Shown here: positions 1 to 64,000 of the stretch, piece by piece
How positions within the stretch are numbered: position 1 is the first letter of the stretch
Layout: every line of letters starts with the position of its first letter
Source: Lentisphaerae bacterium GWF2_49_21
Lineage (GTDB): Bacteria; Verrucomicrobiota; Lentisphaeria; Victivallales; GWF2-50-93
Assembly (NCBI GenBank): GCA_001804805.1
Contig: MHBH01000046.1
Coordinates: forward strand, 1 to 64,000
Reading direction: 5' to 3'
Length of the DNA stretch: 64,000 nucleotides
Position numbers and translations under genes: made by a program
Notes under the pieces: model-generated
Told to the model about the DNA's origin: nothing
Databases searched by the model: none
What the model saw: only the letters and a program-made list of their open reading frames with translations

Positions 1-409
1 CTGCGGTCAGAATCTGGACAACCACATCCTGGACGAGGACGGCAAGCCCGGCCACGCAGCTTCCGATCCATAGCACTCCCTGGCAGAGCCACTGGACGAA
101 GATGTTTCCGATCGACGCGAAGCTGTAGGGATTCTCGGAGTCTATCTTGAACGTAGTAACCACTTCAAGAGCGTTCAATAGTCTCTCATGCACCAGCCTT
201 CCCTCGAAATTGAACATGCTGCATGTCTCAGTAAGTATGAACCTGAAGTTTGCAATGAGAGCGACCGTGCACATCGCCATAAGGATTATCCTGAATCCCT
301 GGAGCGGATCATGCTTTATGTCCCTGGTCTGGACAATCCAGCCGAGGATCATAATTCCGAACCCGACCGGCAGGAAAAGATTGTAGATTTCATTGGTGTA
401 GCTGTTCAT
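1..409 (-). CDS. VirB6/TrbL-like conjugation membrane protein, partial (C-terminus beyond window start)
   Basis: The frame is open from an ATG at 409 through base 1, giving 136 residues with no stop, so the gene runs off the window. The start overlaps the stop of the upstream VirB5-like gene as ATGA. The visible part begins MNSYTNEIYNLFLPVGFG and holds hydrophobic segments at about residues 10-26, 40-58 and 110-133, separated by a soluble stretch. A polytopic membrane protein directly after a VirB5-like gene in a VirB2-VirB3-VirB4 operon fits VirB6/TrbL, the inner-membrane channel component. The family call rests on position and topology, not on a conserved motif. VirB8-VirB11 homologues would be expected further left. 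Confidence 0.6.
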   Translation of the reverse strand, partial: MNSYTNEIYNLFLPVGFGIMILGWIVQTRDIKHDPLQGFRIILMAMCTVALIANFRFILTETCSMFNFEGRLVHERLLNALEVVTTFKIDSENPYSFASIGNIFVQWLCQGVLWIGSCVAGLAVLVQDVVVQILTA

Positions 410-1167
410 TCTATGATCGCGTCAATCTCCTTCTTCGCTTTTTCATACTCGTCTACAAAGTTGATTTCATCGTAGCTGATTTTGAAGGGATCGTTCAAGT
501 CGATAAAACTTTTCAGGGCCTCGTCCTCCTTCTTCCATCTTTCGTTCTCGGTCTTTATATGCTCGGCGTTGAGCTGGGCGGCCGCCTGGCGCTCCTTGTC
601 CTGTTCGGCATCGAGCGAGACGGACACCGCGCTTATCGCGGCCTGCGCTTTCTGCACGTCCGCATCAGTCTTCGCCTGGTTTATGCGTCCCCCGAGATTT
701 CCAAGCTCGTTTGAAAGGGCTCCCCTCCTGTCTACCGTCTCCTTGTTGACCTCGAGATAATTCCTGTACGCCGAATCAATTGAGTTGTCACCCTCCGCCG
801 CATCTTCATCAGGAGCAGCCGCCTCCTCGGCAGTCTTCGCCTTTTCCACTTTCAAAAGCCTGGCATTCACCGTCGACTGGAAATTTTCAGGATCTCCGTT
901 CCTCACCCTGATAGTTTCAGCCTCGCTTAGTATTTTATTATCTGTCGCGATGAGTTCCGAGAGCCTGTTGAGCTGGCTGTTCAGCAGGCTGATCTGCTCG
1001 TTCATCCTGTCCAGCTTCGCCCTGTCTCCCTCGATTATCGCGCCCCGCGTCATCTCGACGCTCATATGCACCGCAGGATCATAGACATGCTCCTGGGAGA
1101 AAAGCGGCGGCGACATGGAAAAGAAAAAGAAAATAACAGAAGGCATCATTTGATGATAATACTTCAT
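406..1167 (-). CDS. VirB5/TrbJ-like periplasmic conjugation protein
   Basis: 253 residues with an N-terminal signal peptide (hydrophobic residues about 8-22, PSVIFFFFSMSPPLFSQ), then a largely alpha-helical, charged protein. A predicted coiled coil lies at about 45-90 (DRMNEQISLLNSQLNRLSEL) and another helix-rich, alanine/glutamine-rich region at about 150-215. Size, export signal and coiled-coil content match VirB5/TrbJ minor pilus proteins, which sit between VirB4 and VirB6 in type IV secretion operons. Sequence identity to VirB5 is not recognisable by eye, so the name is by context. It overlaps the lipoprotein gene upstream and the VirB6-like gene downstream by ATGA, so translation is probably coupled. 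Confidence 0.6.
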   Translation of the reverse strand: MKYYHQMMPSVIFFFFSMSPPLFSQEHVYDPAVHMSVEMTRGAIIEGDRAKLDRMNEQISLLNSQLNRLSELIATDNKILSEAETIRVRNGDPENFQSTVNARLLKVEKAKTAEEAAAPDEDAAEGDNSIDSAYRNYLEVNKETVDRRGALSNELGNLGGRINQAKTDADVQKAQAAISAVSVSLDAEQDKERQAAAQLNAEHIKTENERWKKEDEALKSFIDLNDPFKISYDEINFVDEYEKAKKEIDAIIE

Positions 1168-1625
1168 GGGAGCTCCTCAGTCCGCATGATCACATCATGC
1201 GGGACATGGTTGATGTTGTCTTCTAGCGTTGCGCCCGGGAACTCGTAGTATCTGGTTCTCACATTCTGCTGCTTGCAGGATTCATCCTCCTTCTGCCTGT
1301 TCTGGATTATCCAGTACTGCTCCCTGGCAGTATCGTTCGCCCCGAGTTCGTAGCCCGTCCTGAACTCCTCGCGGAAGCTTTCATCAACGTTAGCCCTGAT
1401 AAGTTCGGAAACAGCATATCCTCCCACGCCTGAGAGTCCCGCAACAATCTCCTTGTTCTTATAGATCCAGGAGTCCTTCTTCTGGTCTTCGGCGACTTTG
1501 TAGCCGATGTATCCTGTGCCGGTGCCAGCAAGCATTGAAAGAAGCTGCCCCTTTTCAAATGACCTGAGCGAAGAGCATCCGCACAGGAAAAACAGGATGA
1601 CTGTAAGCATCATGGAAAATTTCAT
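1164..1625 (-). CDS. Small lipoprotein of the conjugation operon (VirB7 position)
   Basis: 153 residues. The N-terminus MKFSMMLTVILFFLCGCSSL carries a clear lipobox (LCGC), so the mature protein should start at Cys17 with a lipid anchor. A glycine-rich hydrophobic stretch follows at about residues 30-43 (LLSMLAGTGTGYIGYKVA), then a charged soluble domain. VirB7 is an outer-membrane lipoprotein that stabilises the core complex. This one is larger than typical VirB7 (about 50 residues), so it may be another envelope lipoprotein in the same position. Both ends overlap neighbours as ATGA. No catalytic motif seen. Confidence 0.65.
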   Translation of the reverse strand: MKFSMMLTVILFFLCGCSSLRSFEKGQLLSMLAGTGTGYIGYKVAEDQKKDSWIYKNKEIVAGLSGVGGYAVSELIRANVDESFREEFRTGYELGANDTAREQYWIIQNRQKEDESCKQQNVRTRYYEFPGATLEDNINHVPHDVIMRTEELP

Positions 1626-3556
1626 TTTGTGAAATACACCTTTCTTGCATATGAGTCCGATTCCGGTTCATTGCTTGAATCCTCAGGTGGAAATGCCTTT
1701 CCTTCACCGCTGTCAAGCAGCGACGGTAGGAGTGCGGTTCCTGCGGCGGCTCCGCCAAGGAAAAGCAGGTTGCCATTGCCGGTATCATTGGATTGGGCCG
1801 CTGTTGAGATTACGCTGGTCGTCATTGAAGTCGTGGAGCTTGAAGTGTCAGTAGTGGTATCAGTACCGGTATCTGTTTCACCTCCAGAATTATCGTTGTT
1901 TTCTGGTGGATTGACTATGGTGTTGTATTCATAATAATAATTGTTCACATCGTTGTAGTAGTCATCGTCCAGATCGTGTATCTGGTCCGCTATGCCTTCC
2001 TGCTCCTCAGGAGTATCCGCATTATTGTAATCATCAACAAGATCATTCCTGTGGTTTAAATAATCGGTATAGTCTGGAATGGTATACGTCTGCCCGTCGG
2101 AGCCAGTGAACGATCCGCTGTCGTCAATGGTGACTCCTCCGTCGTTTGATTGCGGCTGTGCCGGTGGAAGTCCTCCGCCTAATACATATACGCGGCTCAC
2201 CGTGGCGCTGTCCGCCATTCCGCTTTTCGCGGCCATTGCATACACCCTGAATGATGTGGAAAAGCCTCCCGAGGTGTCCGGCTGGAGAATATCCCACGCA
2301 GTGCCGGGATTGGAATTCACCGGAAGAGAAAATGCCCCCGTGTATATGCTTGCAGCGGATTTTGTCACATCCCTGTTTATGGAACAATAGATTGTCGCGC
2401 CCGGTGTTGCGCAGGAAATACTTATCTCCGGGGGCGCAGTTTCAAAATACCCGCCCTGGGGAGTAATCGAGGGAGCTTCTACCCTCTCCATCGTAAACGT
2501 ATATGTTGCAGAGGCAATATCGCTTTCGCCGTCAGGACCGACCACCTTCGCTTCAAGCGTAGACGTTTCCGTTATTATTATCGGGTTCGTATAATTTGTC
2601 CACGCGCTCTGGATCCCTCCGTAGTTGTACCTGAACTGGATTGTCCCTTCGCCGTTGTTGTCCGGGGAATTTGCAATGACCGCATCGACTTCGTCGCCGG
2701 ACATGAATGATCCTCCCGGCGGAAAAATTTTCGGAGGCATGAGGTTGATTATAAACGTCTGGACGGCCGTTTCCGAATCTGCAAGTCCGGCCGCCTTGGC
2801 AAAGGCCTTCAAGATGAGATTGCGGTTCACAGTCAGAGGTTCCGTGTATGTCATGGAGGTTTCAGACGGTTCAGAGCCATCCGTTGTATAGTAGATGGTT
2901 GCCCCAGGAGTCATGCATGACACCATTGTCTTTGTCCCGGCTTTCACAAGCCCCCCTGCGGGGGATATCTCCGGAGTCGCGCATCTGCCTGGAAAGACAG
3001 TAAAAGTTTTTGATGAGACTTTCGAATAGAGATACAAGTTGTATCCCCTGGCTTTCAGGACATAGTTGCCGGTATTGAGCAGGAACGCCCCTGTATATAG
3101 GCTGGACGAGGCGGTGGGATCGGAGCCGTCCAGGGTATACCTTGTCTCTGATGCTCCCGGACAGGACATTGTGATTGGATCATGGACGGTGATGCTTCCT
3201 CCTCCCGGACTGATTACGGGCGGTGCAATGCCGGTTATCGGAGTCACTGTAATTTTCGCATAATGGGAGTAGGATGCATGCATCTGCAGGGCGTCTGAAA
3301 TAGTGACGCTGATGGTCTGGTGAAGGCCGACGGTCGCAATGCACCATGGCTGCCATCCCCCTCCGGTGGCTCCTGACTTGTCGTATATATATATCCCCGA
3401 GCTCTCCCCCTCCTCAAACGTGATGTTGTAATCGCCCGGACCGCATATGTAGGTGGACACCGCCCCATCCTGGAGCTCATAGGTAGCCGCCCCGGCATCC
3501 CAGGTACAGAAAAGGAATGTCGTCATTGCACAGATCATCATCATTTGTATTTTCAT
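1622..3556 (-). CDS. Secreted protein with four chitobiase C-terminal-type repeats, in the conjugation operon
   Basis: 644 residues with a signal peptide (about 1-24, ending in AGAA). After an N-terminal beta-rich region come four repeats of about 75-100 residues, starting near 110, 193, 273 and 358. Each opens with a P-x-I-x-P-x-G-G motif, and most contain a T-x-Y-x-x-x-G-S-x-P-type strand, the signature of the chitobiase/beta-hexosaminidase C-terminal (CHB_HEX_C) Ig-like fold. The C-terminal 160 residues are rich in Asp, Asn, Thr and Ser with a DDYYNDVNNYYYEYN patch, a hydrophobic Gly/Ala segment (LLFLGGAAAGTALLP) and an acidic tail. No hydrolase domain is present. Lying between VirB4 and the lipoprotein with ATGA overlaps on both sides, it is probably a surface-exposed adhesin or pilus-associated carbohydrate-binding protein. 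That role is inferred. Confidence 0.7.
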   Translation of the reverse strand: MKIQMMMICAMTTFLFCTWDAGAATYELQDGAVSTYICGPGDYNITFEEGESSGIYIYDKSGATGGGWQPWCIATVGLHQTISVTISDALQMHASYSHYAKITVTPITGIAPPVISPGGGSITVHDPITMSCPGASETRYTLDGSDPTASSSLYTGAFLLNTGNYVLKARGYNLYLYSKVSSKTFTVFPGRCATPEISPAGGLVKAGTKTMVSCMTPGATIYYTTDGSEPSETSMTYTEPLTVNRNLILKAFAKAAGLADSETAVQTFIINLMPPKIFPPGGSFMSGDEVDAVIANSPDNNGEGTIQFRYNYGGIQSAWTNYTNPIIITETSTLEAKVVGPDGESDIASATYTFTMERVEAPSITPQGGYFETAPPEISISCATPGATIYCSINRDVTKSAASIYTGAFSLPVNSNPGTAWDILQPDTSGGFSTSFRVYAMAAKSGMADSATVSRVYVLGGGLPPAQPQSNDGGVTIDDSGSFTGSDGQTYTIPDYTDYLNHRNDLVDDYNNADTPEEQEGIADQIHDLDDDYYNDVNNYYYEYNTIVNPPENNDNSGGETDTGTDTTTDTSSSTTSMTTSVISTAAQSNDTGNGNLLFLGGAAAGTALLPSLLDSGEGKAFPPEDSSNEPESDSYARKVYFTK

Positions 3557-6273
3557 GCTGCATCCTCCTTTTTGTTTGCTGTTGTTCTTTTAATTTTTTC
3601 ATCCATGGCCGGGGCATCATGCCCCGCCTTGCATTTATTCTGCTCCGGACCTGCACCGCTGCATGCGAGCATTTCAGATGAGCAGTAGTTCCTCCCGGAA
3701 CCGCAGATCGGTTTCCGGACATCGAGATGGTAGTAGGTGAACGACGAATGCCTCCTGTCCTCCGGAAGGTTCTCGGGACTAGGATAGTTCATGATCTGCT
3801 CCTGTGTGACCTCGGAAAGGTCGATGTCCCTGGATATGTCGGCGAGATCCGACCTGTCGTTCTGCTTCATCAGGAAGAACTGCTTGCTGTTGCCCATTAT
3901 GACAGGCCGGATCGGTGTCTGTTTGAACTTCGAGTACTGCTGGACTATGGAGACGATCCACGTGCCGTACTTCCTCATCTGCGCATAGCATTCTGAAATC
4001 AGGCGTTCACCGCCCTCGACATCGAGAATCCTTCCGGCCTCCTCGAAGACATACCTCTTTTTCGTGTTACGCGGGAGCGTCATTATGTGGTTCCGCGTAT
4101 AGCTGTTTATCAGGAATCCGACCATCTTCTTCAAATCCGATGCCTCATCCGGAATACTGCCAAGCTCGAAATGAGCCATCTTGCCGGTAAGGCTGATGTT
4201 CGTGGCCCCGTCGAAGATTTTCCCATACTGCCCGTAGGCGCACCATGATGAAATCAAAGTAGCAAGCTGTTTCACCTCGTCCCTATCATGCTGCCTGAAC
4301 GGCGCAATTATCATCATCTCCTGCAATGCCGAATGCGTCGGATATTCGTCCGCCTTGAAATACGTGAACGCCATATCCCGGATAAGTTTTTCAGTGTCAT
4401 TGCCCTTGGAGAACTCGGTCATCTGCTGATCGTTTATGGAAGAGAGGAATTCCATGGTGCTCCCATCGTTCATTTCAATCCTCTCCGTCATTTCGACGTA
4501 TGCGTCCGCAACCGTGCTCCCCGGCGGAAGAAGATTTTCCTTGAAATGCCTGACGCAAATAGCTCTTCTTATTATCTCCGGAAGAAGATCCTCATGTGAC
4601 TTCAGCCATTCCCCGTATGTGTCGGTGTACAGCTGGTCAAGGTACTGCATCAGCTGCGAAGCCCTGAGATTCCGCTTCTCATCAGAACATGTACCGGTCA
4701 TCTTGACCAATAGCGCCGTTGCAGTTGCCAGATGGAAAGAACTCAGTGGAAGTCCGCTGGTGTCAAGATAGTTTATCGTAAAGTCGCTATCGGGATGTAT
4801 CACTATCGGCTGGGTGTCCAGCGTCCGCGTATAGTTTCCATAACTAAGTCCTTCCTCGATTATGCAGGTGTAGTCATAGAAGCATTCCGTCTGCGACAGA
4901 AGGTCGACCATGAATGAGGACTTTCCTGCCCCGGACATCCCGAAAAGCGCCGCATGCTGCGGTGTTCCGCCGATGAAGTTCCTTATCCCGATGAGATTGA
5001 AGCTGCCGCCGTCGTAAATTGATTCCGCTCCCTCAAGATGCCCGGTGAACGTCGCGCTCACAGGAAGCATGTCGGCGAGATACTGGTTCTCGGCGTAGAT
5101 GCCATGCCTGGTGTATTTCCCGAAAGTCCAGCCCGGCCATGTCATGAAGAAAAGGTTCATCGACGTCGTCGGAATGGAGCTCTCCCAGTATCCCGCCCCG
5201 TTCATGAGGTTGACGGCAGACTTTATCGCCGAACACTTGCTGGCAAGCTCCTCCTTCGTCTGCGCCCAGGTCCTTATCACCGTCAATACCTTGAACGGAT
5301 ATGTGAATCCTCCGGCAAGCGCGTTCACCTTCCTGTGCTTCTTGTCCAGCGCCGTCAGCAGCGAATGTTTCTTCTCGGAGTGATAATCCCCCGACAGCCT
5401 TTCAATCGCCGCCTCCTCTGTTTTTATCTCGTCCTCTATCTTCTGCGGCCATATGTCCATGGTTATCGCATAGTCAAGTATCGGAAGGCCGGTCAGATGG
5501 CAGATTATCCCCGGATATGTCGTCTGCGGCCACCGGCTGACAACAAGGACTCCGTGGTAGTACCCGTCGAAGAAAAAGGAATAGTCGTTCGACGGATTCC
5601 GGTGCCTGTTCCCGTTTATCGCCGAATTCCAGCAGTTCTCCTGGATTCCAAGGGTTCTGTCGAACGATGTCAGCGGATCGTAACCGAGTCTCAGCCTGTG
5701 GTCAGGATTGAGAAACTCAGTATAATGAAGATAGTGCTCGTTGTCGCCCATCGGAACAACCTTGACATCTGATGAACCGAGGATGCTGTACAGCAGATTG
5801 CTCTGGTTCGTGAAGAACACTGACAATGTCTCCAGAATGTTCCCATAGTGCCTTTCAAGCTCGTTCTCGGGCATGTTCAGACAGACTTTCGCCTCGATCG
5901 GCGTTGAAAGATATATTTTCAGCTTCTCCCGCCTCAATTGCCTGTTAAGCATCTTGTTCCAGTACCGGGTGAACCTCTCCTTTCTCGTCGAATACGTCCA
6001 GCTGTTCTCCGCGAACTTCTCCGTCATGGCGTCGTAGAGCATGAGCTCGTGCCTGTAGTCCGAGTCAACCGACCACTGGAACTGGACGTTCACAGGCTTC
6101 CTTATCATCGAAAGGAAGAGCATCAGCCGGTTGTGCAGTTCGTTCTTCACTGAATTGGACGCGTTCCTGAAATCCGGAATTTCCATGACGTACCCCTTCG
6201 CCGCCCATCCCCGGTCGTCGAGTTCGTTGAAGATGATCATGTCCCTGATGAACCAGCCGTCCGGAATTTTCAT
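3553..6273 (-). CDS. virB4: VirB4/TraC-family conjugation ATPase
   Basis: 906 residues, in the usual VirB4 size range. A Walker A motif GMSGAGKSS lies near residue 445. A Walker B-type segment RYVFEEAGRIL near 743 is followed by KYGTWIVSIVQQYS, the motif region typical of VirB4/TraC ATPases. The N-terminal 400 residues form the membrane-proximal domain. VirB4 powers pilus assembly and substrate transfer at the inner membrane. Start ATG overlaps the VirB3-like stop as ATGA and the 3' end overlaps the chitobiase-repeat gene the same way. The C-terminus has a cysteine-containing tail (CGSGRNYC, CSGAGPEQNKC) of unknown use. Family assignment is confident; substrate and pilus type are not known. 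Confidence 0.92.
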   Translation of the reverse strand: MKIPDGWFIRDMIIFNELDDRGWAAKGYVMEIPDFRNASNSVKNELHNRLMLFLSMIRKPVNVQFQWSVDSDYRHELMLYDAMTEKFAENSWTYSTRKERFTRYWNKMLNRQLRREKLKIYLSTPIEAKVCLNMPENELERHYGNILETLSVFFTNQSNLLYSILGSSDVKVVPMGDNEHYLHYTEFLNPDHRLRLGYDPLTSFDRTLGIQENCWNSAINGNRHRNPSNDYSFFFDGYYHGVLVVSRWPQTTYPGIICHLTGLPILDYAITMDIWPQKIEDEIKTEEAAIERLSGDYHSEKKHSLLTALDKKHRKVNALAGGFTYPFKVLTVIRTWAQTKEELASKCSAIKSAVNLMNGAGYWESSIPTTSMNLFFMTWPGWTFGKYTRHGIYAENQYLADMLPVSATFTGHLEGAESIYDGGSFNLIGIRNFIGGTPQHAALFGMSGAGKSSFMVDLLSQTECFYDYTCIIEEGLSYGNYTRTLDTQPIVIHPDSDFTINYLDTSGLPLSSFHLATATALLVKMTGTCSDEKRNLRASQLMQYLDQLYTDTYGEWLKSHEDLLPEIIRRAICVRHFKENLLPPGSTVADAYVEMTERIEMNDGSTMEFLSSINDQQMTEFSKGNDTEKLIRDMAFTYFKADEYPTHSALQEMMIIAPFRQHDRDEVKQLATLISSWCAYGQYGKIFDGATNISLTGKMAHFELGSIPDEASDLKKMVGFLINSYTRNHIMTLPRNTKKRYVFEEAGRILDVEGGERLISECYAQMRKYGTWIVSIVQQYSKFKQTPIRPVIMGNSKQFFLMKQNDRSDLADISRDIDLSEVTQEQIMNYPSPENLPEDRRHSSFTYYHLDVRKPICGSGRNYCSSEMLACSGAGPEQNKCKAGHDAPAMDEKIKRTTANKKEDAA

Positions 6274-6581
6274 CTGCCGCCTCCGGTTTTATGCTTCTCA
6301 TGACCGCTTCCGTTCAGCCAGCATTCAAAAAGATCCTCCTGGTAGTGCGGCGGCTTGTTATGCTTGAATATCTTCAGGTATGCCAAGGTAAGGATGACGG
6401 GAAGAAGTCCAGCACAAAGTGTGTAATGGATTCCAATTCCCGTCACCATGAGGAGGGTGCATAGGAGTATCGAAAGGATCATGCTCCCGAGAAGATAGAC
6501 GAAGAGGTTTCCCGACAGGCCGAAGGCCATCCCTTCGGAATCATTCGCGGAATTTGTATTTGTCACTACAAGGTCGGCCAT
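6270..6581 (-). CDS. VirB3-like inner-membrane conjugation protein
   Basis: 103 residues from the ATG at 6581 (MADLVVTNTNS). A longer reading from 6749 would overlap the VirB2-like gene by about 150 bases, so the internal start 17 bases after the VirB2 stop is preferred. Two adjacent hydrophobic segments (about residues 25-68: NLFVYLLGSMILSILLCTLL and the next helix) are followed by a soluble tail, the topology of VirB3. The position directly between the VirB2-like pilin and VirB4 supports the call. Stop overlaps the VirB4 ATG as ATGA. Confidence 0.7.
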   Translation of the reverse strand: MADLVVTNTNSANDSEGMAFGLSGNLFVYLLGSMILSILLCTLLMVTGIGIHYTLCAGLLPVILTLAYLKIFKHNKPPHYQEDLFECWLNGSGHEKHKTGGGR

Positions 6582-6598
6582 TTTAAATTCCCCTTTTT

Positions 6599-6937
6599 TC
6601 AGAACTGCGGTGTCAACACTGCTCCGCCCAGCGAGAATGCGTAGAAGATTGCTCCGATGATTAGAGCCCCTCCTGCAATCCATAGTCCGGCGATTATCGA
6701 ATTGTACGCCTCCGGATCGCCCTTCTTCTTCAGAACCGCCCCCTGCCATATCGTCACCACTCCCCAGGGAAACGCTATCAGGAACATTATCCCCAGCACC
6801 ATCTGGATAGCAGACTTCAGCGACTGCAGCTGGTTCCCCCCGCCGCCGCCCGGCGCCTGCGCAAAGAGATTTTCAGAGACAAGGACAAGGAAGAGGATCA
6901 TGAGAAAGAGCTTCATCAAACGTTTTTCTGTTTTCAT
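6599..6937 (-). CDS. VirB2/TrbC-like pilin precursor
   Basis: 112 residues: a signal peptide (about 1-27, ending NLFAQA), a short PGGGGG linker, then two hydrophobic helices (about 44-66 and 80-105) joined by a small basic loop KKKGDPEA. This is the architecture of VirB2/TrbC major pilins. First gene of the leftward type IV secretion operon. An AGGA ribosome-binding sequence lies 7 bases before the ATG and overlaps the operator-like palindrome at 6942-6958, so a bound repressor could block the site. No other pilin candidate is seen in the window. Confidence 0.75.
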   Translation of the reverse strand: MKTEKRLMKLFLMILFLVLVSENLFAQAPGGGGGNQLQSLKSAIQMVLGIMFLIAFPWGVVTIWQGAVLKKKGDPEAYNSIIAGLWIAGGALIIGAIFYAFSLGGAVLTPQF

Positions 6938-6941
6938 AATA

Positions 6942-6958
6942 TATCCTATAATAGTATA
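6942..6958. promoter_or_regulatory. Operator-like palindrome O1 (TATACTA-N3-TAGTATA type)
   Basis: The plus strand reads TATCCTATAATAGTATA: two 7-base arms in inverted orientation around a 3-base centre, with one mismatch to the perfect arm. It lies 4 bases upstream of the VirB2-like ATG and covers its ribosome-binding sequence. Matching sites occur at 7020-7036 and 34559-34575. Function as a repressor or activator site is inferred from position and recurrence. Confidence 0.6.
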
Positions 6959-7019
6959 TATTTAATATTTGCGAATATATTTATCCTATTTGGTTAATAC
7001 AAGTGGAAATCTAAAGAAA

Positions 7020-7036
7020 TATACTATATTAGTATA
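7020..7036. promoter_or_regulatory. Operator-like palindrome O2, perfect TATACTA-TAT-TAGTATA
   Basis: A perfect 7+3+7 inverted repeat, ending 5 bases before the ATG of the ClpB-like gene and 78 bases from O1. The 104-base divergent region 6938-7041 is otherwise AT-rich, with several TATA-like hexamers on both strands that could be -10 boxes. No Shine-Dalgarno sequence is visible for the ClpB-like gene, so the site occupies the place a leader would take. Confidence 0.65.
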
Positions 7037-7041
7037 TTATT

Positions 7042-7938
7042 ATGGAAAAACTGGACAGGATCGAAGAGGAACTGAGGAAGAATGTGCTCGGGCAGGACCA
7101 TGTACTCGGACGGCTCGCCTCCGTCCTGAAAAGAGGAGAATTAGGCCTTACCAATGCCTCAAGGCCCAAGGGCAGCTTCCTCTTCCTCGGCCCAACAGGT
7201 GTTGGAAAGACCGAGCTTGCCCTCTCGTTCACAAGGTATCTACTCGGGGAGGAGCATCTTTTCAGGTTCGACATGTCCGAGTTCATGCACTTCGATAGCA
7301 TAAAGGAGTTCATCGGACATTCCGGCAAACCCGGAAGACTCGGCAATGTATTGGAAAATAATAAGGCAGGCGCATGCCTGTGCCTGCTGTTCGATGAGAT
7401 GGAGAAGGCGCACCCACAGATTCTCCTGATCTTCCTCCAGATGCTAGATGCCGCAAGAATCACCCTCGGGAACAACAGGACTTATGACCTTTCGGGCTTA
7501 TATATCGTCTTCACGTCAAACATAGGTTCGGAAAACATCCTCCATAGCAAGCGTGTTCCTTTTGCCACCATTGAACGCTCGGTACTGGCCCAGCTTCATC
7601 TAGAGCTCCGTCCGGAGTTCATAGCGCGCATAGACGAGAAGATCGTCTTTAAGAAGCTCGAATATCATACACAGAGGGAGATTGCTGTTCTGCTTCTTGA
7701 AAAAGAGTTGTCGCGCCTGATTGGTAAAGGCTATGCCCTGTCTTACGATGATAGCGCCCTCGAGTTCCTTGTAAGGAGAGGCATTGATCGGGTTTTCGGA
7801 GCAAGACCTCTGAGGAATACCATTGAACGCCATGTCCAGGATGCCCTCGCCAGGAGAATTATTGCCGGAAAGGCTCCTGCGGGAGTCATAAGGTATTCCG
7901 ACAAGCTGCGCGATCTTGTCATCGAGGATATGGATTGA
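7042..7938 (+). CDS. Stand-alone ClpA/ClpB D2-type AAA+ ATPase
   Basis: 298 residues, about a third of a full ClpB. It opens with LGQDHVLGRLASVLKRG, the start of a Clp D2 module. Walker A GPTGVGKTE lies near residue 50 and Walker B LLFDEMEKAHP near 116. Sensor 1 is FTSNIGSEN near 157, an arginine-finger region LRPEFIARIDE follows near 190, and sensor 2 GARPLRNTIERHVQD near 254 sits within the D2-small domain. The N-domain, D1 and middle domain of ClpB are absent, so it is an unfoldase-type motor on its own. It is divergent from the VirB operon and shares its palindrome, which suggests a role in assembling or remodelling the transfer apparatus. A general chaperone role is the alternative. Confidence 0.85.
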   Translation: MEKLDRIEEELRKNVLGQDHVLGRLASVLKRGELGLTNASRPKGSFLFLGPTGVGKTELALSFTRYLLGEEHLFRFDMSEFMHFDSIKEFIGHSGKPGRLGNVLENNKAGACLCLLFDEMEKAHPQILLIFLQMLDAARITLGNNRTYDLSGLYIVFTSNIGSENILHSKRVPFATIERSVLAQLHLELRPEFIARIDEKIVFKKLEYHTQREIAVLLLEKELSRLIGKGYALSYDDSALEFLVRRGIDRVFGARPLRNTIERHVQDALARRIIAGKAPAGVIRYSDKLRDLVIEDMD

Positions 7939-8411
7939 AGAAAGCACTGATTCTGGCACCGCCCGGAATGAGCGCTGCAGGCCGGATTTTCGGATGTTTC
8001 CCTCTTTAGCGGGATTCCGGCTCAAGCTGAAATCCTGTTTAAGAGGGAAACAAGAATTGATGCAACTTTATAAAAATTTTAGGATGGAATGATGCTTCGG
8101 AATCAACGGCAAAGGAATCGGGATAGTATATGCCAGGATTGGCCTGTGTTTCTTCATAAATCCTGAAATAGAGACGATGTTACTTGAGAGGATAAGAGCG
8201 GCCTGCGAAATTCGCGATTCAGAGGACAAATAGTACAATCTCCGCCTCCTTAGGACATAAAATGTCCTATTCCGTAGCATAAAATATGATTGGAAAAGAA
8301 ATATGATCGGAACTACAAATTGCATAATCCTTGAGTTATCTGCATGGGCAGATATTTTAGGAGATTGGAAACTGAACAATGAACATCAAAGTAATCGTAT
8401 AAGTATAAGAC
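7939..8411. other. Intergenic region of 473 bases with two strong inverted repeats, no supported gene
   Basis: Contains the long stem-loop at 7995-8052 and a second perfect inverted repeat at 8251-8269 (TAGGACAT, AAA, ATGTCCTA). The second repeat lies about 140 bases upstream of the CoiA-like gene, too far to overlap a normal promoter core but possible as an operator or a terminator without a U-tract. A minus-strand frame at 8068-8379 exists but has no ribosome-binding site and an unconvincing composition, so it is not annotated. Confidence 0.5.
7995..8052. other. Long stem-loop (12-bp perfect outer stem) after the ClpB-like gene
   Basis: TGTTTCCCTCTT at 7995-8006 pairs perfectly with AAGAGGGAAACA at 8041-8052. 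Within the 34-base interior, GGATT pairs with AATCC and GCT with AGC, so a multi-step hairpin can form. It starts 57 bases after the ClpB-like stop. It is longer than a standard terminator stem and lacks a clean T-run on either side. It could be a transcription terminator, a structured RNA or a protein-binding site. Confidence 0.5.
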
Positions 8412-9401
8412 ATGTTCAAATCTTTGAATATTCAGACCGGACAGGATGTGGTTAGCATTGATCCGGCATGGTCGCATGCCAAGGCCATTGAAATTCTACG
8501 CAGTCTCGGCAGACAAAATTATCTATCGTGTCCGGGGTGCAGGAACCATGTCCTGCTCCGCGCGGGTGAAGAGAGGCGCAGGCACTTTGCCCACAAGCAT
8601 CTCTCCGATGACTGCGTCTATGAGGACGAATCCTCTGACCTGAGGAATGCCAGGGCTGTCCTCTACGAATGGCTGGTATCAAAATACGGCGACGCTGTTA
8701 CAATCGAAAAGAAGCTCGATGATGATATGCACCGACCAGTTGATTGCTGGGTTGAAAAAGGTTCCAAGATATTCGCCTACTGGATATTTACTTCAGGAAT
8801 GAAGCCCGAAGAAAGGGATTGGCTCAAGTATGTGTCCTTTGCCCAGGAAAAAAACGTTAACTGGGTATTCACCAGCGGAATGATGAAAATAGATACCGAG
8901 AACCCAAGACACCTCTCCCTGACTACAACTGAGCGCGATTTCATGAAGCCCTCGGTATATGACGAATTGGACGGGGAATCCTATGATGCTGATGTCAGGC
9001 AATCCTTACACTATCTTAATGCTGACAGCAGAATATTGACGACTTATCGGAATTTGTTGCCTTTTCACAAGCCCCAGGTGTATGCCGGAGACAAGCGCAC
9101 AAGCTCTTTGTCGGAACTGATGATATCTCCAGCAAACGGAGAGTTTGTTCATCCCGGTGAGCACGAGCAACTGATGAGACGCAGGGAGGAGTTAGCTGCG
9201 GTTGAGGCTAGACAAAAGGAAATGGGAGCCGGAAGTCGAGAGCAACCCTCATATGCCCATAATAAACCTATCAAACCGAAACCAATAGTAAATCTCAAGG
9301 AGGGAACCTGTATTCACTGCGGAAAGAGGACTACAGACCATTGGTATTACGACGGAGCAACAGGGGAATGCGAATGCAATGATTGTAAGGATTTGGAGTG
9401 A
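8412..9401 (+). CDS. CoiA-like protein with N- and C-terminal zinc-finger motifs
   Basis: 329 residues. The N-terminal 70 residues contain a CPGC pair followed by the HFAHKH motif, typical of the CoiA N-terminal zinc ribbon. Residues about 90-160 carry a predicted alpha/beta domain with PVDCWVEKGSKIFAYWI, resembling the divergent nuclease fold of CoiA, though the catalytic residues are not certain. The C-terminus has a CIHC...CECNDC zinc-binding pattern. CoiA is known from competence regulons, and CoiA-like proteins are also carried by conjugative elements. A role in handling incoming or transferred DNA is inferred. It stands alone on the plus strand. Confidence 0.6.
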   Translation: MFKSLNIQTGQDVVSIDPAWSHAKAIEILRSLGRQNYLSCPGCRNHVLLRAGEERRRHFAHKHLSDDCVYEDESSDLRNARAVLYEWLVSKYGDAVTIEKKLDDDMHRPVDCWVEKGSKIFAYWIFTSGMKPEERDWLKYVSFAQEKNVNWVFTSGMMKIDTENPRHLSLTTTERDFMKPSVYDELDGESYDADVRQSLHYLNADSRILTTYRNLLPFHKPQVYAGDKRTSSLSELMISPANGEFVHPGEHEQLMRRREELAAVEARQKEMGAGSREQPSYAHNKPIKPKPIVNLKEGTCIHCGKRTTDHWYYDGATGECECNDCKDLE

Positions 9402-9535
9402 ATTTGAATTTTGACTAGCAATTAAATGAAGAAAGGACCTCAATCACGAACCATGTTAAATTGCATCCCGGCTGATGTGGTATATTTTGTTTAGTGCTTT
9501 ATTAATTTAGCTCAACAAAACATGGGTTATAATAA

Positions 9536-10135
9536 ATGAGAGTGTATACCGTTAGAAGGAATTGTCCAAATACGGACGAGGAATTTCAGGCCTATGTAGA
9601 CTTATTGCAGGATATTGGGATTGATATCACTCGTGTCCCCAGAACACCTGAACCTGGAACTACCAATCGCTGGCTTTATGTATGGAAAAACAGGCAACTG
9701 GCAGAGAAATTCGCAATTGAATTAGGGAAACGTTTAAGAAGCTCCTCTTGGGCCGTTCATGAATTTGAGATTCAGGGAGATTCTTTCCCGGATGAAACTA
9801 TAGGGCCGTTAGCCCCCTTGACAATTATATCGAGCTCTACCGACGATGACACTTCTTTTAGATTAGATCCCAAAAGTATAGAAAGAATTAGCACGCACTA
9901 TCCTAATGCAAAATTGGGCGGGTTCAAGATTATGGAGAACCTGCATGTTTCTGCTGAGGTTCTCCAGGATTTCGAATCATGTCACGGCCCAATCTGGAAT
10001 CAAGTCGTTATTTTCCTGACGGGGCTTTCCCGTGAAGAGATAAAGCGACTTGGAGGTGTCCGCATAATAGACGATGCTGGAAGAGTACTTTATAAAAGCC
10101 TGCAGCCCGATAGTTCATTGCCAGCCGAGGAATAA
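9536..10135 (+). CDS. Unrecognised protein paired with the RES-domain gene (candidate antitoxin or partner)
   Basis: 199 residues, no signal peptide, no transmembrane segment, mixed alpha/beta composition. I do not recognise the family. Residues 1-80 (MRVYTVRRNCPNTDEEFQAY onward) look like one folded unit, followed by a PLAPLTIISSSTDDD linker and a second region ending in GLSREEIKRLGGVRIIDDAG. The stop lies 3 bases before the RES-gene ATG, and a GAGGAA sequence at its 3' end serves as ribosome-binding site for that gene, so the two form an operon. RES toxins usually have an upstream Xre-type antitoxin with a helix-turn-helix. No helix-turn-helix is obvious here, so this could be a different kind of partner. 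Confidence 0.55.
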   Translation: MRVYTVRRNCPNTDEEFQAYVDLLQDIGIDITRVPRTPEPGTTNRWLYVWKNRQLAEKFAIELGKRLRSSSWAVHEFEIQGDSFPDETIGPLAPLTIISSSTDDDTSFRLDPKSIERISTHYPNAKLGGFKIMENLHVSAEVLQDFESCHGPIWNQVVIFLTGLSREEIKRLGGVRIIDDAGRVLYKSLQPDSSLPAEE

Positions 10136-10138
10136 ACT

Positions 10139-10939
10139 ATGTACTATCGATTGAAATCCAGGACAAGGCTATATCGAATCACAGAAACTGGAGTTACTTG
10201 GCCAACGCCTGTTCTTGGACTTGGGGCGTTTTTTACCAAGGGCGGAAGATACAATAATCCCTTTCAAGCAACGGTCTACTGTGCTGAGGATCCTCTTGCC
10301 GTCATTGCGGAAGCAGCATTTTATTCTGCGCTAAACTGGCAAGCTAAAATATCAAAGCACACTTATAATCCGGTCACCTATCCATTGGTGTCGAATTACA
10401 AGTTATGGTGTTTTTCTATTACCCCGCTTCCAGTAATAATAGATCTTGAGCATTCTCGGACGCGCTCTCTCTTTCAATATTCACAGCAGATGCTCTTGAA
10501 TCCCAGTCTCAATCCAGCTGACACGCTTCATAAACGAGGTGAACCGCTCGAACGAGACTATTGGGGAACGCAGCATATTGCTGATGATATCAGGAAATAT
10601 ATGCCGCCAGGGCGCCGCATTGAAGGTATTAAAGCTCCAGCAATTCGCTTGAAAAGACAGCCGAATTACCGTGCACACCAACTTGCCTTGTTTGTGTTTC
10701 CTACTGATCCGTATGATTCTAGATCAACGCGTATAATGGAATGTGAATTGAAAATAAGATTCCTACAATCAAAGCCTCGACAACTAGTAACAAGCTCCAC
10801 GGCCGATATCGATTGGCACAAACCTCAATTCAGTATATGTGGTACTGGAGCAAGTACTATTCCCGCCTATCCTGGTAACCCGAGGTCGAGTGACAAACTC
10901 CCCAATAGGTGGTATAACATCAGCATCCAGTTTGCTTGA
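10139..10939 (+). CDS. RES-domain protein (putative NAD+-degrading toxin family)
   Basis: 266 residues. The N-terminal part carries the RES hallmarks in order: RLYRITE (first conserved Arg, about residue 10), GGRYNNPFQATVYCAEDPL (about 37-56) and AVIAEAAFY (conserved Glu, about 60). RES proteins have an ADP-ribosyltransferase-like fold and, in characterised Xre-RES systems, degrade NAD+. This protein is longer than typical RES toxins (about 150-230 residues), and its C-terminal 80 residues have no clear assignment. It follows the 199-residue gene by 3 bases and converges on the STAND gene. Toxin activity is inferred. Confidence 0.65.
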   Translation: MYYRLKSRTRLYRITETGVTWPTPVLGLGAFFTKGGRYNNPFQATVYCAEDPLAVIAEAAFYSALNWQAKISKHTYNPVTYPLVSNYKLWCFSITPLPVIIDLEHSRTRSLFQYSQQMLLNPSLNPADTLHKRGEPLERDYWGTQHIADDIRKYMPPGRRIEGIKAPAIRLKRQPNYRAHQLALFVFPTDPYDSRSTRIMECELKIRFLQSKPRQLVTSSTADIDWHKPQFSICGTGASTIPAYPGNPRSSDKLPNRWYNISIQFA

Positions 10940-11030
10940 TTAGTAATATCGAAGAATGAAGCAACCAATACGAATATATTGTCAAGTAAAGACGAGTTAT
11001 CAAATCCACCGCCAACTAATTCGATGCTAG

Positions 11031-14000
11031 TTATGAATCTGTGAGCATTCTATATCGATCGACTAAAACTTGCGGCATTCTCACCCCTATTGCATTTGAA
11101 GCAGCTAAAAGTATCTTTCCCGCTTTGGCAAATCCTTCTGGCTTGATTGAACAGGCATCTTGAAGTGCAGGCACTGTTATTTGCGGCATTTGTAGGGCAA
11201 AAGGAGATTGACATACTCGCTTCCAACTATCCGAGAGCATCCCTGATAGTGTAGCCTCAGCATATTGCCCCCACATTCTCGAATAGCTGAACTTGTCAAG
11301 AAGAAAAACATGGGCCTGAAGCATGTCACGATTTTCAATTTCATTTCGTCTATGTGATAGGAATAGAGCTGCGAGATTTCTTTCATGAGGTCCGGATTTT
11401 GAATCCACTAGCACTGATATTAAATCAAAAGAGGAAAGATTGCCCAATGAATTGGCCTTAGATAGATACTCAGCAAGGATATCTCCCCATATCAGACTGG
11501 TAGAGGAGTTCTTCCATTCTTGGATTCGCTTGTTCAGAAGGTTCGCATCTCCATCTAGAATTAAGAGGTAAATAGCAACTAAGAACGGGCACTCAATAAA
11601 GTCCCATCGAAGAAGACCTGATATTATATCGGCGTCAGACGCCGACCACTCCGAAACCTCCCATGGCTTTTTGCCCTCGTCTTTTATCTTCATTGCCGCC
11701 AGAACCGAACGTATCTGCCCATCCAGCATTTGCGGTAGGATAATCGTATTGCCACTCCGTATAGCAGTTTCAATTTTCAATTCTCCTATGAACATAGCGA
11801 CAACCGGTAGCCTGGTGTGTTCGAGTCTAGAACCGTAGAGTTTCATTGAGATAGGCTCTGCGTGGAGCGTCTTCTCTAGATTCACGAGGAAATAAAGGGT
11901 GAAATCAAATGGGATATCGGGAAGATCCAATATCATCTTGTTTCGTTCAGGAGAACTGCATACTCCTACAATCGGTGTTTCGAGTTCATCTGGAGGTTTC
12001 CCCTTTTCAATCATGCTGTTGAGCCAGCTCAAATTATGAGCGGATATACGGTATACCCAAAACTGCCCTAAATTATCCTTGCCCCTTCCCATCGTGTCAA
12101 TCATATCTATTGAAATCCTGAGCGCTTTCAACATGTCGTCAGTTTTTCCGGCTTTCCAGAATGCATAGGCGGCCTCTGTTTGAAATGCTGCCGCAAGGAC
12201 AACGTTATCCGTCTTCATGGAACAACGGTAGCCGCGAAGAAAAAAAACTGCCGCTCCGTCCCATTGCTCGGCATTGGCAGCGGCAATGCCGGCATTGCGG
12301 AAAGAGAAGGTCGGTACATTATATACGTCAAGACAATCATCGTCACGCCCCTGCAATACGCGAGTGAAAACATCCACCGCTTCTGGATACTGTTTAGCGT
12401 GTAGGAGGACAGTGCCACGGTGCTCCTCCATAAGCCGAGAACTCGATGGGAATCGCTTTACACCGTCATCTATGATTGATAGAGCATCATTCAATCGATT
12501 AAGATGCTCATCCAATATTGTTGCAGAAGTCCTTACAGCCGCTGCACCGAGTGATGGGGAGTTCCATTCTACCGCATAGTCCATAGTTTTGCAAAGTATA
12601 GCAAGACAGCGGGGCCAGTCTGGAGTCTTGCTCCGAAATTCAGAAAGGAATACGTTGTCTACGCAAAATGAAGCGAACCCATAAGAATTATTAAAGGCTT
12701 CAAGCAGGTTCTGGCGTAATTTATCATCGAGCTTAGAAAGCTCTTCTAAGAGTTCCGAGAGATCCTCTTTTGTTTTACACCTCATTCCATTGACTCCGAA
12801 AAGTGTGCTGAGAATGTTTGCTCTTTTCCCTTCACTGCCAAACTCGGTAACTGGTATGGAATCCAAAAGCTCTTGATTTTGGGATTCAATAATTCTCTGC
12901 TGGATCAATTCCAGTTTCTTGAACAGGTATATGACATAGCTCATTTTCAACGGCACCTGCACGTAAAGCAATCCGTTGATGCAGAAAAGCATGATAGGCA
13001 GAAGAGTTGCAGGGGTGTTGTCGAGCTCGGGCAACTCGCGCTCCAAAGCACTCAGTATCTGGGGCGCTTTGTCAGGTTCAGCTATTGCACAAAGGCGGAA
13101 CTGCAGCATCCGAAGAAGAAAGCTTAAGTTCGCATCATTGTCGAACAGCGAACCGCTGTCACTCTCCACTTTATAGGAGAGAAACCAAAACATCGACTGT
13201 CCAAAAGCCTGTTGAGTCTCTTTGGAGGACTGCTTCATCAGGGATATGGCCATCATGCCCAGAACACTCTTATTCCTCCCAAGCAGGGCATGTAAAAAAG
13301 CATGAGAGCCATCTGTAATTGAGAGAGCCTTGCTATTCATAATCACATCAGCTATCTCAGCGTGGATTTTCTCGATAGTTGGGACAGACCAGACTTCGCT
13401 AGCAGAATTGCGCAGCAGTGGCGAAAGTTCGAAGCGGTCATCAGCAGTTCTCTCTATCCAGGGGCCTACGATACGGTCGAAAATATCGCCCGGATGTTTA
13501 AGTTTTGCCTTTTCCCCGAGCCTAACGATGTGTTCTCGGCGAAAGGGTGTAAGTGCAACGCTGGCTCGGTACAGTAGATCTTTTTCATCGGATTCAAGAG
13601 CGCATAGGAGTTGTCGGGCTTGTGCCTGCTGTTCCTTGACATCTTCAGGTGTTGCCAGGATTGAATCATAAGATATTTTGGGCCACCCTTGACGGGCGAG
13701 TGTGAGAAGTCGCGCATGGACAAGCTGGGGATGACCTAATGTGTGGAGGAAGACCACTTTTGCCTGTATTTGAGCTGGACGCCCCTTTTCACAGCCCATT
13801 TGTATGCATAGTCCCCTGATCTCGTCCTCGTCGAAAGCAGGTACGGTAGATTCTGAACAAGGTAGTAGCCCTAATGAATTGCATAGACGCTTCGGAACAG
13901 GTTTCCGGCTTGTCGCGATAAGCATAACCTGGCGTACCTGCAAGGTATAGACCAAAGCGGCTAGGTTTTGCTCCCATTCTGGAACATTCCCGGGATCGAA

Positions 14001-15161
14001 AGGAAGATCGTCTAGAATCACATGAGTGGACAAGGGCAGAGAATCAATTAATCGCGCTGCCTGGTTTAGGGCCCAGATGTAACGTTTGTCATGGTAAGAA
14101 CTGAAACTGAACCATGCCCAATCGCCCCCGAATGATAGTGCAGTTAATTTAGCAAGCGTGCTTTTGCCCATGCCAGTAGAGGAATTAATAAACAGCTTGC
14201 GTCCCTGGCGAAGTCCTACCTTGAATTTTTCCACAAGCGCATGTCGTAGTGCGAGATTTGGAGGTAGAGGTGGCGGAGATCCCATGGATACAATGGGCGT
14301 CTCATCCCGGAAAGTCACGGCGAAATCTTTAAATGTGCCGGCTATAGTTCCCAATCCGATATCCTGTAGTTGTTCTATCGGCTTGATGAAGTGGTTAGGT
14401 ACGCGCGTGCTTGTAGTTTCTTGAAAGATCAGTTCGAATTTGTTGTAATCCAATTGTCGATTCTCATAACTGCTACACGATGCCAACTTAAGAACCTCCT
14501 GCAATAAACGGCCTGACACCTTGGTACAGTCGTCCGGAAAAACTCCGAACTTAGTACCATAGTTAATAATTTTGCGGTTGACAGCATCGATCACAGCTTC
14601 CATAGGCGGAGCTTCGGTCAACCACTTCATGCGGAAAATAAGGGTTTCAAAGATAACTGACGGCTTTTCGGTTTTTAGGAATTCGATTAGATCCGATGGC
14701 AACTTTCGCGATAACGTCGGGTCGCTGCTCATAAAGGACGTAAGTATTTCAACAGCTTCGGGTTCTCCACTGCATTCCTGCCATAGGGCCATCCCGCCTT
14801 TGTCCTTTCCAAAAGGCTCTTTCTCCTCGACACCAATATGCGAGCAGGTTAGGAAGTGAAACTCTATAATCTTATCCGTATGCTTCTTCCGCAGCTGCCA
14901 AAAGTGAGAGATTGCATCTATAACGCCCTGACTTCGAAGAGTAATGTTAGCGGAAGTGTGCTTGACTTGAACCGGGATCCCCGTACCGGAATCAACTATG
15001 TCGAAATCTTCCGCACCTTCAACATATAGAACCTGTCCTTCCTTCAGATCAAGCCATGCGTGAAGCGTATGCCAGACTTGATATACATAGCCTTTCCAGG
15101 CATTCGTCGCCTGGCGCTCGGGATCTCCGTCTATCTTCCAATCTGGATTATTACTAGTCAT
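11031..15161 (-). CDS. STAND-type NTPase with Cap4-like (DUF4297) nuclease N-terminus, Avs-like
   Basis: 1376 residues. The N-terminal 100 residues (GYVYQVWHTLHAWL, then EDFDIV and QVKHTS at about 52-67) match the PD-(D/E)xK pattern of the Cap4/DUF4297 dsDNA endonuclease domain. Walker A STGMGKSTLAK lies near 329, Walker B HVILDDLPFD near 380 and a sensor-like VMLIATSRKPVPKR near 415, as in STAND NTPases. A winged-helix-like part follows, then about 700 helical residues resembling TPR-type repeats. Antiviral STAND (Avs) proteins share this nuclease-NTPase-sensor layout: the sensor binds a phage protein and the nuclease cuts DNA. The target here cannot be told. It lies 121 bases after hsdR on the same strand, and no strong Shine-Dalgarno is seen. 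Avs membership is inferred from architecture. Confidence 0.65.
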   Translation of the reverse strand: MTSNNPDWKIDGDPERQATNAWKGYVYQVWHTLHAWLDLKEGQVLYVEGAEDFDIVDSGTGIPVQVKHTSANITLRSQGVIDAISHFWQLRKKHTDKIIEFHFLTCSHIGVEEKEPFGKDKGGMALWQECSGEPEAVEILTSFMSSDPTLSRKLPSDLIEFLKTEKPSVIFETLIFRMKWLTEAPPMEAVIDAVNRKIINYGTKFGVFPDDCTKVSGRLLQEVLKLASCSSYENRQLDYNKFELIFQETTSTRVPNHFIKPIEQLQDIGLGTIAGTFKDFAVTFRDETPIVSMGSPPPLPPNLALRHALVEKFKVGLRQGRKLFINSSTGMGKSTLAKLTALSFGGDWAWFSFSSYHDKRYIWALNQAARLIDSLPLSTHVILDDLPFDPGNVPEWEQNLAALVYTLQVRQVMLIATSRKPVPKRLCNSLGLLPCSESTVPAFDEDEIRGLCIQMGCEKGRPAQIQAKVVFLHTLGHPQLVHARLLTLARQGWPKISYDSILATPEDVKEQQAQARQLLCALESDEKDLLYRASVALTPFRREHIVRLGEKAKLKHPGDIFDRIVGPWIERTADDRFELSPLLRNSASEVWSVPTIEKIHAEIADVIMNSKALSITDGSHAFLHALLGRNKSVLGMMAISLMKQSSKETQQAFGQSMFWFLSYKVESDSGSLFDNDANLSFLLRMLQFRLCAIAEPDKAPQILSALERELPELDNTPATLLPIMLFCINGLLYVQVPLKMSYVIYLFKKLELIQQRIIESQNQELLDSIPVTEFGSEGKRANILSTLFGVNGMRCKTKEDLSELLEELSKLDDKLRQNLLEAFNNSYGFASFCVDNVFLSEFRSKTPDWPRCLAILCKTMDYAVEWNSPSLGAAAVRTSATILDEHLNRLNDALSIIDDGVKRFPSSSRLMEEHRGTVLLHAKQYPEAVDVFTRVLQGRDDDCLDVYNVPTFSFRNAGIAAANAEQWDGAAVFFLRGYRCSMKTDNVVLAAAFQTEAAYAFWKAGKTDDMLKALRISIDMIDTMGRGKDNLGQFWVYRISAHNLSWLNSMIEKGKPPDELETPIVGVCSSPERNKMILDLPDIPFDFTLYFLVNLEKTLHAEPISMKLYGSRLEHTRLPVVAMFIGELKIETAIRSGNTIILPQMLDGQIRSVLAAMKIKDEGKKPWEVSEWSASDADIISGLLRWDFIECPFLVAIYLLILDGDANLLNKRIQEWKNSSTSLIWGDILAEYLSKANSLGNLSSFDLISVLVDSKSGPHERNLAALFLSHRRNEIENRDMLQAHVFLLDKFSYSRMWGQYAEATLSGMLSDSWKRVCQSPFALQMPQITVPALQDACSIKPEGFAKAGKILLAASNAIGVRMPQVLVDRYRMLTDS

Positions 15162-15282
15162 AGTTCAAATATGCCACTCCGCCATAGCCCTTGGGCAGTC
15201 ACATTACAATTTAATCTCTTCCTTCTGATGAACCGTGCGCTTCTTCCGGGCTAACACCTTCTTTTTCGAAACAACCATGGGA

Positions 15283-18200
15283 CTATAATATTCTTGGCTG
15301 ATTAGAGGCGGCTCCTTCATTCGTAATCGAAACGACCATGTCGGTGACGAAGCGTTTGAAGGATTCGTTCTGGACGAACTGCTTGTAGAACTCGGTGTCA
15401 TCCTTCAGCAGAGGGCTGATCACACGCATGAGCGCTGCATCGAGCTCTATGCGGGCGGCATTGGGAGTGTTCTTCAGGGCGTTCTGGTAGGGCTTGTCAG
15501 CTGCGACCTTTGGCGCTATATCGTCCTTTATTCGGCGGATGACACGGTCAGCGTCAGTAAACAGCGTGCCGAACTGATCATTGAAGGTTTTTATGATGTT
15601 GCTCAGACGATCAAGTTCAGGTTCATTCTTTCTGCCTCCTCCACTTACCGGCACCGGATCAATTTCCGCGTCCTGATCCGGCATCAGGACCTTCATGGCC
15701 GCCTGCTTCTCTACGCGGTAACTGTCCATGTCGATAACTTCTATGATGCCCTTTGCCAGATCCTCCTCGACGGGTGCAGGGAGTTTCGGCACTAACAAGT
15801 TCAGCATTATCGACAGCTTTTCCCATCCAGGATTCGTGTATGGGAGTATCGATGCGAGAAAATCGTATGTCCGGACAAAGGATTTTGCCTTACCCTTGAA
15901 ATCAACCTGCTCGTTCTCATCAAGCTGTGAAAGGTAGGACGCGACGCAAGTGTCAAGTATTTTGTCTAACTGGTCGCGTTCGGCGTCACCAAGGTAAAGG
16001 GCAACCAGTTCATCGATCTGAGCTGCCGAATAAACCTGATGATTGTCAAGGGCATTTTTCAGATCGTGCAACTTGTCCGGATCCGTTTCCTCGCTGAGGA
16101 CAGTTGTACGATAATAGTCTGAGAAAGCCGCCTTTATGGTTTCCGAGTTATTCATGAAATCGAGGACAAACACGTCATGTTTTTTAGGATGCGCGCGGTT
16201 TAGGCGCGAAAGTGTCTGTACAGCCTTGATGCCGGCAAGCTGCTTGTCAACGTACATAGTATGCAGGAGAGGCTCGTCATAACCGGTCTGGAACTTATCT
16301 GCGCATATGAGGAAACGGTACGGATCTTCCTGTATCTTGTCGGCAATGTCGCCGCTGGAAAATCCATTTAGGGACGATTCGGAGACCTTTGCACCGCCAT
16401 ATTCATGTTCCCCGGAGAACGCAACGATTGCCTTATACGTGCTCTTGCACTCCTGGAGATATTCACGGATATTGTGGAAATACTGGATGGCGCGCTCGAT
16501 GCCGCTGCACACAACCATTGCCCGGGCCTGACCGCCGATTTTGTTCAAGGCCATCACCTGTTCGTGGAAATGGTCGATCATTATTTCGGCCTTCAGCCTA
16601 ATGGCATGGTCATGGCTTTCGACGTAACGGCGTAGCTTCTTCTTTGCTTTCTTAGTGTCGAATTCAGGATCCGCCTCGATGGTCTTAATAAGCTTATAAT
16701 AGCTGTCAACAGGCGTGTAGCTTTTAAGCACGTCGAGGATGAATCCCTCCTGTATAGCCTGTTTCATTGTATAGCTGTGGAAAGGCTTATGCTTAATCTT
16801 GCCAGCTTCTGCAGGACATGGCTCTCCGAACATCTCAAGTGTCTTGTTTTTCGGAGTCGCGGTGAAGGCAAAATAGCTGGCGTTCTTCAACATCTTACGG
16901 GCCAGCATCCTCTTTTCGAGAGCGTCGTTGATTGTGTCTTCCGGATCGGCAAGCGCCTCGCTCAATGCGGCGGACGTCCTGCCCCCCTGGCTGGAATGTG
17001 CCTCGTCAATGATTATGGCAAAACTGCGCCCCCGATGATCATCGCCGATTTCATCAAGTATGAACGGGAACTTCTGCACCGTTGATATGATTATCTTCTT
17101 TCCGCCTTCTATGAACTTCCGCAGATCGCCGGAGTGTTCCGCATGCCCTACTGTGGCGCTGACTTGGGCAAATTGCTTGATTGTAGTCTGTATCTGGTGA
17201 TCAAGGATTCGACGGTCTGTTATTACTATTATCGAATCGAATATTTCCTTGTCCTTTCTGTAAAGGCCGATAAGCTGATGGGCCAGCCAGGCAATTGAAT
17301 TGGATTTGCCGCTTCCTGCGGAATGCTGTATCAGATAGCGCTTTCCTGCTCCGTTTTTTGCGACATCCGCAAGGATCTTGTGGACAACGTCAAGCTGATG
17401 GTAGCGCGGAAAGACCTGCTTCAGTTTTTTCTTGCCGGCCTTGTTCTTCTCCTCAACAACCTGGGCATAGTTCTCAATGATGTCGGTAATTCCATGCGGG
17501 GACAATATTATCTTCCAGAGATAATCTGTTTTCAGCCCGTCCGGATTCGGGGGATTGCCAGCGCCATCGTTCCATCCAAGGTTAAGGGGCAGGAACCAGG
17601 AGCCTTTTCCGGTAAGATGCGTACACATCCGCACTTCCTGGTCATCCACGGCCAGATGGACGATACAGCGCCCGAACCCGAATAGTTTCTCCCGTGGATC
17701 CCTGTCTCGCCGATATTGCTCAATGGCATCCTCGACAGTCTGCTTGGTAAGGTTGTTCTTTAGTTCGAAGGTGGCTATTGGCAGGCCGTTGATGAAAAGA
17801 CACAAGTCGAGGGCTCTTTTCGTCTGATCGGGACTGTAGCGGAGCTGGCGCGTGACACTGAACCTGTTCTTTGCGAAGTTCGCAACAGCCTTTACGTTTC
17901 CTGGAGAAGGCGTGCCGTAGAAAAGGTCGAAGGATAAATTCCCGTGCTTGACACCATGGCGGAGAAGGTCGATGGCTCCGCGTTTGCCAACTTCGCTGTT
18001 GATACGGTCGAGGAACTTGAGCTTGGAGATGTCCTTGTCGCTTCTATAATCCGTTATACCGAGCTTTTTAAGCTCTTCGGGCTGTGTTGACTGCAGGAAG
18101 TTGAAGAGCTGGACTGTATCGAGCGCATATGCCTTGGAATAGTTTGAGGAGTCGCCGGCGAACCAGCCGCTGCCTCCATAAGGGGTGGGTGCTTCCGACA

Positions 18201-18291
18201 CTTTCCCATCAACAGGAGGCAAACCATCAAGCCCGGTCATGTGCCGCATGATCAGGGTCTCAAGTCCTTTTTCAGATGTGTCGGTAGTCAT
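15283..18291 (-). CDS. hsdR: Type I restriction enzyme R subunit
   Basis: 1002 residues. The N-terminal nuclease has a PD-(D/E)xK core around GLPIATFELKN (residue about 170). The SF2 translocase has Walker A QHSAGSGKSNS near 327, motif Ia/II region VITDRRILD near 355, DEAH (IIIDEAHSSQGG) near 427, TATP (FAFTATPKNKT) near 475 and motif VI SRLNRAHP near 700. The C-terminal helical region contacts HsdM. HsdR cuts DNA after ATP-driven translocation when the site is unmethylated. GGAG lies 7 bases before the ATG. It is separated from the rest of the RM operon by the AlbA gene and a 123-base spacer with a striking direct repeat. Full length and apparently intact. Confidence 0.93.
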   Translation of the reverse strand: MTTDTSEKGLETLIMRHMTGLDGLPPVDGKVSEAPTPYGGSGWFAGDSSNYSKAYALDTVQLFNFLQSTQPEELKKLGITDYRSDKDISKLKFLDRINSEVGKRGAIDLLRHGVKHGNLSFDLFYGTPSPGNVKAVANFAKNRFSVTRQLRYSPDQTKRALDLCLFINGLPIATFELKNNLTKQTVEDAIEQYRRDRDPREKLFGFGRCIVHLAVDDQEVRMCTHLTGKGSWFLPLNLGWNDGAGNPPNPDGLKTDYLWKIILSPHGITDIIENYAQVVEEKNKAGKKKLKQVFPRYHQLDVVHKILADVAKNGAGKRYLIQHSAGSGKSNSIAWLAHQLIGLYRKDKEIFDSIIVITDRRILDHQIQTTIKQFAQVSATVGHAEHSGDLRKFIEGGKKIIISTVQKFPFILDEIGDDHRGRSFAIIIDEAHSSQGGRTSAALSEALADPEDTINDALEKRMLARKMLKNASYFAFTATPKNKTLEMFGEPCPAEAGKIKHKPFHSYTMKQAIQEGFILDVLKSYTPVDSYYKLIKTIEADPEFDTKKAKKKLRRYVESHDHAIRLKAEIMIDHFHEQVMALNKIGGQARAMVVCSGIERAIQYFHNIREYLQECKSTYKAIVAFSGEHEYGGAKVSESSLNGFSSGDIADKIQEDPYRFLICADKFQTGYDEPLLHTMYVDKQLAGIKAVQTLSRLNRAHPKKHDVFVLDFMNNSETIKAAFSDYYRTTVLSEETDPDKLHDLKNALDNHQVYSAAQIDELVALYLGDAERDQLDKILDTCVASYLSQLDENEQVDFKGKAKSFVRTYDFLASILPYTNPGWEKLSIMLNLLVPKLPAPVEEDLAKGIIEVIDMDSYRVEKQAAMKVLMPDQDAEIDPVPVSGGGRKNEPELDRLSNIIKTFNDQFGTLFTDADRVIRRIKDDIAPKVAADKPYQNALKNTPNAARIELDAALMRVISPLLKDDTEFYKQFVQNESFKRFVTDMVVSITNEGAASNQPRIL

Positions 18292-18304
18292 TTTTTGACT
18301 CCAA

Positions 18305-18411
18305 TCAATTACCCATCAATTAAAAGATAGTGGCGTAATACGCTTATCATTAAACTCTTATGCCGCAAGGCCCCTTTTCGAGAAGCTTTTTGTCAATTAC
18401 CCATCAATTAA
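18305..18411. repeat. Two 19-bp direct repeats between the AlbA gene and hsdR
   Basis: TCAATTACCCATCAATTAA occurs at 18305-18323 and again, identical, at 18393-18411 (88 bases apart). On the coding strand each copy reads TAATTGA-TGGG-TAATTGA, so the 123-base spacer holds four TAATTGA heptamers. One copy abuts the AlbA stop, the other lies 14 bases before the hsdR ATG, over the usual leader position. This looks like a protein-binding array controlling hsdR, or the scar of a small duplication. Confidence 0.7.
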
Positions 18412-18414
18412 GAA

Positions 18415-19878
18415 TCAGGTCCAAAAGGGTACATATTTCATCATCTTCCGGGATGCGCTTTGATCAAAGGGCTTAATCATTCCTTCCTCAACAGCTTCGC
18501 GTATGAACCGGGATACCGAGGCTTTATTTTTCTCCTTGATTCCAAACCTGATCCTCAATGAAGCATTTGTCAGGCAATCTCGTTCGACGTATTTGAGACA
18601 AGCGTGAAGGTAACAGGCACGGATCCGGTCTGCCTTGTCCATGTCTTTAATCTTCTTGTACCCAAAAAGCACAGCTCTGGTGAATCCGGGCGGAACTTCA
18701 AAAAGCGGAGCGGGAAGCAGATGAAGTTCTGTCTGCGAAACTGCCTTGTCGATTCCAATTCCCCTTTCCTCGCATATTCTGAACCGGCGCATGAGTGAAG
18801 CCAGATCTTCATTACGGGACTTGGGCGGAGTATCGAGGAAACGTCTTGTATCCACCAATGGTTCACCAGGATTGGTTATTTCAATCCGGTCACTGAAAAT
18901 CTCAACCATCGGCCCCGCTCCGGTGACAAAAAAATCCTGATGGATCAGGGCATTGGCGACAAGTTCCCTGACAGGTGAAGATGGAATCATCGGCATCGGC
19001 TCGCGCAAGGCCTGTCCAACCTCTTCTTTTGCCGGTACCAGATCGTTAATGCGGGCCATAAGCTCCTCGAATCCGGCGGCATAGCCCTTTTCCATCGGGG
19101 GAAGTTCTTTAAGAGTCTCTGTTCTTCCTCTTTCTGTATAGCGGATCACACGGACCGCTTTTCTGCGCAGTACCTTGAATTTATCCAGTCTTTTGGCGAA
19201 AAGTATCGCACCCAGATTAGTTATGTTCCAGCCTCCTGCATTGCATCGGCAGATTAATCCGTCTTCGGCAAGCGCAACGAGAATCCCGTCCCGGTTCGAT
19301 GGCAGAGGGATTTCCAGTAAGTCGAAATAAGCAGGATAGTCCAGCAATTGCAAAACATCATCTGCGCTGACACGTTCGGCCGCGACCAGTTCTTCAAAAG
19401 GCGTTTTATCGAAGATCCGCCACAGTTCGGCTTCGCGGTCAAGAGCTCCTTTCAGGGGTTTCTTTACCTCTCCTATGCGGATATATTCAGTCCCGGAGAA
19501 ACTGACCGGATGCTTGGAGGCACGTGGAATTTCCAGAATTACAACCGTTCTCCCTTCGACTGAAACCTCGTGAAAGATGAAATGCATCGCGGGTGCCAGA
19601 AGGCGATGCAGCCAGGTCTCAAGGGGCTCATTTCCCTTCTTCGCGATTGACGGCTTGAAGTCTGTGCCGACAAGGTCGTGAGTTTCATTTTCTATGCCCC
19701 ACAGCATATAGCCATGAGTTTTCCCGTTAAAGGCCGCTGAATTGGACAAGGCCGAGATATATTCGCCTATTTCCTGCGGATTGTCATTGTTCTTTTTAAA
19801 CTCGACCCATTCCGTCTCTTTCGGGAGTTTACGAAGCTCCTGAACTAGGCCTATGTAATATTCAGTTTCGCGATTCAT
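18415..19878 (-). CDS. AlbA_2/Schlafen-domain ATP-binding protein in the type I RM operon
   Basis: 487 residues. The N-terminal 130 residues (WVEFKKNNDNPQEIGEYISA, then GYMLWGIEN and IPRASKHPV) are a clear AlbA_2/Schlafen-type nucleic-acid-binding domain. The middle carries an HATPase_c_4-type region with SSPVRELVANALIHQDF near residue 305, followed by ITNPGEPLVD and RGIGIDKAV. The C-terminal part is winged-helix-like. Proteins of this architecture are often annotated as RecG-related or ATP-binding proteins and are frequent passengers in type I RM loci; their role is not established. It has its own promoter-like sequence at 19937-19964. No ribosome-binding site stands out. Confidence 0.8.
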   Translation of the reverse strand: MNRETEYYIGLVQELRKLPKETEWVEFKKNNDNPQEIGEYISALSNSAAFNGKTHGYMLWGIENETHDLVGTDFKPSIAKKGNEPLETWLHRLLAPAMHFIFHEVSVEGRTVVILEIPRASKHPVSFSGTEYIRIGEVKKPLKGALDREAELWRIFDKTPFEELVAAERVSADDVLQLLDYPAYFDLLEIPLPSNRDGILVALAEDGLICRCNAGGWNITNLGAILFAKRLDKFKVLRRKAVRVIRYTERGRTETLKELPPMEKGYAAGFEELMARINDLVPAKEEVGQALREPMPMIPSSPVRELVANALIHQDFFVTGAGPMVEIFSDRIEITNPGEPLVDTRRFLDTPPKSRNEDLASLMRRFRICEERGIGIDKAVSQTELHLLPAPLFEVPPGFTRAVLFGYKKIKDMDKADRIRACYLHACLKYVERDCLTNASLRIRFGIKEKNKASVSRFIREAVEEGMIKPFDQSASRKMMKYVPFWT

Positions 19879-19936
19879 ATTGCAGTTTTATAGTTAAACC
19901 TTTTGTTAACGCTTGCAAACACTGTGAATTTTAACA

Positions 19937-19964
19937 AATATAACCCCTTGATATACAATAACAA
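19937..19964 (-). promoter_or_regulatory. Promoter-like sequence for the AlbA gene
   Basis: On the minus strand TTGTTA (19959-19964) and TATATT (19937-19942) are separated by 16 bases: 4/6 and 5/6 matches to sigma-70 -35 and -10 boxes, 58 bases upstream of the AlbA ATG at 19878, in an AT-rich gap. It suggests that AlbA-hsdR can be transcribed independently of the hsdM operon. Predicted by eye only. Confidence 0.4.
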
Positions 19965-19991
19965 ATTCTACATGCCCTGCCTTTTCCTTTG

Positions 19992-20168
19992 TTATTTCTC
20001 CTCTTCTCCGTTTGTTAAATCCTCTGAATCTTCTCTTTCAGCGGTATTTTCAAGCGTCTCAGTTTCGGCAGGCAGATCTTTTGCAGCCGTTCGGACATCC
20101 AGCTTGCCGGCAACTTCTGCAGCGATGGTCACCTCCGAGAAATGGATCAGAACCGTTAGCGGTTCCCT
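19992..20168 (-). pseudogene. hsdS 3'-end relic downstream of the RT-nitrilase pair
   Basis: The minus strand is open from about 20168 to a TAA at 19992 and encodes EVAGKLDVRTAAKDLPAETE followed by an acidic tail ending GEEEK. The intact HsdS in this window ends with VVTGKLDVRAAAANLP followed by an acidic tail. The shared G-K-L-D-V-R-x-A-A-x-x-L-P core is the standard C-terminus of HsdS. There is no start codon and no target-recognition domain, so only the last 45 or so codons of a second hsdS survive. It is probably what remained when the intact hsdS plus RT-nitrilase block entered, or when two hsdS genes recombined. Confidence 0.7.
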
Positions 20169-20280
20169 TCACATCGAAAGTCTTACCCAAAGCTTCTGGG
20201 GGGGCACCAGCCCTTCAGACTTCTTTAACACGCAGCCCCACCAGTGCTCGACACTTCTCAGCAAATTGGAGCGGTGAATT

Positions 20281-21219
20281 TCATATTCGTCCTCCAAGAC
20301 TAATTCTCTTCTCAATCTCTGCAGGGTCAAAGTCCGGCGGCGTGGGCTTGTATTCTTTCGAGTCCTTTTGAAGCCCATACCGCTTGAGTTGGTGGCTACG
20401 CAACAGTTGGAGAGAAAGTCGCATTGCGAGAAATGTCTGGTTATCGCCACCTTTGATGCGGAGTGGATTCATCTGTTCAGTTTTAGAAGGGCTGACCACA
20501 CGTGAGTCCCCAAACTGAGCGCTGTTGACCTGAATCACGTAGCAGTGAAGGTCGCGGGAGGCGGATTCCACGATGTTGGAGAAGTAATTGACGTCCTTGT
20601 TGAACTCAGAGCAGACGATGAAGTCTACCATGCCTTTGAAGAGACAACGGTCCTCCAGACTCGCCAACTCGTAACAGTTATAGACGGCAAAACTTGCTCC
20701 TCTCCATTGAAAGAGCTGGTAGCGGCTCTTTGCGCTGAATTTCGGGACCAAGAGGCGGTTATTGGTCAGTTGAAAATCCTCTTCGGGAGAATAGTGTTTC
20801 TTCAGACGGCGAATGGGGGCACACTCCTTGGAGCCGGTCGCACCCCGAAAGGGAAGTGCCGCCAGCAGTTCGTTCCATGCCCGGTGCCGGTTATCGATGC
20901 GGTGCTCAAGCCCGCAGATTATTCCCACTTGATGCTGCTTTGCCCACTGGGTGATGAACGTGGCCCATCTGTGCGGCACTGATACTTCCGGGAGAACCAG
21001 CAAGTCCACTCTCTGTTCAGGGTGGCGAACACCGTGCTTCACGACATCATTCAGCAGTTCTGAAAGCACCTTCTTCCGTTGACGCGAGACATTAGGCTTG
21101 CCCATGAAACTGCATTCGATGTTCTTTTCATCTACTGTCAGATGCCCGACAGCGACCCGCAAATCAACATGTAAATCCGGAGTACGAGCACCAATTGAAA
21201 TCTTGAGGAATGGCTTCAT
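20281..21219 (-). CDS. Nitrilase-family protein coupled to the reverse transcriptase (DRT1-like, split)
   Basis: 312 residues. The three catalytic positions of the nitrilase superfamily are all present in order: Glu in LLVLPEVSVP (about 78), Lys in RRLKKHYSPEED (about 141) and Cys in FAVYNCYELAS (about 181). The start ATG overlaps the RT stop as ATGA. In defence-associated RTs of DRT type 1 and close relatives, a nitrilase domain is fused to the C-terminus of the RT. Here it is a separate protein of about the expected size. Its substrate is unknown; in DRT1 the nitrilase domain is needed for defence. A free metabolic amidase is unlikely given the overlap with the RT. Confidence 0.8.
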   Translation of the reverse strand: MKPFLKISIGARTPDLHVDLRVAVGHLTVDEKNIECSFMGKPNVSRQRKKVLSELLNDVVKHGVRHPEQRVDLLVLPEVSVPHRWATFITQWAKQHQVGIICGLEHRIDNRHRAWNELLAALPFRGATGSKECAPIRRLKKHYSPEEDFQLTNNRLLVPKFSAKSRYQLFQWRGASFAVYNCYELASLEDRCLFKGMVDFIVCSEFNKDVNYFSNIVESASRDLHCYVIQVNSAQFGDSRVVSPSKTEQMNPLRIKGGDNQTFLAMRLSLQLLRSHQLKRYGLQKDSKEYKPTPPDFDPAEIEKRISLGGRI

Positions 21220-23186
21220 TTCGATTCCTCCTTGATCATGACTTCGCTTGTGACGTCTTCAAACTCCGAGCCATGGAACTGTTTATAGATCTCATTTGCT
21301 CTAGCTACCGCATCCTTATTGTTGGTTCGGGCACAGCCTGAATCCACGAATCCCAGGCACTCGTCAAAGTGTACGAAACGCGGAGTATTGAACGCCTTTT
21401 GTTGGTCAATCACGAGGCCTGTAACGTTCGATGGTACTGCGAGGTTTCCTTCGTAGTCGGTGTAGTTCAGTAGTGGTATCGCCACTAAGTGGTGTCTGAT
21501 GAGATTTGATTTCCTCCAAAGTCGCGTCGCTGTATCACTGCCATCACCCATGCTTTTGGTCACTGCCAGACTGAGTTCCATGCAAAGATCCAAGTGCGCG
21601 GCTAAAGCTTGCCGAAGGTGGATGGAGACTTCTGACCGATTATCAGCCGTGGCCTCATTCGACGACGAATATCTCAACTTCATGCTCTCGTTGCGCATCG
21701 ATTTACAAAATCGCTCAGCGCCTTTCTGGTCTCCCGCGACCACGAGGAAGCTGATGACACGCTCCCACATGTCCCAATAGTCGATGGCATTGCGGCCTTT
21801 GAAGAACCTAAACAGTTCGTCCTTCAAATCGCTATCGACGGAGTCTTCCGTCATCAAATGCAGCTGGGTTTGTTTCGCAAGATAGCTCGCCAACTCCCAA
21901 CGGTTTTCCGCGACCGCTTTCACGCTGCGGAACTTGTTTGCCGAGCCGTCATACAACAGATCGTAGGCGACCTGAGCCACTGGACTGTCATCGCCATCTA
22001 CCGGCAAGAGCGCAAAATTGCTGGCGTTCTCCTCGATCTGTTTTTGGAACTTCTCGAGCCCAGCGGTTGAGTGCTCTGCGTCAAAGAACTGCAAAATGCA
22101 TTTCTTCTTTTGCAAGAAAAGCCCAGGCCGGGACTGAAGTTCGAATCGCGCCTCTTGCTCATCCCAATTGAGAATCTCCGAAGTTACGAGGACCCGCTCC
22201 ATGAAGCTCATGATGGGGTCCGCCTCTTCCGGCGGTTTGGGCATCGCTACGACCATGAGAATGTCGTCAATATAGCGCCCGTAGTAAGCGGGCCTGACAT
22301 TCTCAAGGATAGCGTCGTCAAAGTCCTTGAGATACCAGTTCGCGATCACTGGTGACGCACAGAGTCCAATCGGCAGACATGTTGCCGTTTGCGGCAAATC
22401 GGGGTGCGTCACAGCAAGCAAAGGATTGAGCTTCTGTCGGTAGGACTTACAGATCACCTCAATGCACTTGAAAAGATTTGCGCCCAGTAGCTGGCGCTGA
22501 ATAAAGAAGGCTTGTAGTGGCCTTTTTGGAACAGGTCGTTTGATATGGGCGCGGAGCGTTTCCCAGTCGAGCTGGATTCGGTAGTAATACTCCTGCACGT
22601 CGAGTCCGACAACGCAGACACTCTGCCTATCATCGGAGAGGAGGTCCCTCGCCTTTTGAATGCCTGAATCCCGCCACTTTGCATAAAGTTCGTGATACTT
22701 TTCGAAGAGGTAGGCGGAACGATCTTCGTCATTGCCGACAAACTGGTGCAAGCGGGAGCCTGAGCAGTGACTGGAGAGGGAGTGATCATACTCCGGCCCC
22801 TCAATCATCAGCCATAGTACGGACAGCAAGTGAAGCTCGACAGGACCATCGAAGATGTAGTTTACCTTCTCCACTAGATGCACAGGCGCACTCGTGACAT
22901 TTGACACAAACGAGCCCTGACCTTCATTCTGCCTGGCGGATCCCGCCAAGCATTTCGGAATTACATCGAAGCCGATTTCATCGATCCACTTTTTGAACTG
23001 AGTAGTTTCATGAGGTGATTTCGATTCAGAGACCTTTGCTACGACTTGGAGTCGCTCCTCGAAATCGTCTCCGGATTCAAACTCGGCCATTCGCCGTCGC
23101 AGGGCAAGCGGATGCTTCTCGAAGTGAACCATATGTTTCAACTTCTTGTAGGCCACTTTCACGCGGTCGTTGAGATTAAGAGTCAT
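21216..23186 (-). CDS. Defence-associated reverse transcriptase (UG/DRT1-like)
   Basis: 656 residues. RT motifs seen: motif A CVVGLDVQEYYYRI near 195, a motif B-like LPIGLCASPVIANWYL near 275 and the catalytic YIDD box (YYGRYIDDILMVV) near 304. About 300 helical residues follow (MWERVISFLVVAGDQKGAERF region). There is no maturase, endonuclease or retron-type end, so it is neither a group II intron nor a retroelement. Together with the nitrilase encoded next to it, this matches the DRT type 1 unit (RT plus nitrilase) but in two proteins. Start overlaps the hsdS stop as ATGA, stop overlaps the nitrilase start as ATGA. No separate non-coding RNA could be identified. Confidence 0.85.
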   Translation of the reverse strand: MTLNLNDRVKVAYKKLKHMVHFEKHPLALRRRMAEFESGDDFEERLQVVAKVSESKSPHETTQFKKWIDEIGFDVIPKCLAGSARQNEGQGSFVSNVTSAPVHLVEKVNYIFDGPVELHLLSVLWLMIEGPEYDHSLSSHCSGSRLHQFVGNDEDRSAYLFEKYHELYAKWRDSGIQKARDLLSDDRQSVCVVGLDVQEYYYRIQLDWETLRAHIKRPVPKRPLQAFFIQRQLLGANLFKCIEVICKSYRQKLNPLLAVTHPDLPQTATCLPIGLCASPVIANWYLKDFDDAILENVRPAYYGRYIDDILMVVAMPKPPEEADPIMSFMERVLVTSEILNWDEQEARFELQSRPGLFLQKKKCILQFFDAEHSTAGLEKFQKQIEENASNFALLPVDGDDSPVAQVAYDLLYDGSANKFRSVKAVAENRWELASYLAKQTQLHLMTEDSVDSDLKDELFRFFKGRNAIDYWDMWERVISFLVVAGDQKGAERFCKSMRNESMKLRYSSSNEATADNRSEVSIHLRQALAAHLDLCMELSLAVTKSMGDGSDTATRLWRKSNLIRHHLVAIPLLNYTDYEGNLAVPSNVTGLVIDQQKAFNTPRFVHFDECLGFVDSGCARTNNKDAVARANEIYKQFHGSEFEDVTSEVMIKEESK

Positions 23187-24601
23187 ACTTCAACTTCCTC
23201 CGTTTCGGTCTCATCCAGCGGGTCATAGGGGACGGGGGCGTCAATTACTTCGCCGGAGAGGCTTGGCAGGTTTGCGGCTGCTGCTCGCACGTCCAGCTTG
23301 CCGGTCACAACGTCGGCGGTCAACCGTGTGCGATATTCACGGAGAAGAGAAATTTCGCGTTCAATGCGACTAATACCAGCGTTTTGTGCTGTAAATGCTG
23401 ACTTCAAATGCTCAGCAATACGCTTCTGGACTTCAATAGTAGGTGGTAGAGGTAGCTCAATATTCTTCATTCTTCCAAGGCCTAAATCCTGATTTGTTGC
23501 ACCTCTTGTGAATAATTGAGACTGTTCATAACAACGTTGAGAATTGAGAGCAAGGGCAAGATATTCTGGATCAATTCTAGTTCGATTTATTTTCAAGACA
23601 GCAATATGTACCCAAACCTGAAACGGAAATTTCAAATCGACCACACGAGCCACGCCTGTTGTCCCTCCTTTTGTATATAGCACATCGCCTATTTCGGGCC
23701 TAACTCGTTTGCTAAACAGGTTGTAATCAGATTCACTAATGTATTTAGCATCCTCTAAGCTCCATCGGTCTATTTTGATGTTACGAGCTGAAAGAAACGG
23801 AATACCGTTATCAAGATAGTTAGGCGAAAAATGGGGTCCGTCAATTGCCGCAACAATTACGCGACGCAGAGTTACCACACCCCATCCATCAGGAATTTCG
23901 GAGAACCAACGAGAATCGGTGGATTTCAATTTTACATTGGGCTCAATACCGCGGATTACGGCGCGATGTATGATGACCTGCTTCTGTTCGTTCAGCAGCG
24001 CAATCAGTTTCTTTTTTGTCCGGATAGTCTTCTCGATTTGCCCGTTTACATGATTAAGAAATCGAACGATAATGTCTTGCTCGTTCTCTTTTGGAACAAG
24101 GACCGGAATCTGCCGCATTCCAGTGATGGATAAATCCCATTGTCCAACGCGGACTCCATCCGACGCTTGTCCGAAATGAGCAACATACGGTTTGCTACGC
24201 AGCAGGACTTGCCCAAAAGCATGGTTGCTGATGCGAAAATCAAAAACGAAGTAAGCAGGACTAACTATACCATCGCATGGCGCAATACCCATCGACCCCT
24301 GCCAAGCTTTCATCTTGTTGATTACTAGATTTCCTGCACGGGCCACTTTGTAATTGGTGAGATCCTCAGGGATGACATTGTGGTTCTCATTCGCATCTGT
24401 CAGGGAACGAACGAATACCCCTTTTTCGCGGGCGACAGATAGCAATGGAAGGTCGGGGCGGTTACGTTCAGAGCGTTTCGTAATGAGAGTGCGGAAATTG
24501 TGGATTGCCCAATGCTTGGGAACTTCACCCAGCCATCGCGAACCCGAGTCCTTGTATTCCGGATAAGGCTTGAGATTTGCAATCATTTTTGTTTCAGCCA
24601 C
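23183..24601 (-). CDS. hsdS: Type I restriction-modification specificity subunit
   Basis: 472 residues with the two-TRD layout. TRD1 opens with SGSRWLGEVPKHWAIHNFRT, a first central conserved region runs about 190-235 (FLNHVNGQIEKTIRTKKKLI), TRD2 opens with DSRWFSEIPDGWGVVTLRR, and the second conserved region HLKSAFTAQNAGISRIEREI leads to the C-terminal VVTGKLDVRAAAANLP. HsdS recognises a bipartite DNA site and recruits HsdM and HsdR. Start overlaps the RecD-like gene by 8 bases; stop overlaps the RT start as ATGA. The site sequence cannot be read from the protein. A relic of a second hsdS tail lies at 19992-20168. Confidence 0.93.
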   Translation of the reverse strand: MAETKMIANLKPYPEYKDSGSRWLGEVPKHWAIHNFRTLITKRSERNRPDLPLLSVAREKGVFVRSLTDANENHNVIPEDLTNYKVARAGNLVINKMKAWQGSMGIAPCDGIVSPAYFVFDFRISNHAFGQVLLRSKPYVAHFGQASDGVRVGQWDLSITGMRQIPVLVPKENEQDIIVRFLNHVNGQIEKTIRTKKKLIALLNEQKQVIIHRAVIRGIEPNVKLKSTDSRWFSEIPDGWGVVTLRRVIVAAIDGPHFSPNYLDNGIPFLSARNIKIDRWSLEDAKYISESDYNLFSKRVRPEIGDVLYTKGGTTGVARVVDLKFPFQVWVHIAVLKINRTRIDPEYLALALNSQRCYEQSQLFTRGATNQDLGLGRMKNIELPLPPTIEVQKRIAEHLKSAFTAQNAGISRIEREISLLREYRTRLTADVVTGKLDVRAAAANLPSLSGEVIDAPVPYDPLDETETEEVEV

Positions 24602-27600
24602 CGCACACCTCCTCGACTATCTTCTTCACTCGCAACATATCGAGACCGTTCTCTGCCGAGTCGTCCGTGGTCACCAGCGTAGGCGCGCCTGGTTGCGCCT
24701 CGGAGAATGGATGAACGTCGTTTGCGCGATACCACGCCAACTTCTTCTCCCAGCTCGCGCGATAGTCGGCACGGTCGAGCATTCCAAGGTGCTCCCAGTA
24801 GATGATGCGACCGGAGACATCGTTCTCAACGGTAAAATCCGGGTAGCGTGTACCTCCACCGAGGGTCAGAGGCTTCTCATATTCGAAGTGTATGCCAGCA
24901 GCAATAAATGCTTCGGCAATCAGCAACTCAGATTTGGAACGGACGGCCTGTCCCTTGCTAGTACGGTGAATCAGCCCCTCCTGCATGAACACGCTGCCCT
25001 TTGCCTGTGGAAACTCGAGCATCCGGCAGTCAGAAAGCAGGTTCGTTCGGCGGCGTGCCGTTTCACTGCGATGCGGATAGGAGAAATCCTTCAGCATACT
25101 GCGAGCTCCTTGATGCATTACCACTACGCGATTCTGGTGGCGGGTCAGCGCGGTATAGATCAACTCACGCGAAAGAATCGGGTGCCCCTCAGGCAGCACG
25201 AGGATCACAAGACCGAACTGGCTGCCTTGTGCCTTGTGGACGGTAAGGGCGTAGGCAAGTTCAAGTTTTGCATCACCTTCTTCGCGAAAGTCACTTTTGA
25301 AAAAGTCGTAGGTGTAGCCGGGCTGAGAAGAGAACTCAACCTTGAGGATGTTCGGAGAATGCTTCATGTTATGGGTTTTCCACTGGCCGACAACCACGCC
25401 GATCTCACCATTGGCAAGATATCCGAGTTCACCACCGTCTTGCGGATAGACACGATTGCCATCACGGCGATGGTTGCAGAGATTTATTACCTTGTCTCCA
25501 TAAACGATGCGTTCTGGTCCTAGAGGTTGGGGAATCTGACGGTTCCATTGCCGTGAAGCAAGCTCCATCAGTTCTACACGGAATCGCTCGTGGAGCTGAC
25601 GGTTAATATCACCTACTCCGAACGGCATGCCGTGCAACGGACTCAGGATCTGCCAGGCATCCACCTTCTCTACCGCTCCAAGATTACCGTTGCGGGTGGC
25701 ATTGAAGTAGTCATGATCCCCACTGCTCGTTGCCCCCAGGGCGCGATTGAATCCTCGTTGATCGCCAGTATTGTCAAGCTTCAACTCCTTCTCAAGCACG
25801 TCCAACAGTTTCGGCTGTAAGTCCTCTGGCTTGTCCCATCTGACGAAACGGAGTGTATCATGTTCGTCATCGCCTGTACAGAATATGTCGTCCTCTCCAA
25901 CCGAAGGAGGTGTCGAACTGAACCAGCGGGCCAGGCGAAGATCCGGGCGCTCATCTCCGATCTGCCTTCGTTCGATTGTCAGTTCGGCATATCCGGGCGT
26001 TACACGAGGGAATCGAGACTCGTAGTCGGCGGGCCGAAGATTCGCGACAATATCCACGAAAGGGCGTCCCGCGCCAATTGGCGGAAGTTGCGCCGGATCA
26101 CCCACCAAGATAAGCCGTTTGACGCCTTGGAGGGCGTCGAGTAATGCGCCCAGCATATCTTCAGTAAGCATTGAGGATTCGTCAACAATAACTGTCCCGA
26201 AACCTGTTGCCTTGGGGCGGTCTCTTATGAAATAGCGCCCCGTACCCCCATCATATCGACCGTTCGTATATAGAAACTGCGCAATTGTTTTTGCAGAAGT
26301 TCCAGCACCACCCGCGAGCTGCTGCATACGAACGCGCGCCTTTCCGGTTGGAGCGAGCAAGAGCAGACCTTCTCTCTGAATCTCCGGTTGTGCACATAGG
26401 ATACCGAGTATTGAGGTTTTGCCAGCTCCGGCCGGGCCAGCCAGTACCGAAAAGCGAGATTCAGCGAGTTCCGCAAGCGCCATTGCCTTTTCATCACGTG
26501 CTCGCTTCTCATCAGTATCTTCCACAATGCCAAATTTGGTGTCAAGAAGCTTTCTCCAATCTCGCGCAAGGACGAGGCGTTGACCTCCTACCCTTCCGAG
26601 CACCTGCTTACGGACGAGTTCGCGAATTTTGCTGTAGCGGTTGAGTTGCAATGCGCGCTGCCCACCCATTTCAACAGAGACCACCTCTGGCGCCATCATT
26701 GGAACACCTGCATTGAGAATGTCCGACGTAACAGGACACGCAGGATTTACGGCGGTCTTATGGATTATTCCGGCAAGGTCGCCAGCAAAAAGCAACGTAT
26801 GCCCTGAGTTTGAAGCCTCTTCCAAAGCCTTGACGGTGAAGGCCCGTATGCGCCGTACATCAACAGCGGAATCTAGGCGTGAGGGTTCTTCCAGCGGATG
26901 CAGCTTGCGTACGGTGTCTTCGGGAAAAATGCCACGGTCTATGGTCATTAGTTGAATACCGTCATTGGCATGTCGGCTGCTTTCGTAGATTAGATATGGA
27001 TTTTGCAGCAAGTCGCGATCGCTGACACCCCATCCCTGCTTGCTGCGGGAGGCATGCTCGTAGAGATGCTGAGCCTGATCGACAGTAAGTTCGAAGCGAC
27101 TCAGGAGCCGAATCACGCTTCGGCGCTCTTCAGAAAGCCCGTTCCAAGCCGGCGCGAGCTCTTTAAAGTCACAGCACAGTTCCTTGGGCAGGACAGAAGA
27201 AGGCTTATGAAAAGCTGCTGCGACCTCCGGCCACGGATCAGCGTTGTCTCCAGCGCGCTTCTGCAACGCATGGGCCACAAACAAGCCGTGAGATAAACCA
27301 AATGCACGCAGGATTGCACCGAGACCTGGAAACGGACCGCGCACTTTCCAGAGACGCACGAGCTCATCGTGCAACCAAAGACGCTGCCAGCTGGTGTCGA
27401 TGCCAAGATCTTCTTCGATGCGGGCAAGAACGGATTCCATCGAGAGTAATGCAGATATCGCGCCATCATGCGTGACCAGTTCACTCGTGTAGGAGAACTC
27501 CCCCCAATGCTCAGATGGCGCATAAGCGGTATATTGCTCCAAGTCGAGAGCAGGATTTTTCTCCACACAAAGGAGAATTTCATTGTATGGCATTAGAAAG

Positions 27601-28301
27601 CCATCTTTCCCCTTTGGCCGGATGGAATGCTGAATGGGGCGTTCCCAAAGCATGCCTCGCATGCCTTCACCTTCCCTCTTGTATTCAGTTAAAGGCCCTA
27701 TTTTCCTGACGCGGCCTGCGCCTATGAGGACGCGACCGGTTCCTTCGGCAAAGGGGACGTGCTTGGCATAGAAAAGACAGAGCGAGTCATTGGGACGGAG
27801 GTGTGAAGCAAAACAGTCAAGCAATTCCGTTTGATTTTCAACCTCATGTACCCATCCTGATTCGTACCCCAGCTTTGGTTCGCGTGCAGCATCAACATCC
27901 AGCTCATAATGCGTAGCGAATTCATCGATTTTCTCGCTCATCATCCACAAGAACGGCACTACCCCGGCCGAGTAGGCCGGATACCGTTGCGATGTAGGCC
28001 TAAAATGACCATAGTGCGCAGGGTTCTTCTTGGCGAGAGCATGCTCCTTTACCTGGTGCATCTCAAACGGCGCCATGAAAGTTGCACGCTCTTCCACGCA
28101 GCAGGGCCATTGTTCAATCGGGATATCATCAAGTTTTTTTCCGGCAACTATCATCTCCTCCTGATCTTTCTTGTGTTCAGAGATGCGTTTAAGCTTGGCA
28201 CAAGCGCCATTGAGCTGTGGGGCATTACAGACAACGCCGGTCCAGCCTGCATCATGCCATGGAACACGGATAGAAATATGACGAAGAGGATATTCCGTCA
28301 C
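24594..28301 (-). CDS. RecD-like SF1 helicase with C-terminal PD-(D/E)xK nuclease, inside the type I RM operon
   Basis: 1235 residues. About 570 N-terminal residues of unclear fold are followed by an SF1B helicase: Walker A GPAGAGKTS near 625, motif Ia LLLAPTGKARVRMQ, Walker B VIVDESSML near 705, motif III LVGDPAQLPPIG near 730, and the late motif YALTVHKAQGSQF near 1023 (UvrD_C_2). The last 130 residues carry a nuclease-like core: RSKSELLIAEA, TRYPDFTV near 1152 and IIYWEHLG, matching the PD-(D/E)xK pattern. Start is GTG, overlapping the hsdM stop as GTGA. A RecD2-type helicase fused to a nuclease is not a standard type I RM subunit. It may degrade or unwind DNA cut by HsdR, or be an independent defence effector. 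Confidence 0.8.
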   Translation of the reverse strand: MTEYPLRHISIRVPWHDAGWTGVVCNAPQLNGACAKLKRISEHKKDQEEMIVAGKKLDDIPIEQWPCCVEERATFMAPFEMHQVKEHALAKKNPAHYGHFRPTSQRYPAYSAGVVPFLWMMSEKIDEFATHYELDVDAAREPKLGYESGWVHEVENQTELLDCFASHLRPNDSLCLFYAKHVPFAEGTGRVLIGAGRVRKIGPLTEYKREGEGMRGMLWERPIQHSIRPKGKDGFLMPYNEILLCVEKNPALDLEQYTAYAPSEHWGEFSYTSELVTHDGAISALLSMESVLARIEEDLGIDTSWQRLWLHDELVRLWKVRGPFPGLGAILRAFGLSHGLFVAHALQKRAGDNADPWPEVAAAFHKPSSVLPKELCCDFKELAPAWNGLSEERRSVIRLLSRFELTVDQAQHLYEHASRSKQGWGVSDRDLLQNPYLIYESSRHANDGIQLMTIDRGIFPEDTVRKLHPLEEPSRLDSAVDVRRIRAFTVKALEEASNSGHTLLFAGDLAGIIHKTAVNPACPVTSDILNAGVPMMAPEVVSVEMGGQRALQLNRYSKIRELVRKQVLGRVGGQRLVLARDWRKLLDTKFGIVEDTDEKRARDEKAMALAELAESRFSVLAGPAGAGKTSILGILCAQPEIQREGLLLLAPTGKARVRMQQLAGGAGTSAKTIAQFLYTNGRYDGGTGRYFIRDRPKATGFGTVIVDESSMLTEDMLGALLDALQGVKRLILVGDPAQLPPIGAGRPFVDIVANLRPADYESRFPRVTPGYAELTIERRQIGDERPDLRLARWFSSTPPSVGEDDIFCTGDDEHDTLRFVRWDKPEDLQPKLLDVLEKELKLDNTGDQRGFNRALGATSSGDHDYFNATRNGNLGAVEKVDAWQILSPLHGMPFGVGDINRQLHERFRVELMELASRQWNRQIPQPLGPERIVYGDKVINLCNHRRDGNRVYPQDGGELGYLANGEIGVVVGQWKTHNMKHSPNILKVEFSSQPGYTYDFFKSDFREEGDAKLELAYALTVHKAQGSQFGLVILVLPEGHPILSRELIYTALTRHQNRVVVMHQGARSMLKDFSYPHRSETARRRTNLLSDCRMLEFPQAKGSVFMQEGLIHRTSKGQAVRSKSELLIAEAFIAAGIHFEYEKPLTLGGGTRYPDFTVENDVSGRIIYWEHLGMLDRADYRASWEKKLAWYRANDVHPFSEAQPGAPTLVTTDDSAENGLDMLRVKKIVEEVCGG

Positions 28302-30637
28302 TTTGCTCCTCCCTTCACGATTTCACCCAGCAGGCCTTCGGCTTCCTTTTCAACCTCTACGATATCAGCTCGAATTTCATCAAGTGTACGAAGAGGCTGG
28401 GGCTTGTAGAAATGTCGCGTAAAGCTGATCTCGTATCCAATCTTGGTGGCGGATTCGTCTATCCAGGCATCAGGAGTGTATGGCAGGACTTCTCGTCTGA
28501 TGAAAGCCTCAATTCCGCCTTCTTCAAGGAGCGGCACCTGCTCGGTGTCGCGCAGGTCGGTGTCGGTCTCGAATTTCATCACACATTTCTTTCCATCAAC
28601 AGTTGCTTCATAGAGCCCATGGAAAGGATCAGCTTTTGTCTTGCCGGGTTTGTGGATTTTTGCAATTACAGGTGCCGCTGTTTCTACGCGCCAGCTTACA
28701 GTCCGGAGCAGCAGCTTCCTATCGCTGGCGGACAGCTTGACTTTCATCTTATCCAGGACTTTGTCGGCAAGGACTCGGAATATGTTATGATCCTCGTAGA
28801 GTTTGTCTCCGAGTTCCTTCCGTAGTGCGGTAGCAGCTTCGACTAGCCTGCCATCCCGTTCCCATGTTTTCGGATCGAGAAGCTTCTTCTTTTTCTTTTC
28901 AGAAAGTCCCTTTTTGGAACTTTCATCCTCATCAGTGTCATCGCCCTCATCATCAGCTCCCCATTCACTGACAAGCTTCTCAAGTTCCGTCCGGGCACTG
29001 GAAAAGTTCTCGAACAGGGCCTCGCCGAGGCGATCATAGAACTCGCTGCGCAGTTCCTCGTCCCCAGAAGCAAAACGCAGGGATTCGATGGCCTTTACCG
29101 TGAGCTGGCTGTGAAGGCGAAGAGGACGTTCCACGGTCACCTTCCAGTAGCCGAACGCCTTGTTGGGAAATATCTTCGACTGTTCGCTCTCCTTGAAGGA
29201 CAAATATGTCTTACAGATACGATTGATGTCATCTTCGGAGAGTTCGCAGTTCTTTTTGCCAAGGTTCTTGCGCAGCGGCTTGAACCACTGGCTTGCATCA
29301 ATAAGCTGGACTTTGCCCTTGCGACTTGCAGGCTTGCGGCTGGACAATACCCAGATGTAGGTTGCGATACCTGTATTATAGAAAAGGTTCAGTGGAAGCG
29401 CGACTATGGCTTCGAGCCAGTCATTCTCGATGATCCAACGGCGGATGTTGCTTTCACCCTGTCCAGCATCACCTGTAAAGAGAGAAGAACCGTTATGGAC
29501 TTCAGCAATACGTGAACCAAGAGGCGTTTTATGGTTCATCTTCGAGACCATATTTGCGAGGAAGAGCAGTTGCCCATCGCTCGATCTGGTGACAAGAGAC
29601 ATTTCTTCGTTGTCGTGCATGACCTTGAAGCGAGGATCCCTCATTCCGTCCTTGCCGCCCATGGTCTCCAGGTCTTTCTTCCAACTCTTGCCATAGGGAG
29701 GATTGGACAGCATGAAGTCGAATTCTTCGGCAGGAAATGCGTCATGTGCCAGGGTTGACCACTCGGCTCCGCCGACAATGTGGTCGGCGTTCTCGCCTTC
29801 GCCTTTGATGATCATATCGGCCTTGCATATTGCATAGGTCTCAGGATTTATTTCCTGTCCGTATAGGTGGGTGACAACCTCCTTGCCGCTTTTACCGGCA
29901 AGAGTCTTGAGCGTCTCCTCAGCAAGTGTCAGCATTCCACCTGTTCCGCATGCAGCATCATATAGCAGGTAGGAACCGGGCTTTATGGAATCGGCTATAG
30001 GAAGGAATATAAGCTTGGCCATGAGTTTTACGGCATCTCGCGGGGTCCAGTGTTCGCCGGCCTCCTCGTTGTTTTCCTCATTGAACTTCCTGACAAGTTC
30101 TTCGAAGACTGTTCCCATTGAATGATTGTCCATGCCGGGCTGTTTCACTGAGCCATCACTATTCAGGAGCGGCTTGGGGCCGAGGTTGATTTCAGGATCA
30201 AGGAGCTTATTTATAAGGGTGCCCAGGGCATCGGCCTTTGACAGCGTAGGGATCTGGTTGCGAAACTTGAAGTTTTCGAGGATGTCCTGAACGTTCTGGG
30301 AAAAGCCGTCAAGGTAGGCTTCGAAATCCGCCTTGAGCTGCTGCTGGCTGGCCCGTGACTTCAGATCGCGCAGGGTAAACTTTGATGTGTTGTAGAACGA
30401 CTGGCCTGCGGCCTTGCACAATGCGGCGCGCTGTTCGGTAATGCTGGCCTTATCGAGCATCTCCTTTGTATCGATTACTGCTTTCTTTGTAGGTTCAAGT
30501 ACGGCATCAAGCCGGCGAAGGACGCACATCGGCAGTATGACATCGGGATATTTGCCGCGCTTGAAGAGATCGCGGAGGACATCGTCAGCAATGCCCCAGA
30601 TAAATGAAACGATTTTGTTGTGTGTAGCTTGATCCAT
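28298..30637 (-). CDS. hsdM: Type I restriction-modification methyltransferase subunit
   Basis: 779 residues from the ATG at 30637 (MDQATHNKIVSFIWGIADD), chosen because GAGGGG lies about 9 bases upstream and because HsdM proteins begin at this helix; upstream in-frame codons to 30847 do not look coding. The N-terminal HsdM domain (about 1-130) is followed by the SAM-binding motif I YDAACGTGGML near 231 and the catalytic NPPYGKSW near 311, the N6-adenine signature. The C-terminal 280 residues are longer than in most HsdM and carry an acidic DDEGDDTDEDESSKKG linker. HsdM methylates the HsdS-defined site. First gene of the RM operon; the stop overlaps the next gene as GTGA. Confidence 0.92.
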   Translation of the reverse strand: MDQATHNKIVSFIWGIADDVLRDLFKRGKYPDVILPMCVLRRLDAVLEPTKKAVIDTKEMLDKASITEQRAALCKAAGQSFYNTSKFTLRDLKSRASQQQLKADFEAYLDGFSQNVQDILENFKFRNQIPTLSKADALGTLINKLLDPEINLGPKPLLNSDGSVKQPGMDNHSMGTVFEELVRKFNEENNEEAGEHWTPRDAVKLMAKLIFLPIADSIKPGSYLLYDAACGTGGMLTLAEETLKTLAGKSGKEVVTHLYGQEINPETYAICKADMIIKGEGENADHIVGGAEWSTLAHDAFPAEEFDFMLSNPPYGKSWKKDLETMGGKDGMRDPRFKVMHDNEEMSLVTRSSDGQLLFLANMVSKMNHKTPLGSRIAEVHNGSSLFTGDAGQGESNIRRWIIENDWLEAIVALPLNLFYNTGIATYIWVLSSRKPASRKGKVQLIDASQWFKPLRKNLGKKNCELSEDDINRICKTYLSFKESEQSKIFPNKAFGYWKVTVERPLRLHSQLTVKAIESLRFASGDEELRSEFYDRLGEALFENFSSARTELEKLVSEWGADDEGDDTDEDESSKKGLSEKKKKKLLDPKTWERDGRLVEAATALRKELGDKLYEDHNIFRVLADKVLDKMKVKLSASDRKLLLRTVSWRVETAAPVIAKIHKPGKTKADPFHGLYEATVDGKKCVMKFETDTDLRDTEQVPLLEEGGIEAFIRREVLPYTPDAWIDESATKIGYEISFTRHFYKPQPLRTLDEIRADIVEVEKEAEGLLGEIVKGGAK

Positions 30638-30978
30638 GAAGAATAACCCCTCTCGGTATGAATAATAAAACAGGTTTAAAAAAATAGCACATTGGGAACT
30701 ACATTCAATAAGAGTTGTCTGAAACCAATGATACAGCGTAAATATACTTGCCGACATATGGACATTTTGCGTCCTGTTTAGCTTCAGCGGCAGTAAATAG
30801 TCTGAATCGAAGAAATAATGGCAAAGCCTTTGACTCTGACCACGCACATAGGATGGGGTTTTCTGATTTACGCTAAAAGATCCGCAACTATAAGGGTAAC
30901 TGATTCTTATGGATATCTACTTTGTCTATCCATAATTTAATGTTGCGCGACATATGTCAATTTTTAGAAGTTCCCTTA
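30638..30978. other. Intergenic region between the coupling-protein gene and hsdM, with a 9-bp inverted repeat at 30907-30935
   Basis: The 341 bases hold no supported gene. TTATGGATA (30907-30915) pairs perfectly with TATCCATAA (30927-30935) across an 11-base loop. It lies 44 bases after the VirD4-like stop and 270 bases before the hsdM start. It could end the transfer operon or act as an operator for the RM operon. No T-tract follows. The RM promoter should lie in this stretch, but I cannot place it. Confidence 0.4.
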
Positions 30979-32580
30979 TTATTTCATCGTGTAATAGTAG
31001 TCGGCTATTTCATTCCTGGAATCCACCGGCTGAAGATGGGTGCGGATGAAGCCCTTTTCACAGTGCTTGATGATACAGTCGAACTTCTTCATGGACATAA
31101 GCTCGTGTTCCTTTATCCAATGCTCCTCGACTTTCTGGAAGTTTACATTGCCCCGTCCTCCCGAGAAGCCATAGCTCTTCTTCCAGAAAGACTTCTTCCC
31201 GATCTGGTCGGCGGCAAGCTTTGCGGCTTTTGCATCTGCAAGGGTGAAATAAATCTGGTTGCTGAGGTTCAACAGGAGCGTATCAGTCTTCTTCTCGTCA
31301 AGAACCGGATAATAGCTTGTCGTGCTTTGTGTGGCGAAGACAACCGTTCCTCTTGCTTCACGTATTTTGTCTACGACATTGTAGTCCGCAAAGCCTTCAT
31401 CGGCGGCCGTGACAATCCCCTGGGCCTCGTCAGCCCAGAAAATAAGGAGATTCGCATTCTTCCTGTAATCCTCGCCTTTGTCAAAACGCCTGAGGACATG
31501 ATTGTAGAACAGGAGTTTAATGAATGTGTTGATATACCGTCTCTCGACTTGGTATTTCTGAGGCATGGAGACGACAAAAATCCGCCCTTTCTCAATATCC
31601 TGGAAATCAACAGTGTTCTCATCGGAGCAGAAAACTTCTGCAATGTCCGGATTGAGGAAGAACTGGAGATAGTTGAAAATAGTCGAAGTTACTCCACCTA
31701 GCTGTTCAGGAGGTTGCTTCAGGTAGTTCTCGGTGAAATGCTTGAATATCTCGTATTTCCTTTTCATCAGGATGTCTTCCTTGAAAAGCTCCTGCAAATT
31801 CTTCCCCTTCAACTCGTCCCAGATCCTTTCCATGCACTGCTGCAAGGCGTTCCTGTCAGTAAGGATGTCATAGACGTTCTTGAGGTTGATCTTGTATTCG
31901 AGGATGCTCAACAGCTCCATCCCTTTTTCAATGTGGATCTGCGCCTGCGTCTTGAAAAAGCCCTTCTCGCCGGATTGTCCGAGGGAGGATGCAGTATCAA
32001 CTATGAGCTTTGCATAGGTTGACCATGGAATGCCAGGATAGCTTAGAAGATTGTATTTCGCCCTTGGTTTCCAGTCGGGTCCTGCATCATCCGGCCTTAC
32101 TTGGAGACATATCATCCTGTCTTTTGCATTGTAATTGCCCGCGATTTCAAGAAGCGTTTCATGGAATGAGCCCTTCTCATCGACGGCAACACCTCCCCAC
32201 GTTGGACAGTTGATAAAAATCTGGTGCATAAGGCGTTTTATCGCGCTTGCCGTCTTGCCTGACCCAGTCCGTCCCGTTATGGACCAGCCCCTGCAGAAGT
32301 CATTCATGTCCCATGTAAACCTGTCAAGGCGGCAGACAATCTTCTTTTTCGGTGAAAAGCATCCGGCAAGCTTTGCCGGCATAGTACTCAAGAAAACACA
32401 GAACGATTTTAAATCATTGTCGTTAAAGATTACGAAGAAGCATGAGGCCGCAAGATAGATTCCCGCACCATAGGAATAAGGTGAATCCAGGAAAAGCATG
32501 GCGACTATCGCATGCAGGAGAAAGATAAGTGATGCAATCCATTTCATTCTATTTCCGGTTCCCGGATTTCCTTTCAGCAT
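30979..32580 (-). CDS. VirD4/TraG-type coupling protein
   Basis: 533 residues from the ATG at 32580, chosen for a strong GGAGG placed 5 bases upstream; this start overlaps the preceding small gene by 32 bases. Two N-terminal transmembrane helices (about residues 13-30 and 35-50) precede a FtsK/VirD4-type ATPase: Walker A SITGRTGSGKTASA near 105 and Walker B LLIFWADEAQG near 380. The coupling protein docks the relaxase-DNA complex to the type IV channel. Last gene of the relaxase operon. Its presence with the VirB genes supports a self-transmissible element rather than only a mobilisable one. Confidence 0.88.
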   Translation of the reverse strand: MLKGNPGTGNRMKWIASLIFLLHAIVAMLFLDSPYSYGAGIYLAASCFFVIFNDNDLKSFCVFLSTMPAKLAGCFSPKKKIVCRLDRFTWDMNDFCRGWSITGRTGSGKTASAIKRLMHQIFINCPTWGGVAVDEKGSFHETLLEIAGNYNAKDRMICLQVRPDDAGPDWKPRAKYNLLSYPGIPWSTYAKLIVDTASSLGQSGEKGFFKTQAQIHIEKGMELLSILEYKINLKNVYDILTDRNALQQCMERIWDELKGKNLQELFKEDILMKRKYEIFKHFTENYLKQPPEQLGGVTSTIFNYLQFFLNPDIAEVFCSDENTVDFQDIEKGRIFVVSMPQKYQVERRYINTFIKLLFYNHVLRRFDKGEDYRKNANLLIFWADEAQGIVTAADEGFADYNVVDKIREARGTVVFATQSTTSYYPVLDEKKTDTLLLNLSNQIYFTLADAKAAKLAADQIGKKSFWKKSYGFSGGRGNVNFQKVEEHWIKEHELMSMKKFDCIIKHCEKGFIRTHLQPVDSRNEIADYYYTMK

Positions 32581-32815
32581 TATCGCCTCCAATTCCAGCC
32601 TGACTGTCCATCAACTGCCTCTTAATCAGGAGAGAGTCGAAATAATCAAGATACTCCCTGTTATTGTCCTTGAAGGAATGTCCATGCCCCTTGAAATATA
32701 CGAATGTAATGAAGTCTTCACTCGCCGAATCTTTTTCACCTACTACGCCTTCCAGGTCTTCCGGCCTAAAAATGAAATCCTTAAATCTTGTGAACTTGCC
32801 TTTGTCCAATATCAC
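32549..32815 (-). CDS. Small protein between relaxase and coupling protein, function unknown
   Basis: 88 residues from a GTG at 32815 with GGAGG 5 bases upstream. An in-frame TTG four codons earlier is possible but has no ribosome-binding sequence. The protein is hydrophilic and acidic in the middle (EDLEGVVGEKDSASED), with a FVYFKGHGHSF patch, no signal and no membrane segment. It overlaps the relaxase 3' end by 35 bases and the coupling-protein start by 32 bases, as in a tight transfer operon. Family not recognised; a relaxosome accessory role is only a guess. Confidence 0.6.
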   Translation of the reverse strand: MILDKGKFTRFKDFIFRPEDLEGVVGEKDSASEDFITFVYFKGHGHSFKDNNREYLDYFDSLLIKRQLMDSQAGIGGDNAERKSGNRK

Positions 32816-34004
32816 ATTGTCCTCCAATTGGATAATAACTGCATTGGGCTTTTCTTAAGATGTCGAAATACGCCATTTCATTTGACGTATCTAGCCCCAT
32901 GGTCTTTTTATCTTTGTATGCCCTTACAGTTTCAAAATATTTATTCCTTATGGCCTGTGGGCTGTTTTCTATGGATTTCCTGAAATAATATCTGTCAAGA
33001 CCGATCAGGTATTGTTTCTTCAGCGCGAAATATTTCATCCTGAGATTACGGTGTTTTCTGATATTCCTTGAGGCAATGATCGTATTGAAATCCCGAAGTA
33101 TCTTCGGCGCTCTCAGCTTGTAGAGAGTCCTGTTTGGCAGATGATACTTCCTTTCAGACAGGCTTTCATGGAGCTTTATCAGCTGTTGGTACTGTAACTG
33201 GAGCTTCTTTGCTTCCATCAGGCATGTAACCTTCCCCGTAGAAAATGAGGGGGCTTTTATCTTGCCAGTTTTAACCGTGTTCTCATTCATTTCGAGCTTC
33301 TGGAACTCGTTCTTTTCAATGGATTTCCTTATCAGTCGCTCCTGTCTGGCAAGCTCCTTCTGGATGAATTCGATCTGGTTCTTGCGGGGTTTGATGTCTC
33401 TTTTACCTTTGAGCGGACAGCTTAAGGCGATATGCGATCCACTGTCCGTTCTGTTACAGAGGAAGACATGGATATGGGGATGATTCGTGTCATGGTGGAT
33501 TCCGTAGGCATAACCGAGTTTCTCGCCCGGATAGAACTCCTTCTGGAATTCAGAAAGCACTTTTTTCATCCTGTTGACAAGTATCTTGTCAGGATTCAGC
33601 CCCTTGGAGACAAGAAGATCCTTGAATTCCCCAGACATTGAGAAGATCAGCTTGTGGGCTATGCTTCCCCTGTAAGAACCATAGTTCCTGACGTGTTTTT
33701 CAATCGCTGTCCTTATCTTTTTCTTCCTGATATCATTGCCCCAGGTCTCAGGCGCGGTATCTCCAGATGACAGAAGTCGCTCCCTTAGAAAACCGACGGC
33801 ATAGACCTTTCCTGCATCTACCTTGTCAAGATATTCGATGGAATTTATCAGTTTGCTTCTTTCCGCTTCCGCCTGTGACAGGGATATTTTTTGCCTGATA
33901 GAATCATATTGGGATTTCAAAAGGGAGTTTTCATCGAGGTATTCTATATCTGCCGCCTTGCACGTAGATGTCTTCTTAAAGAGGAGTCCGTATTCTGTTT
34001 TCAT
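32781..34004 (-). CDS. HUH-type relaxase
   Basis: 407 residues. A three-histidine-type metal site HHDTNHPHIHVFLCNR lies near residue 180, the HUH signature of mobilisation relaxases. The N-terminal Tyr residues (for example Tyr5, Tyr22 and Tyr33) are candidates for the nicking tyrosine. The C-terminal half is basic and helical (LRAPKILRDFNTIIASRNIRK). No helicase or primase domain is fused, so it is a short relaxase. It nicks at oriT and leads the strand through the coupling protein. Start overlaps the previous gene as TAATG. The oriT itself was not found; the AT-rich region 34558-34697 just upstream is the best candidate. Confidence 0.78.
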   Translation of the reverse strand: MKTEYGLLFKKTSTCKAADIEYLDENSLLKSQYDSIRQKISLSQAEAERSKLINSIEYLDKVDAGKVYAVGFLRERLLSSGDTAPETWGNDIRKKKIRTAIEKHVRNYGSYRGSIAHKLIFSMSGEFKDLLVSKGLNPDKILVNRMKKVLSEFQKEFYPGEKLGYAYGIHHDTNHPHIHVFLCNRTDSGSHIALSCPLKGKRDIKPRKNQIEFIQKELARQERLIRKSIEKNEFQKLEMNENTVKTGKIKAPSFSTGKVTCLMEAKKLQLQYQQLIKLHESLSERKYHLPNRTLYKLRAPKILRDFNTIIASRNIRKHRNLRMKYFALKKQYLIGLDRYYFRKSIENSPQAIRNKYFETVRAYKDKKTMGLDTSNEMAYFDILRKAQCSYYPIGGQCDIGQRQVHKI

Positions 34005-34246
34005 TATATTTCCTCGCTTCCGGTCAACTCCGACAATATCCTGGCAAGGGATGTTTCAATGTCATCAAGCCTTCTATGAAAATCATCAATACTTCTCGGT
34101 TTTATCGAGTTTTCCGCTTTAAGAACAGCAAGTTCAAGGGCGATGCCAGCCTTGACTTTCCAGCTGTCAGAAAGCCCTTTCAAGCGTGTCTTAGTTTCCT
34201 TGGACACCAGATAACGAATCTCCGTCCTGTCTTTCTGTGCTTTCAT
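34004..34246 (-). CDS. Small mobilisation accessory protein (MobC/ribbon-helix-helix-like)
   Basis: 80 residues from the ATG at 34246, which overlaps the upstream stop as ATGA. A reading from 34357 would lie inside the upstream gene and is not used. Sequence: MKAQKDRTEIRYLVSKETKT, then LKGLSDSWKVKAGIALELAV and a predicted C-terminal coiled coil (RRLDDIETSLARILSEL). The basic beta-strand-like start and the following helices suit a ribbon-helix-helix or MobC-type protein that helps the relaxase bind oriT. It is directly upstream of the relaxase (TAATG overlap). The class is inferred from size and position. Confidence 0.55.
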   Translation of the reverse strand: MKAQKDRTEIRYLVSKETKTRLKGLSDSWKVKAGIALELAVLKAENSIKPRSIDDFHRRLDDIETSLARILSELTGSEEI

Positions 34247-34557
34247 TTTTCCATCACTTCCGATATTCTTGAAATTTTTGAATCGCACCTGTCGACTTTC
34301 ATAATCACTATTGAGGCCTGCTTTATGCAGGTTTTGAAAAGATGGTGTATATACCATTTCTTCCTTGCTTCCCTGAACAACGGAACAAAGAACCAGTACT
34401 TCCCTCCGTTATCCTGTTCGGCAAAAACATGTATTCCGCCTTTTCTGCCCCATGCGGTCTGAATGATTTTAAAGGGAAATGTTCCATCCGGACAGTTTCC
34501 CCTGTAGCTTTTCCAGTCGGGCAGCTCCTCTTTAAGCTTGTTCCATGTCAAAGGCAT
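34243..34557 (-). CDS. First gene of the relaxase operon, unknown function
   Basis: 104 residues, basic and aromatic-rich (GIHVFAEQDNGGKYWFFVPLF), no signal peptide. Not recognised. The ATG is immediately preceded by the palindrome at 34559-34575, leaving no room for a Shine-Dalgarno sequence, so the message may be leaderless or the true start may be further inside. The stop overlaps the next gene as ATGA. Being first under an operator in the DNA-processing operon, it could be a relaxosome or regulatory protein. Confidence 0.55.
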   Translation of the reverse strand: MPLTWNKLKEELPDWKSYRGNCPDGTFPFKIIQTAWGRKGGIHVFAEQDNGGKYWFFVPLFREARKKWYIHHLFKTCIKQASIVIMKVDRCDSKISRISEVMEK

Positions 34558-34558
34558 A

Positions 34559-34575
34559 TATACTGTATTAGTATA
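34559..34575. promoter_or_regulatory. Operator-like palindrome O3 of the relaxase operon, with a half-site at 34611-34617
   Basis: The plus strand reads TATACTGTATTAGTATA, differing from the perfect site at 7020-7036 by one base. It ends one base before the start codon of the first relaxase-operon gene (minus strand). A further TATACTA half-site lies at 34611-34617. Because the same element sits 27.5 kb away at the VirB promoter, one regulator probably controls both halves of the transfer system. No regulator gene was identified in the window. Confidence 0.65.
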
Positions 34576-34697
34576 ATTTATGAATTAATCAAGCGCAATT
34601 AAGGATATTGTATACTATAATGAATATATGATGAAGTGTCTCATCGAGAATGGGCCATGTGCAGCTCGTCGGAGATGAGGCGTAGTCCCGGGAAAGT

Positions 34698-35513
34698 TCA
34701 ATACGGGGTAATTTTCATCCCTTTTGAGCCGGAGTTGTCCAAAGTGTCAGGCAAGTCTGTCTTTTTAGTCTTCCTGTCTGAAAACATTCTCAAATAGTCC
34801 CGGCAGCTTTCCCGTGACATTTCGGCGACAAGCGTCCTTATTTCATTGAAGTTACCGGAATTGGAACTCTTCATCGCCGACATGTAATCCCTTCTTCTGA
34901 TGGGCGGAATGATGGCCACGGGATATCTATATTTGACAAGAATCATGTTCATCAGCAGTCTCGATACCCTGCCATTTCCATCAACAAAGGGATGGATGTT
35001 CAGAAACTCTGTATGCAGATCAGCAGCGGCTATAATGGGATGGTTCTTTTCTATCTCTGGAAGCTTGGCAACGAGTTTTTTCATTAGTCCGGGAACTTTT
35101 TCAGGAAAAGGAAGAAGGTGGCCGGTTCCACTTATGATAACCTTTATATTTCTGTAGACGCCAGCGTTTTCTCCATCTATCCTGTGATAGAAGATATGAT
35201 GTAGCTTTTTTATGGACTCCTCATCTATTACCGTAGAAGATGTGACATCATGCACTAAGCTGAACGCCGCAGCGTGCCCAACTGCCTCAAGATGATCCCT
35301 CAGAGGTTTTCCACTGACCGCCAATCCGTCTTCAATCACAATTTTTGTTTCCGTCTCCGTCAGAAAGTTGCCCTCAATCGCATTGCTGGAGTATGTGAGT
35401 CCAATCCTGTAATATTCCCACAGCTGCGCCAGTTCAGCCTTTTCAAGGGCCCGCAGGGATTTGATTTCCCTTAAGAGGGTATCTGCTTCCCTGATGATTG
35501 TTTCGTAATCCAT
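34698..35513 (-). CDS. Fic-family AMP-transferase-like protein
   Basis: 271 residues. The Fic core HPFVDGNGRVSRLLMN near residue 175 matches HPFx(D/E)GNGRxxR, with catalytic His and the anion-binding loop intact. A flap segment ISGTGHLLPFPEKVP lies upstream. The N-terminal part holds SSNAIEGNFLT near 42, matching the [S/T]xxxE[G/N] inhibitory helix, so the protein should be auto-inhibited (class II layout). Fic proteins transfer AMP or other groups to target proteins, and some are toxins. Preceded on the same strand by the 122-residue gene with a 3-base gap. It lies at the right end of the element. Confidence 0.88.
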   Translation of the reverse strand: MDYETIIREADTLLREIKSLRALEKAELAQLWEYYRIGLTYSSNAIEGNFLTETETKIVIEDGLAVSGKPLRDHLEAVGHAAAFSLVHDVTSSTVIDEESIKKLHHIFYHRIDGENAGVYRNIKVIISGTGHLLPFPEKVPGLMKKLVAKLPEIEKNHPIIAAADLHTEFLNIHPFVDGNGRVSRLLMNMILVKYRYPVAIIPPIRRRDYMSAMKSSNSGNFNEIRTLVAEMSRESCRDYLRMFSDRKTKKTDLPDTLDNSGSKGMKITPY

Positions 35514-35516
35514 GCT

Positions 35517-35885
35517 TCACGCCCTTTCCATGAAATTGCCCGTGACAAACACGTTCAGCTTTTTGAAGAACAGCGGAGATTCGACTATGGCAAAGGTCTT
35601 CATGCTCTCCAGTCCGGATACGAACCATGGCTCCTTGAGGGGTTTTGTGCTGAAAACCCATTCCGGAATATCTATGCCTTTCTCCTTGCAGAGATAGTAG
35701 ACAGTGGCGGCAAACAGGCATTTTAAGTCTGCTGGAGTATCAGGGACAGGTTCCGTGACGATCATTTCAGGACAAGGATTACGCCTGAAATCATCCATGA
35801 ATTGAAACAGCCACAGTTTCCAGTTGCCGTCCCTGGATATATTCTGAGTCGCATTTTCAACTGTCACATATTTATACATCGTCAT
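35517..35885 (-). CDS. Unknown protein paired with the Fic gene
   Basis: 122 residues. Start ATG at 35885 has AAGGA 5 bases upstream. The C-terminal half reads IPEWVFSTKPLKEPWFVSGL then SPLFFKKLNVFVTGNFMERA, a pattern I have seen in small conserved proteins next to nucleotidyltransferase- or toxin-type genes, but I cannot name the family. Three bases separate it from the Fic gene, so it is probably a co-expressed partner. Since the Fic protein carries its own inhibitory helix, this one is not obviously the antitoxin. Confidence 0.6.
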   Translation of the reverse strand: MTMYKYVTVENATQNISRDGNWKLWLFQFMDDFRRNPCPEMIVTEPVPDTPADLKCLFAATVYYLCKEKGIDIPEWVFSTKPLKEPWFVSGLESMKTFAIVESPLFFKKLNVFVTGNFMERA

Positions 35886-36667
35886 AATCCTTCCTTCGAA
35901 GTACAGTTCATATCCTGCTCATCTTTTCAACCATAATATGGCCTGTGGAGAACATTATAGCCATCAATGGCGGGCAGGTCAATGATAAGAAAGCTCCGCC
36001 TTTCGTAATGAAGAACAGCCCTTTTTCGGCAAGAGAAAGGGCGCTGCCGCGAAAAACTACCGTTTTTTCGCTATCCTGCCTGCTATTAACTTCCGTTTGG
36101 GAGGTTCAATATTCATCAACCGGTATGAATTCAAAAGCACCAGTTTTCCGGCGGCGACCGGTTCCGTTATGAACGAATGGAATATGAGGGGAACGTACTT
36201 GTTCTTTTCAGATTTCGATGCTGCTTTTGAAGAATTCATTTTTTTGTGGAGGAAAGTTGTTGAGGGCGGCTTAAATGCCGCCCGTGATTTTCCGCATGCT
36301 CCTATGCCGTTATAATCCGGAATTGCTAAGAACTCACGCACGGATGAAAACAAACTGCAGTATTCAAATCTTACAGGAAAGAAATGGTTATCCCAATGGC
36401 CGCGGTGGCTTCATCAAGTTTCGCCGCTTTTTGCGGCCCCATCCCAAAGGGGCGTGGGTACTGAAGCATTAAGCTGTAGTTAAGAAAAAGCCGGGAATTT
36501 AGGTAATAAAATCGTTTTTTAGCATAAAAATGACCGTGTCATTCATAATAAAATATAAATAATGATTATTTCGATTGATTTTTTCATTTAAGACGTTATT
36601 TTTCAATATAAACTTAGAAAATATTAGAAATTTTGATGGAATTGATCTAACAAGAGAGGTATTAAAA
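35886..36667. other. Gene-poor stretch at the probable right edge of the conjugative element
   Basis: 782 bases with no gene I can support. Features seen: a perfect 7-bp inverted repeat GGGCGGC-TTAAAT-GCCGCCC at 36264-36283, a GCCGC-TTTTT-GCGGC hairpin at 36423-36437 followed directly by GGCCCC...AAAGGGG, and a drop in GC content after about 36480, where the host-like prepilin gene region begins. No tRNA gene, integrase or direct-repeat attachment core was found, so the exact edge is not fixed. Small open frames on both strands here lack ribosome-binding sites and recognisable sequence. Confidence 0.45.
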
Positions 36668-37369
36668 ATGAAAAAATTTCATCGCATTTCTTCGTTGCAA
36701 CATACTCAAGTAAAATTCCGTTTCACTTTGATCGAACTGCTGGTAGTTATTGCCATCATCGCCATACTGATAGCTATCCTTCTGCCGGCATTAAATAAGG
36801 CCAAAGAGCAGGCAATCCGCATTCAATGTTTAAACCTACTGAAGCAATGGGGAACGGCCCATATGCTCTATATTGGTGATTATGACGGGTATTTATATAA
36901 AGCTTATGCTGATAACGCGCAAACCTATTGGCATTATGCAGACAAAGTCGGAGAATATATGCCGACTAAATCACAATATGCTGGCCGGGAGACTTGGGGA
37001 GCGCCTTGTCCCGGCAGTCCCAGTCGGGATTATGCAATCACCAGTTACGGTATGGGAGCTCCAGTTGATGAAAATAACGCCTGTCCCTGGCCAGGGGGAT
37101 TTCACTGTTATGTCCAATATCTCAAGGTAACAAGTCCCAGTAAACATTGGCTGGTAACAGACACTAATGGAGGATCCTGGTTGAGGATGAGTTATATAAA
37201 TGCACAGGGGACAGGCCCCTATGCTTCTTATGCTCAAGTACCAGGCAACAGGCATGGCATGCAATTTAATACAGTGCACTTTGATGGTCATGCCGATAAC
37301 TATCCGGCAAAGCTACATTCGGACATGTATTTACATCGAGCGAATCCAGCTTATAAGGATCCAGAATAA
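36668..37369 (+). CDS. Prepilin-type N-terminal cleavage/methylation domain protein (H-X9-DG type)
   Basis: 233 residues from the ATG at 36668, preceded by AGAGAGG 9 bases upstream; an in-frame start at 36575 lacks this. The N-terminus has a short basic leader, then [18 protein letters not shown], the type IV prepilin cleavage/methylation and membrane helix (cleavage before Phe, Glu at +5). The C-terminus has [15 protein letters not shown], matching the H-X9-DG motif of the large secreted prepilin-like families of Planctomycetes and Lentisphaerae. Such proteins are exported by a type II/pseudopilus system; individual functions are unknown. It lies 415 bases upstream of the large glycoside hydrolase-like gene on the same strand. 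Confidence 0.9.
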
Positions 37370-37784
37370 ACCAAAATTTATTTTCTGATTTTATCGATTT
37401 AAAGTATCATATTATCTGCGACGTTAAATAGGTTACATTATGTTATATCTTTATTATAAAGGTACTTCATGCTTAAAATCAATGCCAGAAAAATGAGTAC
37501 TGGAGCTTAGCCAAAGCTGCGGGAGCGCGCAGTCAGGAGCGTTGTCTGGATTGACTCAGTTGGCCGATGCCACGGCGCACAGCAAATGTCATCGGCAAAC
37601 GCAAGTCCCGGACTAAGAGCGGAATTAAGTTCCAGATCCGCTCCCTTCTCGCCCACGAGCAGGTGGAACTGGAAGCCGCCAGGAGATACTTCCAATGGCT
37701 TCCGTGAGGCAGGTATACTGTTGCATCATTTAATGCAATCAGCTTAACGTCGCGAGTAATAAATATAACTTTAAGGAATTAATC
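37370..37784. other. Intergenic stretch with a GC-rich insert, possible mobile-element scrap
   Basis: 415 bases. The flanks are AT-rich like the neighbours, but about 37500-37720 is markedly GC-rich and looks foreign. It contains a 46-codon open frame on the plus strand at 37567-37707 (MPRRTANVIGKRKSRTKSGI... ending YFQWLP), basic at first, preceded by an in-frame stop and without a ribosome-binding site. I cannot name it; a transposase end or other mobile scrap is the likeliest origin. The 80 bases before 37785 would hold the promoter and leader of the next gene. Confidence 0.4.
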
Positions 37785-40700
37785 ATGAGTTTTTTTAAAT
37801 CAAAGTTCTATCTTTTGTTGCGGGGAATCCTTTTTTGTTTTTTTGTTTCAGCTTCAGCCACAGACACAGAAGTGACCATTGATGCTTTTCAGGTGCCGGA
37901 TTTAAAAGATAATGAGCATTATACAGGAACAAAAGGATTCTTTCTTCATCAGCGCTTGGTAAGAAACCATTATGATATTAAGCGCAAACCAAATATAAAT
38001 TTCACTTTTTTCTCTGCCGGAGAAATTGCACCAACTGATAATTCAATAATATTTTCCGTACAGGCAAATCAAACAGCATTACTTAATTGGGGAAATGCAG
38101 ATGGTAAACAGCCCCCGGAACAGCAAGTCCTTTTCCCAGAAGAAGAATGCAATATTGTCCTGAATATAAAACAAAATTCTCCCGGAAAAAGCAGCTTGGA
38201 GATGTTTTATACCCGGTACGGAGAAAAACTCGGCTTCCAGCGAGAAAATTCCGTAAAAAACGAACTAATTGGGAATAAATGGCAAGAACTGAAGTTTAAA
38301 CAGCCAGGATATTATTATGGTGCACCTGCTGACGGTTTGATTTTTAAAATTACCAATACACAAAATGTCCCGGTAGTCTATGAAATTGAATGGATCAACT
38401 TGGAACAGATGAAGTACGAAGCATATATCAGACATGAATTTGAGATTCCGCCTGGCAAAATCCTCCACGCTGTAGCTGAAGTAACTGGAAAAAATCGTTT
38501 GCGCTGGTACAGGCGGGAAACGATTAAACAAGAATTATGGATTAACGGTAAGAAAGTTGAACAAACCGGTAATTTACAGTATTTGCACACCAGTTCGGTT
38601 GATATCAAGCCTTACTTAAAGCCCGGTAAAAATGTTATTGGAATGTATGGGTACGGCATTGAACAGAATCCATTACTGTTTTTCCATGCAGTTATTGACC
38701 AGCCTCAAGGACGAACAGAAGTCCAAACAGAAAAGAATTGGAAGTTTTCCGAAACCGAACAGGAAGGTTGGAGTAAAACAGGATTTGACGATTCTTCCTG
38801 GCAAACCGTTAAAACCCTGAAAAATTCTGAAGCACCATGGTTAGCCAGAAGCCCGGATTATTCAGTCCCGAATTTTGACGGGACATTAGCCATGCCATCC
38901 TGGCTTGGTTACATTCAGTTACATAACGGCAACGGCAAGCATGAATTAACTTTTATTGACAACAAAGACACTATTATCGATGCGGTCATTCCGCTGTTCC
39001 TTAAAGATAAAGTTGCTTATGCTGAATTTTCGCTGCACCAAACAACCCCGGAAGGTAAAATCAGTCTGTCAGTAGCAGCCAAAAGGATTCCGAATCCTAC
39101 AGAAAGTAAAGCAGGAACAGCTTTAGTATTCAGACTGAACCTGGGAAAACTTAAGGCAGGAGTTTATACATTATCATCCCGAATCTGTAATGCGGAAAAT
39201 AAAGTTATTGAAGTCAGACCACGGGAACCTTTACTGGTTATCGGGTATCTTGAACAAGCCAGTGCCAAGGGAAAATATTATGATGCTTTGGAGCTGGACA
39301 AAAGCGATAGTCTAACGATTGATTTTACGGATAATAGCAAAAAACAAGGCAGAGACTGGTATGAAACAGCCCAAGGTCCTCATCCCAGTCGTGATAAGTC
39401 AGAAGAAATAACCAGTTGGGAAGCAGCCAAAATAAAACAACTTAATGGAGAAAATTACCGGGAGACAGTTGGTGCCACCAGGGGGTCGCTGTTCAGTTAT
39501 AAGTTTCAGGGGAATCCTAATGGCAAATTCAAATTTACTCCCGGCGAATTCTACCTCATGGAGCTTAAATATCCTGACGATGCTATGCGCCATATGGAAG
39601 TTTCTATTTCAACGTGTCACGCCGGGATGTGGAACAACAGTCAATCAGGGGTCGGCATTGACAGTGGAGAAAAATACCAAAACACAAATAAAATTCAGGT
39701 TTTACGTTGGATTCATGTTGCCGATCCCGGAGTACATTCGGTCGACATCATTAACGTCCAAGATACCCGTAATACTACGCCGGAACCAAGACATGCCGCC
39801 GCTAAATCTCTAATCATCACTCGAATTATTCCTCCGCTTCCGGCTGCCGATATGGGGTATTTGCGGAATTTCGGAATCGACTGTGAACGAACCAGCGAAA
39901 ATTCCGGAGTTTGTAAGAACTTCGGAGTAGAAATTAAGGAGAATAATGAAGGGACGATGATGGCAAGAACTATTCGAATGATGCGCGTCAACCAGGAAAT
40001 AGCCGGACGTTATCTCCAGTATTTGCGTTTCGCCGGACAAAACACTCATGTTATCGGCATGTGGCAATATAATGATACCAACACTCCGTATCAACCAAAT
40101 AATGATGTTATTGACGGCCGGGTGGATCCGACTATTAGAAATGTTCTGGCCAGGACTTTAGATGCCAACAACATTTCGATATTTGCTGGAATCGAACTCA
40201 GCCAGCTGACAAATCTTAATACCACGGTAACCAATGCTCAGGTTGCGGTTGGGACCAAGAATGGCCAACGACCTGAAAATGATACCGTCATGCTTGTGGA
40301 CAGCAAGGGCAGTCAATACGATGCAAATTTAATTCAAAGTTACAGCCAGAACTGGATGCATCCGGAAATTCAGAAAGGATTTTTGAATCTTATTAAAAAT
40401 GTCACTGGCAAATTTGATGATCTGACCAACTTCAAAGGAATCCATTACCAACTTGGCTGGGCCCAGAGATCAGAATATTATTTCCCCGGATTTTCTGAGC
40501 GGGGAAAACCAAATGATCCATTGCTTTTCAGCTTTGATGATGTGACTTTTGAAAAATTTTATCAAGAGACCGGCATTAATCTGGAAGTCGGCTCAAGTGA
40601 TCCCAATAGATTTATGAAACGCTATCAGGCTGTCAAAGGAGAACATCGACCAAAATTTACCAATTGGCGTTGCCGTCAATTTGCCAAATTCCTTTCATCG

Positions 40701-41873
40701 GGTTTAAAAGCTATGCAGGAAATCAAACCGGAAACCAAATGGGTCAATCTGCTGAATATTGAAGAACCTGATCTTTATGAACATTGGTTGGAGTGGAAAG
40801 AAAAATATCCAACTGATCAAAATTCTTTTGTTGCTTTGATGAAAGAATACGCCCTGGATATTCCCCTTGTCAATGCGGAAAAACATATGACCATAGGGCG
40901 TAGTGCTGTCGGTTGGAGGGAAATGCCAAATCTTTATGCTACAGGTTTATCTATTTATGCCACACAGAATCCCTTTCATTGGTTGGCTAGAACAGATCAA
41001 GAAGTGGCCGATGCCTTCAACGATAGCAGTGATGATTTCCGTTATGTTTTAATTCGCAACAGTTGGGATGAAAACGTTGTAGTCGGGGCTGGAAATCTTA
41101 CTCGTTCCGGTGGAGATGGGAAAGAAATTCTTCAAGGAGACAAATACTGGGTTATGGAACGCAGTAGGATAAGGGCTCTTCCGCAGGCCAGGGGTTTCCA
41201 TGCCAGGGAACCATTTATTCAATCAATTATTACCTCTGATCCTAATCTGTTATTTGGAGGATTTATTGACCTAAATGTTAATGTCGGTCATGAAGAAGAT
41301 ATCGGCCCTTTAATGGTTGAATTCACACATTTGCCGGAAGAACGCTTTCAACCGGTTCTCCAAACCGGCCTGGAAACAAATTTAGCGATACGGAAAATGA
41401 CAAAAGGTAATAAGACTTATTTTTACATTGCCAATCCCGGTTATTGGCAATTTAATGGTACTGTTAAAATTTCCAGCCCCAAAGCGGTAACCGAATTAGT
41501 CAGCGGGTTAACAGCAGCTACGCCACAAGATGGAGAGACAGCTTTAAAGGTTGACTTGGCTCCTTATAGTATGAAAGCATATTATATTGATGATCAAAAT
41601 GTGGATTTTAAATCATTCTCCACGGCACCAATAAGTGAGTCGGAAAAGCAGCATATGCAGGAGATTATCGATAAAACTGGTGAACTGCTGACAAAAGCAA
41701 AAAATGCTGGAAGCGAAGAAGAATTTGTCCGGAAACAGCTAGAATCAGCTCGAACAGCTTTGGGAAAAAATGAATTTGCCCGGGCCTGGGCCTTACTAAC
41801 CAACTGGCGGTTCTGGAAATGGAAGTTCCGGGCAGAACGTCCCGGGATTGCCATACCTGAAAGGAAATGGTAA
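37785..41873 (+). CDS. Large secreted glycoside hydrolase-like protein
   Basis: 1362 residues with a signal peptide (about 1-25, hydrophobic run ILFCFFVSASA). Residues 30-330 are beta-rich and contain a galactose-binding/GH2 sugar-binding-like part (RRETIKQELWINGKKVEQ, then KPGKNVIGMYGYG and FDDSSWQTVK). Another beta-sandwich region lies around 500-650. A (beta/alpha)8-like catalytic region is likely at about 700-1150 (FKGIHYQLGWAQRSEYYFPG, LLNIEEPDLYEHW, FTNWRCRQFAKF), followed by a beta-domain and a helical C-terminus. No GH family signature is clear by eye; the Glu pair in LLNIEEPD is a candidate catalytic site. Exported polysaccharide-degrading enzymes of this size are typical of Lentisphaerae. 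Family number not assigned. Confidence 0.65.
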   Translation: MSFFKSKFYLLLRGILFCFFVSASATDTEVTIDAFQVPDLKDNEHYTGTKGFFLHQRLVRNHYDIKRKPNINFTFFSAGEIAPTDNSIIFSVQANQTALLNWGNADGKQPPEQQVLFPEEECNIVLNIKQNSPGKSSLEMFYTRYGEKLGFQRENSVKNELIGNKWQELKFKQPGYYYGAPADGLIFKITNTQNVPVVYEIEWINLEQMKYEAYIRHEFEIPPGKILHAVAEVTGKNRLRWYRRETIKQELWINGKKVEQTGNLQYLHTSSVDIKPYLKPGKNVIGMYGYGIEQNPLLFFHAVIDQPQGRTEVQTEKNWKFSETEQEGWSKTGFDDSSWQTVKTLKNSEAPWLARSPDYSVPNFDGTLAMPSWLGYIQLHNGNGKHELTFIDNKDTIIDAVIPLFLKDKVAYAEFSLHQTTPEGKISLSVAAKRIPNPTESKAGTALVFRLNLGKLKAGVYTLSSRICNAENKVIEVRPREPLLVIGYLEQASAKGKYYDALELDKSDSLTIDFTDNSKKQGRDWYETAQGPHPSRDKSEEITSWEAAKIKQLNGENYRETVGATRGSLFSYKFQGNPNGKFKFTPGEFYLMELKYPDDAMRHMEVSISTCHAGMWNNSQSGVGIDSGEKYQNTNKIQVLRWIHVADPGVHSVDIINVQDTRNTTPEPRHAAAKSLIITRIIPPLPAADMGYLRNFGIDCERTSENSGVCKNFGVEIKENNEGTMMARTIRMMRVNQEIAGRYLQYLRFAGQNTHVIGMWQYNDTNTPYQPNNDVIDGRVDPTIRNVLARTLDANNISIFAGIELSQLTNLNTTVTNAQVAVGTKNGQRPENDTVMLVDSKGSQYDANLIQSYSQNWMHPEIQKGFLNLIKNVTGKFDDLTNFKGIHYQLGWAQRSEYYFPGFSERGKPNDPLLFSFDDVTFEKFYQETGINLEVGSSDPNRFMKRYQAVKGEHRPKFTNWRCRQFAKFLSSGLKAMQEIKPETKWVNLLNIEEPDLYEHWLEWKEKYPTDQNSFVALMKEYALDIPLVNAEKHMTIGRSAVGWREMPNLYATGLSIYATQNPFHWLARTDQEVADAFNDSSDDFRYVLIRNSWDENVVVGAGNLTRSGGDGKEILQGDKYWVMERSRIRALPQARGFHAREPFIQSIITSDPNLLFGGFIDLNVNVGHEEDIGPLMVEFTHLPEERFQPVLQTGLETNLAIRKMTKGNKTYFYIANPGYWQFNGTVKISSPKAVTELVSGLTAATPQDGETALKVDLAPYSMKAYYIDDQNVDFKSFSTAPISESEKQHMQEIIDKTGELLTKAKNAGSEEEFVRKQLESARTALGKNEFARAWALLTNWRFWKWKFRAERPGIAIPERKW

Positions 41874-41898
41874 TCAATACATTACATAAAGAGGAAGG

Positions 41899-42752
41899 AT
41901 GAGAAAGATCACAAAGACGAATGAAATTATTTCGGAATCAACAAAATATATCGGAAATCTATTTTTATTTATTTGTTATTTTTACTAATTTCAGTGGACA
42001 CGACAACAACTGGAATGGCAGCCCCTCCACTCGAAAAAGATATAGAAGACGATTATACTTCACTTGCAGAGATGGCGGATATCGGCAAACGGGTAAGAGC
42101 TGTGGTGGAGCTGAATTATTATATCAATGAGCAGGAAGCTAATATTATTTTGAATCTTGCTCCAGGTGCTCTGGCAAAAGGAACAAAATTCCATGCCATT
42201 ATAGATAATAAAGAATATTATAATACGATCGCAGATACGGGCGAGACCATAATCAAAATCCCCTTGGCTAAAATAATCCACGGGAAACATCAGGTTGCTT
42301 TAAAAATAACCGCTAATGGGGTAAAATTATGGGAAGGATATGATCAAGTAGTTAAGCTTTTGCCTCCTCCCGCAGGTGTGAATATCACCCAGATCGACCG
42401 TAATCGGAGGATCTTGGTTGTCAACGGCAAACCTTTCTTCCCGATTGGTATCATCGGAGGATTTAAGGAAAACTTACCGCAAATCGCCGACGCTGGGTTT
42501 AACCTGACCATGCGCTGGCGCGGGGCAACCATCAAACAGCGCTACGACAGGAAGAAAACGCCCGATGATCAATACAACCAGAAAGTTGTCACCGACTATC
42601 TTGATGCGGCACATAAAGCAGGAATCTACGCATTGTCCACCCCGGTAAAACTTTCAGATATCTACATCAAATACCGGGATAGTGAATGGCAACAGAAATT
42701 ATTACTTCGAATGGTAATTTGTTCACTATCTCAATCGGTTGATCAACCATAA
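41899..42752 (+). pseudogene. Broken glycoside hydrolase-like gene (frameshift in the signal peptide, truncated 3' end)
   Basis: An ATG at 41899 with GAGGAAGG just upstream starts MRKITKTNEIISES, runs into a hydrophobic signal-like stretch and stops at 41988. The reading continues in another frame from about 41973 (LLFLLISVDTTTT) to 42752. A frameshift therefore lies in the T-rich run at about 41960-41985. The body contains RRILVVNGKPFFPIGIIGGF, the entry to a TIM-barrel found in GH2-like enzymes, but breaks off after about 250 residues. Near 42690 the sequence appears to shift frame again (FVHYLNRLINHNGL in another frame). The gene has lost its catalytic part. Confidence 0.65.
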
Positions 42753-43496
42753 CGGATTGAAAACCACAAGTTGAAAAAAGAAAACGACTTCGGAAAATGC
42801 TTGACTTACTTCTGCTGGATAGCGTTGTTGTTATTTATTTTTTACATTACCGGGTGTTCATCATTAATTCAAGATGAGGAGCAAGGAATGGACAAGGGTA
42901 GAACAAAAACAGGTTGGGCCGAAGAAAAGGAGGAAAAAGTGATTGTGGATAATCCTTTCGAAAAAGAGATTTTACAATTTGAAAAAGAAGATCGAAATAA
43001 TCCTCCACCTGAAAAGGCTGTTTTATTTGTCGGCAGTTCCTCTTTCAGGCTTTGGGATTCAATGGAAGAAGATTTTTCTGGGATAAAAGTCATAAATCGA
43101 GGCTTCGGCGGCGCAAGTTTTTCCGATATTATTCATTATGCTGATCGGATAATAATTCCCTACAAGCCAGAAAATGTTTTAATATATGCTGGGAGCCATG
43201 ATCTTCATGAAGGAAATGCAACACCAGAAGAAGTGTTGGAAAGTTTAAAAGAACTTTGTAAACTAGTCTGGACAAGACTTCCCAAGACAAAATTTTATTT
43301 TGTTTCCATGAAACCAAGTATTGCAAAATGGGGGAATATCGAACTTGACCAAAAAACGAACCATTTGATCTGGCAATATTCCAAAAAAACTGACCGTTTT
43401 GAATATATCGACATTTGGAATATAGTGGACCCCGAAAAATGGACAACGGATAAGGTGTGATCCAAATTAAGAATAATCAAGGAAAGGATTGCACCG

Positions 43497-43805
43497 ATGG
43501 GAAGAATCAGAAGGAGTTTCAGCGCTGAGTTCAAGGCCCGAGTGGCACTTGAGGCATTCAAGGAGGAGAAGACACTGGCAAATCTGGCGATGGAATACAA
43601 AGTCCATCCGAACCTGATAACGAAATGGAAGAAGGATCTGGTGGAGAACGCCGGTAAGGCGTTCGGCGAGTCGAACGAGATCAGCGAAGCCGAGGAGGAC
43701 CGGCTCAAGATTCCGCTTTACGAGGAGATAGGTCGGCTGAAGGTCGAGCTTGGGTGGATGAAAAAAAACTATCTGAACATCCAGTCGAGGAGAAAAGAGA
43801 CATGA
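43497..43805 (+). CDS. IS3-family transposase OrfA (helix-turn-helix)
   Basis: 102 residues. The N-terminal helix-turn-helix (RRSFSAEFKARVALEAFKEE, then LANLAMEYKVHPNLITKWKK) is the standard IS3 OrfA DNA-binding domain. A leucine-zipper-like helix follows (IPLYEEIGRLKVELGWMKK). The ATG is preceded by AAGGAAAGG about 8-16 bases upstream. The 3' end overlaps orfB in the -1 frame, with an A8 run at 43761-43768 that supplies the slippery heptamer A_AAA_AAC (43763-43769) in the zero frame. Programmed -1 frameshifting there would make the OrfAB fusion transposase. Confidence 0.9.
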   Translation: MGRIRRSFSAEFKARVALEAFKEEKTLANLAMEYKVHPNLITKWKKDLVENAGKAFGESNEISEAEEDRLKIPLYEEIGRLKVELGWMKKNYLNIQSRRKET

Positions 43806-44617
43806 TAGAGAAGGACTGCGAAATAAGCATAAGCCGCCAGTGCAGCCTGCTGAACCTGAACCGTTCGACCTATTATGCGGCCCGGGAAGGTGACAGGAAG
43901 AAGGATCTCGGGCTGATGAAACTGATAGACCAGATTTATATCAGGTGGCCGTTCTACGGGAGCCGCAGGATCGCCAATGAGCTGGCAAAACATGGCATCA
44001 TAGCAAACCGGAAGCGGATACAGCGCCTGATGCGGCTGATGGGGATACAAGGGCTTGCGCCCGGAATAATGACCAGCCGTCCGCATCCGGAGCATGTGAA
44101 GTACCCTTATCTTCTGGGAGGTCTGAAGATAGACACTCCGAACCAGGTCTGGTGTACTGACATAACCTATATTCCAATGAAGCACGGGTTCATGTATCTG
44201 GTCGCAGTCATGGACTGGCACAGCAGATGCGTGCTCTCCTGGGAGCTGTCAAACAGCCTTGACAACGGGTTCTGCATAAGCGCGCTGAAGAGGGCCATTG
44301 CGGAATACGGGGCTCCCGAGATATTCAATTCCGATCAGGGATGCCAGTTCACGAGCCTTGATTTCATCGAAGTGCTGAAGAACAAGGGAATAAGGGTCAG
44401 CATGGATGGCAAGGGAAGAGCCTCGGACAACATATTCATCGAAAGGCTCTGGAGAAGCCTGAAATACGAGGACATATACCTGAAGGAATACCAGGATGTC
44501 CCGGCGCTCCGTGAAGGGCTAGGGCAGTACTTCGAGTTCTACAACGGCATAAGAGGCCATGCGTCCCTCGGCTATAGCACGCCAATGGAAGTCTACCTCG
44601 GAAAGGCTGCGGCATGA
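43754..44617 (+). CDS. IS3-family transposase OrfB (DDE integrase core)
   Basis: 287 residues if read from the GTG at 43754, or entered by -1 frameshift from orfA. The N-terminal HTH_21-type part (LMKLIDQIYIRWPFYGSRRI) is followed by the rve core with all three catalytic residues: Asp in VWCTDITYIPM, Asp in FNSDQGCQFTS and Glu in FIERLWRSLKYEDIY. The C-terminus GQYFEFYNGIRGHASLGYSTPMEV is the usual IS3 end. No stop or frame error seen, so the element is probably active or recently so. Confidence 0.92.
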   Translation: MDEKKLSEHPVEEKRDMIEKDCEISISRQCSLLNLNRSTYYAAREGDRKKDLGLMKLIDQIYIRWPFYGSRRIANELAKHGIIANRKRIQRLMRLMGIQGLAPGIMTSRPHPEHVKYPYLLGGLKIDTPNQVWCTDITYIPMKHGFMYLVAVMDWHSRCVLSWELSNSLDNGFCISALKRAIAEYGAPEIFNSDQGCQFTSLDFIEVLKNKGIRVSMDGKGRASDNIFIERLWRSLKYEDIYLKEYQDVPALREGLGQYFEFYNGIRGHASLGYSTPMEVYLGKAAA

Positions 44618-44897
44618 AGAAAAGAACTGTAGAATCCAAAGGGATGAGCATCGGGGTCTCCTTCGGAGATCTAAATCCCCTCTGCTCATCAAAGACAGAA
44701 GAAAAGAATGAAGAAAAGAAAAAACACCTTATCTTAATGGAAAGTTGTCCTTGAAACTGGGTCCACTACCGAATGCAATGTTGGATGAAACAGGAAAACC
44801 TCATAAAGTCCTTTTTAAAAAAGATTTGAACCACCCTTCAGTTGCAGGATATAAAGTCTGGGCGGAAACAATCAAGACTGCCTTGAGGAAAAGATAA

Positions 44898-45660
44898 AAA
44901 GCTTTTCCGGCCCCTGAAATGTTTTGAGCGGCAGCAATGCGTTCTCGATGAAGTTGGTGCTCAGCAATGAGACGTTCAGAGGCCAGCAGGCGCACCGAGA
45001 AGATGCAGGGCTATTATATCTTCTCCGGCCTCCTCGAGGCTCTGGAGGGCATTTGCGTTCTTTACAGCCAGGAACGCATGGAGCTCCCTGTATATCTCCC
45101 TTGCCGCCTCCGGTCCCTGCGCGTTGCGAAGCCTCTTGAAATAACTGGAAAGTTCTGAATAATGCCGCTTTGAGAGATATCCCTTATGTTCCTCTCCTTG
45201 TGAATCAGGCATCTCTGTGTGACTGCGTCAGGATAAAGGGCGAGTACGGCGCCCTTCAGGGAAGCCGAACCGTCAAGGACGCTGTAAAGCCTTTCGACCT
45301 TCTTTAACCCCTCTTTAACCCAAAGGCGGCTCACGGAACTCTTCGATGTAAACGGGCTTTCTGGACAAATCATCTTCTGGTCCCTTCCGCTCACATTGGC
45401 CATCAGCGCCCTCATCAATGCATCACGAACTGCTCCGGCATCCCTGGGCAGCATAGCTCGCAAGATGCATCTCCTTGCTTTCCTCTGAAGTCTTCCGTCT
45501 GACGCGCGGACGATCCACGCGCTCATTGCGACCCTCCAATATACAGACTCCTTCCGTGTTCCCAGCCCGGTAGGGAGCATCTTTCCCTAATGGATTATAT
45601 CTCGGCCCGCAAAGAGCCTCTACTTCCTTCAGCATCACATCAATCGTTATGGAAAGCACG
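44898..45660 (-). pseudogene. IS256/Mutator-type transposase relic
   Basis: Pieces of one transposase in three frames on the minus strand. The N-terminal piece (about 45659-45423) has YRAGNTEGVCILEGRNERVD and RPRVRRKT. The middle piece (to about 45180) has SKSSVSRLWVKE, then directly VERLYSVLDGSASLKGAVLA and PDAVTQRCLIHKERN. The last piece has YLSKRHYSELSSYFKRLRNA and, after another shift, NVSLLSTNFIENALLPLKTF. The order matches IS256/Mutator transposases, but the stretch between SKSSVSR and VLDG, which should carry the first catalytic Asp, is missing. At least two frameshifts and one internal deletion make it non-functional. It abuts the rescued 3' end of the SGNH gene. Confidence 0.8.
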
Positions 45661-45743
45661 GCTCAACGCATGTACTCTCGAAATATCGCTCCGCCCCCCC
45701 CTTCTCCAACTTGATTCAGCGTCTCCAGCAATGTAGCTTCCTT

Positions 45744-45810
45744 CATGATGGTTTCATTTTGTTATTTTTTTGCCACCGGTATTCTATACCGGATTAAGGA
45801 AACCATCATG
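45744..45810. repeat. Nested inverted-repeat element of 67 bp next to the transposase relic
   Basis: CATGATGGTTTC (45744-45755) pairs perfectly with GAAACCATCATG (45799-45810), and inside lies a second hairpin CCGGTAT-TCT-ATACCGG. It lies in the gap 45661-45923 between the IS256-type relic and the beta-helix gene, which holds no supported gene. It may be a terminator region shared by convergent transcripts, an IS end or a small REP-like element. Confidence 0.5.
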
Positions 45811-45923
45811 TTCCAATTTCAACAACGGAAGAAATTTTTCCATTATATATGGCGATGGTATAGAAAATCAAAAATCTAAATGACGTTGCTTCTACATCAC
45901 TGCCAACAAATGAAATAAACTGG

Positions 45924-48900
45924 CTAAGGGGCTCTATATTCGAAGGCTCCGCAATCCGGCACTGTGCCGATGGAGCGTGAAACTCCGTCAGCATCAGTAT
46001 CAACTCCATATTGAGATAGCTCTCTGCCGGTATCAATAGCTGGAGAGCTAGACAATAAGTGGTAGTCGCCTTCGGCAGCATTAACAAATCCAGCTTCTGA
46101 TTCAGGCCTGACAATTAGGTTATGGCTTACGTCCCAATCCGTGTAAACTTTCAATTGATTCCAATTGTCTTTGTCTGTTACGATCAAATTATTATAAAAA
46201 ACATTATCCTGAGCTTCATTTACATATTCATTTATAGCTCCGGTGCTTTTTGAATCAATAATTGTATTATGTAAAATATAAACTCCGCCAAGAAAGCCTG
46301 ATGGAACGATATCAGTTTTCAGTGGAGTCGGGCGGGTATTAATATTTACAGCCGGGGCGCCGGCATCTCGGATCACATTATTAAAGACGGTAATATTGCC
46401 GATTCCCTGAATTACTATACCGTGACCAGAGCCATTATCTATAAAATTATTATACAACAATCCGGTAGTTCCCGGGCTAAGCTGAATGGCGCTATTCTGC
46501 GTATCTTTGTCTGCACAACCATAGTCGGTAACAATATTATCGTAAATCTCTACATCGTCTACTGCACAACCGACCTGGATCCCGTCCCAACCGGTGCGCT
46601 CTACCCGATTTTGATATACACGAACTCCCCGGACTTCATGCGGGTAATGCAAAACCCCATTATCGTAGACGGTGGTTCCACCAAAAAAACTGTTCCCGAG
46701 GTAAATGCCCTCACCATCGACATCATGGATATAATTATGATGCAAATGCACATTATACATTGTAAAGTTAGGTCGATCGGCAGAGAAGTCACTATATACA
46801 GGGTCAGTTTTAGCCATAATTCCGGCAAAACCGGCATTTGCAATCTCCAAGTGATCGATTTCGATATCTGATGAAAATCCCGAAACAGCAACTCCCTGCG
46901 TGCCTGGTTTGCTTGCAGTAACACAAATGCCGTATTCAAGGTCTTCCTTACCGGAGCCCGTCAATCGGACATAACGGGACGAGTAAATAGATATCGCATT
47001 ATTTGAGTTTAAGTTACCTACAGAAACTTTTCCTCCTGAGTTCCTAATAATGACATAATTATCAGATGAACCGACAATATTTTTAAAGAGCAGAGAAGGT
47101 CGAACTCCGGCCTGCAAGGTCAAAATATCACCAGGTTGTATATCCAATGCCTGTCCATCTATGACAGTTTGTGCGAGAGGGATAATTATTTCATTTCCCG
47201 GCGGTGGCGGTGGCGGTGGCGGTTCTCCACTATCCACACCTACAATCCTCAGGCTGAGAATATTTGTGATATCATCGCCATAAGCAACCCGAAAGGTATA
47301 TCCATCCAATTCAAATTTATGCCCAGATGGCATATTTGAAAACTCCCCGGTTATTCCTCCGTTACCCTCTACTTTAAGCAGACGGAAAATATCCCCGATT
47401 TCAGCATTAAAACCGTCAGGCAGGCTGAACTTTAATTCACCAGCTGCTACCAATTTGTATTTGGCTTTTAGCGGTGCTTCTGTCAGCATTGATTCATTAA
47501 GTACCATTTTTAAACAGTCCTGATTACCAAAGCGGTAAGTATGAGCATATATTTTTCCTGCAATATAATCTATTGTGGACGGGAAGGAATTTCCCAGGTA
47601 AAAATACCTTGCCCCATCCAGTCCAACAGACAGTTCCCCTCCATGCATTTCCAGTAAGGCCTCCCTGCTGTCTCCCATAGAAAACACATCACCACTGGTA
47701 ATTCGAGAACCATCATACAAAATCATACGGCCTGATTTAAGCGCCAAAGAGCCTTTAGTCCTGAAAGTCCCAGACTGCCAGGAAATATTGGGGCTGGCAA
47801 CACTGTCACCGATTTGGACGTTATAAACATCCACATAACAATCATGTTGATTTAACACAAAGTTGGTATTGACATTCCCGGCAATACGCAAGCCTCTGAC
47901 TAGTGCATCTTTTGTGAAATCTACACTGAAACTTTCAGAAACATTAGGGAGGGGAGTAAAACTGTCTGATTTAAAATAGACGTATGTATTTTTCCCCGGA
48001 GCTTCACCGCCGGACCAGTTTTCCGGATTACTGAATTCACCCGACAATGCTACTTTCCAGGCTGCAGAATCCGGTCCATCATCATCTGGAACTTCCGGAT
48101 CCTTGTTGATTTTTATAACTTTCAGGCTGAGAATATTTGTGATATCATCGCCATAGGCAACCCGAAAGGTATATCCGTCCAATTCAAATTCATGCCCGGA
48201 CGGCATATTTGAAAACCCTCCGGTTATTCCCCCGTTACCCTCTACTTTAAACAGGCGGAAAACATTCCCGATTTCTGCATTAAAACCGTCAGGCAGGCTG
48301 AACTTTAATTCACCAGCTGCTATCAATTTGTATTTGGCTTTTAGAGGTGCTTCAGAAATCATAGATTCATTGAGCACCATTTTCAAACAATCTTTTTGAC
48401 CGAAGCGATAAGTATGGGCATATATCTTTCCTGAAATATAGCTGATTGTTGACGGAAAATTATTTCCCAGATAAAAATACCTTGCCCCATCCAGCCCAAC
48501 AGACAGTTCCCCTCCCTGCATTTCCAGTAAGGCCTCACGGCTGTCTCCCATGGAAAACACATCACCACTGGTAATGTGGGAGCCGCCTTTCAAAACCATA
48601 AGTCCTGATTTTAGTGCTAGAGAGCCTTTGGTCCTGAAAGTACCAGATTGCCAGGAGATATTGGGGCTGGAAGCACCATCACCAATTTGGACGTTATAAA
48701 CAGCCACATAACAATCATGTTGATTCAATTCCAGGTTTAAGTTGATATTACCTTTAAGTGAAAGTCCGTCAACTTTATGATCCTCGTAAAAAGATACTGT
48801 AAAAGGAGTATTTCCGGCAGGAGGAGCACTGGAGTTCATATATGTTTCTTGAAAATTTATATAAGAACTTTCCCCAGGTACTTTGCCACTATTCCATTTA

Positions 48901-49025
48901 GCGGGATCACTGAAAACACCGTTTTCCGCTTTTCGCCACTGTGGAAAATCCAAGGCAATAACAGGAATTGAAAGTAGCCCCAAAAGCAAGATTAACAAAT
49001 TAGAAGTGAACACCATTTTAATCAT
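45924..49025 (-). CDS. Secreted right-handed beta-helix protein with an internal tandem duplication
   Basis: 1033 residues. Signal peptide about 1-24 (LLILLLGLLSIPVIA). AAGGAGG lies 6 bases before the ATG at 49025. Two long copies of the same beta-rich module follow, at about 27-325 and 327-620, sharing PNISWQSGTFRTKGSLALKS, VFSMGDSREALLEM and AEIG-FRL-KVEGNGGITG. A poly-proline linker (EPPPPPPPPG, near 622) leads to a right-handed beta-helix of about 370 residues (VHLHHNYIHDVDGEGIYLG, VEIYDNIVTDYG, NITVFNNVIRDAG), the fold of pectate lyases and polysaccharide lyases. The final NTIIDS...DCGAFEY ending is common to secreted polysaccharide-degrading beta-helix proteins. Catalytic residues not identified. 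Confidence 0.8.
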   Translation of the reverse strand: MIKMVFTSNLLILLLGLLSIPVIALDFPQWRKAENGVFSDPAKWNSGKVPGESSYINFQETYMNSSAPPAGNTPFTVSFYEDHKVDGLSLKGNINLNLELNQHDCYVAVYNVQIGDGASSPNISWQSGTFRTKGSLALKSGLMVLKGGSHITSGDVFSMGDSREALLEMQGGELSVGLDGARYFYLGNNFPSTISYISGKIYAHTYRFGQKDCLKMVLNESMISEAPLKAKYKLIAAGELKFSLPDGFNAEIGNVFRLFKVEGNGGITGGFSNMPSGHEFELDGYTFRVAYGDDITNILSLKVIKINKDPEVPDDDGPDSAAWKVALSGEFSNPENWSGGEAPGKNTYVYFKSDSFTPLPNVSESFSVDFTKDALVRGLRIAGNVNTNFVLNQHDCYVDVYNVQIGDSVASPNISWQSGTFRTKGSLALKSGRMILYDGSRITSGDVFSMGDSREALLEMHGGELSVGLDGARYFYLGNSFPSTIDYIAGKIYAHTYRFGNQDCLKMVLNESMLTEAPLKAKYKLVAAGELKFSLPDGFNAEIGDIFRLLKVEGNGGITGEFSNMPSGHKFELDGYTFRVAYGDDITNILSLRIVGVDSGEPPPPPPPPGNEIIIPLAQTVIDGQALDIQPGDILTLQAGVRPSLLFKNIVGSSDNYVIIRNSGGKVSVGNLNSNNAISIYSSRYVRLTGSGKEDLEYGICVTASKPGTQGVAVSGFSSDIEIDHLEIANAGFAGIMAKTDPVYSDFSADRPNFTMYNVHLHHNYIHDVDGEGIYLGNSFFGGTTVYDNGVLHYPHEVRGVRVYQNRVERTGWDGIQVGCAVDDVEIYDNIVTDYGCADKDTQNSAIQLSPGTTGLLYNNFIDNGSGHGIVIQGIGNITVFNNVIRDAGAPAVNINTRPTPLKTDIVPSGFLGGVYILHNTIIDSKSTGAINEYVNEAQDNVFYNNLIVTDKDNWNQLKVYTDWDVSHNLIVRPESEAGFVNAAEGDYHLLSSSPAIDTGRELSQYGVDTDADGVSRSIGTVPDCGAFEYRAP
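47200..47223. repeat. In-frame hexanucleotide repeat (GGCGGT)4 encoding the poly-proline linker
   Basis: About four copies of the hexamer GGCGGT on the plus strand encode the prolines of the linker in the beta-helix protein. Slippage would change the linker length in steps of two residues without breaking the frame, so length variation between strains is likely. Confidence 0.6.
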
Positions 49026-49308
49026 GGCAAGCCTCCTTTTTAATTAAGTTTATTTAACAATAGTTTGTACAATAAAATTTTCAAGCTAATTTTGGATCTT
49101 TAATGACTGAAATTATCATTTTAAAGCTAATTTAATGATATTATAGGTCATTTTTAGCTCACTACAAGCCATTAAAGCTTAATAAAAAGATATTTGTTGA
49201 CTGCCTTGAGCAACGCAATAAAAATAATACTTCAAGCTAAGCATTAACCTAAAAAAAACAATTGCCTCAGCGTGTTGTGAAAATTGCATTTTTAGGATTA
49301 AAGCTTAA
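49026..49308. other. AT-rich intergenic stretch upstream of the beta-helix gene
   Basis: About 280 bases, no gene. It contains several variants of TTAAAGCTTAAT and TAAAGCTAATTT (around 49090-49180 and 49298-49310) that resemble degenerate direct repeats. The promoter of the minus-strand beta-helix gene must lie here, but no single -35/-10 pair stands out. Confidence 0.4.
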
Positions 49309-49864
49309 TTACCTTGAAATTTTCCGGATTTCCTGAACGGCTTTAATCATCGCCAGGTAGTTTTAGAAAGGCACATAGTCAGGAATGGAATTACCGGATC
49401 CCAAAGCATAACCTTTAGCCATGGCTCGGAATCTTTTTCCCAGATCCTTTACGGTTTCATAAACTTCGTTTTCAGTTCGGTATAAAGTTCCAGGTCATCA
49501 CCTTGCATAAAAGGCAGATATTCCAGACCGACCAGATCTTCACTGATTTCAAAAACCCCGTTACCGACTCCACCAATAGCTTCATTCCCTCTGGCAGAGT
49601 TTTTACTAAGGCATCGAATCTTGATTCTGCTCTATTCCAATAGAGTTTAGGGCTATCATCCCATGGGTAAGCTTCAAAATCGGTACGATTCTGGATTGGT
49701 CCCGGTTTTCCTCCCATCAATGCCCCTCCATCCGGCAGGATTTCTGTTATGCAAACCTCAAAAGACACCGTATCATAAGTCATGTCTTTGAAAAAGCGGC
49801 AATAATGTTTGAAGAATTCAGCCTGATCATTGGCAATATGGCGATAATCTGGTTGAATGTTCAT
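49309..49864 (-). pseudogene. Frameshifted UroD-family (uroporphyrinogen decarboxylase-like) gene remnant
   Basis: The start MNIQPDYRHIANDQAEFFKH is followed by about 90 residues in frame. Near 49565 the meaningful reading jumps to a second frame (GVGNGVFEISEDLVGLEYLP, then MQGDDLELY) and near 49450 to a third (VYETVKDLGKRFRAMAKGYA, then GSGNSIPDYVPF). There a stop replaces the expected Glu before NYLAMIKAVQEIRK. That ending is the characteristic C-terminus of UroD-family methyltransferase-like proteins. Two frameshifts, one nonsense codon and a missing N-terminal half make it non-functional. An intact UroD-like paralogue lies at 52429-53538. Confidence 0.75.
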
Positions 49865-49872
49865 TTTTTCTC

Positions 49873-50670
49873 CTACATCGGGGCCCCGTGCCCCTGATAT
49901 TGTTTAAGATTTTTCATGAGGTAATCGACTTTTTTGCTGACGGCTTCAACAATAGCATCAACGGCCTGCTGTCCGAATTCTGCATTGGAATTTTCCACGC
50001 CATTATTAGAAGAGCCAACAGGTCTCTCTTCATTGTTTTTTGGCAGGAGAGAGAGGTCCTGCATGCCGGAATCAAGATACATGAGCAGGGAAGTTTCCCA
50101 TTTCCCGGCATGATCCCCGCAGGGGGTAAATTTTTCTTTAACCAGTTCGTACCCACTCATTACCCATACTGGCATTTTAGGTTTGGCCTGTTCCTGGTGA
50201 AAAACGGCTGCTGCAGCTCTGGCGTGGTCAAGCAGTGGATAATGCCCGGCACCGACTACCAGGACTTTGAATCCCAGACTTTTAATTTCATGGAAGATAT
50301 GAACCAACAAACTTAAATAGTTCCGGTTTTGCTCAGATACTGTCTCCACCATATAACCGGACTTAAAATTAGCTCGATTAAGGTTCATTTTTTGGGCAAT
50401 GGATTCTTTGTCTGCAGCATTGGCTTCCATCAAAGCCTGTTCCCGGTTTTCACCATAATAAAGCGGAGGAAAGACCAAACCGCCGATTTTTCTGGCACAC
50501 GCGATAAGTAAAGCATGACTTTTCAAGGTATCAAGACCGACCGGATTGTGTTCCCCGTGCCATTCGATGGTTCCGATCGGCAAAAAGGCGACTGGGCATT
50601 TCTGACGTTCGGCGACTATCTGGTCCGGTCTCAATCGTTCGTATTGCACCTGAATATCTGTATTTTTCAT
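49873..50670 (-). CDS. Creatininase-family amidohydrolase
   Basis: 265 residues. Metal-site motifs of the creatininase/creatinine amidohydrolase family are present: PIGTIEWHGEHNPVGLDTL near 31-49 (Glu, His, Asp), VVGAGHYPLLDHARAAA near 145 and GDHAGKWETSLLMYLD near 190 (Asp/His and Glu). The fold binds two metals and opens cyclic amides; substrates differ widely in the family (creatinine, peptide-precursor rings), so creatinine itself is not assured. Last intact gene of the long minus-strand cluster, 8 bases before the UroD relic and about 250 bases after the dehydrogenase gene. Confidence 0.82.
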   Translation of the reverse strand: MKNTDIQVQYERLRPDQIVAERQKCPVAFLPIGTIEWHGEHNPVGLDTLKSHALLIACARKIGGLVFPPLYYGENREQALMEANAADKESIAQKMNLNRANFKSGYMVETVSEQNRNYLSLLVHIFHEIKSLGFKVLVVGAGHYPLLDHARAAAAVFHQEQAKPKMPVWVMSGYELVKEKFTPCGDHAGKWETSLLMYLDSGMQDLSLLPKNNEERPVGSSNNGVENSNAEFGQQAVDAIVEAVSKKVDYLMKNLKQYQGHGAPM

Positions 50671-50917
50671 AATTTGCCATCCAATAATAAACTATTTCAT
50701 TAAACAGTCTTTTCAATCGTAATTCCGCTCGTAATCTTTAATGTGTCGAATGCGCGTGCAAGCACTTCCTTTAGTATGGCGGTTTTTAAACCGCCACGCC
50801 GGACGTAGTCTGCGTGTTAGGCAACGTTTTATTCCTGACGACGCATTCTGGTGACAGAATAAATTCCATCTTACATTGCGCTTCGCGTGCTCTATTACTC
50901 ATTTACTTTTCCAACGC
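50671..50917. terminator. Intergenic gap with a GGCGGTTT/AAACCGCC hairpin at 50778-50795
   Basis: GGCGGTTT and AAACCGCC form an 8-bp stem with a 2-base loop in the 247-base gap between the dehydrogenase and creatininase genes. No clean T-run follows on the transcribed strand, so it may be a partial terminator or an RNA-processing site that lowers creatininase expression. Nothing else recognisable in the gap. Confidence 0.35.
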
Positions 50918-52402
50918 TTATTTTCCCCAGATAGAGCCGGTTGCGAGTTTTCCGGGCCAACGCTCGATAACAGATTTTTTCTGGGTATAGAATTCAACTG
51001 CATCTGGCCCCTGGGCCTTGAGATCACCGAAAATACTGTTTTTATGTCCACCGAAACTAAAGAAAGCCATGGGAGCAGGCACGCCGGTGTTGATCCCGAT
51101 CATCCCGCATTGTATCTTATTGCGGAATTCCCGGGCAGCTCCGCCGGAATTGGTAAAAATTGAAGCCCCATTACCAAATTCACTGGCATTAGCAAGTTCA
51201 ATAGCAGTTGCGAGATTCGCAACTTTCATTACTGAAAGCACAGGGCCGAAAATTTCTTCCCGGGCAATCTGCATTTCCGGTTTAACACCACTGAAAATAC
51301 TTGGGGCAAGAAAGTAACCATTTTCTTTGTCAGGTACTGTAATATTTCTACCGTCCAGAACCAATTCTGCCCCTTCATCTACTCCAACCTGGATGTAATC
51401 CTCAATTCGTTTTTTTGCTTCTTTGCTGATCACGGGTCCCATTTGTGTATCAGGTTCCAGACCGTTGCCGACTTTCAGTTTTTGAGCTGCTTCAATTATT
51501 TTAGGTAATAAATTTTCTGCGCCGCCAACCAGCACCAATACGCTGGATGCCATGCAGCGTTCTCCGGCGCAACCGAAACTGGATCCGATCACAGCATTTA
51601 AAGCAGCATCTTCATCGGCATCCGGCATGACCACGATGTAGTTTTTAGCTCCACCAAGAGCCTGGACTCGCTTATGGTTGGCAGTTGCATTTTCCCAGAC
51701 CTTTCTGGCCACCGGGGTCGATCCAACAAATGATATGGCTTTTACTTCCGGAGTTGCAATAAGGGTTTCAAAAGTTTCCCGTCCCCCCTGCAACACATTC
51801 AATACTCCTGCCGGCAGTCCACCTTCAACAAATATTTCGGCAATTTTAGTTGCGGTAACCGGGCACTTATCCGATGGCTTAAGGATAAAAGTATTACCGC
51901 AGGCAATGGCAACTGGCATCATCCACAGTGGAATCATGGCCGGGAAATTAAAGGGGCAAGCCCCCACCACTACTCCCAAAGGTTCACGATAAATAAATCC
52001 ATCAACATTTGAAGCTATATCTTCGATAAAATCCCCCTTACTCAAAGATGGCATTCCGGCAGCAAATTCAACCACTTCAATACCCCGCCGGACATCACCT
52101 TGAGCTTCAATTAAGGTTTTCCCGTTTTCTTTAACCAGAATCTCTGAAAGTTCATCACTTTTTTCTTCAAGCAGTTCTTTGATATGAAACAAAATACGGC
52201 ATCGCTGGACAACCGGAGTGCTTCGCCAATCAGGAAAAGCAGCACAGGCGGCTGTAACCGCTTCGACAACATCATCTGGTGAAGAAGCCACCAAGTCCGC
52301 CACAACAGTTTTGCCATCAGATGGGTCAATAATTTTTTGTGATTCGGTCCCGTTAGGACTACGCCAGGAATCTCCGATAAGATTTTTTAAACTAACAGTC
52401 AT
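50918..52402 (-). CDS. mmsA: CoA-acylating methylmalonate-semialdehyde dehydrogenase
   Basis: 494 residues from the ATG at 52402, chosen for the AAGGA just upstream and because aldehyde dehydrogenases of this group start at this point (MTVSLKNLIGDSW). A longer frame from 52510 runs into the preceding gene. Motifs: PFNFPAMIPLWM near 149, ISFVGSTPVARKVWE near 227, and the catalytic Cys in FGCAGERCMAS near 285. The GERCMA form is typical of MmsA/IolA, which oxidise methylmalonate or malonate semialdehyde to propionyl- or acetyl-CoA. It is 26 bases after the UroD-like gene. With the class III aminotransferase in the same cluster it would close a beta-amino acid degradation route. Confidence 0.88.
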   Translation of the reverse strand: MTVSLKNLIGDSWRSPNGTESQKIIDPSDGKTVVADLVASSPDDVVEAVTAACAAFPDWRSTPVVQRCRILFHIKELLEEKSDELSEILVKENGKTLIEAQGDVRRGIEVVEFAAGMPSLSKGDFIEDIASNVDGFIYREPLGVVVGACPFNFPAMIPLWMMPVAIACGNTFILKPSDKCPVTATKIAEIFVEGGLPAGVLNVLQGGRETFETLIATPEVKAISFVGSTPVARKVWENATANHKRVQALGGAKNYIVVMPDADEDAALNAVIGSSFGCAGERCMASSVLVLVGGAENLLPKIIEAAQKLKVGNGLEPDTQMGPVISKEAKKRIEDYIQVGVDEGAELVLDGRNITVPDKENGYFLAPSIFSGVKPEMQIAREEIFGPVLSVMKVANLATAIELANASEFGNGASIFTNSGGAAREFRNKIQCGMIGINTGVPAPMAFFSFGGHKNSIFGDLKAQGPDAVEFYTQKKSVIERWPGKLATGSIWGK

Positions 52403-52428
52403 GTTTTTTCCTTTATTTTTGTTATATT

Positions 52429-53538
52429 TCAGTTTAATTGATATTTTTCCGGATGGTCCGCGGCATGGTTTTCCAGGCCGTCCATTATTGCTAGGCAACT
52501 TTGCTGCCATTTTTCAGGGGGCATGTCTTCGGTAATGCCCATAAGTAACCCTTCCATACTTCCGGTTTGTTCTAATAATTCACAGGTGATCTGCTTAACT
52601 TTAGCCGTATCTTCAAGATGAACTGAAGACGGGAAGTTAATCCACAGGACTTTATCCGGCCAGGCTTTTCGTGCTTCGGCCAAGGTCATGTCCGTATCAG
52701 GTGCAGGAGTAAATGCTTCGACATAATCCAGATCGGTGGAATTAATAGATTCGGCAATCAGACTGCAGTTAGCATCAAAATGACAACCGATCAGCTTGCC
52801 GTTTTTGTGCATGGCTTCAGCAGCTTCGTTATAATGGGGGACAAAATATTCCTCAAAAGTTTCTTTACAGATAATTTCGGCAACGACATTGCCACCGTAA
52901 TTGGCATGGGAAGCGGGAGATTCCGCAACGATATTATAAATACTGCGTTTCTTTTCGACTAAAATTTCATACAGTTTTAATATTTCATCCCGGTTAACCA
53001 TCCACTCCATGCAGAAATCTTGCATTTTTATATATTCTCCGGAGATCAGGTCCTGCAGTGGCTCAAGACCGAAGGTTGTTCGGAAAATTGCATCTTCGCC
53101 AAAGGCCTGTTCTGCTTTGGCAAAAGCTTCGTAATCAGGTTTAAAAACCTGGTCCTGGAGCAAAAACCGCAAAGCTTGGTAATCATCCGGAGACTTAAAT
53201 AGTTTTTCATGGTGCCACACGGTAAAACCGGCAGGTTCAATTAAATTACTTAAAGTACCATAAGGTGTTTCGAAATATTTCCGTATCAGTTGCCTGCTGT
53301 TTTCAAACGTAGTTTCATGTCTGATTTTCACATTTGGGTAATAGGATTTCACCACGTTATGACGGAAGACAATACATAATCCGCGGTTGCGAAGTTCGCG
53401 TTCAACAGCGCATTGCGGAATCATACTTTCATAAATAGTAAAAGGAACTTTGGCTCCAATATTTCCATGCAAAGCATGTTCAACCTGTTTTTTCGGAGTT
53501 GGTAAAGGTTTCATTGTTTTTTTCTTATTTTTGGACAA
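52429..53538 (-). CDS. UroD-family methyltransferase-like protein (MtaA/uroporphyrinogen decarboxylase fold)
   Basis: 369 residues. The order of blocks fits the UroD superfamily: RRxxxx-type start, EYIKMQDFCMEWMVNRDE near 165, HANYGGNVVAEII near 205, GKLIGCHFDANCSLIAESI near 245 (His-x-Asp/Cys metal-type site), then LDYVEAFTPAPDTDM and KVLWINFPSSVHLED. Genes of this group in Lentisphaerae usually encode corrinoid- or cofactor-dependent methyltransferase-like enzymes rather than true haem enzymes. An MttB-like gene nearby supports a methyl-transfer role. The substrate is unknown. It follows the GNAT gene by 37 bases. Confidence 0.75.
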   Translation of the reverse strand: MSKNKKKTMKPLPTPKKQVEHALHGNIGAKVPFTIYESMIPQCAVERELRNRGLCIVFRHNVVKSYYPNVKIRHETTFENSRQLIRKYFETPYGTLSNLIEPAGFTVWHHEKLFKSPDDYQALRFLLQDQVFKPDYEAFAKAEQAFGEDAIFRTTFGLEPLQDLISGEYIKMQDFCMEWMVNRDEILKLYEILVEKKRSIYNIVAESPASHANYGGNVVAEIICKETFEEYFVPHYNEAAEAMHKNGKLIGCHFDANCSLIAESINSTDLDYVEAFTPAPDTDMTLAEARKAWPDKVLWINFPSSVHLEDTAKVKQITCELLEQTGSMEGLLMGITEDMPPEKWQQSCLAIMDGLENHAADHPEKYQLN

Positions 53539-53575
53539 AAAGGTGTCAAAGATAAAAATAGGGAGATGGAGGATT

Positions 53576-54145
53576 TTAAAGTATTTTGATCATTTCGATT
53601 AGGTCAGCCCGGTAATCAAATTCTTCATTCCCGAAATTAGTGCCCATAAAGTGAGGTTTTCGACCGCTTTCCCGGTAACCGCAGCGATCATAAAGTTTTT
53701 TAGCGGGATTCTCGGCTGAGACCGTAAGGAGCAGGACCCTGAGTCCGATTTTAATAGCTTCTTCTTCCAGTGCATCCATCATTTTTTTGCCGATTCCCAG
53801 GCCCCGGGCAGAGGAATTGATCTGCAACCCCAAATTCCCATAACCTTTACCGAACTGACCATTGTCAATATGGAGCCAACCCTGGCCGGAAATGTTGCCG
53901 TCAACTTCAACCATCAGGTAGATAATTCTGTCCAGTTCGATTTTCTTCAAAATATCCAGGAGTTTATTGCAGGCGGCAACTTTATCCATTTCCTGAATGG
54001 GAATCCAGAGAAGTTGCTTCATGGACTCATCGTAAAGCTCGTTGTTTGATTTCAAAAAACCTTCGAGGTCTTCCCAGGCAGGACACCTGAAAATCACGGT
54101 TTTTCCTTTGAGTGTGAATTTTTGGATTGTTTCTTCTGTTTTCAT
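53576..54145 (-). CDS. GNAT-family N-acetyltransferase
   Basis: 189 residues. The GNAT acetyl-CoA-binding signature lies in LGLQINSSARGLGIGKKMMD (near 100-125), with ALEEEAIKIGLRVLLLTV and NPAKKLYDRCGYRESGRKP after it. Residues before this form the variable substrate side. The acceptor cannot be told. It sits between the glycoside hydrolase and the UroD-like gene on the same strand, with gaps of 34 and 37 bases, so it is probably part of the same transcript. Confidence 0.85.
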   Translation of the reverse strand: MKTEETIQKFTLKGKTVIFRCPAWEDLEGFLKSNNELYDESMKQLLWIPIQEMDKVAACNKLLDILKKIELDRIIYLMVEVDGNISGQGWLHIDNGQFGKGYGNLGLQINSSARGLGIGKKMMDALEEEAIKIGLRVLLLTVSAENPAKKLYDRCGYRESGRKPHFMGTNFGNEEFDYRADLIEMIKIL

Positions 54146-54179
54146 AGTTCTACTCCAAGTTATTTAATATAAGTTCAAT

Positions 54180-55640
54180 TTAAGTTAAGTTCATTTTTTG
54201 ATCAACTGCCAATTGGTATTCGCAAGTTTTATGTCTTGTTTTTAATTTGATTATTTGCTGTTCAGTTGATGTTCCGATAAAAGCTTTGGGATTTCCTGCA
54301 AAGTCAGTCACGAAACGGCATTCTCCTGCGATTGAAATATGATTTATACCATCAATAACTATGTGTGATTGATTTTTCTGATTAATAATTTCCAAATCCA
54401 ATGTTTTATATTCGGTCTTATATGATGAATTTTGTTGATTGGGGCAGCGACAATTCCATTCAATCTCTTGGTCCTGTATTGAAATTCCATAGAGTCTTTT
54501 GATAAAATCAATAAGTAAACACATTGCAGGAGAGTATCCATCGCTGCAGGATAATTTTCCTGTAAAAGGATTCATTTGCTGCATAAAGCCGTTACTATTT
54601 ATTAAAGCTTCAATCCAGATATGCATCAACTCAGTTAGTTTGGCATATTTTCCGTAATACTCCAGCCAACGCGGGGCACGCAAAGCCGTAAGTACCTGGC
54701 TTGGCCCGCCCCAGGAATTGTCTGGCAGTTCCTGAACAAAACGAGGATCATTGATAGCGACTGAAGGAAATGGGAACGGGGTCCAAAATGCTTTCGGATT
54801 AACTATCCAGAAATTATAAATCTGCTCAAATAGGGATTGATTTACTACATGTTCTGAGAGAACTCTGGTCAACAGGTCACAGGCTATCCGGTTAAATTTT
54901 CCATCAACATCCAAGTCATAAAAACATAGAGATTCGTCATCAAAGCAACATTCAAAAAGAGCTTTTTTAACAGTCTCTGCCTTGGCCGTCCAATATTCGG
55001 TTTTCTCCCTATAACCGAGGATCTTTGCCATTCCAGCTAAAGCGATCCTGCCACCATAAATTGTTGCGGAAAGGTCAGGAGAAAGATATGGGAGACCAGT
55101 GACTTCCGGGCAGAGTCGGGCATCATCGTCCCGGCATTTTCTGGGTACTCCATCCCATCGCGGGCTTTTATCATGGCCCGTATCATACTCACAAAAAGCT
55201 TCGCATAAACCGGTTTGACGGGTGTCGCGGAATTTTTCCAACCACAGTTCCCATCTGGAACAGGAAGAAAAAGCCTGTTCCAGAAAATTTTCATCTCCGG
55301 TTTTTTTGTACAGCTCAAGAGCTGTAGCAGCAATGGGGACAACCATCTGAATTTGGCTGCGGCCAACTTTTTTATTCCAGATAAAGCATGGCAGATAACC
55401 GTCATCTTCCTGAAGGGCAAAAAATGCCCGATGATTATTCAAGGCGATTTCCGGGTTGACATCAGCATAGAGTAACCCCTCCAGTGGCCCGCTTTCCAGC
55501 CAGATACCCTGATAGTTACCACCTTCTATCAGGACTGGTTTCGGAAAGGGGGAAAGCGTTCTAATATTTGCCTGCAACCCTGCCAAAGCCGCATCTGCTT
55601 TATCCTGCAGCAGAGGGTAGTCTGTGTGAAAGCTGAACAT
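54180..55640 (-). CDS. (alpha/alpha)6-barrel glycoside hydrolase-like protein (MGH1/GH63-like)
   Basis: 486 residues, no signal peptide, so cytoplasmic. Helical repeats with conserved aromatic segments: YQGIWLESGPLEGLLYADVN near 46, GYLPCFIWNKKVGRSQIQMV near 80, ELWLEKFRDTRQTGLCEAFC near 133-160, and NSWGGPSQVLTALRAPRWLE near 310 with a candidate acidic pair (EAFCEYDTGHD, WTPFPFPSVAIND). The C-terminal 90 residues are beta-rich. The layout matches MGH1-like/GH63- and amylo-1,6-glucosidase-related enzymes acting on oligosaccharides. It starts 2 bases after the MttB-like stop. The substrate is unknown. Confidence 0.7.
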   Translation of the reverse strand: MFSFHTDYPLLQDKADAALAGLQANIRTLSPFPKPVLIEGGNYQGIWLESGPLEGLLYADVNPEIALNNHRAFFALQEDDGYLPCFIWNKKVGRSQIQMVVPIAATALELYKKTGDENFLEQAFSSCSRWELWLEKFRDTRQTGLCEAFCEYDTGHDKSPRWDGVPRKCRDDDARLCPEVTGLPYLSPDLSATIYGGRIALAGMAKILGYREKTEYWTAKAETVKKALFECCFDDESLCFYDLDVDGKFNRIACDLLTRVLSEHVVNQSLFEQIYNFWIVNPKAFWTPFPFPSVAINDPRFVQELPDNSWGGPSQVLTALRAPRWLEYYGKYAKLTELMHIWIEALINSNGFMQQMNPFTGKLSCSDGYSPAMCLLIDFIKRLYGISIQDQEIEWNCRCPNQQNSSYKTEYKTLDLEIINQKNQSHIVIDGINHISIAGECRFVTDFAGNPKAFIGTSTEQQIIKLKTRHKTCEYQLAVDQKMNLT

Positions 55641-55642
55641 AG

Positions 55643-57076
55643 TTATTTAATCAAATCCTTCTTAGCTCTTTGAATTACAGCCATAACCGCTGTTTCTTTT
55701 TCAGTATCAATTTCCGGACCTTTGCAGGATGCCAGAATATTGCGCCATTTTTGATCTGCTTTATCCAGCATTTCGACTTCCAGATTGGTATCCGGTTTAG
55801 GGATATCCATTCTGCGGTCCAAAAATTCAGGTTCCCATAATGTCCGGAAATTATTCAGGGTATGTTCCATTTCCAAAAAGGACTTTTTTTCACTATTAAC
55901 GACTTCTTCAAGTACTGAAAATGCCAAGGTATTGTCATTGACTTCTATTCCTTTAAAGAAAGTTGCCAACCCATTATTAAATTCCAGGTCCAGCATCAAC
56001 TGGGTGGGAGAAAAACTTCTGCCGGAATCAAGAATCCCATGTTCCCAGGGACAATTGGCAATGCCAGAACGGGCTAGCATATTCATCATTTTTTCATAAA
56101 CCGCCTGCATTCCTGGACGCTTGGCAAGAGTGTTGTACCCGGAAGGAGAACTGGAACGGATTTTAAACACATCTCTCAACATAGTATGAGCGGCAATATT
56201 TTGAACATGTGCTTCCGGAGAACAAAAAGTGGCGCACGCGGTTTTCATGTCCAGCCCCCCGGAGTAAATGGAACAATGTCCGGGAATATCATCACGATAC
56301 ATCCTGATCACCATCAGGCCGCCTAGTGCTTCAGCCAGTCCCTGACTGACTGTCCCGGCCATTGACATAGGGGCATTAACTCCGGCAACAGGCATACAGC
56401 CGATAGATGAATACCAACCGCGTTTCAATTGTTCAACCAGAATTGCGGCTGCATGTTCTCCGAGTTTCAGGGGAGAAGTAAGATCCCTGATTTTATGAAA
56501 GTATCCCCGGTCGTGTCCTTCGATTATCTGGGTGATTTCACAGAGATATGGGATCTGTTTTACATCGTATACATCACAACAGCCAACTGGTTTTTCAGAA
56601 TGCAGTCCCATCAGAGCTGAAGCTTCAATTACTTCGATTTCTGGCTCCAAATCCCCAATGGTGAGGGGGGCGGAAATGCTGGCAATTTCCGGCATGGCAT
56701 TACCAAGATGTATCATATCAATAAAATCTTGGCGGGTAGCCGTATGCTGAGATCTTTCCGGCCAATCAACGAAAAACATTGGATAATTACCCAAAATCAT
56801 TTTCATTTCATGCTGGAATTCAATAGGCATCACTTTTCCGTTTTTGTTACGCTCCTGCCACATGGCACTGATAGCACCGAGAAGTTCTTTGGCCAATTCG
56901 CGCGGGAAAAGAATTTTTTGTTTTTCTTTATCTACTTTTGCTCCGGCTTTTGCTGCCGCTTCAAGCAGTTCATCATTTTCAACTATAAGACCGATCTTTT
57001 CCAGAATTTTATACACATTGTCTTCAATCTTTTCCATTTCTATTGCACTTAACAAGTTCTGATAGGCATAATACAT
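55643..57076 (-). CDS. MttB-like (trimethylamine methyltransferase family) protein without pyrrolysine
   Basis: 477 residues with no internal amber codon, so it belongs to the non-pyrrolysine branch of the MttB superfamily. Its characterised members demethylate quaternary amines such as glycine betaine, proline betaine, carnitine and gamma-butyrobetaine by methylating a corrinoid protein. The N-terminus EDNVYKILEKIGLIVENDEL and the core blocks SAPLTIGDLEPEIEVIEASA, GCMPVAGVNAPMSMAGTVSQ and SSPSGYNTLAKRPGMQAVYE follow the family pattern. GGAG lies 9 bases before the ATG. No corrinoid protein or RamA-type activator is encoded in the window, so the methyl acceptor must be elsewhere. Confidence 0.85.
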   Translation of the reverse strand: MYYAYQNLLSAIEMEKIEDNVYKILEKIGLIVENDELLEAAAKAGAKVDKEKQKILFPRELAKELLGAISAMWQERNKNGKVMPIEFQHEMKMILGNYPMFFVDWPERSQHTATRQDFIDMIHLGNAMPEIASISAPLTIGDLEPEIEVIEASALMGLHSEKPVGCCDVYDVKQIPYLCEITQIIEGHDRGYFHKIRDLTSPLKLGEHAAAILVEQLKRGWYSSIGCMPVAGVNAPMSMAGTVSQGLAEALGGLMVIRMYRDDIPGHCSIYSGGLDMKTACATFCSPEAHVQNIAAHTMLRDVFKIRSSSPSGYNTLAKRPGMQAVYEKMMNMLARSGIANCPWEHGILDSGRSFSPTQLMLDLEFNNGLATFFKGIEVNDNTLAFSVLEEVVNSEKKSFLEMEHTLNNFRTLWEPEFLDRRMDIPKPDTNLEVEMLDKADQKWRNILASCKGPEIDTEKETAVMAVIQRAKKDLIK

Positions 57077-57109
57077 AACTATTCTCCTGTTTTTTTATTT
57101 ACTCTTACC

Positions 57110-58435
57110 TTATTTTTTCAAAGCTGAGCTCAAACCCCAGCGGATTTCAGTTGATTTTTTCTTATTATCACCCGGAATAAGATACTTGTATGATTCAACT
57201 GTTTTTCGGAAAGCAGCAACGTGCTGTTCGATAACATCCTTGCGGAAGTGCTTAAACCACGGAATCGAAAATACCCGGGACTGAATCCCTTCCGCAACAG
57301 GCAGGTGTTGATTTATTGGTAATTCGTCTTCGGGAACATCTGGGCAGTTTCTAGATTTCCCCTCGCCATAAACGTCAATAATACTGAAAATAGGATGTTT
57401 ATGCAGTGCCGGATTGCAACCTGGAATACAGTATGTTCCTTCAGCGGCAACCGCTTCACAGAACCTTTCCACGGAAAGTCCATCCAGTTCTTCTGGAACA
57501 TAATGACCATGTGGGCAATACCAGGCGCCCATTGTTGATCCGGATTTTGCTCCCGGACAATGTGGTTTTATTCCCGGTAATCCTTCCAACTGTTTCCAAA
57601 AATACTTCATAGCCCGGTCTATTTCTTCCATTTCGGCAGGAAATTTTTTTAGTTGTTCTCTGCCCACTGCTGCGGAAATTTGATGCATCCGGTATTTATA
57701 ACCTCCCCAGGGAAGTCCTGAATACTTCTTTAATTCCGGAATAGTAATTTCATCGTGACGGATATAATGCCCGAAAAGAATGGCTCTTTCATAGATTGTT
57801 CTATCATCTGTCAATAAAATTCCTCCTTCTCCAATGGCAAAACCTTTAGCTGACATTAATGAGAAACCAGCAGCATCACCGAAAGTCCCGGCCATTTTAC
57901 CTTTGTAAATACTGCCATGGGAATGCGAAGCATCTTCAATGACTTTCAAATTATGCTTTTGTGCAATTGCCATGATAGAGTCCATATCCGCCGGATGTCC
58001 GAGATAATGCACCACCATTATGGCTTTTGTTTTAGGGGTTATTTTGCGTTCGATATCATCCGGGTCAATACACAGACTTATCGGATTGATATCGGCGAAA
58101 ATTACCCTGACACCCAGGGAAAGCGCCTGCAGGCAGGTTGCCCAATAGGTAATTGTTGGGGAGATAATTTCATCTCCAATTTTCAAACCTACACCGAACA
58201 TGGCGGTTTGAATTGAAGCAGTTCCGTTATTGTGTGCCAATGCGTATTTTACTCCGTACCAATCCGCATATTCACGTTCAAACTTTTTAGTAACGTCAGT
58301 TCCGGACATAGCACCGCGACGCAAAACATCCAGAACAGCAGCTTCCATTTCTCGATTTACAATTGGCCAAGTGAACATATCACCATCCGCTACTTTTACG
58401 GCTTTTTCTCCTCCTAATATAGCTAAATTGCTCAT
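57110..58435 (-). CDS. DegT/DnrJ/EryC1/StrS-family PLP aminotransferase
   Basis: 441 residues. Fold-type I layout: ALAHNNGTASIQTAMFGVGL near 60, DEIISPTITYWATCLQAL near 85, KVIEDASHSHGSIYKGK near 160 (Asp-Ala-x-x-x PLP motif) and the active-site lysine in FSLMSAKGFAIGEGGIL near 195. Such enzymes transaminate keto sugars, inososes or related ketones. A HYLGHPADMDSIMAIAQKHN segment and a cysteine-rich C-terminal part (YCPHGHYVPEELDG) occur in the sugar-type branch. The substrate is unknown. It lies between the acyltransferase-like gene (11 bases upstream) and the MttB-like gene (33 bases downstream). Confidence 0.87.
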   Translation of the reverse strand: MSNLAILGGEKAVKVADGDMFTWPIVNREMEAAVLDVLRRGAMSGTDVTKKFEREYADWYGVKYALAHNNGTASIQTAMFGVGLKIGDEIISPTITYWATCLQALSLGVRVIFADINPISLCIDPDDIERKITPKTKAIMVVHYLGHPADMDSIMAIAQKHNLKVIEDASHSHGSIYKGKMAGTFGDAAGFSLMSAKGFAIGEGGILLTDDRTIYERAILFGHYIRHDEITIPELKKYSGLPWGGYKYRMHQISAAVGREQLKKFPAEMEEIDRAMKYFWKQLEGLPGIKPHCPGAKSGSTMGAWYCPHGHYVPEELDGLSVERFCEAVAAEGTYCIPGCNPALHKHPIFSIIDVYGEGKSRNCPDVPEDELPINQHLPVAEGIQSRVFSIPWFKHFRKDVIEQHVAAFRKTVESYKYLIPGDNKKKSTEIRWGLSSALKK

Positions 58436-58446
58436 TTTTTACTCCT

Positions 58447-59568
58447 TTAAATTGCATAATTTTCAGGCTGATCAATATTTTTATCAAAGAAGATAAATCC
58501 TCCGCTGTTTCTAAATGATTTACCTTCCTGCAGATGCTCCAGGCATTTTTTCTGCAGACTGGTTTTTGGTTCAAAAGCAGTAAGATCAACATCCTTGGAG
58601 CCAAATACTCTTTCCAAAGTCTGTGAGCCGTCAGTTACCACTGGATATAGGTAAAACCGCTTTAAAAAGCTGACCAGATTTGAGTCAGTTTTTAAAATTT
58701 TGGTCAACTGGTAGTCAAGCATCCAGGAATTACAGACAAAGCCGGAAATCTTTTCATCCGGGCAAAATTTACTATAAATATTCCTTGCGCTATTTAAAGA
58801 ATTACTTACTTTATCCTCCGCGAAAGAATCTCCGGCTGGAATGTGAATATCCAAGAGCAGGTCACTGCTGTCCAAAACTTTGCGCCATTCCCCTTTCAGT
58901 AATACCACAGTTTTCTTTACCACAAATCCGGAAGGATTAACGGGATTGCCGATGTAACGGTCCTGTAGGTCTTTATAGCTGCTTTCCCAGTCGGGATTGA
59001 CCAAATTCACAAAACCGTCATTACGAAGTTTTATTCCCGGCTTGGTCAGGGCAGTAATTTTTGCTGTAGCAGAATTAAAAAAAGCGTGGACAAAAATATT
59101 TTTCCGCTGGAGTATAAACTGCAGACGGCCTATCCGGAACAGGGAACAGGAAAAATGGTTTTTCAGCCATTCCAGATTATCCAGTCCCCAAATTCCATTT
59201 TTATCGTGACAATCCTGAATCCAAATTCCAATGTCAGAAGCGGTTTCACGGGTAATATCTTCAGGGATACCGATTTCTCGATGTCTGGTTTTTAACTCGT
59301 TGACACAGGAAAGAACCAACAAAGCCTTAAAAAGCAGCAAATCAATTTTTTTAAGTTCAGGGAACTCAATTTCTCGTTTCAGCAAAAATTCCTGACGGAG
59401 ATCTAACAGTGATTTTTGAATTTTTTCTTCAACTTTAGACAAAAAAACCAAAATCTCAGTAATAGCAGTATCGGGTACTCCAGCGTATTCACCAAAAGAT
59501 TCCAGTTCTTTACTGGAAGGCAATTGTTCAGGTTCATATAACTTTATTATTTTTAATAGAGATTCCAT
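58447..59568 (-). CDS. Acyltransferase-like protein with GNAT-like C-terminal domain
   Basis: 373 residues. The N-terminal helical part (about 1-200) and the C-terminal part with LLLDIHIPAGDSFAEDKVSN, ISGFVCNSWMLDYQLTKIL and SNLVSFLKRFYLYPVVTDGS match the pattern of the NAT_N / GNAT_C acyltransferase-domain proteins (formerly DUF5596 type), a poorly characterised group. The acyl donor and acceptor are unknown. The start overlaps the aminotransferase stop as TAATG, so it is translationally coupled to it. Recurrent linkage to an aminotransferase would suggest that it acylates the newly formed amine. Confidence 0.65.
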   Translation of the reverse strand: MESLLKIIKLYEPEQLPSSKELESFGEYAGVPDTAITEILVFLSKVEEKIQKSLLDLRQEFLLKREIEFPELKKIDLLLFKALLVLSCVNELKTRHREIGIPEDITRETASDIGIWIQDCHDKNGIWGLDNLEWLKNHFSCSLFRIGRLQFILQRKNIFVHAFFNSATAKITALTKPGIKLRNDGFVNLVNPDWESSYKDLQDRYIGNPVNPSGFVVKKTVVLLKGEWRKVLDSSDLLLDIHIPAGDSFAEDKVSNSLNSARNIYSKFCPDEKISGFVCNSWMLDYQLTKILKTDSNLVSFLKRFYLYPVVTDGSQTLERVFGSKDVDLTAFEPKTSLQKKCLEHLQEGKSFRNSGGFIFFDKNIDQPENYAI

Positions 59569-60857
59569 TAATAATATCCTAATTTTGTCAAAGATTTTTT
59601 TATGGTAGTAAATGCTTTTTCAGCTTCTTCTTGAGTAATGCAAAGCGGCGGCTGCAGCCTGAGAACATTGGCCAAGGTTCCGCCAACCCCGATCAAAACA
59701 CCATTTTCCAAGCATTCTTTCCTGACTGCCTTGGCTAGTTCGGCTGCCGGTTTTTTTCCCGAATCTTTAATTAATTCAATCCCAATCATCAAGCCTTTTC
59801 CGCGAACATCGCCAATTTCCGTTCGCTCTTTAGCGAGTTTGCTGAATTCCGACATCAGCCAGCGGCCTATTTTTTCAGCATTTTCCAACAGTTTTTCCTC
59901 CTGCAGAACTTCGATATTGGCAACTGCCGCAGCACAACTGACCGGATTGCCACCAAAAGTTGACAGGTGGTCACCCGGTGTAAATGCCTCGGCAATATCT
60001 GGTGTGACGATAAAAGAACTCAAAGGATAGCCGTTGGCAATCCCTTTGGCCATGCACATGATTTCAGGTTCAACGCCATAATGTTCAATGGCAAACATTT
60101 TTCCGGTTCTACCAAATCCGCTTTGGACTTCATCGGCAATAAATAAAATCCCTTCAGATTCAAGAATTTCTTTTATTATTTTAAAATATTCTGGCGGGGG
60201 AACAATAATTCCCCCCTCTCCCATTATCGGTTCGGCAATGAAGGCCGCAACGTCACCCGAGGTCTGATAATTGATCACATCAGACATGAAATGCGCACAA
60301 GTGGTCCCGCAACCAGGATAAGTCTGCCGGAAGGGACAACGGTAACAATTTGGCGCGGGGGCGAAGGCAATCCCGGATAAATAAGGACCGCTGCCTTTTT
60401 TCCGGCCACGGTTACCGGTAATGGAAAGCGTGCCGACTGTTCTGCCATGAAAACTTTGGGTCAGACAGATAATTTCTTTTTTATGACAATGCTGTTTAGC
60501 GATTCGCAATGCTCCTTCGACTGCTTCAGCTCCGCTGTTACCAAGAAAACTTTTCTGGAGTTTCCCGGGGGTGATTTCTGCAAGTTTCGCAGCAATTTCT
60601 CCCGCACGTGGATTGTAGTATACATAGGTACAGCAGTGGATAAATTTATCAATTTGCTTTTTGGCAGAAGCCTGGATTTTGGGATGGTTGTGTCCCGCGT
60701 TTACTACGGAAATTCCACTGAAGCAGTCTAGGTAGTCTTTACCTTGACTGTCCGTAATAGTGCATTTAAATGCATTTTCAACTTCCACGGGCTGAAAACC
60801 TGCCACCATTCCGGTAATCATGTAATTATCATAGTTGTTTTTTGCCTTTAAGCTCAT
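59568..60857 (-). CDS. Class III PLP aminotransferase (omega-amino acid type)
   Basis: 429 residues. Motifs: GNSGAEAVEGALRIAKQHC near 104, SFHGRTVGTLSITGN near 132, LFIADEVQSGFGRTGKMFAI near 238 and the PLP lysine in CMAKGIANGYPLSSFIV near 268, then HLSTFGGNPVSCAAA near 298. The family transaminates omega-amino acids (ornithine, GABA, beta-alanine, taurine). A zinc-finger-like insert CYRCPFRQTYPGCGTTCAHF near 180 is typical of the beta-alanine/GABA-pyruvate subgroup. With MmsA in the same cluster, a beta-amino acid substrate is plausible. It is 9 bases downstream of the isomerase gene. Confidence 0.9.
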   Translation of the reverse strand: MSLKAKNNYDNYMITGMVAGFQPVEVENAFKCTITDSQGKDYLDCFSGISVVNAGHNHPKIQASAKKQIDKFIHCCTYVYYNPRAGEIAAKLAEITPGKLQKSFLGNSGAEAVEGALRIAKQHCHKKEIICLTQSFHGRTVGTLSITGNRGRKKGSGPYLSGIAFAPAPNCYRCPFRQTYPGCGTTCAHFMSDVINYQTSGDVAAFIAEPIMGEGGIIVPPPEYFKIIKEILESEGILFIADEVQSGFGRTGKMFAIEHYGVEPEIMCMAKGIANGYPLSSFIVTPDIAEAFTPGDHLSTFGGNPVSCAAAVANIEVLQEEKLLENAEKIGRWLMSEFSKLAKERTEIGDVRGKGLMIGIELIKDSGKKPAAELAKAVRKECLENGVLIGVGGTLANVLRLQPPLCITQEEAEKAFTTIKKSLTKLGYY

Positions 60858-60866
60858 AATATCTCC

Positions 60867-61964
60867 TTATTTGTTTATATTTGGTGAACTAATAACTATT
60901 TCTATTTCTTCTCCGCTATCTGGAATAATAGTTATTTCTTCAGTTGCTGCAGCAAAAAGAAAACGTTCTCCTCTGTTGACAACAAATGATGAATCATTAT
61001 GCATAATAATTCCTGTTCCGGAAGTCACAACTGCTATTTCAACGTGACGGTTCTTTTTGCGGCAATACTGCTTGGAAACTTTTATTCTTTTTACTTCAAA
61101 ACATGGTGTATGTTTAGAACCGATCAACAGTTCTTCACAGAACCCTTCTTTACTGTGAAGTATTTGCGGTTTAAGACAAAATTGCTCCCGGACTTTCTCG
61201 GGACTCAATCCAGTGAAATTAAATATTTTAAGGGCAAAATCCGGGTCCTTTTTCATGAATCTGGCAGGAGGGGGAACAATGATACCTTCACGCTCAAATT
61301 CACATCTGACAACTAGATCGCTGGGTTCCATAATCTCAATAACCAGTAGTCCTTCTCCAAGTGCATGTGGCAGCCCCCCAGGAACGATCCAGACTTCACC
61401 TTCTTTTACCGGAATCTTTTCAAAGCATTTATCCATGGCTTCGATGTCCTGTTCCAGAACGATGCGCTTCCATTCTTCCGGGGTTGGAGGATGCTGAAAA
61501 CCCAGCCGGATATAGCCTTGGACGTCATCTCTGACACCAATGATGAAATAAGCTTCAAATTTTCCATAAGGTGAGCCAAAATGTTTTTTGGCGAAGTTCG
61601 CAGTAGGATGAGCCTGAACATGCAAACGCATGGAAGAATCCAGGAATTTGAGAAGGAACCCCAGTTCCGGACCGAGTGTCTGCAGATGTTTTTCCCCCAG
61701 GTAAAAATGCCCCTCCTCCTGAAATAGTTTTTTCAGGATAATTTTATTATCGATACTGGTAATCTCCGCCAAACCTTCATTGGAAATCTCAGGCAGGCCG
61801 GGGTTGATTGCAAGAGTAGTTGAAGCAATCCAGTCTTCAGGTTTGAATGAATCCTCACCTGGAGTGCCTGTTTCGAGCATATCCAGCAAAGCTCCTCCCC
61901 GGTAGTTCCTCCTAACCCGGTTGGACTGCAGTTTTAAAATTTCTTTAGCAAAAGATGTATTCAT
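60867..61964 (-). CDS. manA: Class I mannose-6-phosphate isomerase-like protein
   Basis: 365 residues from the ATG at 61964, which overlaps the GH2 stop as ATGA; a reading from 61997 adds 11 charged residues inside the GH2 gene. Motifs: NYRGGALLDMLETG at the start, HVQAHPTANFAKKHF near 130 (metal site with Gln-His), VWIVPGGLPHALGEGLLVIE near 205, and ILHSKEGFCEELL after it. The C-terminal cupin carries SGTGIIMHNDSSFVVNRGER. It interconverts mannose-6-phosphate and fructose-6-phosphate and agrees with the GH2 beta-mannosidase-like neighbour, which would release mannose. Confidence 0.82.
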   Translation of the reverse strand: MNTSFAKEILKLQSNRVRRNYRGGALLDMLETGTPGEDSFKPEDWIASTTLAINPGLPEISNEGLAEITSIDNKIILKKLFQEEGHFYLGEKHLQTLGPELGFLLKFLDSSMRLHVQAHPTANFAKKHFGSPYGKFEAYFIIGVRDDVQGYIRLGFQHPPTPEEWKRIVLEQDIEAMDKCFEKIPVKEGEVWIVPGGLPHALGEGLLVIEIMEPSDLVVRCEFEREGIIVPPPARFMKKDPDFALKIFNFTGLSPEKVREQFCLKPQILHSKEGFCEELLIGSKHTPCFEVKRIKVSKQYCRKKNRHVEIAVVTSGTGIIMHNDSSFVVNRGERFLFAAATEEITIIPDSGEEIEIVISSPNINK

Positions 61965-64000
61965 TTTATCTTTATTCTTTTGGAGGGAATGTTCCATCCG
62001 CTGATTTCAAGATGCCCTTTTCTCGGAAGACTTCCTCCATGCAACAGTTTCAGCCTTTTTGATTCTCCCGGAAGGAGACAGAAGGCATTATCATCCAAAG
62101 GAAATATTTCCAGGGCAGTATCGGCAACGGCTTCAACCAACACCAGAAAGGCGATCTGTCCGGAGGAATTGGTTACCGTAATGCTCTGCGAAGTGGCAGT
62201 AACTCTTAACTCAGCCTGGGGCATAGTCGTCATATCCTTAAAATAGATACCTTTTAAAAGATATGCGGCGGTATTCTTTCTTTCCCGTTTTGTAGTAGCA
62301 GTACGGAGCACCATGCTCTGGGAAACTGTTTTCTGGCAGTTACTTTTTATTTTCACGGCAATTTCATTCCAACCTTCCGCATTAATCAAATTTTTCGGTA
62401 TATCATAATATCTGGGCTGCAGGTGGGGAAGGATGACCGGATCACTGAAAAAAGCATATTCACTCTGCCTGGATATCCGGATCTGTGCTTTATTTTTGCC
62501 GTGCGGAACACAGGCCATGGCTGCAATGTCTACGGATGCAGGTTGAAATTCATGACTGCCGATTTTCCTGCCGTTAATAAATACTTCATCGGAAGCTTCA
62601 AAACCGAGACAGAAAAACTCCAGAACTTTATTTGCGAAATTCGCAGAAACTTTGAATTTTCTAGTATAAGCGGGAAAATCATCTGTCTTTTTGGCTTTTC
62701 GATAATGCTCGGCAGTTTGTTCAAAGTCTTTATCCGCACTTTTCATAACGATGGTCTCAAAACCGTCATCGCTTAAGGTAAGGTCATTGCCAGGCAATTG
62801 GATTTCCGAACCATCCTTGCGTTGCCAAGTGCCATCAAGAGGGATTTTTTCTCTTTCCTGAGTTCGGGAAACAGCTAACCAGTACCAGGTATCAAAAATG
62901 CGTTTCCCCTGGCGGAACAAACTGGCAAAGATTAGCAGTGACTTTCCGGAAAGTTCTTCAGATATTTTGAATCTTAAATCTTTTATTTTTAATGAAGAAT
63001 TTTGATTTGCGGCCAAATTAGTAATATTTTCTCGATGCAGCAGAATACTTTGACTGTCGAAAATCATAATTTCCGCAACCAGCCCTTTAACAGGACAGCC
63101 ATCATTTACCAGGAAGATTACCGGGGAAAATGTTTCTCCGGGGTTCCAAAGGTATTTTTCAAAATCAAGCAAAAGGGCCAAAGGACGGGAAGAATTTATG
63201 TAACGGTAAAATGTTGGTTTTGGATTTCCCCAGCAGTCTATGATCTCCCGGTGGAGGCAAGGCCAAGGAGCATTAAGCTGCCAACTCAAATTGCCGCTGC
63301 ACTCGAACATTTGCATGCGGCAGTATTCCATATTATAAGTGGAAATCCGTATGTGATTCAGGTGATTCGCCAGCAATGCTTTCTCAAAATCATCTTCCAC
63401 TCCGTATTCTCTTGCAGCCGCCATAAATTCTGCCGGAATACCGAAGAAATGCCGCCAAAGTTTCTGATTGAAAGGTTTTTTTGCTTTCTCAGAGAAGAAA
63501 CGTTCTAGGGAAGACGGCATTGCCGGACTGCGTCCAACAGCCACCTCACTTCGAAATAGAACCATTCTTTTATCTCCGGGGAGAATATCCAAATACTTAT
63601 TCCTAGTCCCTGTGGGAGTCATCAGTAAACCGCCATGTTTATCACCTTTATACGGAGAAGCATGTCTGAATTCCCGGTCCGGGTCATTTTTTGCTACAGT
63701 CGCAGCAATTTTATCAACCAAAACCTTATTATCCGGATTGTCAGGCTCAAATTCATTGCCCCCGGAATAAAACAATAAACTGGGGTGATTGAGCAACCTT
63801 TCGACTGTGTCTTTAACACAACGTATAAACAGGTCATGATCAATGGCCGGATAATTCTCACAGGCCAGCCAGAATTCCTGCCAGCACATTATTCCCAGTC
63901 GGTCACATAATTCATAAAACTCATTCGTTTCCGCCAGACTGCCACCCCAGACACGAAGAAAATTCAAACCTCCGGCATAAGCAGGAAAAAGTTGTTTTTC
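61961..64000 (-). CDS. Glycoside hydrolase family 2 protein, beta-mannosidase-like, partial (N-terminus beyond window end)
   Basis: The frame is open to base 64000 (679 residues visible, GGLNFLRVWGGSLAETNEFY near the right edge). GH2 TIM-barrel motifs: ELCDRLGIMCWQEFWLACEN, then NHPSLLFYSGGNEFEPDNPD, with the acid/base Glu in GNEFE, as in beta-mannosidases. A beta-sandwich domain follows, and a sugar-binding-like part near the C-terminus (FCLGFEASDEVFINGRKIGS, QPASVDIAAM). The second catalytic Glu is likely in the segment MVLFRSEVAVGRSP. The start and any signal peptide lie beyond the window. Stop overlaps the isomerase ATG. Beta-mannoside specificity is inferred. Confidence 0.8.
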   Translation of the reverse strand, partial: EKQLFPAYAGGLNFLRVWGGSLAETNEFYELCDRLGIMCWQEFWLACENYPAIDHDLFIRCVKDTVERLLNHPSLLFYSGGNEFEPDNPDNKVLVDKIAATVAKNDPDREFRHASPYKGDKHGGLLMTPTGTRNKYLDILPGDKRMVLFRSEVAVGRSPAMPSSLERFFSEKAKKPFNQKLWRHFFGIPAEFMAAAREYGVEDDFEKALLANHLNHIRISTYNMEYCRMQMFECSGNLSWQLNAPWPCLHREIIDCWGNPKPTFYRYINSSRPLALLLDFEKYLWNPGETFSPVIFLVNDGCPVKGLVAEIMIFDSQSILLHRENITNLAANQNSSLKIKDLRFKISEELSGKSLLIFASLFRQGKRIFDTWYWLAVSRTQEREKIPLDGTWQRKDGSEIQLPGNDLTLSDDGFETIVMKSADKDFEQTAEHYRKAKKTDDFPAYTRKFKVSANFANKVLEFFCLGFEASDEVFINGRKIGSHEFQPASVDIAAMACVPHGKNKAQIRISRQSEYAFFSDPVILPHLQPRYYDIPKNLINAEGWNEIAVKIKSNCQKTVSQSMVLRTATTKRERKNTAAYLLKGIYFKDMTTMPQAELRVTATSQSITVTNSSGQIAFLVLVEAVADTALEIFPLDDNAFCLLPGESKRLKLLHGGSLPRKGHLEISGWNIPSKRIKIK

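Follow-up and report, generated by a model that had tools for sequence, protein, structure and literature searches.

Gene content and extent of the run

Within the window, by which we mean the whole stretch of 64,000 nucleotides that was analysed, the minus strand between positions 49873 and 61997 carries an operon-like run of closely packed genes. It is the terminal part (3′ half) of a same-strand run of about 30 kb rich in glycosidase and amidohydrolase genes, in the genome of an uncultured anaerobe of the Lentisphaeria. The features are given in the order of the minus strand, starting with the GH2 gene that precedes the ManA-like gene:

61961..63967, minus: GH2-family glycosidase, C-terminal part (exo-beta-mannosidase/glucosaminidase-like; PF22666 124.5 bits, PF18368, PF17753)
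60867..61997, minus: mannose-6-phosphate isomerase-like protein, ManA-like (TIGR00218 68 bits, under the cut-off of 116)
59568..60857, minus: class III (omega-amino acid type) aminotransferase (PF00202 392 bits)
58447..59568, minus: acyltransferase with NAT_N and GNAT_C domains (domain profiles)
57110..58435, minus: DegT/DnrJ/EryC1/StrS-type aminotransferase (PF01041 262 bits)
55643..57076, minus: MttB-like corrinoid methyltransferase without pyrrolysine (PF06253 174 bits, cut-off 25)
54180..55640, minus: MGH1-like glycoside hydrolase (PF22422 97.5 bits)
53576..54145, minus: GNAT acetyltransferase (PF00583)
52429..53538, minus: UroD-superfamily protein, probable corrinoid-linked methyltransferase (PF01208 21.8 bits, just below the cut-off of 23.9)
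50918..52510, minus: MmsA, CoA-acylating (methyl)malonate-semialdehyde dehydrogenase (TIGR01722 596.8 bits, cut-off 448.5)
49873..50670, minus: creatininase-superfamily amidohydrolase (PF02633 84 bits)
49472..49864, minus: second UroD-like gene, N-terminal remnant, pseudogene (by eye and alignment; the frame breaks up downstream)

Every gene named in an earlier note on this DNA was recovered at its position and strand, but the note had omitted the GNAT, the NAT_N/GNAT_C acyltransferase, the MGH1-like hydrolase and the upstream extension of the run. The two aminotransferases it proposed are borne out by the PF00202 and PF01041 scores, and its MmsA passes the TIGR01722 cut-off. The closest NCBIfam models of the class III aminotransferase are PRK08117 and PRK05769, both under their cut-offs; no named equivalog could be assigned. 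The creatininase-type amidohydrolase holds at the level of the superfamily, but creatininase proper was rejected (TIGR04448, 49 bits against a cut-off of 235). The ManA-like protein and the GH2 glycosidase are both assigned by similarity only. The decayed UroD-like gene by itself had no Pfam match.

The GH2 gene runs past the end of the window, reaching about 65.28 kb on the contig, and upstream the run goes on to about 80 kb, adding more glycosidases and another class III aminotransferase. A rhamnulokinase-like gene was also seen upstream. From GH2 to mmsA the intergenic distances range from −82 to +37 nt, and these genes therefore likely share a transcript; a gap of 247 nt separates mmsA from the creatininase-superfamily gene. 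The likely true start of mmsA is an ATG near 52402 with AAAGGA upstream, and that of the UroD-like gene an ATG near 53514. Two transposase-like genes (43754-44617 and 45062-45580) lie downstream of the run.

Two predicted corrinoid-linked methyltransferases

Judged by its sequence and structural model, the MttB-like protein is intact. The PF06253 match spans residues 6-474 of 477, and the model (pLDDT 84) has its best Foldseek matches in MtgB (9yce/2qne) and MttB (7xcl), with TM of 0.77-0.80. Asn315 occupies the position of Pyl334 and there is no in-frame stop, which agrees with the non-pyrrolysine MttB of the earlier note; the pyrrolysine-containing trimethylamine MttB was rejected on Asn315, the missing amber codon and a score of 189 bits against the TIGR02369 equivalog cut-off of 525. 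Met228 corresponds to Met249 of MttB and is invariant in 16 aligned sequences, and Gly352 corresponds to the corrinoid-side Gly372 (Gly in 14 and Ala in 2 of the 16).

In family the protein is like the non-pyrrolysine demethylases MtgB (glycine betaine), MtpB (proline betaine), MtcB (carnitine), MtyB (gamma-butyrobetaine) and MthB (phosphocholine), with which it shares the length, the fold (TM 0.80 to MtgB), the absence of pyrrolysine and the pocket Met. Unlike these enzymes, it has no linked corrinoid protein or MTII, and it is about 22% identical to MtgB. In the tree it falls on a long branch within a separate 22-member clade (100/97), so that membership of the glycine betaine group was rejected. 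Its nearest relatives share 33-34% identity, and no orthologue was found in the genus or family. Searching 84,980 species with the protein alone gave no matches; an alignment-based search with a narrower MttB alignment recovered nine loci. The long branch, the low scores against PF06253 and the equivalog model, and a Trp at the position of Tyr364 would fit a protein that has lost methyl transfer and serves another function on the same barrel, but the full-length fold match to MtgB and MttB and the retained Met and corrinoid-side Gly make such a loss very unlikely indeed.

The UroD-like protein was also confirmed, with a PF01208 score slightly below threshold and a UroD fold supported by AlphaFold/Foldseek. 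It resembles UROD at a TM of about 0.6, and true UroDs rank above the CoM methyltransferase 4ay7. There was no significant sequence match to solved structures in the PDB, nor did a profile of the UroD orthologues find a solved relative; HemE (uroporphyrinogen decarboxylase) was rejected on the sub-threshold score and the absence of a PDB sequence match. The protein contains H244-x-D246...E328 (numbering of the first sequence of the UroD alignment), and H-x-D...E is invariant in 19 UroDs. Aligned via a UroD relative, it corresponds to H-I-C...C of 4ay7, and His-Asp-Glu would be the predicted metal triad.

The UroD fold and the His at the predicted metal position are shared with the corrinoid methyltransferases of the superfamily, both thiol methyltransferases (MtaA/MtbA) and O-demethylases (OdmB/VdmB/MtvB). 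Because His-Asp-Glu replaces the His-Cys-Cys of the thiol enzymes, including the CoM methyltransferase, the site points to O-type substrates and makes a thiol-type acceptor unlikely. Carboxylate ligands mark the O-methyltransferases of the superfamily (PMC10418091). The ranking of true UroDs over 4ay7 counts against this reading, as do UroD-type enzymes that are active without zinc, such as CdmB and the Moorella O-demethylase (PMC13222342). Orthologues of the UroD-like protein (60-66% identity) are located in contexts other than the MttB run. One of them (genome G020, locus L140) belongs to a set that also includes RACo, a corrinoid protein and another UroD, again as in corrinoid methyltransferase systems. 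The type 1 mlp clusters of anaerobes (PMC10418091) likewise hold UroD-superfamily proteins with corrinoid logic, but they bring together three Mlps with a His-Cys-Cys site, a corrinoid protein and an activase, which the run lacks.

Neighbourhoods in relatives and the methyl carrier

We compared the run with the neighbourhoods of 77 other MttBs of the phylum and with 38 control loci. A UroD gene lies near 20 of the 77 against 1/38 controls (Fisher p 0.001) and a DegT gene near 12 against 1/38 (p 0.03), in counts that are not fully independent owing to shared ancestry, paralogues within one locus and an anchored control. No MmsA-like and no creatininase-like gene was found near any of the 77, and a class III aminotransferase lies near only four, in no case an orthologue of the one in the window. 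One MttB subclade from Lentisphaerae and Kiritimatiellae is linked to class III aminotransferases that are orthologous to one another (67-74% identity); those concerned (loci L080, L082 and L083, the second with UroDs nearby) are 32-33% identical to the window's aminotransferase and were rejected as its orthologues. The gene set, whose co-occurrence in relatives the earlier note had made its test, thus does not recur near the 77 MttBs, and the comparison suggests that the run was put together from separate modules and is not one conserved amine-degradation pathway.

These results bear directly on the single route of the earlier note, in which MttB demethylates an N-methylated beta-amino compound, the class III aminotransferase converts it to a semialdehyde and MmsA to acetyl- or propionyl-CoA, with creatininase and UroD assisting. 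The close gene spacing, the confident MmsA and the aminotransferase-linked MttB subclade with its UroDs would fit such a route, and the aminotransferase and MmsA families both occur in beta-alanine/omega-amino acid catabolism; here, unlike there, the two genes stand about seven genes apart and their linkage is not conserved. The neighbourhood counts, the low identity of the linked aminotransferases and the siting of UroD and DegT orthologues elsewhere count against it. So does chemistry: quaternary amines are the substrates of the MttB enzymes characterised to date, and activity on one secondary amine was below 1% (PMC8604678). A single MttB would leave a tertiary amine, so this enzyme by itself would not yield the primary amine that transamination requires. 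We consider the linear route quite unlikely and, as the earlier note also stated, our literature search gave no description of a pathway with this gene set.

DegT orthologues in the class (62-66% identity) are sited elsewhere, frequently beside amidohydrolases and mostly without methyltransferases, and DegT was rejected as an MttB-specific partner. Homologues of the NAT_N/GNAT_C acyltransferase occur in 129 of 198 genomes of the class; a partnership with the class III aminotransferase was rejected, the 19 best homologues inspected having other neighbours. Together with the lack of an MttB orthologue in the genus or family, the decayed UroD and the transposase-like genes, this scatter would suit a glycan-utilisation run in which unrelated genes have built up, the methyltransferases having no functional tie to their neighbours. 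Near-zero gaps on one strand throughout and the UroD and DegT enrichment near MttBs argue against this, and we regard it as somewhat unlikely.

The glycosidase setting with its rhamnulokinase-like gene, the carboxylate-type UroD site, and the proximity of MttBs of the class to DegT and to AraA/FucI-like sugar isomerases could also indicate that the two methyltransferases strip N- or O-methyl groups from methylated (amino)sugars or cyclitols that the glycosidases set free, with DegT and the class III aminotransferase handling the amino group. The isomerase association (6/77 against 0/38) is weak, most DegT orthologues have no methyltransferase alongside, and we know of no methylated-sugar substrate for any MttB-superfamily enzyme; this role is decidedly improbable. 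If it, or a methylated-amine role, were true, B12-dependent demethylation would belong to polysaccharide breakdown.

The run contains no corrinoid protein gene, as the earlier note had observed, and with neither that protein nor MTII linked it lacks the gene linkage of a three-component corrinoid methyltransferase system. The unlinked carrier and activator that the note had suggested seeking do exist. The genome encodes one stand-alone corrinoid protein (contig C52) and two RACo/RamA-type activators (C77 and C43). The corrinoid protein is solitary in its region, adjoining a PocR/AraC-type regulator, and its pairing with the MttB of the window therefore stays putative. Lack of a linked corrinoid protein is usual for MttBs of this clade and not a defect. 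Besides DHPS and MetH, no pterin-binding MTII (PF00809 type) was found in the genome; CODH/ACS is encoded and is a possible methyl sink.

A proposed modular reading

We tentatively prefer, at somewhat less than an even chance, to see here the 3′ half of an operon-like catabolic run of about 30 kb built of separable modules; the UroD and DegT orthologues found elsewhere indicate separate histories. The glycan module consists, by family, of the GH2, MGH1-like, GH43/130, GH106-like and GHL10-like hydrolases with the ManA-like protein. DegT with an amidohydrolase/ceramidase-like protein, a combination found repeatedly in the class in the absence of MttB, forms the second, and the class III aminotransferase with MmsA the third, which by family may take an omega-amino acid through a semialdehyde to acetyl- or propionyl-CoA. 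The MttB-like and UroD-like proteins would be the fourth, the former removing one methyl from an N-methylated small molecule, probably quaternary and acidic, and the latter acting on an O-methyl type substrate at its His-Asp-Glu site. Both may charge the single C52 corrinoid protein, kept active by a RACo-type activase, and the methyl could then pass to methionine synthesis or CODH/ACS. The MttB and aminotransferase/MmsA steps need not be serial on one compound.

More broadly, the divergent MttB clade of Lentisphaeria and Kiritimatiellae, with UroD-type and PLP enzymes, might represent an unrecognised corrinoid route that takes methyl groups off amino compounds or (amino)sugars set free from glycans, the carrier being shared and supplied in trans; we think this idea unlikely as it stands. 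Six members of the large MttB superfamily had a known substrate by 2025 (PMC12155760), and in uncultured anaerobes that degrade glycans this divergent clade adds repeated, testable partners (UroD, DegT and an orthologous class III aminotransferase).

Gene series from GH2 to the creatininase-superfamily gene

The genome (5.9 Mb in 91 contigs) encodes in this window a minus-strand run that we consider an operon-like, module-built catabolic series.

Genes of the run and the broken UroD gene following it, in order of transcription
61961 upward, continuing past the window end, minus, GH2
60867-61997, minus, ManA-like
59568-60857, minus, class III aminotransferase
58447-59568, minus, NAT_N/GNAT_C acyltransferase
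57110-58435, minus, DegT
55643-57076, minus, MttB-like
54180-55640, minus, MGH1-like hydrolase
53576-54145, minus, GNAT
52429-53538, minus, UroD-like
50918-52510, minus, MmsA
49873-50670, minus, creatininase-superfamily protein
49472-49864, minus, broken UroD

Intergenic spacing from GH2 to mmsA ranges from -82 to +37 nt; a start at the second ATG of mmsA, preceded by a ribosome-binding-like AAAGGA, removes the -82 overlap. The 15 kb of contig beyond GH2 encode, on the same strand, Amidohydro_3, GH106-like, GHL10/GH42M-like and GH43/130-like proteins, a second class III aminotransferase, and a 780-aa protein in which a neutral-ceramidase-like domain is fused to an Amidohydro_2 domain (L040 6760-9102, same contig). 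Past this extension lies a divergently oriented rhamnulokinase-like gene.

The MttB-like protein and the neighbours of other MttBs

The MttB-like protein is covered by PF06253 along its full length (174 bits). Among proteins of solved structure, it is closest to the glycine betaine methyltransferase MtgB and to MttB. Its AlphaFold model (mean pLDDT 84) gave TM scores of 0.77-0.80 to both. In the alignment, Asn315 occupies the pyrrolysine position; all 16 relatives compared retain the pocket methionine (Met249 in MttB), and 14 of them have Gly at the position of the corrinoid-contacting Gly372, the roles of both residues in MttB being taken from PMC9842639. No orthologue was found in the genus or family, the nearest relatives in the class share 34% and 30-31% identity, and in a tree of 71 MttBs the protein sits on a long branch within a supported clade of 22 rows, apart from MtgB. 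It is a divergent, structurally intact MttB. The known substrates of non-pyrrolysine MttBs are acidic quaternary amines (PMC12155760), and a compound of this kind would be the best prior for this protein.

The gene and domain assignments confirmed the parts list of the earlier note, which had offered as one reading that an N-methylated beta-amino compound is demethylated, transaminated to a semialdehyde and oxidised to acetyl- or propionyl-CoA. This linear scheme is unsupported. Non-pyrrolysine MttBs use quaternary amines, and MtyB has <1% activity with one secondary amine (PMC8604678), so the window's MttB alone would not supply the aminotransferase's primary amine. Moreover, the gene set is not conserved, as neither MmsA-like nor creatininase-like genes (both 0/77) were found within 6 kb on either side of 77 MttB anchors (the MttB matches of 22 genomes plus three more loci; 665 kb in total).

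What recurs near these anchors is UroD (20/77), DegT (12/77), AraA/FucI-like genes (6/77) and class III aminotransferases (4/77). In 38 control loci of the same class (333 kb), for which UroD and DegT orthologues served as anchors, the flanks contained UroD once, DegT once and no class III aminotransferase; Fisher tests gave p = 0.001 for UroD and p = 0.03 for DegT, values that are rough because of shared ancestry and loci with two MttBs. All four aminotransferase-linked MttBs belong to the window's 22-row clade (4/21 versus 0/49, p = 0.007), where they fall in a single subclade. Their aminotransferases share 67-74% identity with each other and just 32-33% with the window's enzyme. We therefore recognise a conserved MttB-aminotransferase pair in Lentisphaerae and Kiritimatiellae, of which the window's pairing is a second, independent version. 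The orthologous pair is seen at L080 18-3242, L083 7645-10514 and L082 5267-13390, the last also encoding two UroDs, an amidohydrolase and E1-type dehydrogenase subunits. The window's DegT has orthologues in the class at 62-66% identity, which lie most often next to an amidohydrolase (10 of 20 loci) rather than MttB. The lead to follow is the recurrent MttB neighbours, not the window's exact gene order.

Corrinoid proteins were found near five of the 77 anchors, all of which lie in genome G026, within two stretches. Both look like complete MttB systems: L038 803-8526 has three MttBs, a pterin-binding methyltransferase, a corrinoid protein and a RACo (RamA-type activator), and L195 1760-6438 has a corrinoid protein, MttB, UroD and MttB.

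The UroD-like protein and the methyl carrier

Orthologues of the UroD-like protein (60-64% identity) occur in many genomes of the class, mostly alone or adjoining a gene that we labelled AraC-like by reading the sequence. At L140 5886-12463 in genome G020, three UroD-family genes, one of them the orthologue, cluster with genes for a corrinoid protein and a RACo. This arrangement, a candidate corrinoid methyltransferase system, ties the group of orthologues to methyl transfer through corrinoids. All 19 sequences compared keep H244, D246 and E328, which align, via the related UroD at L082 5267-6310, with HIC and with the cysteine of PGCG of coenzyme M methyltransferase 4ay7. According to PMC10418091, carboxylates replacing cysteines indicate O-type, not thiol, substrates, and by this rule, applied through the alignment, the window's protein would probably act on an O-type substrate. 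CdmB functions without zinc (PMC13222342).

The search for an unlinked corrinoid protein and RamA, proposed earlier, recovered both. The genome has two B12-binding_2 proteins, one MetH-like (contig C61) and one a stand-alone corrinoid protein of 211 aa adjoining a PocR/AraC-type regulator (C52). One of its two RACos is grouped on C77 with CODH and acetyl-CoA synthase, which exceed NCBIfam cut-offs, and a CFeSP-gamma-like protein. There, a 1180-aa fusion of acetyl-CoA synthase alpha/beta and CdhD/AcsD delta (L231 3609-7151) lies between CODH and the CFeSP-gamma-like protein, followed by the RACo and then glycine-cleavage-like genes. Since only a DHPS-like and the MetH-like protein carry Pterin_bind, no Pterin_bind-type MTII (methyltransferase taking methyl from a corrinoid protein) is evident in the genome. 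Its second MttB (C70) lies away from the corrinoid protein, the RACos and the CODH/ACS genes.

Other features of the window

Two further long proteins had no Pfam match, one of which adjoins the defence genes. GC content is 0.49 over 1-34 kb and drops to 0.43 over 34-62 kb, and transposase genes or remnants, named by reading the sequence, lie downstream of the run.

Features outside the run
11031-15161, minus, 1376-aa protein without Pfam match, N-terminal LmuA/DUF4297 match
15283-30637, minus, defence island with type I restriction genes (REase, specificity, methyltransferase)
20281-21219, nitrilase, a separate gene beside the reverse transcriptase
21216-23186, in the island, UG5-small reverse transcriptase (1087 bits)
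24594-28154, in the island, PDC-S68 protein (1433 bits)
37785-41873, plus, 1362-aa protein without Pfam match, signal-like start
43754-44617 and 45062-45580, integrase-type and mutator-type transposase genes or remnants
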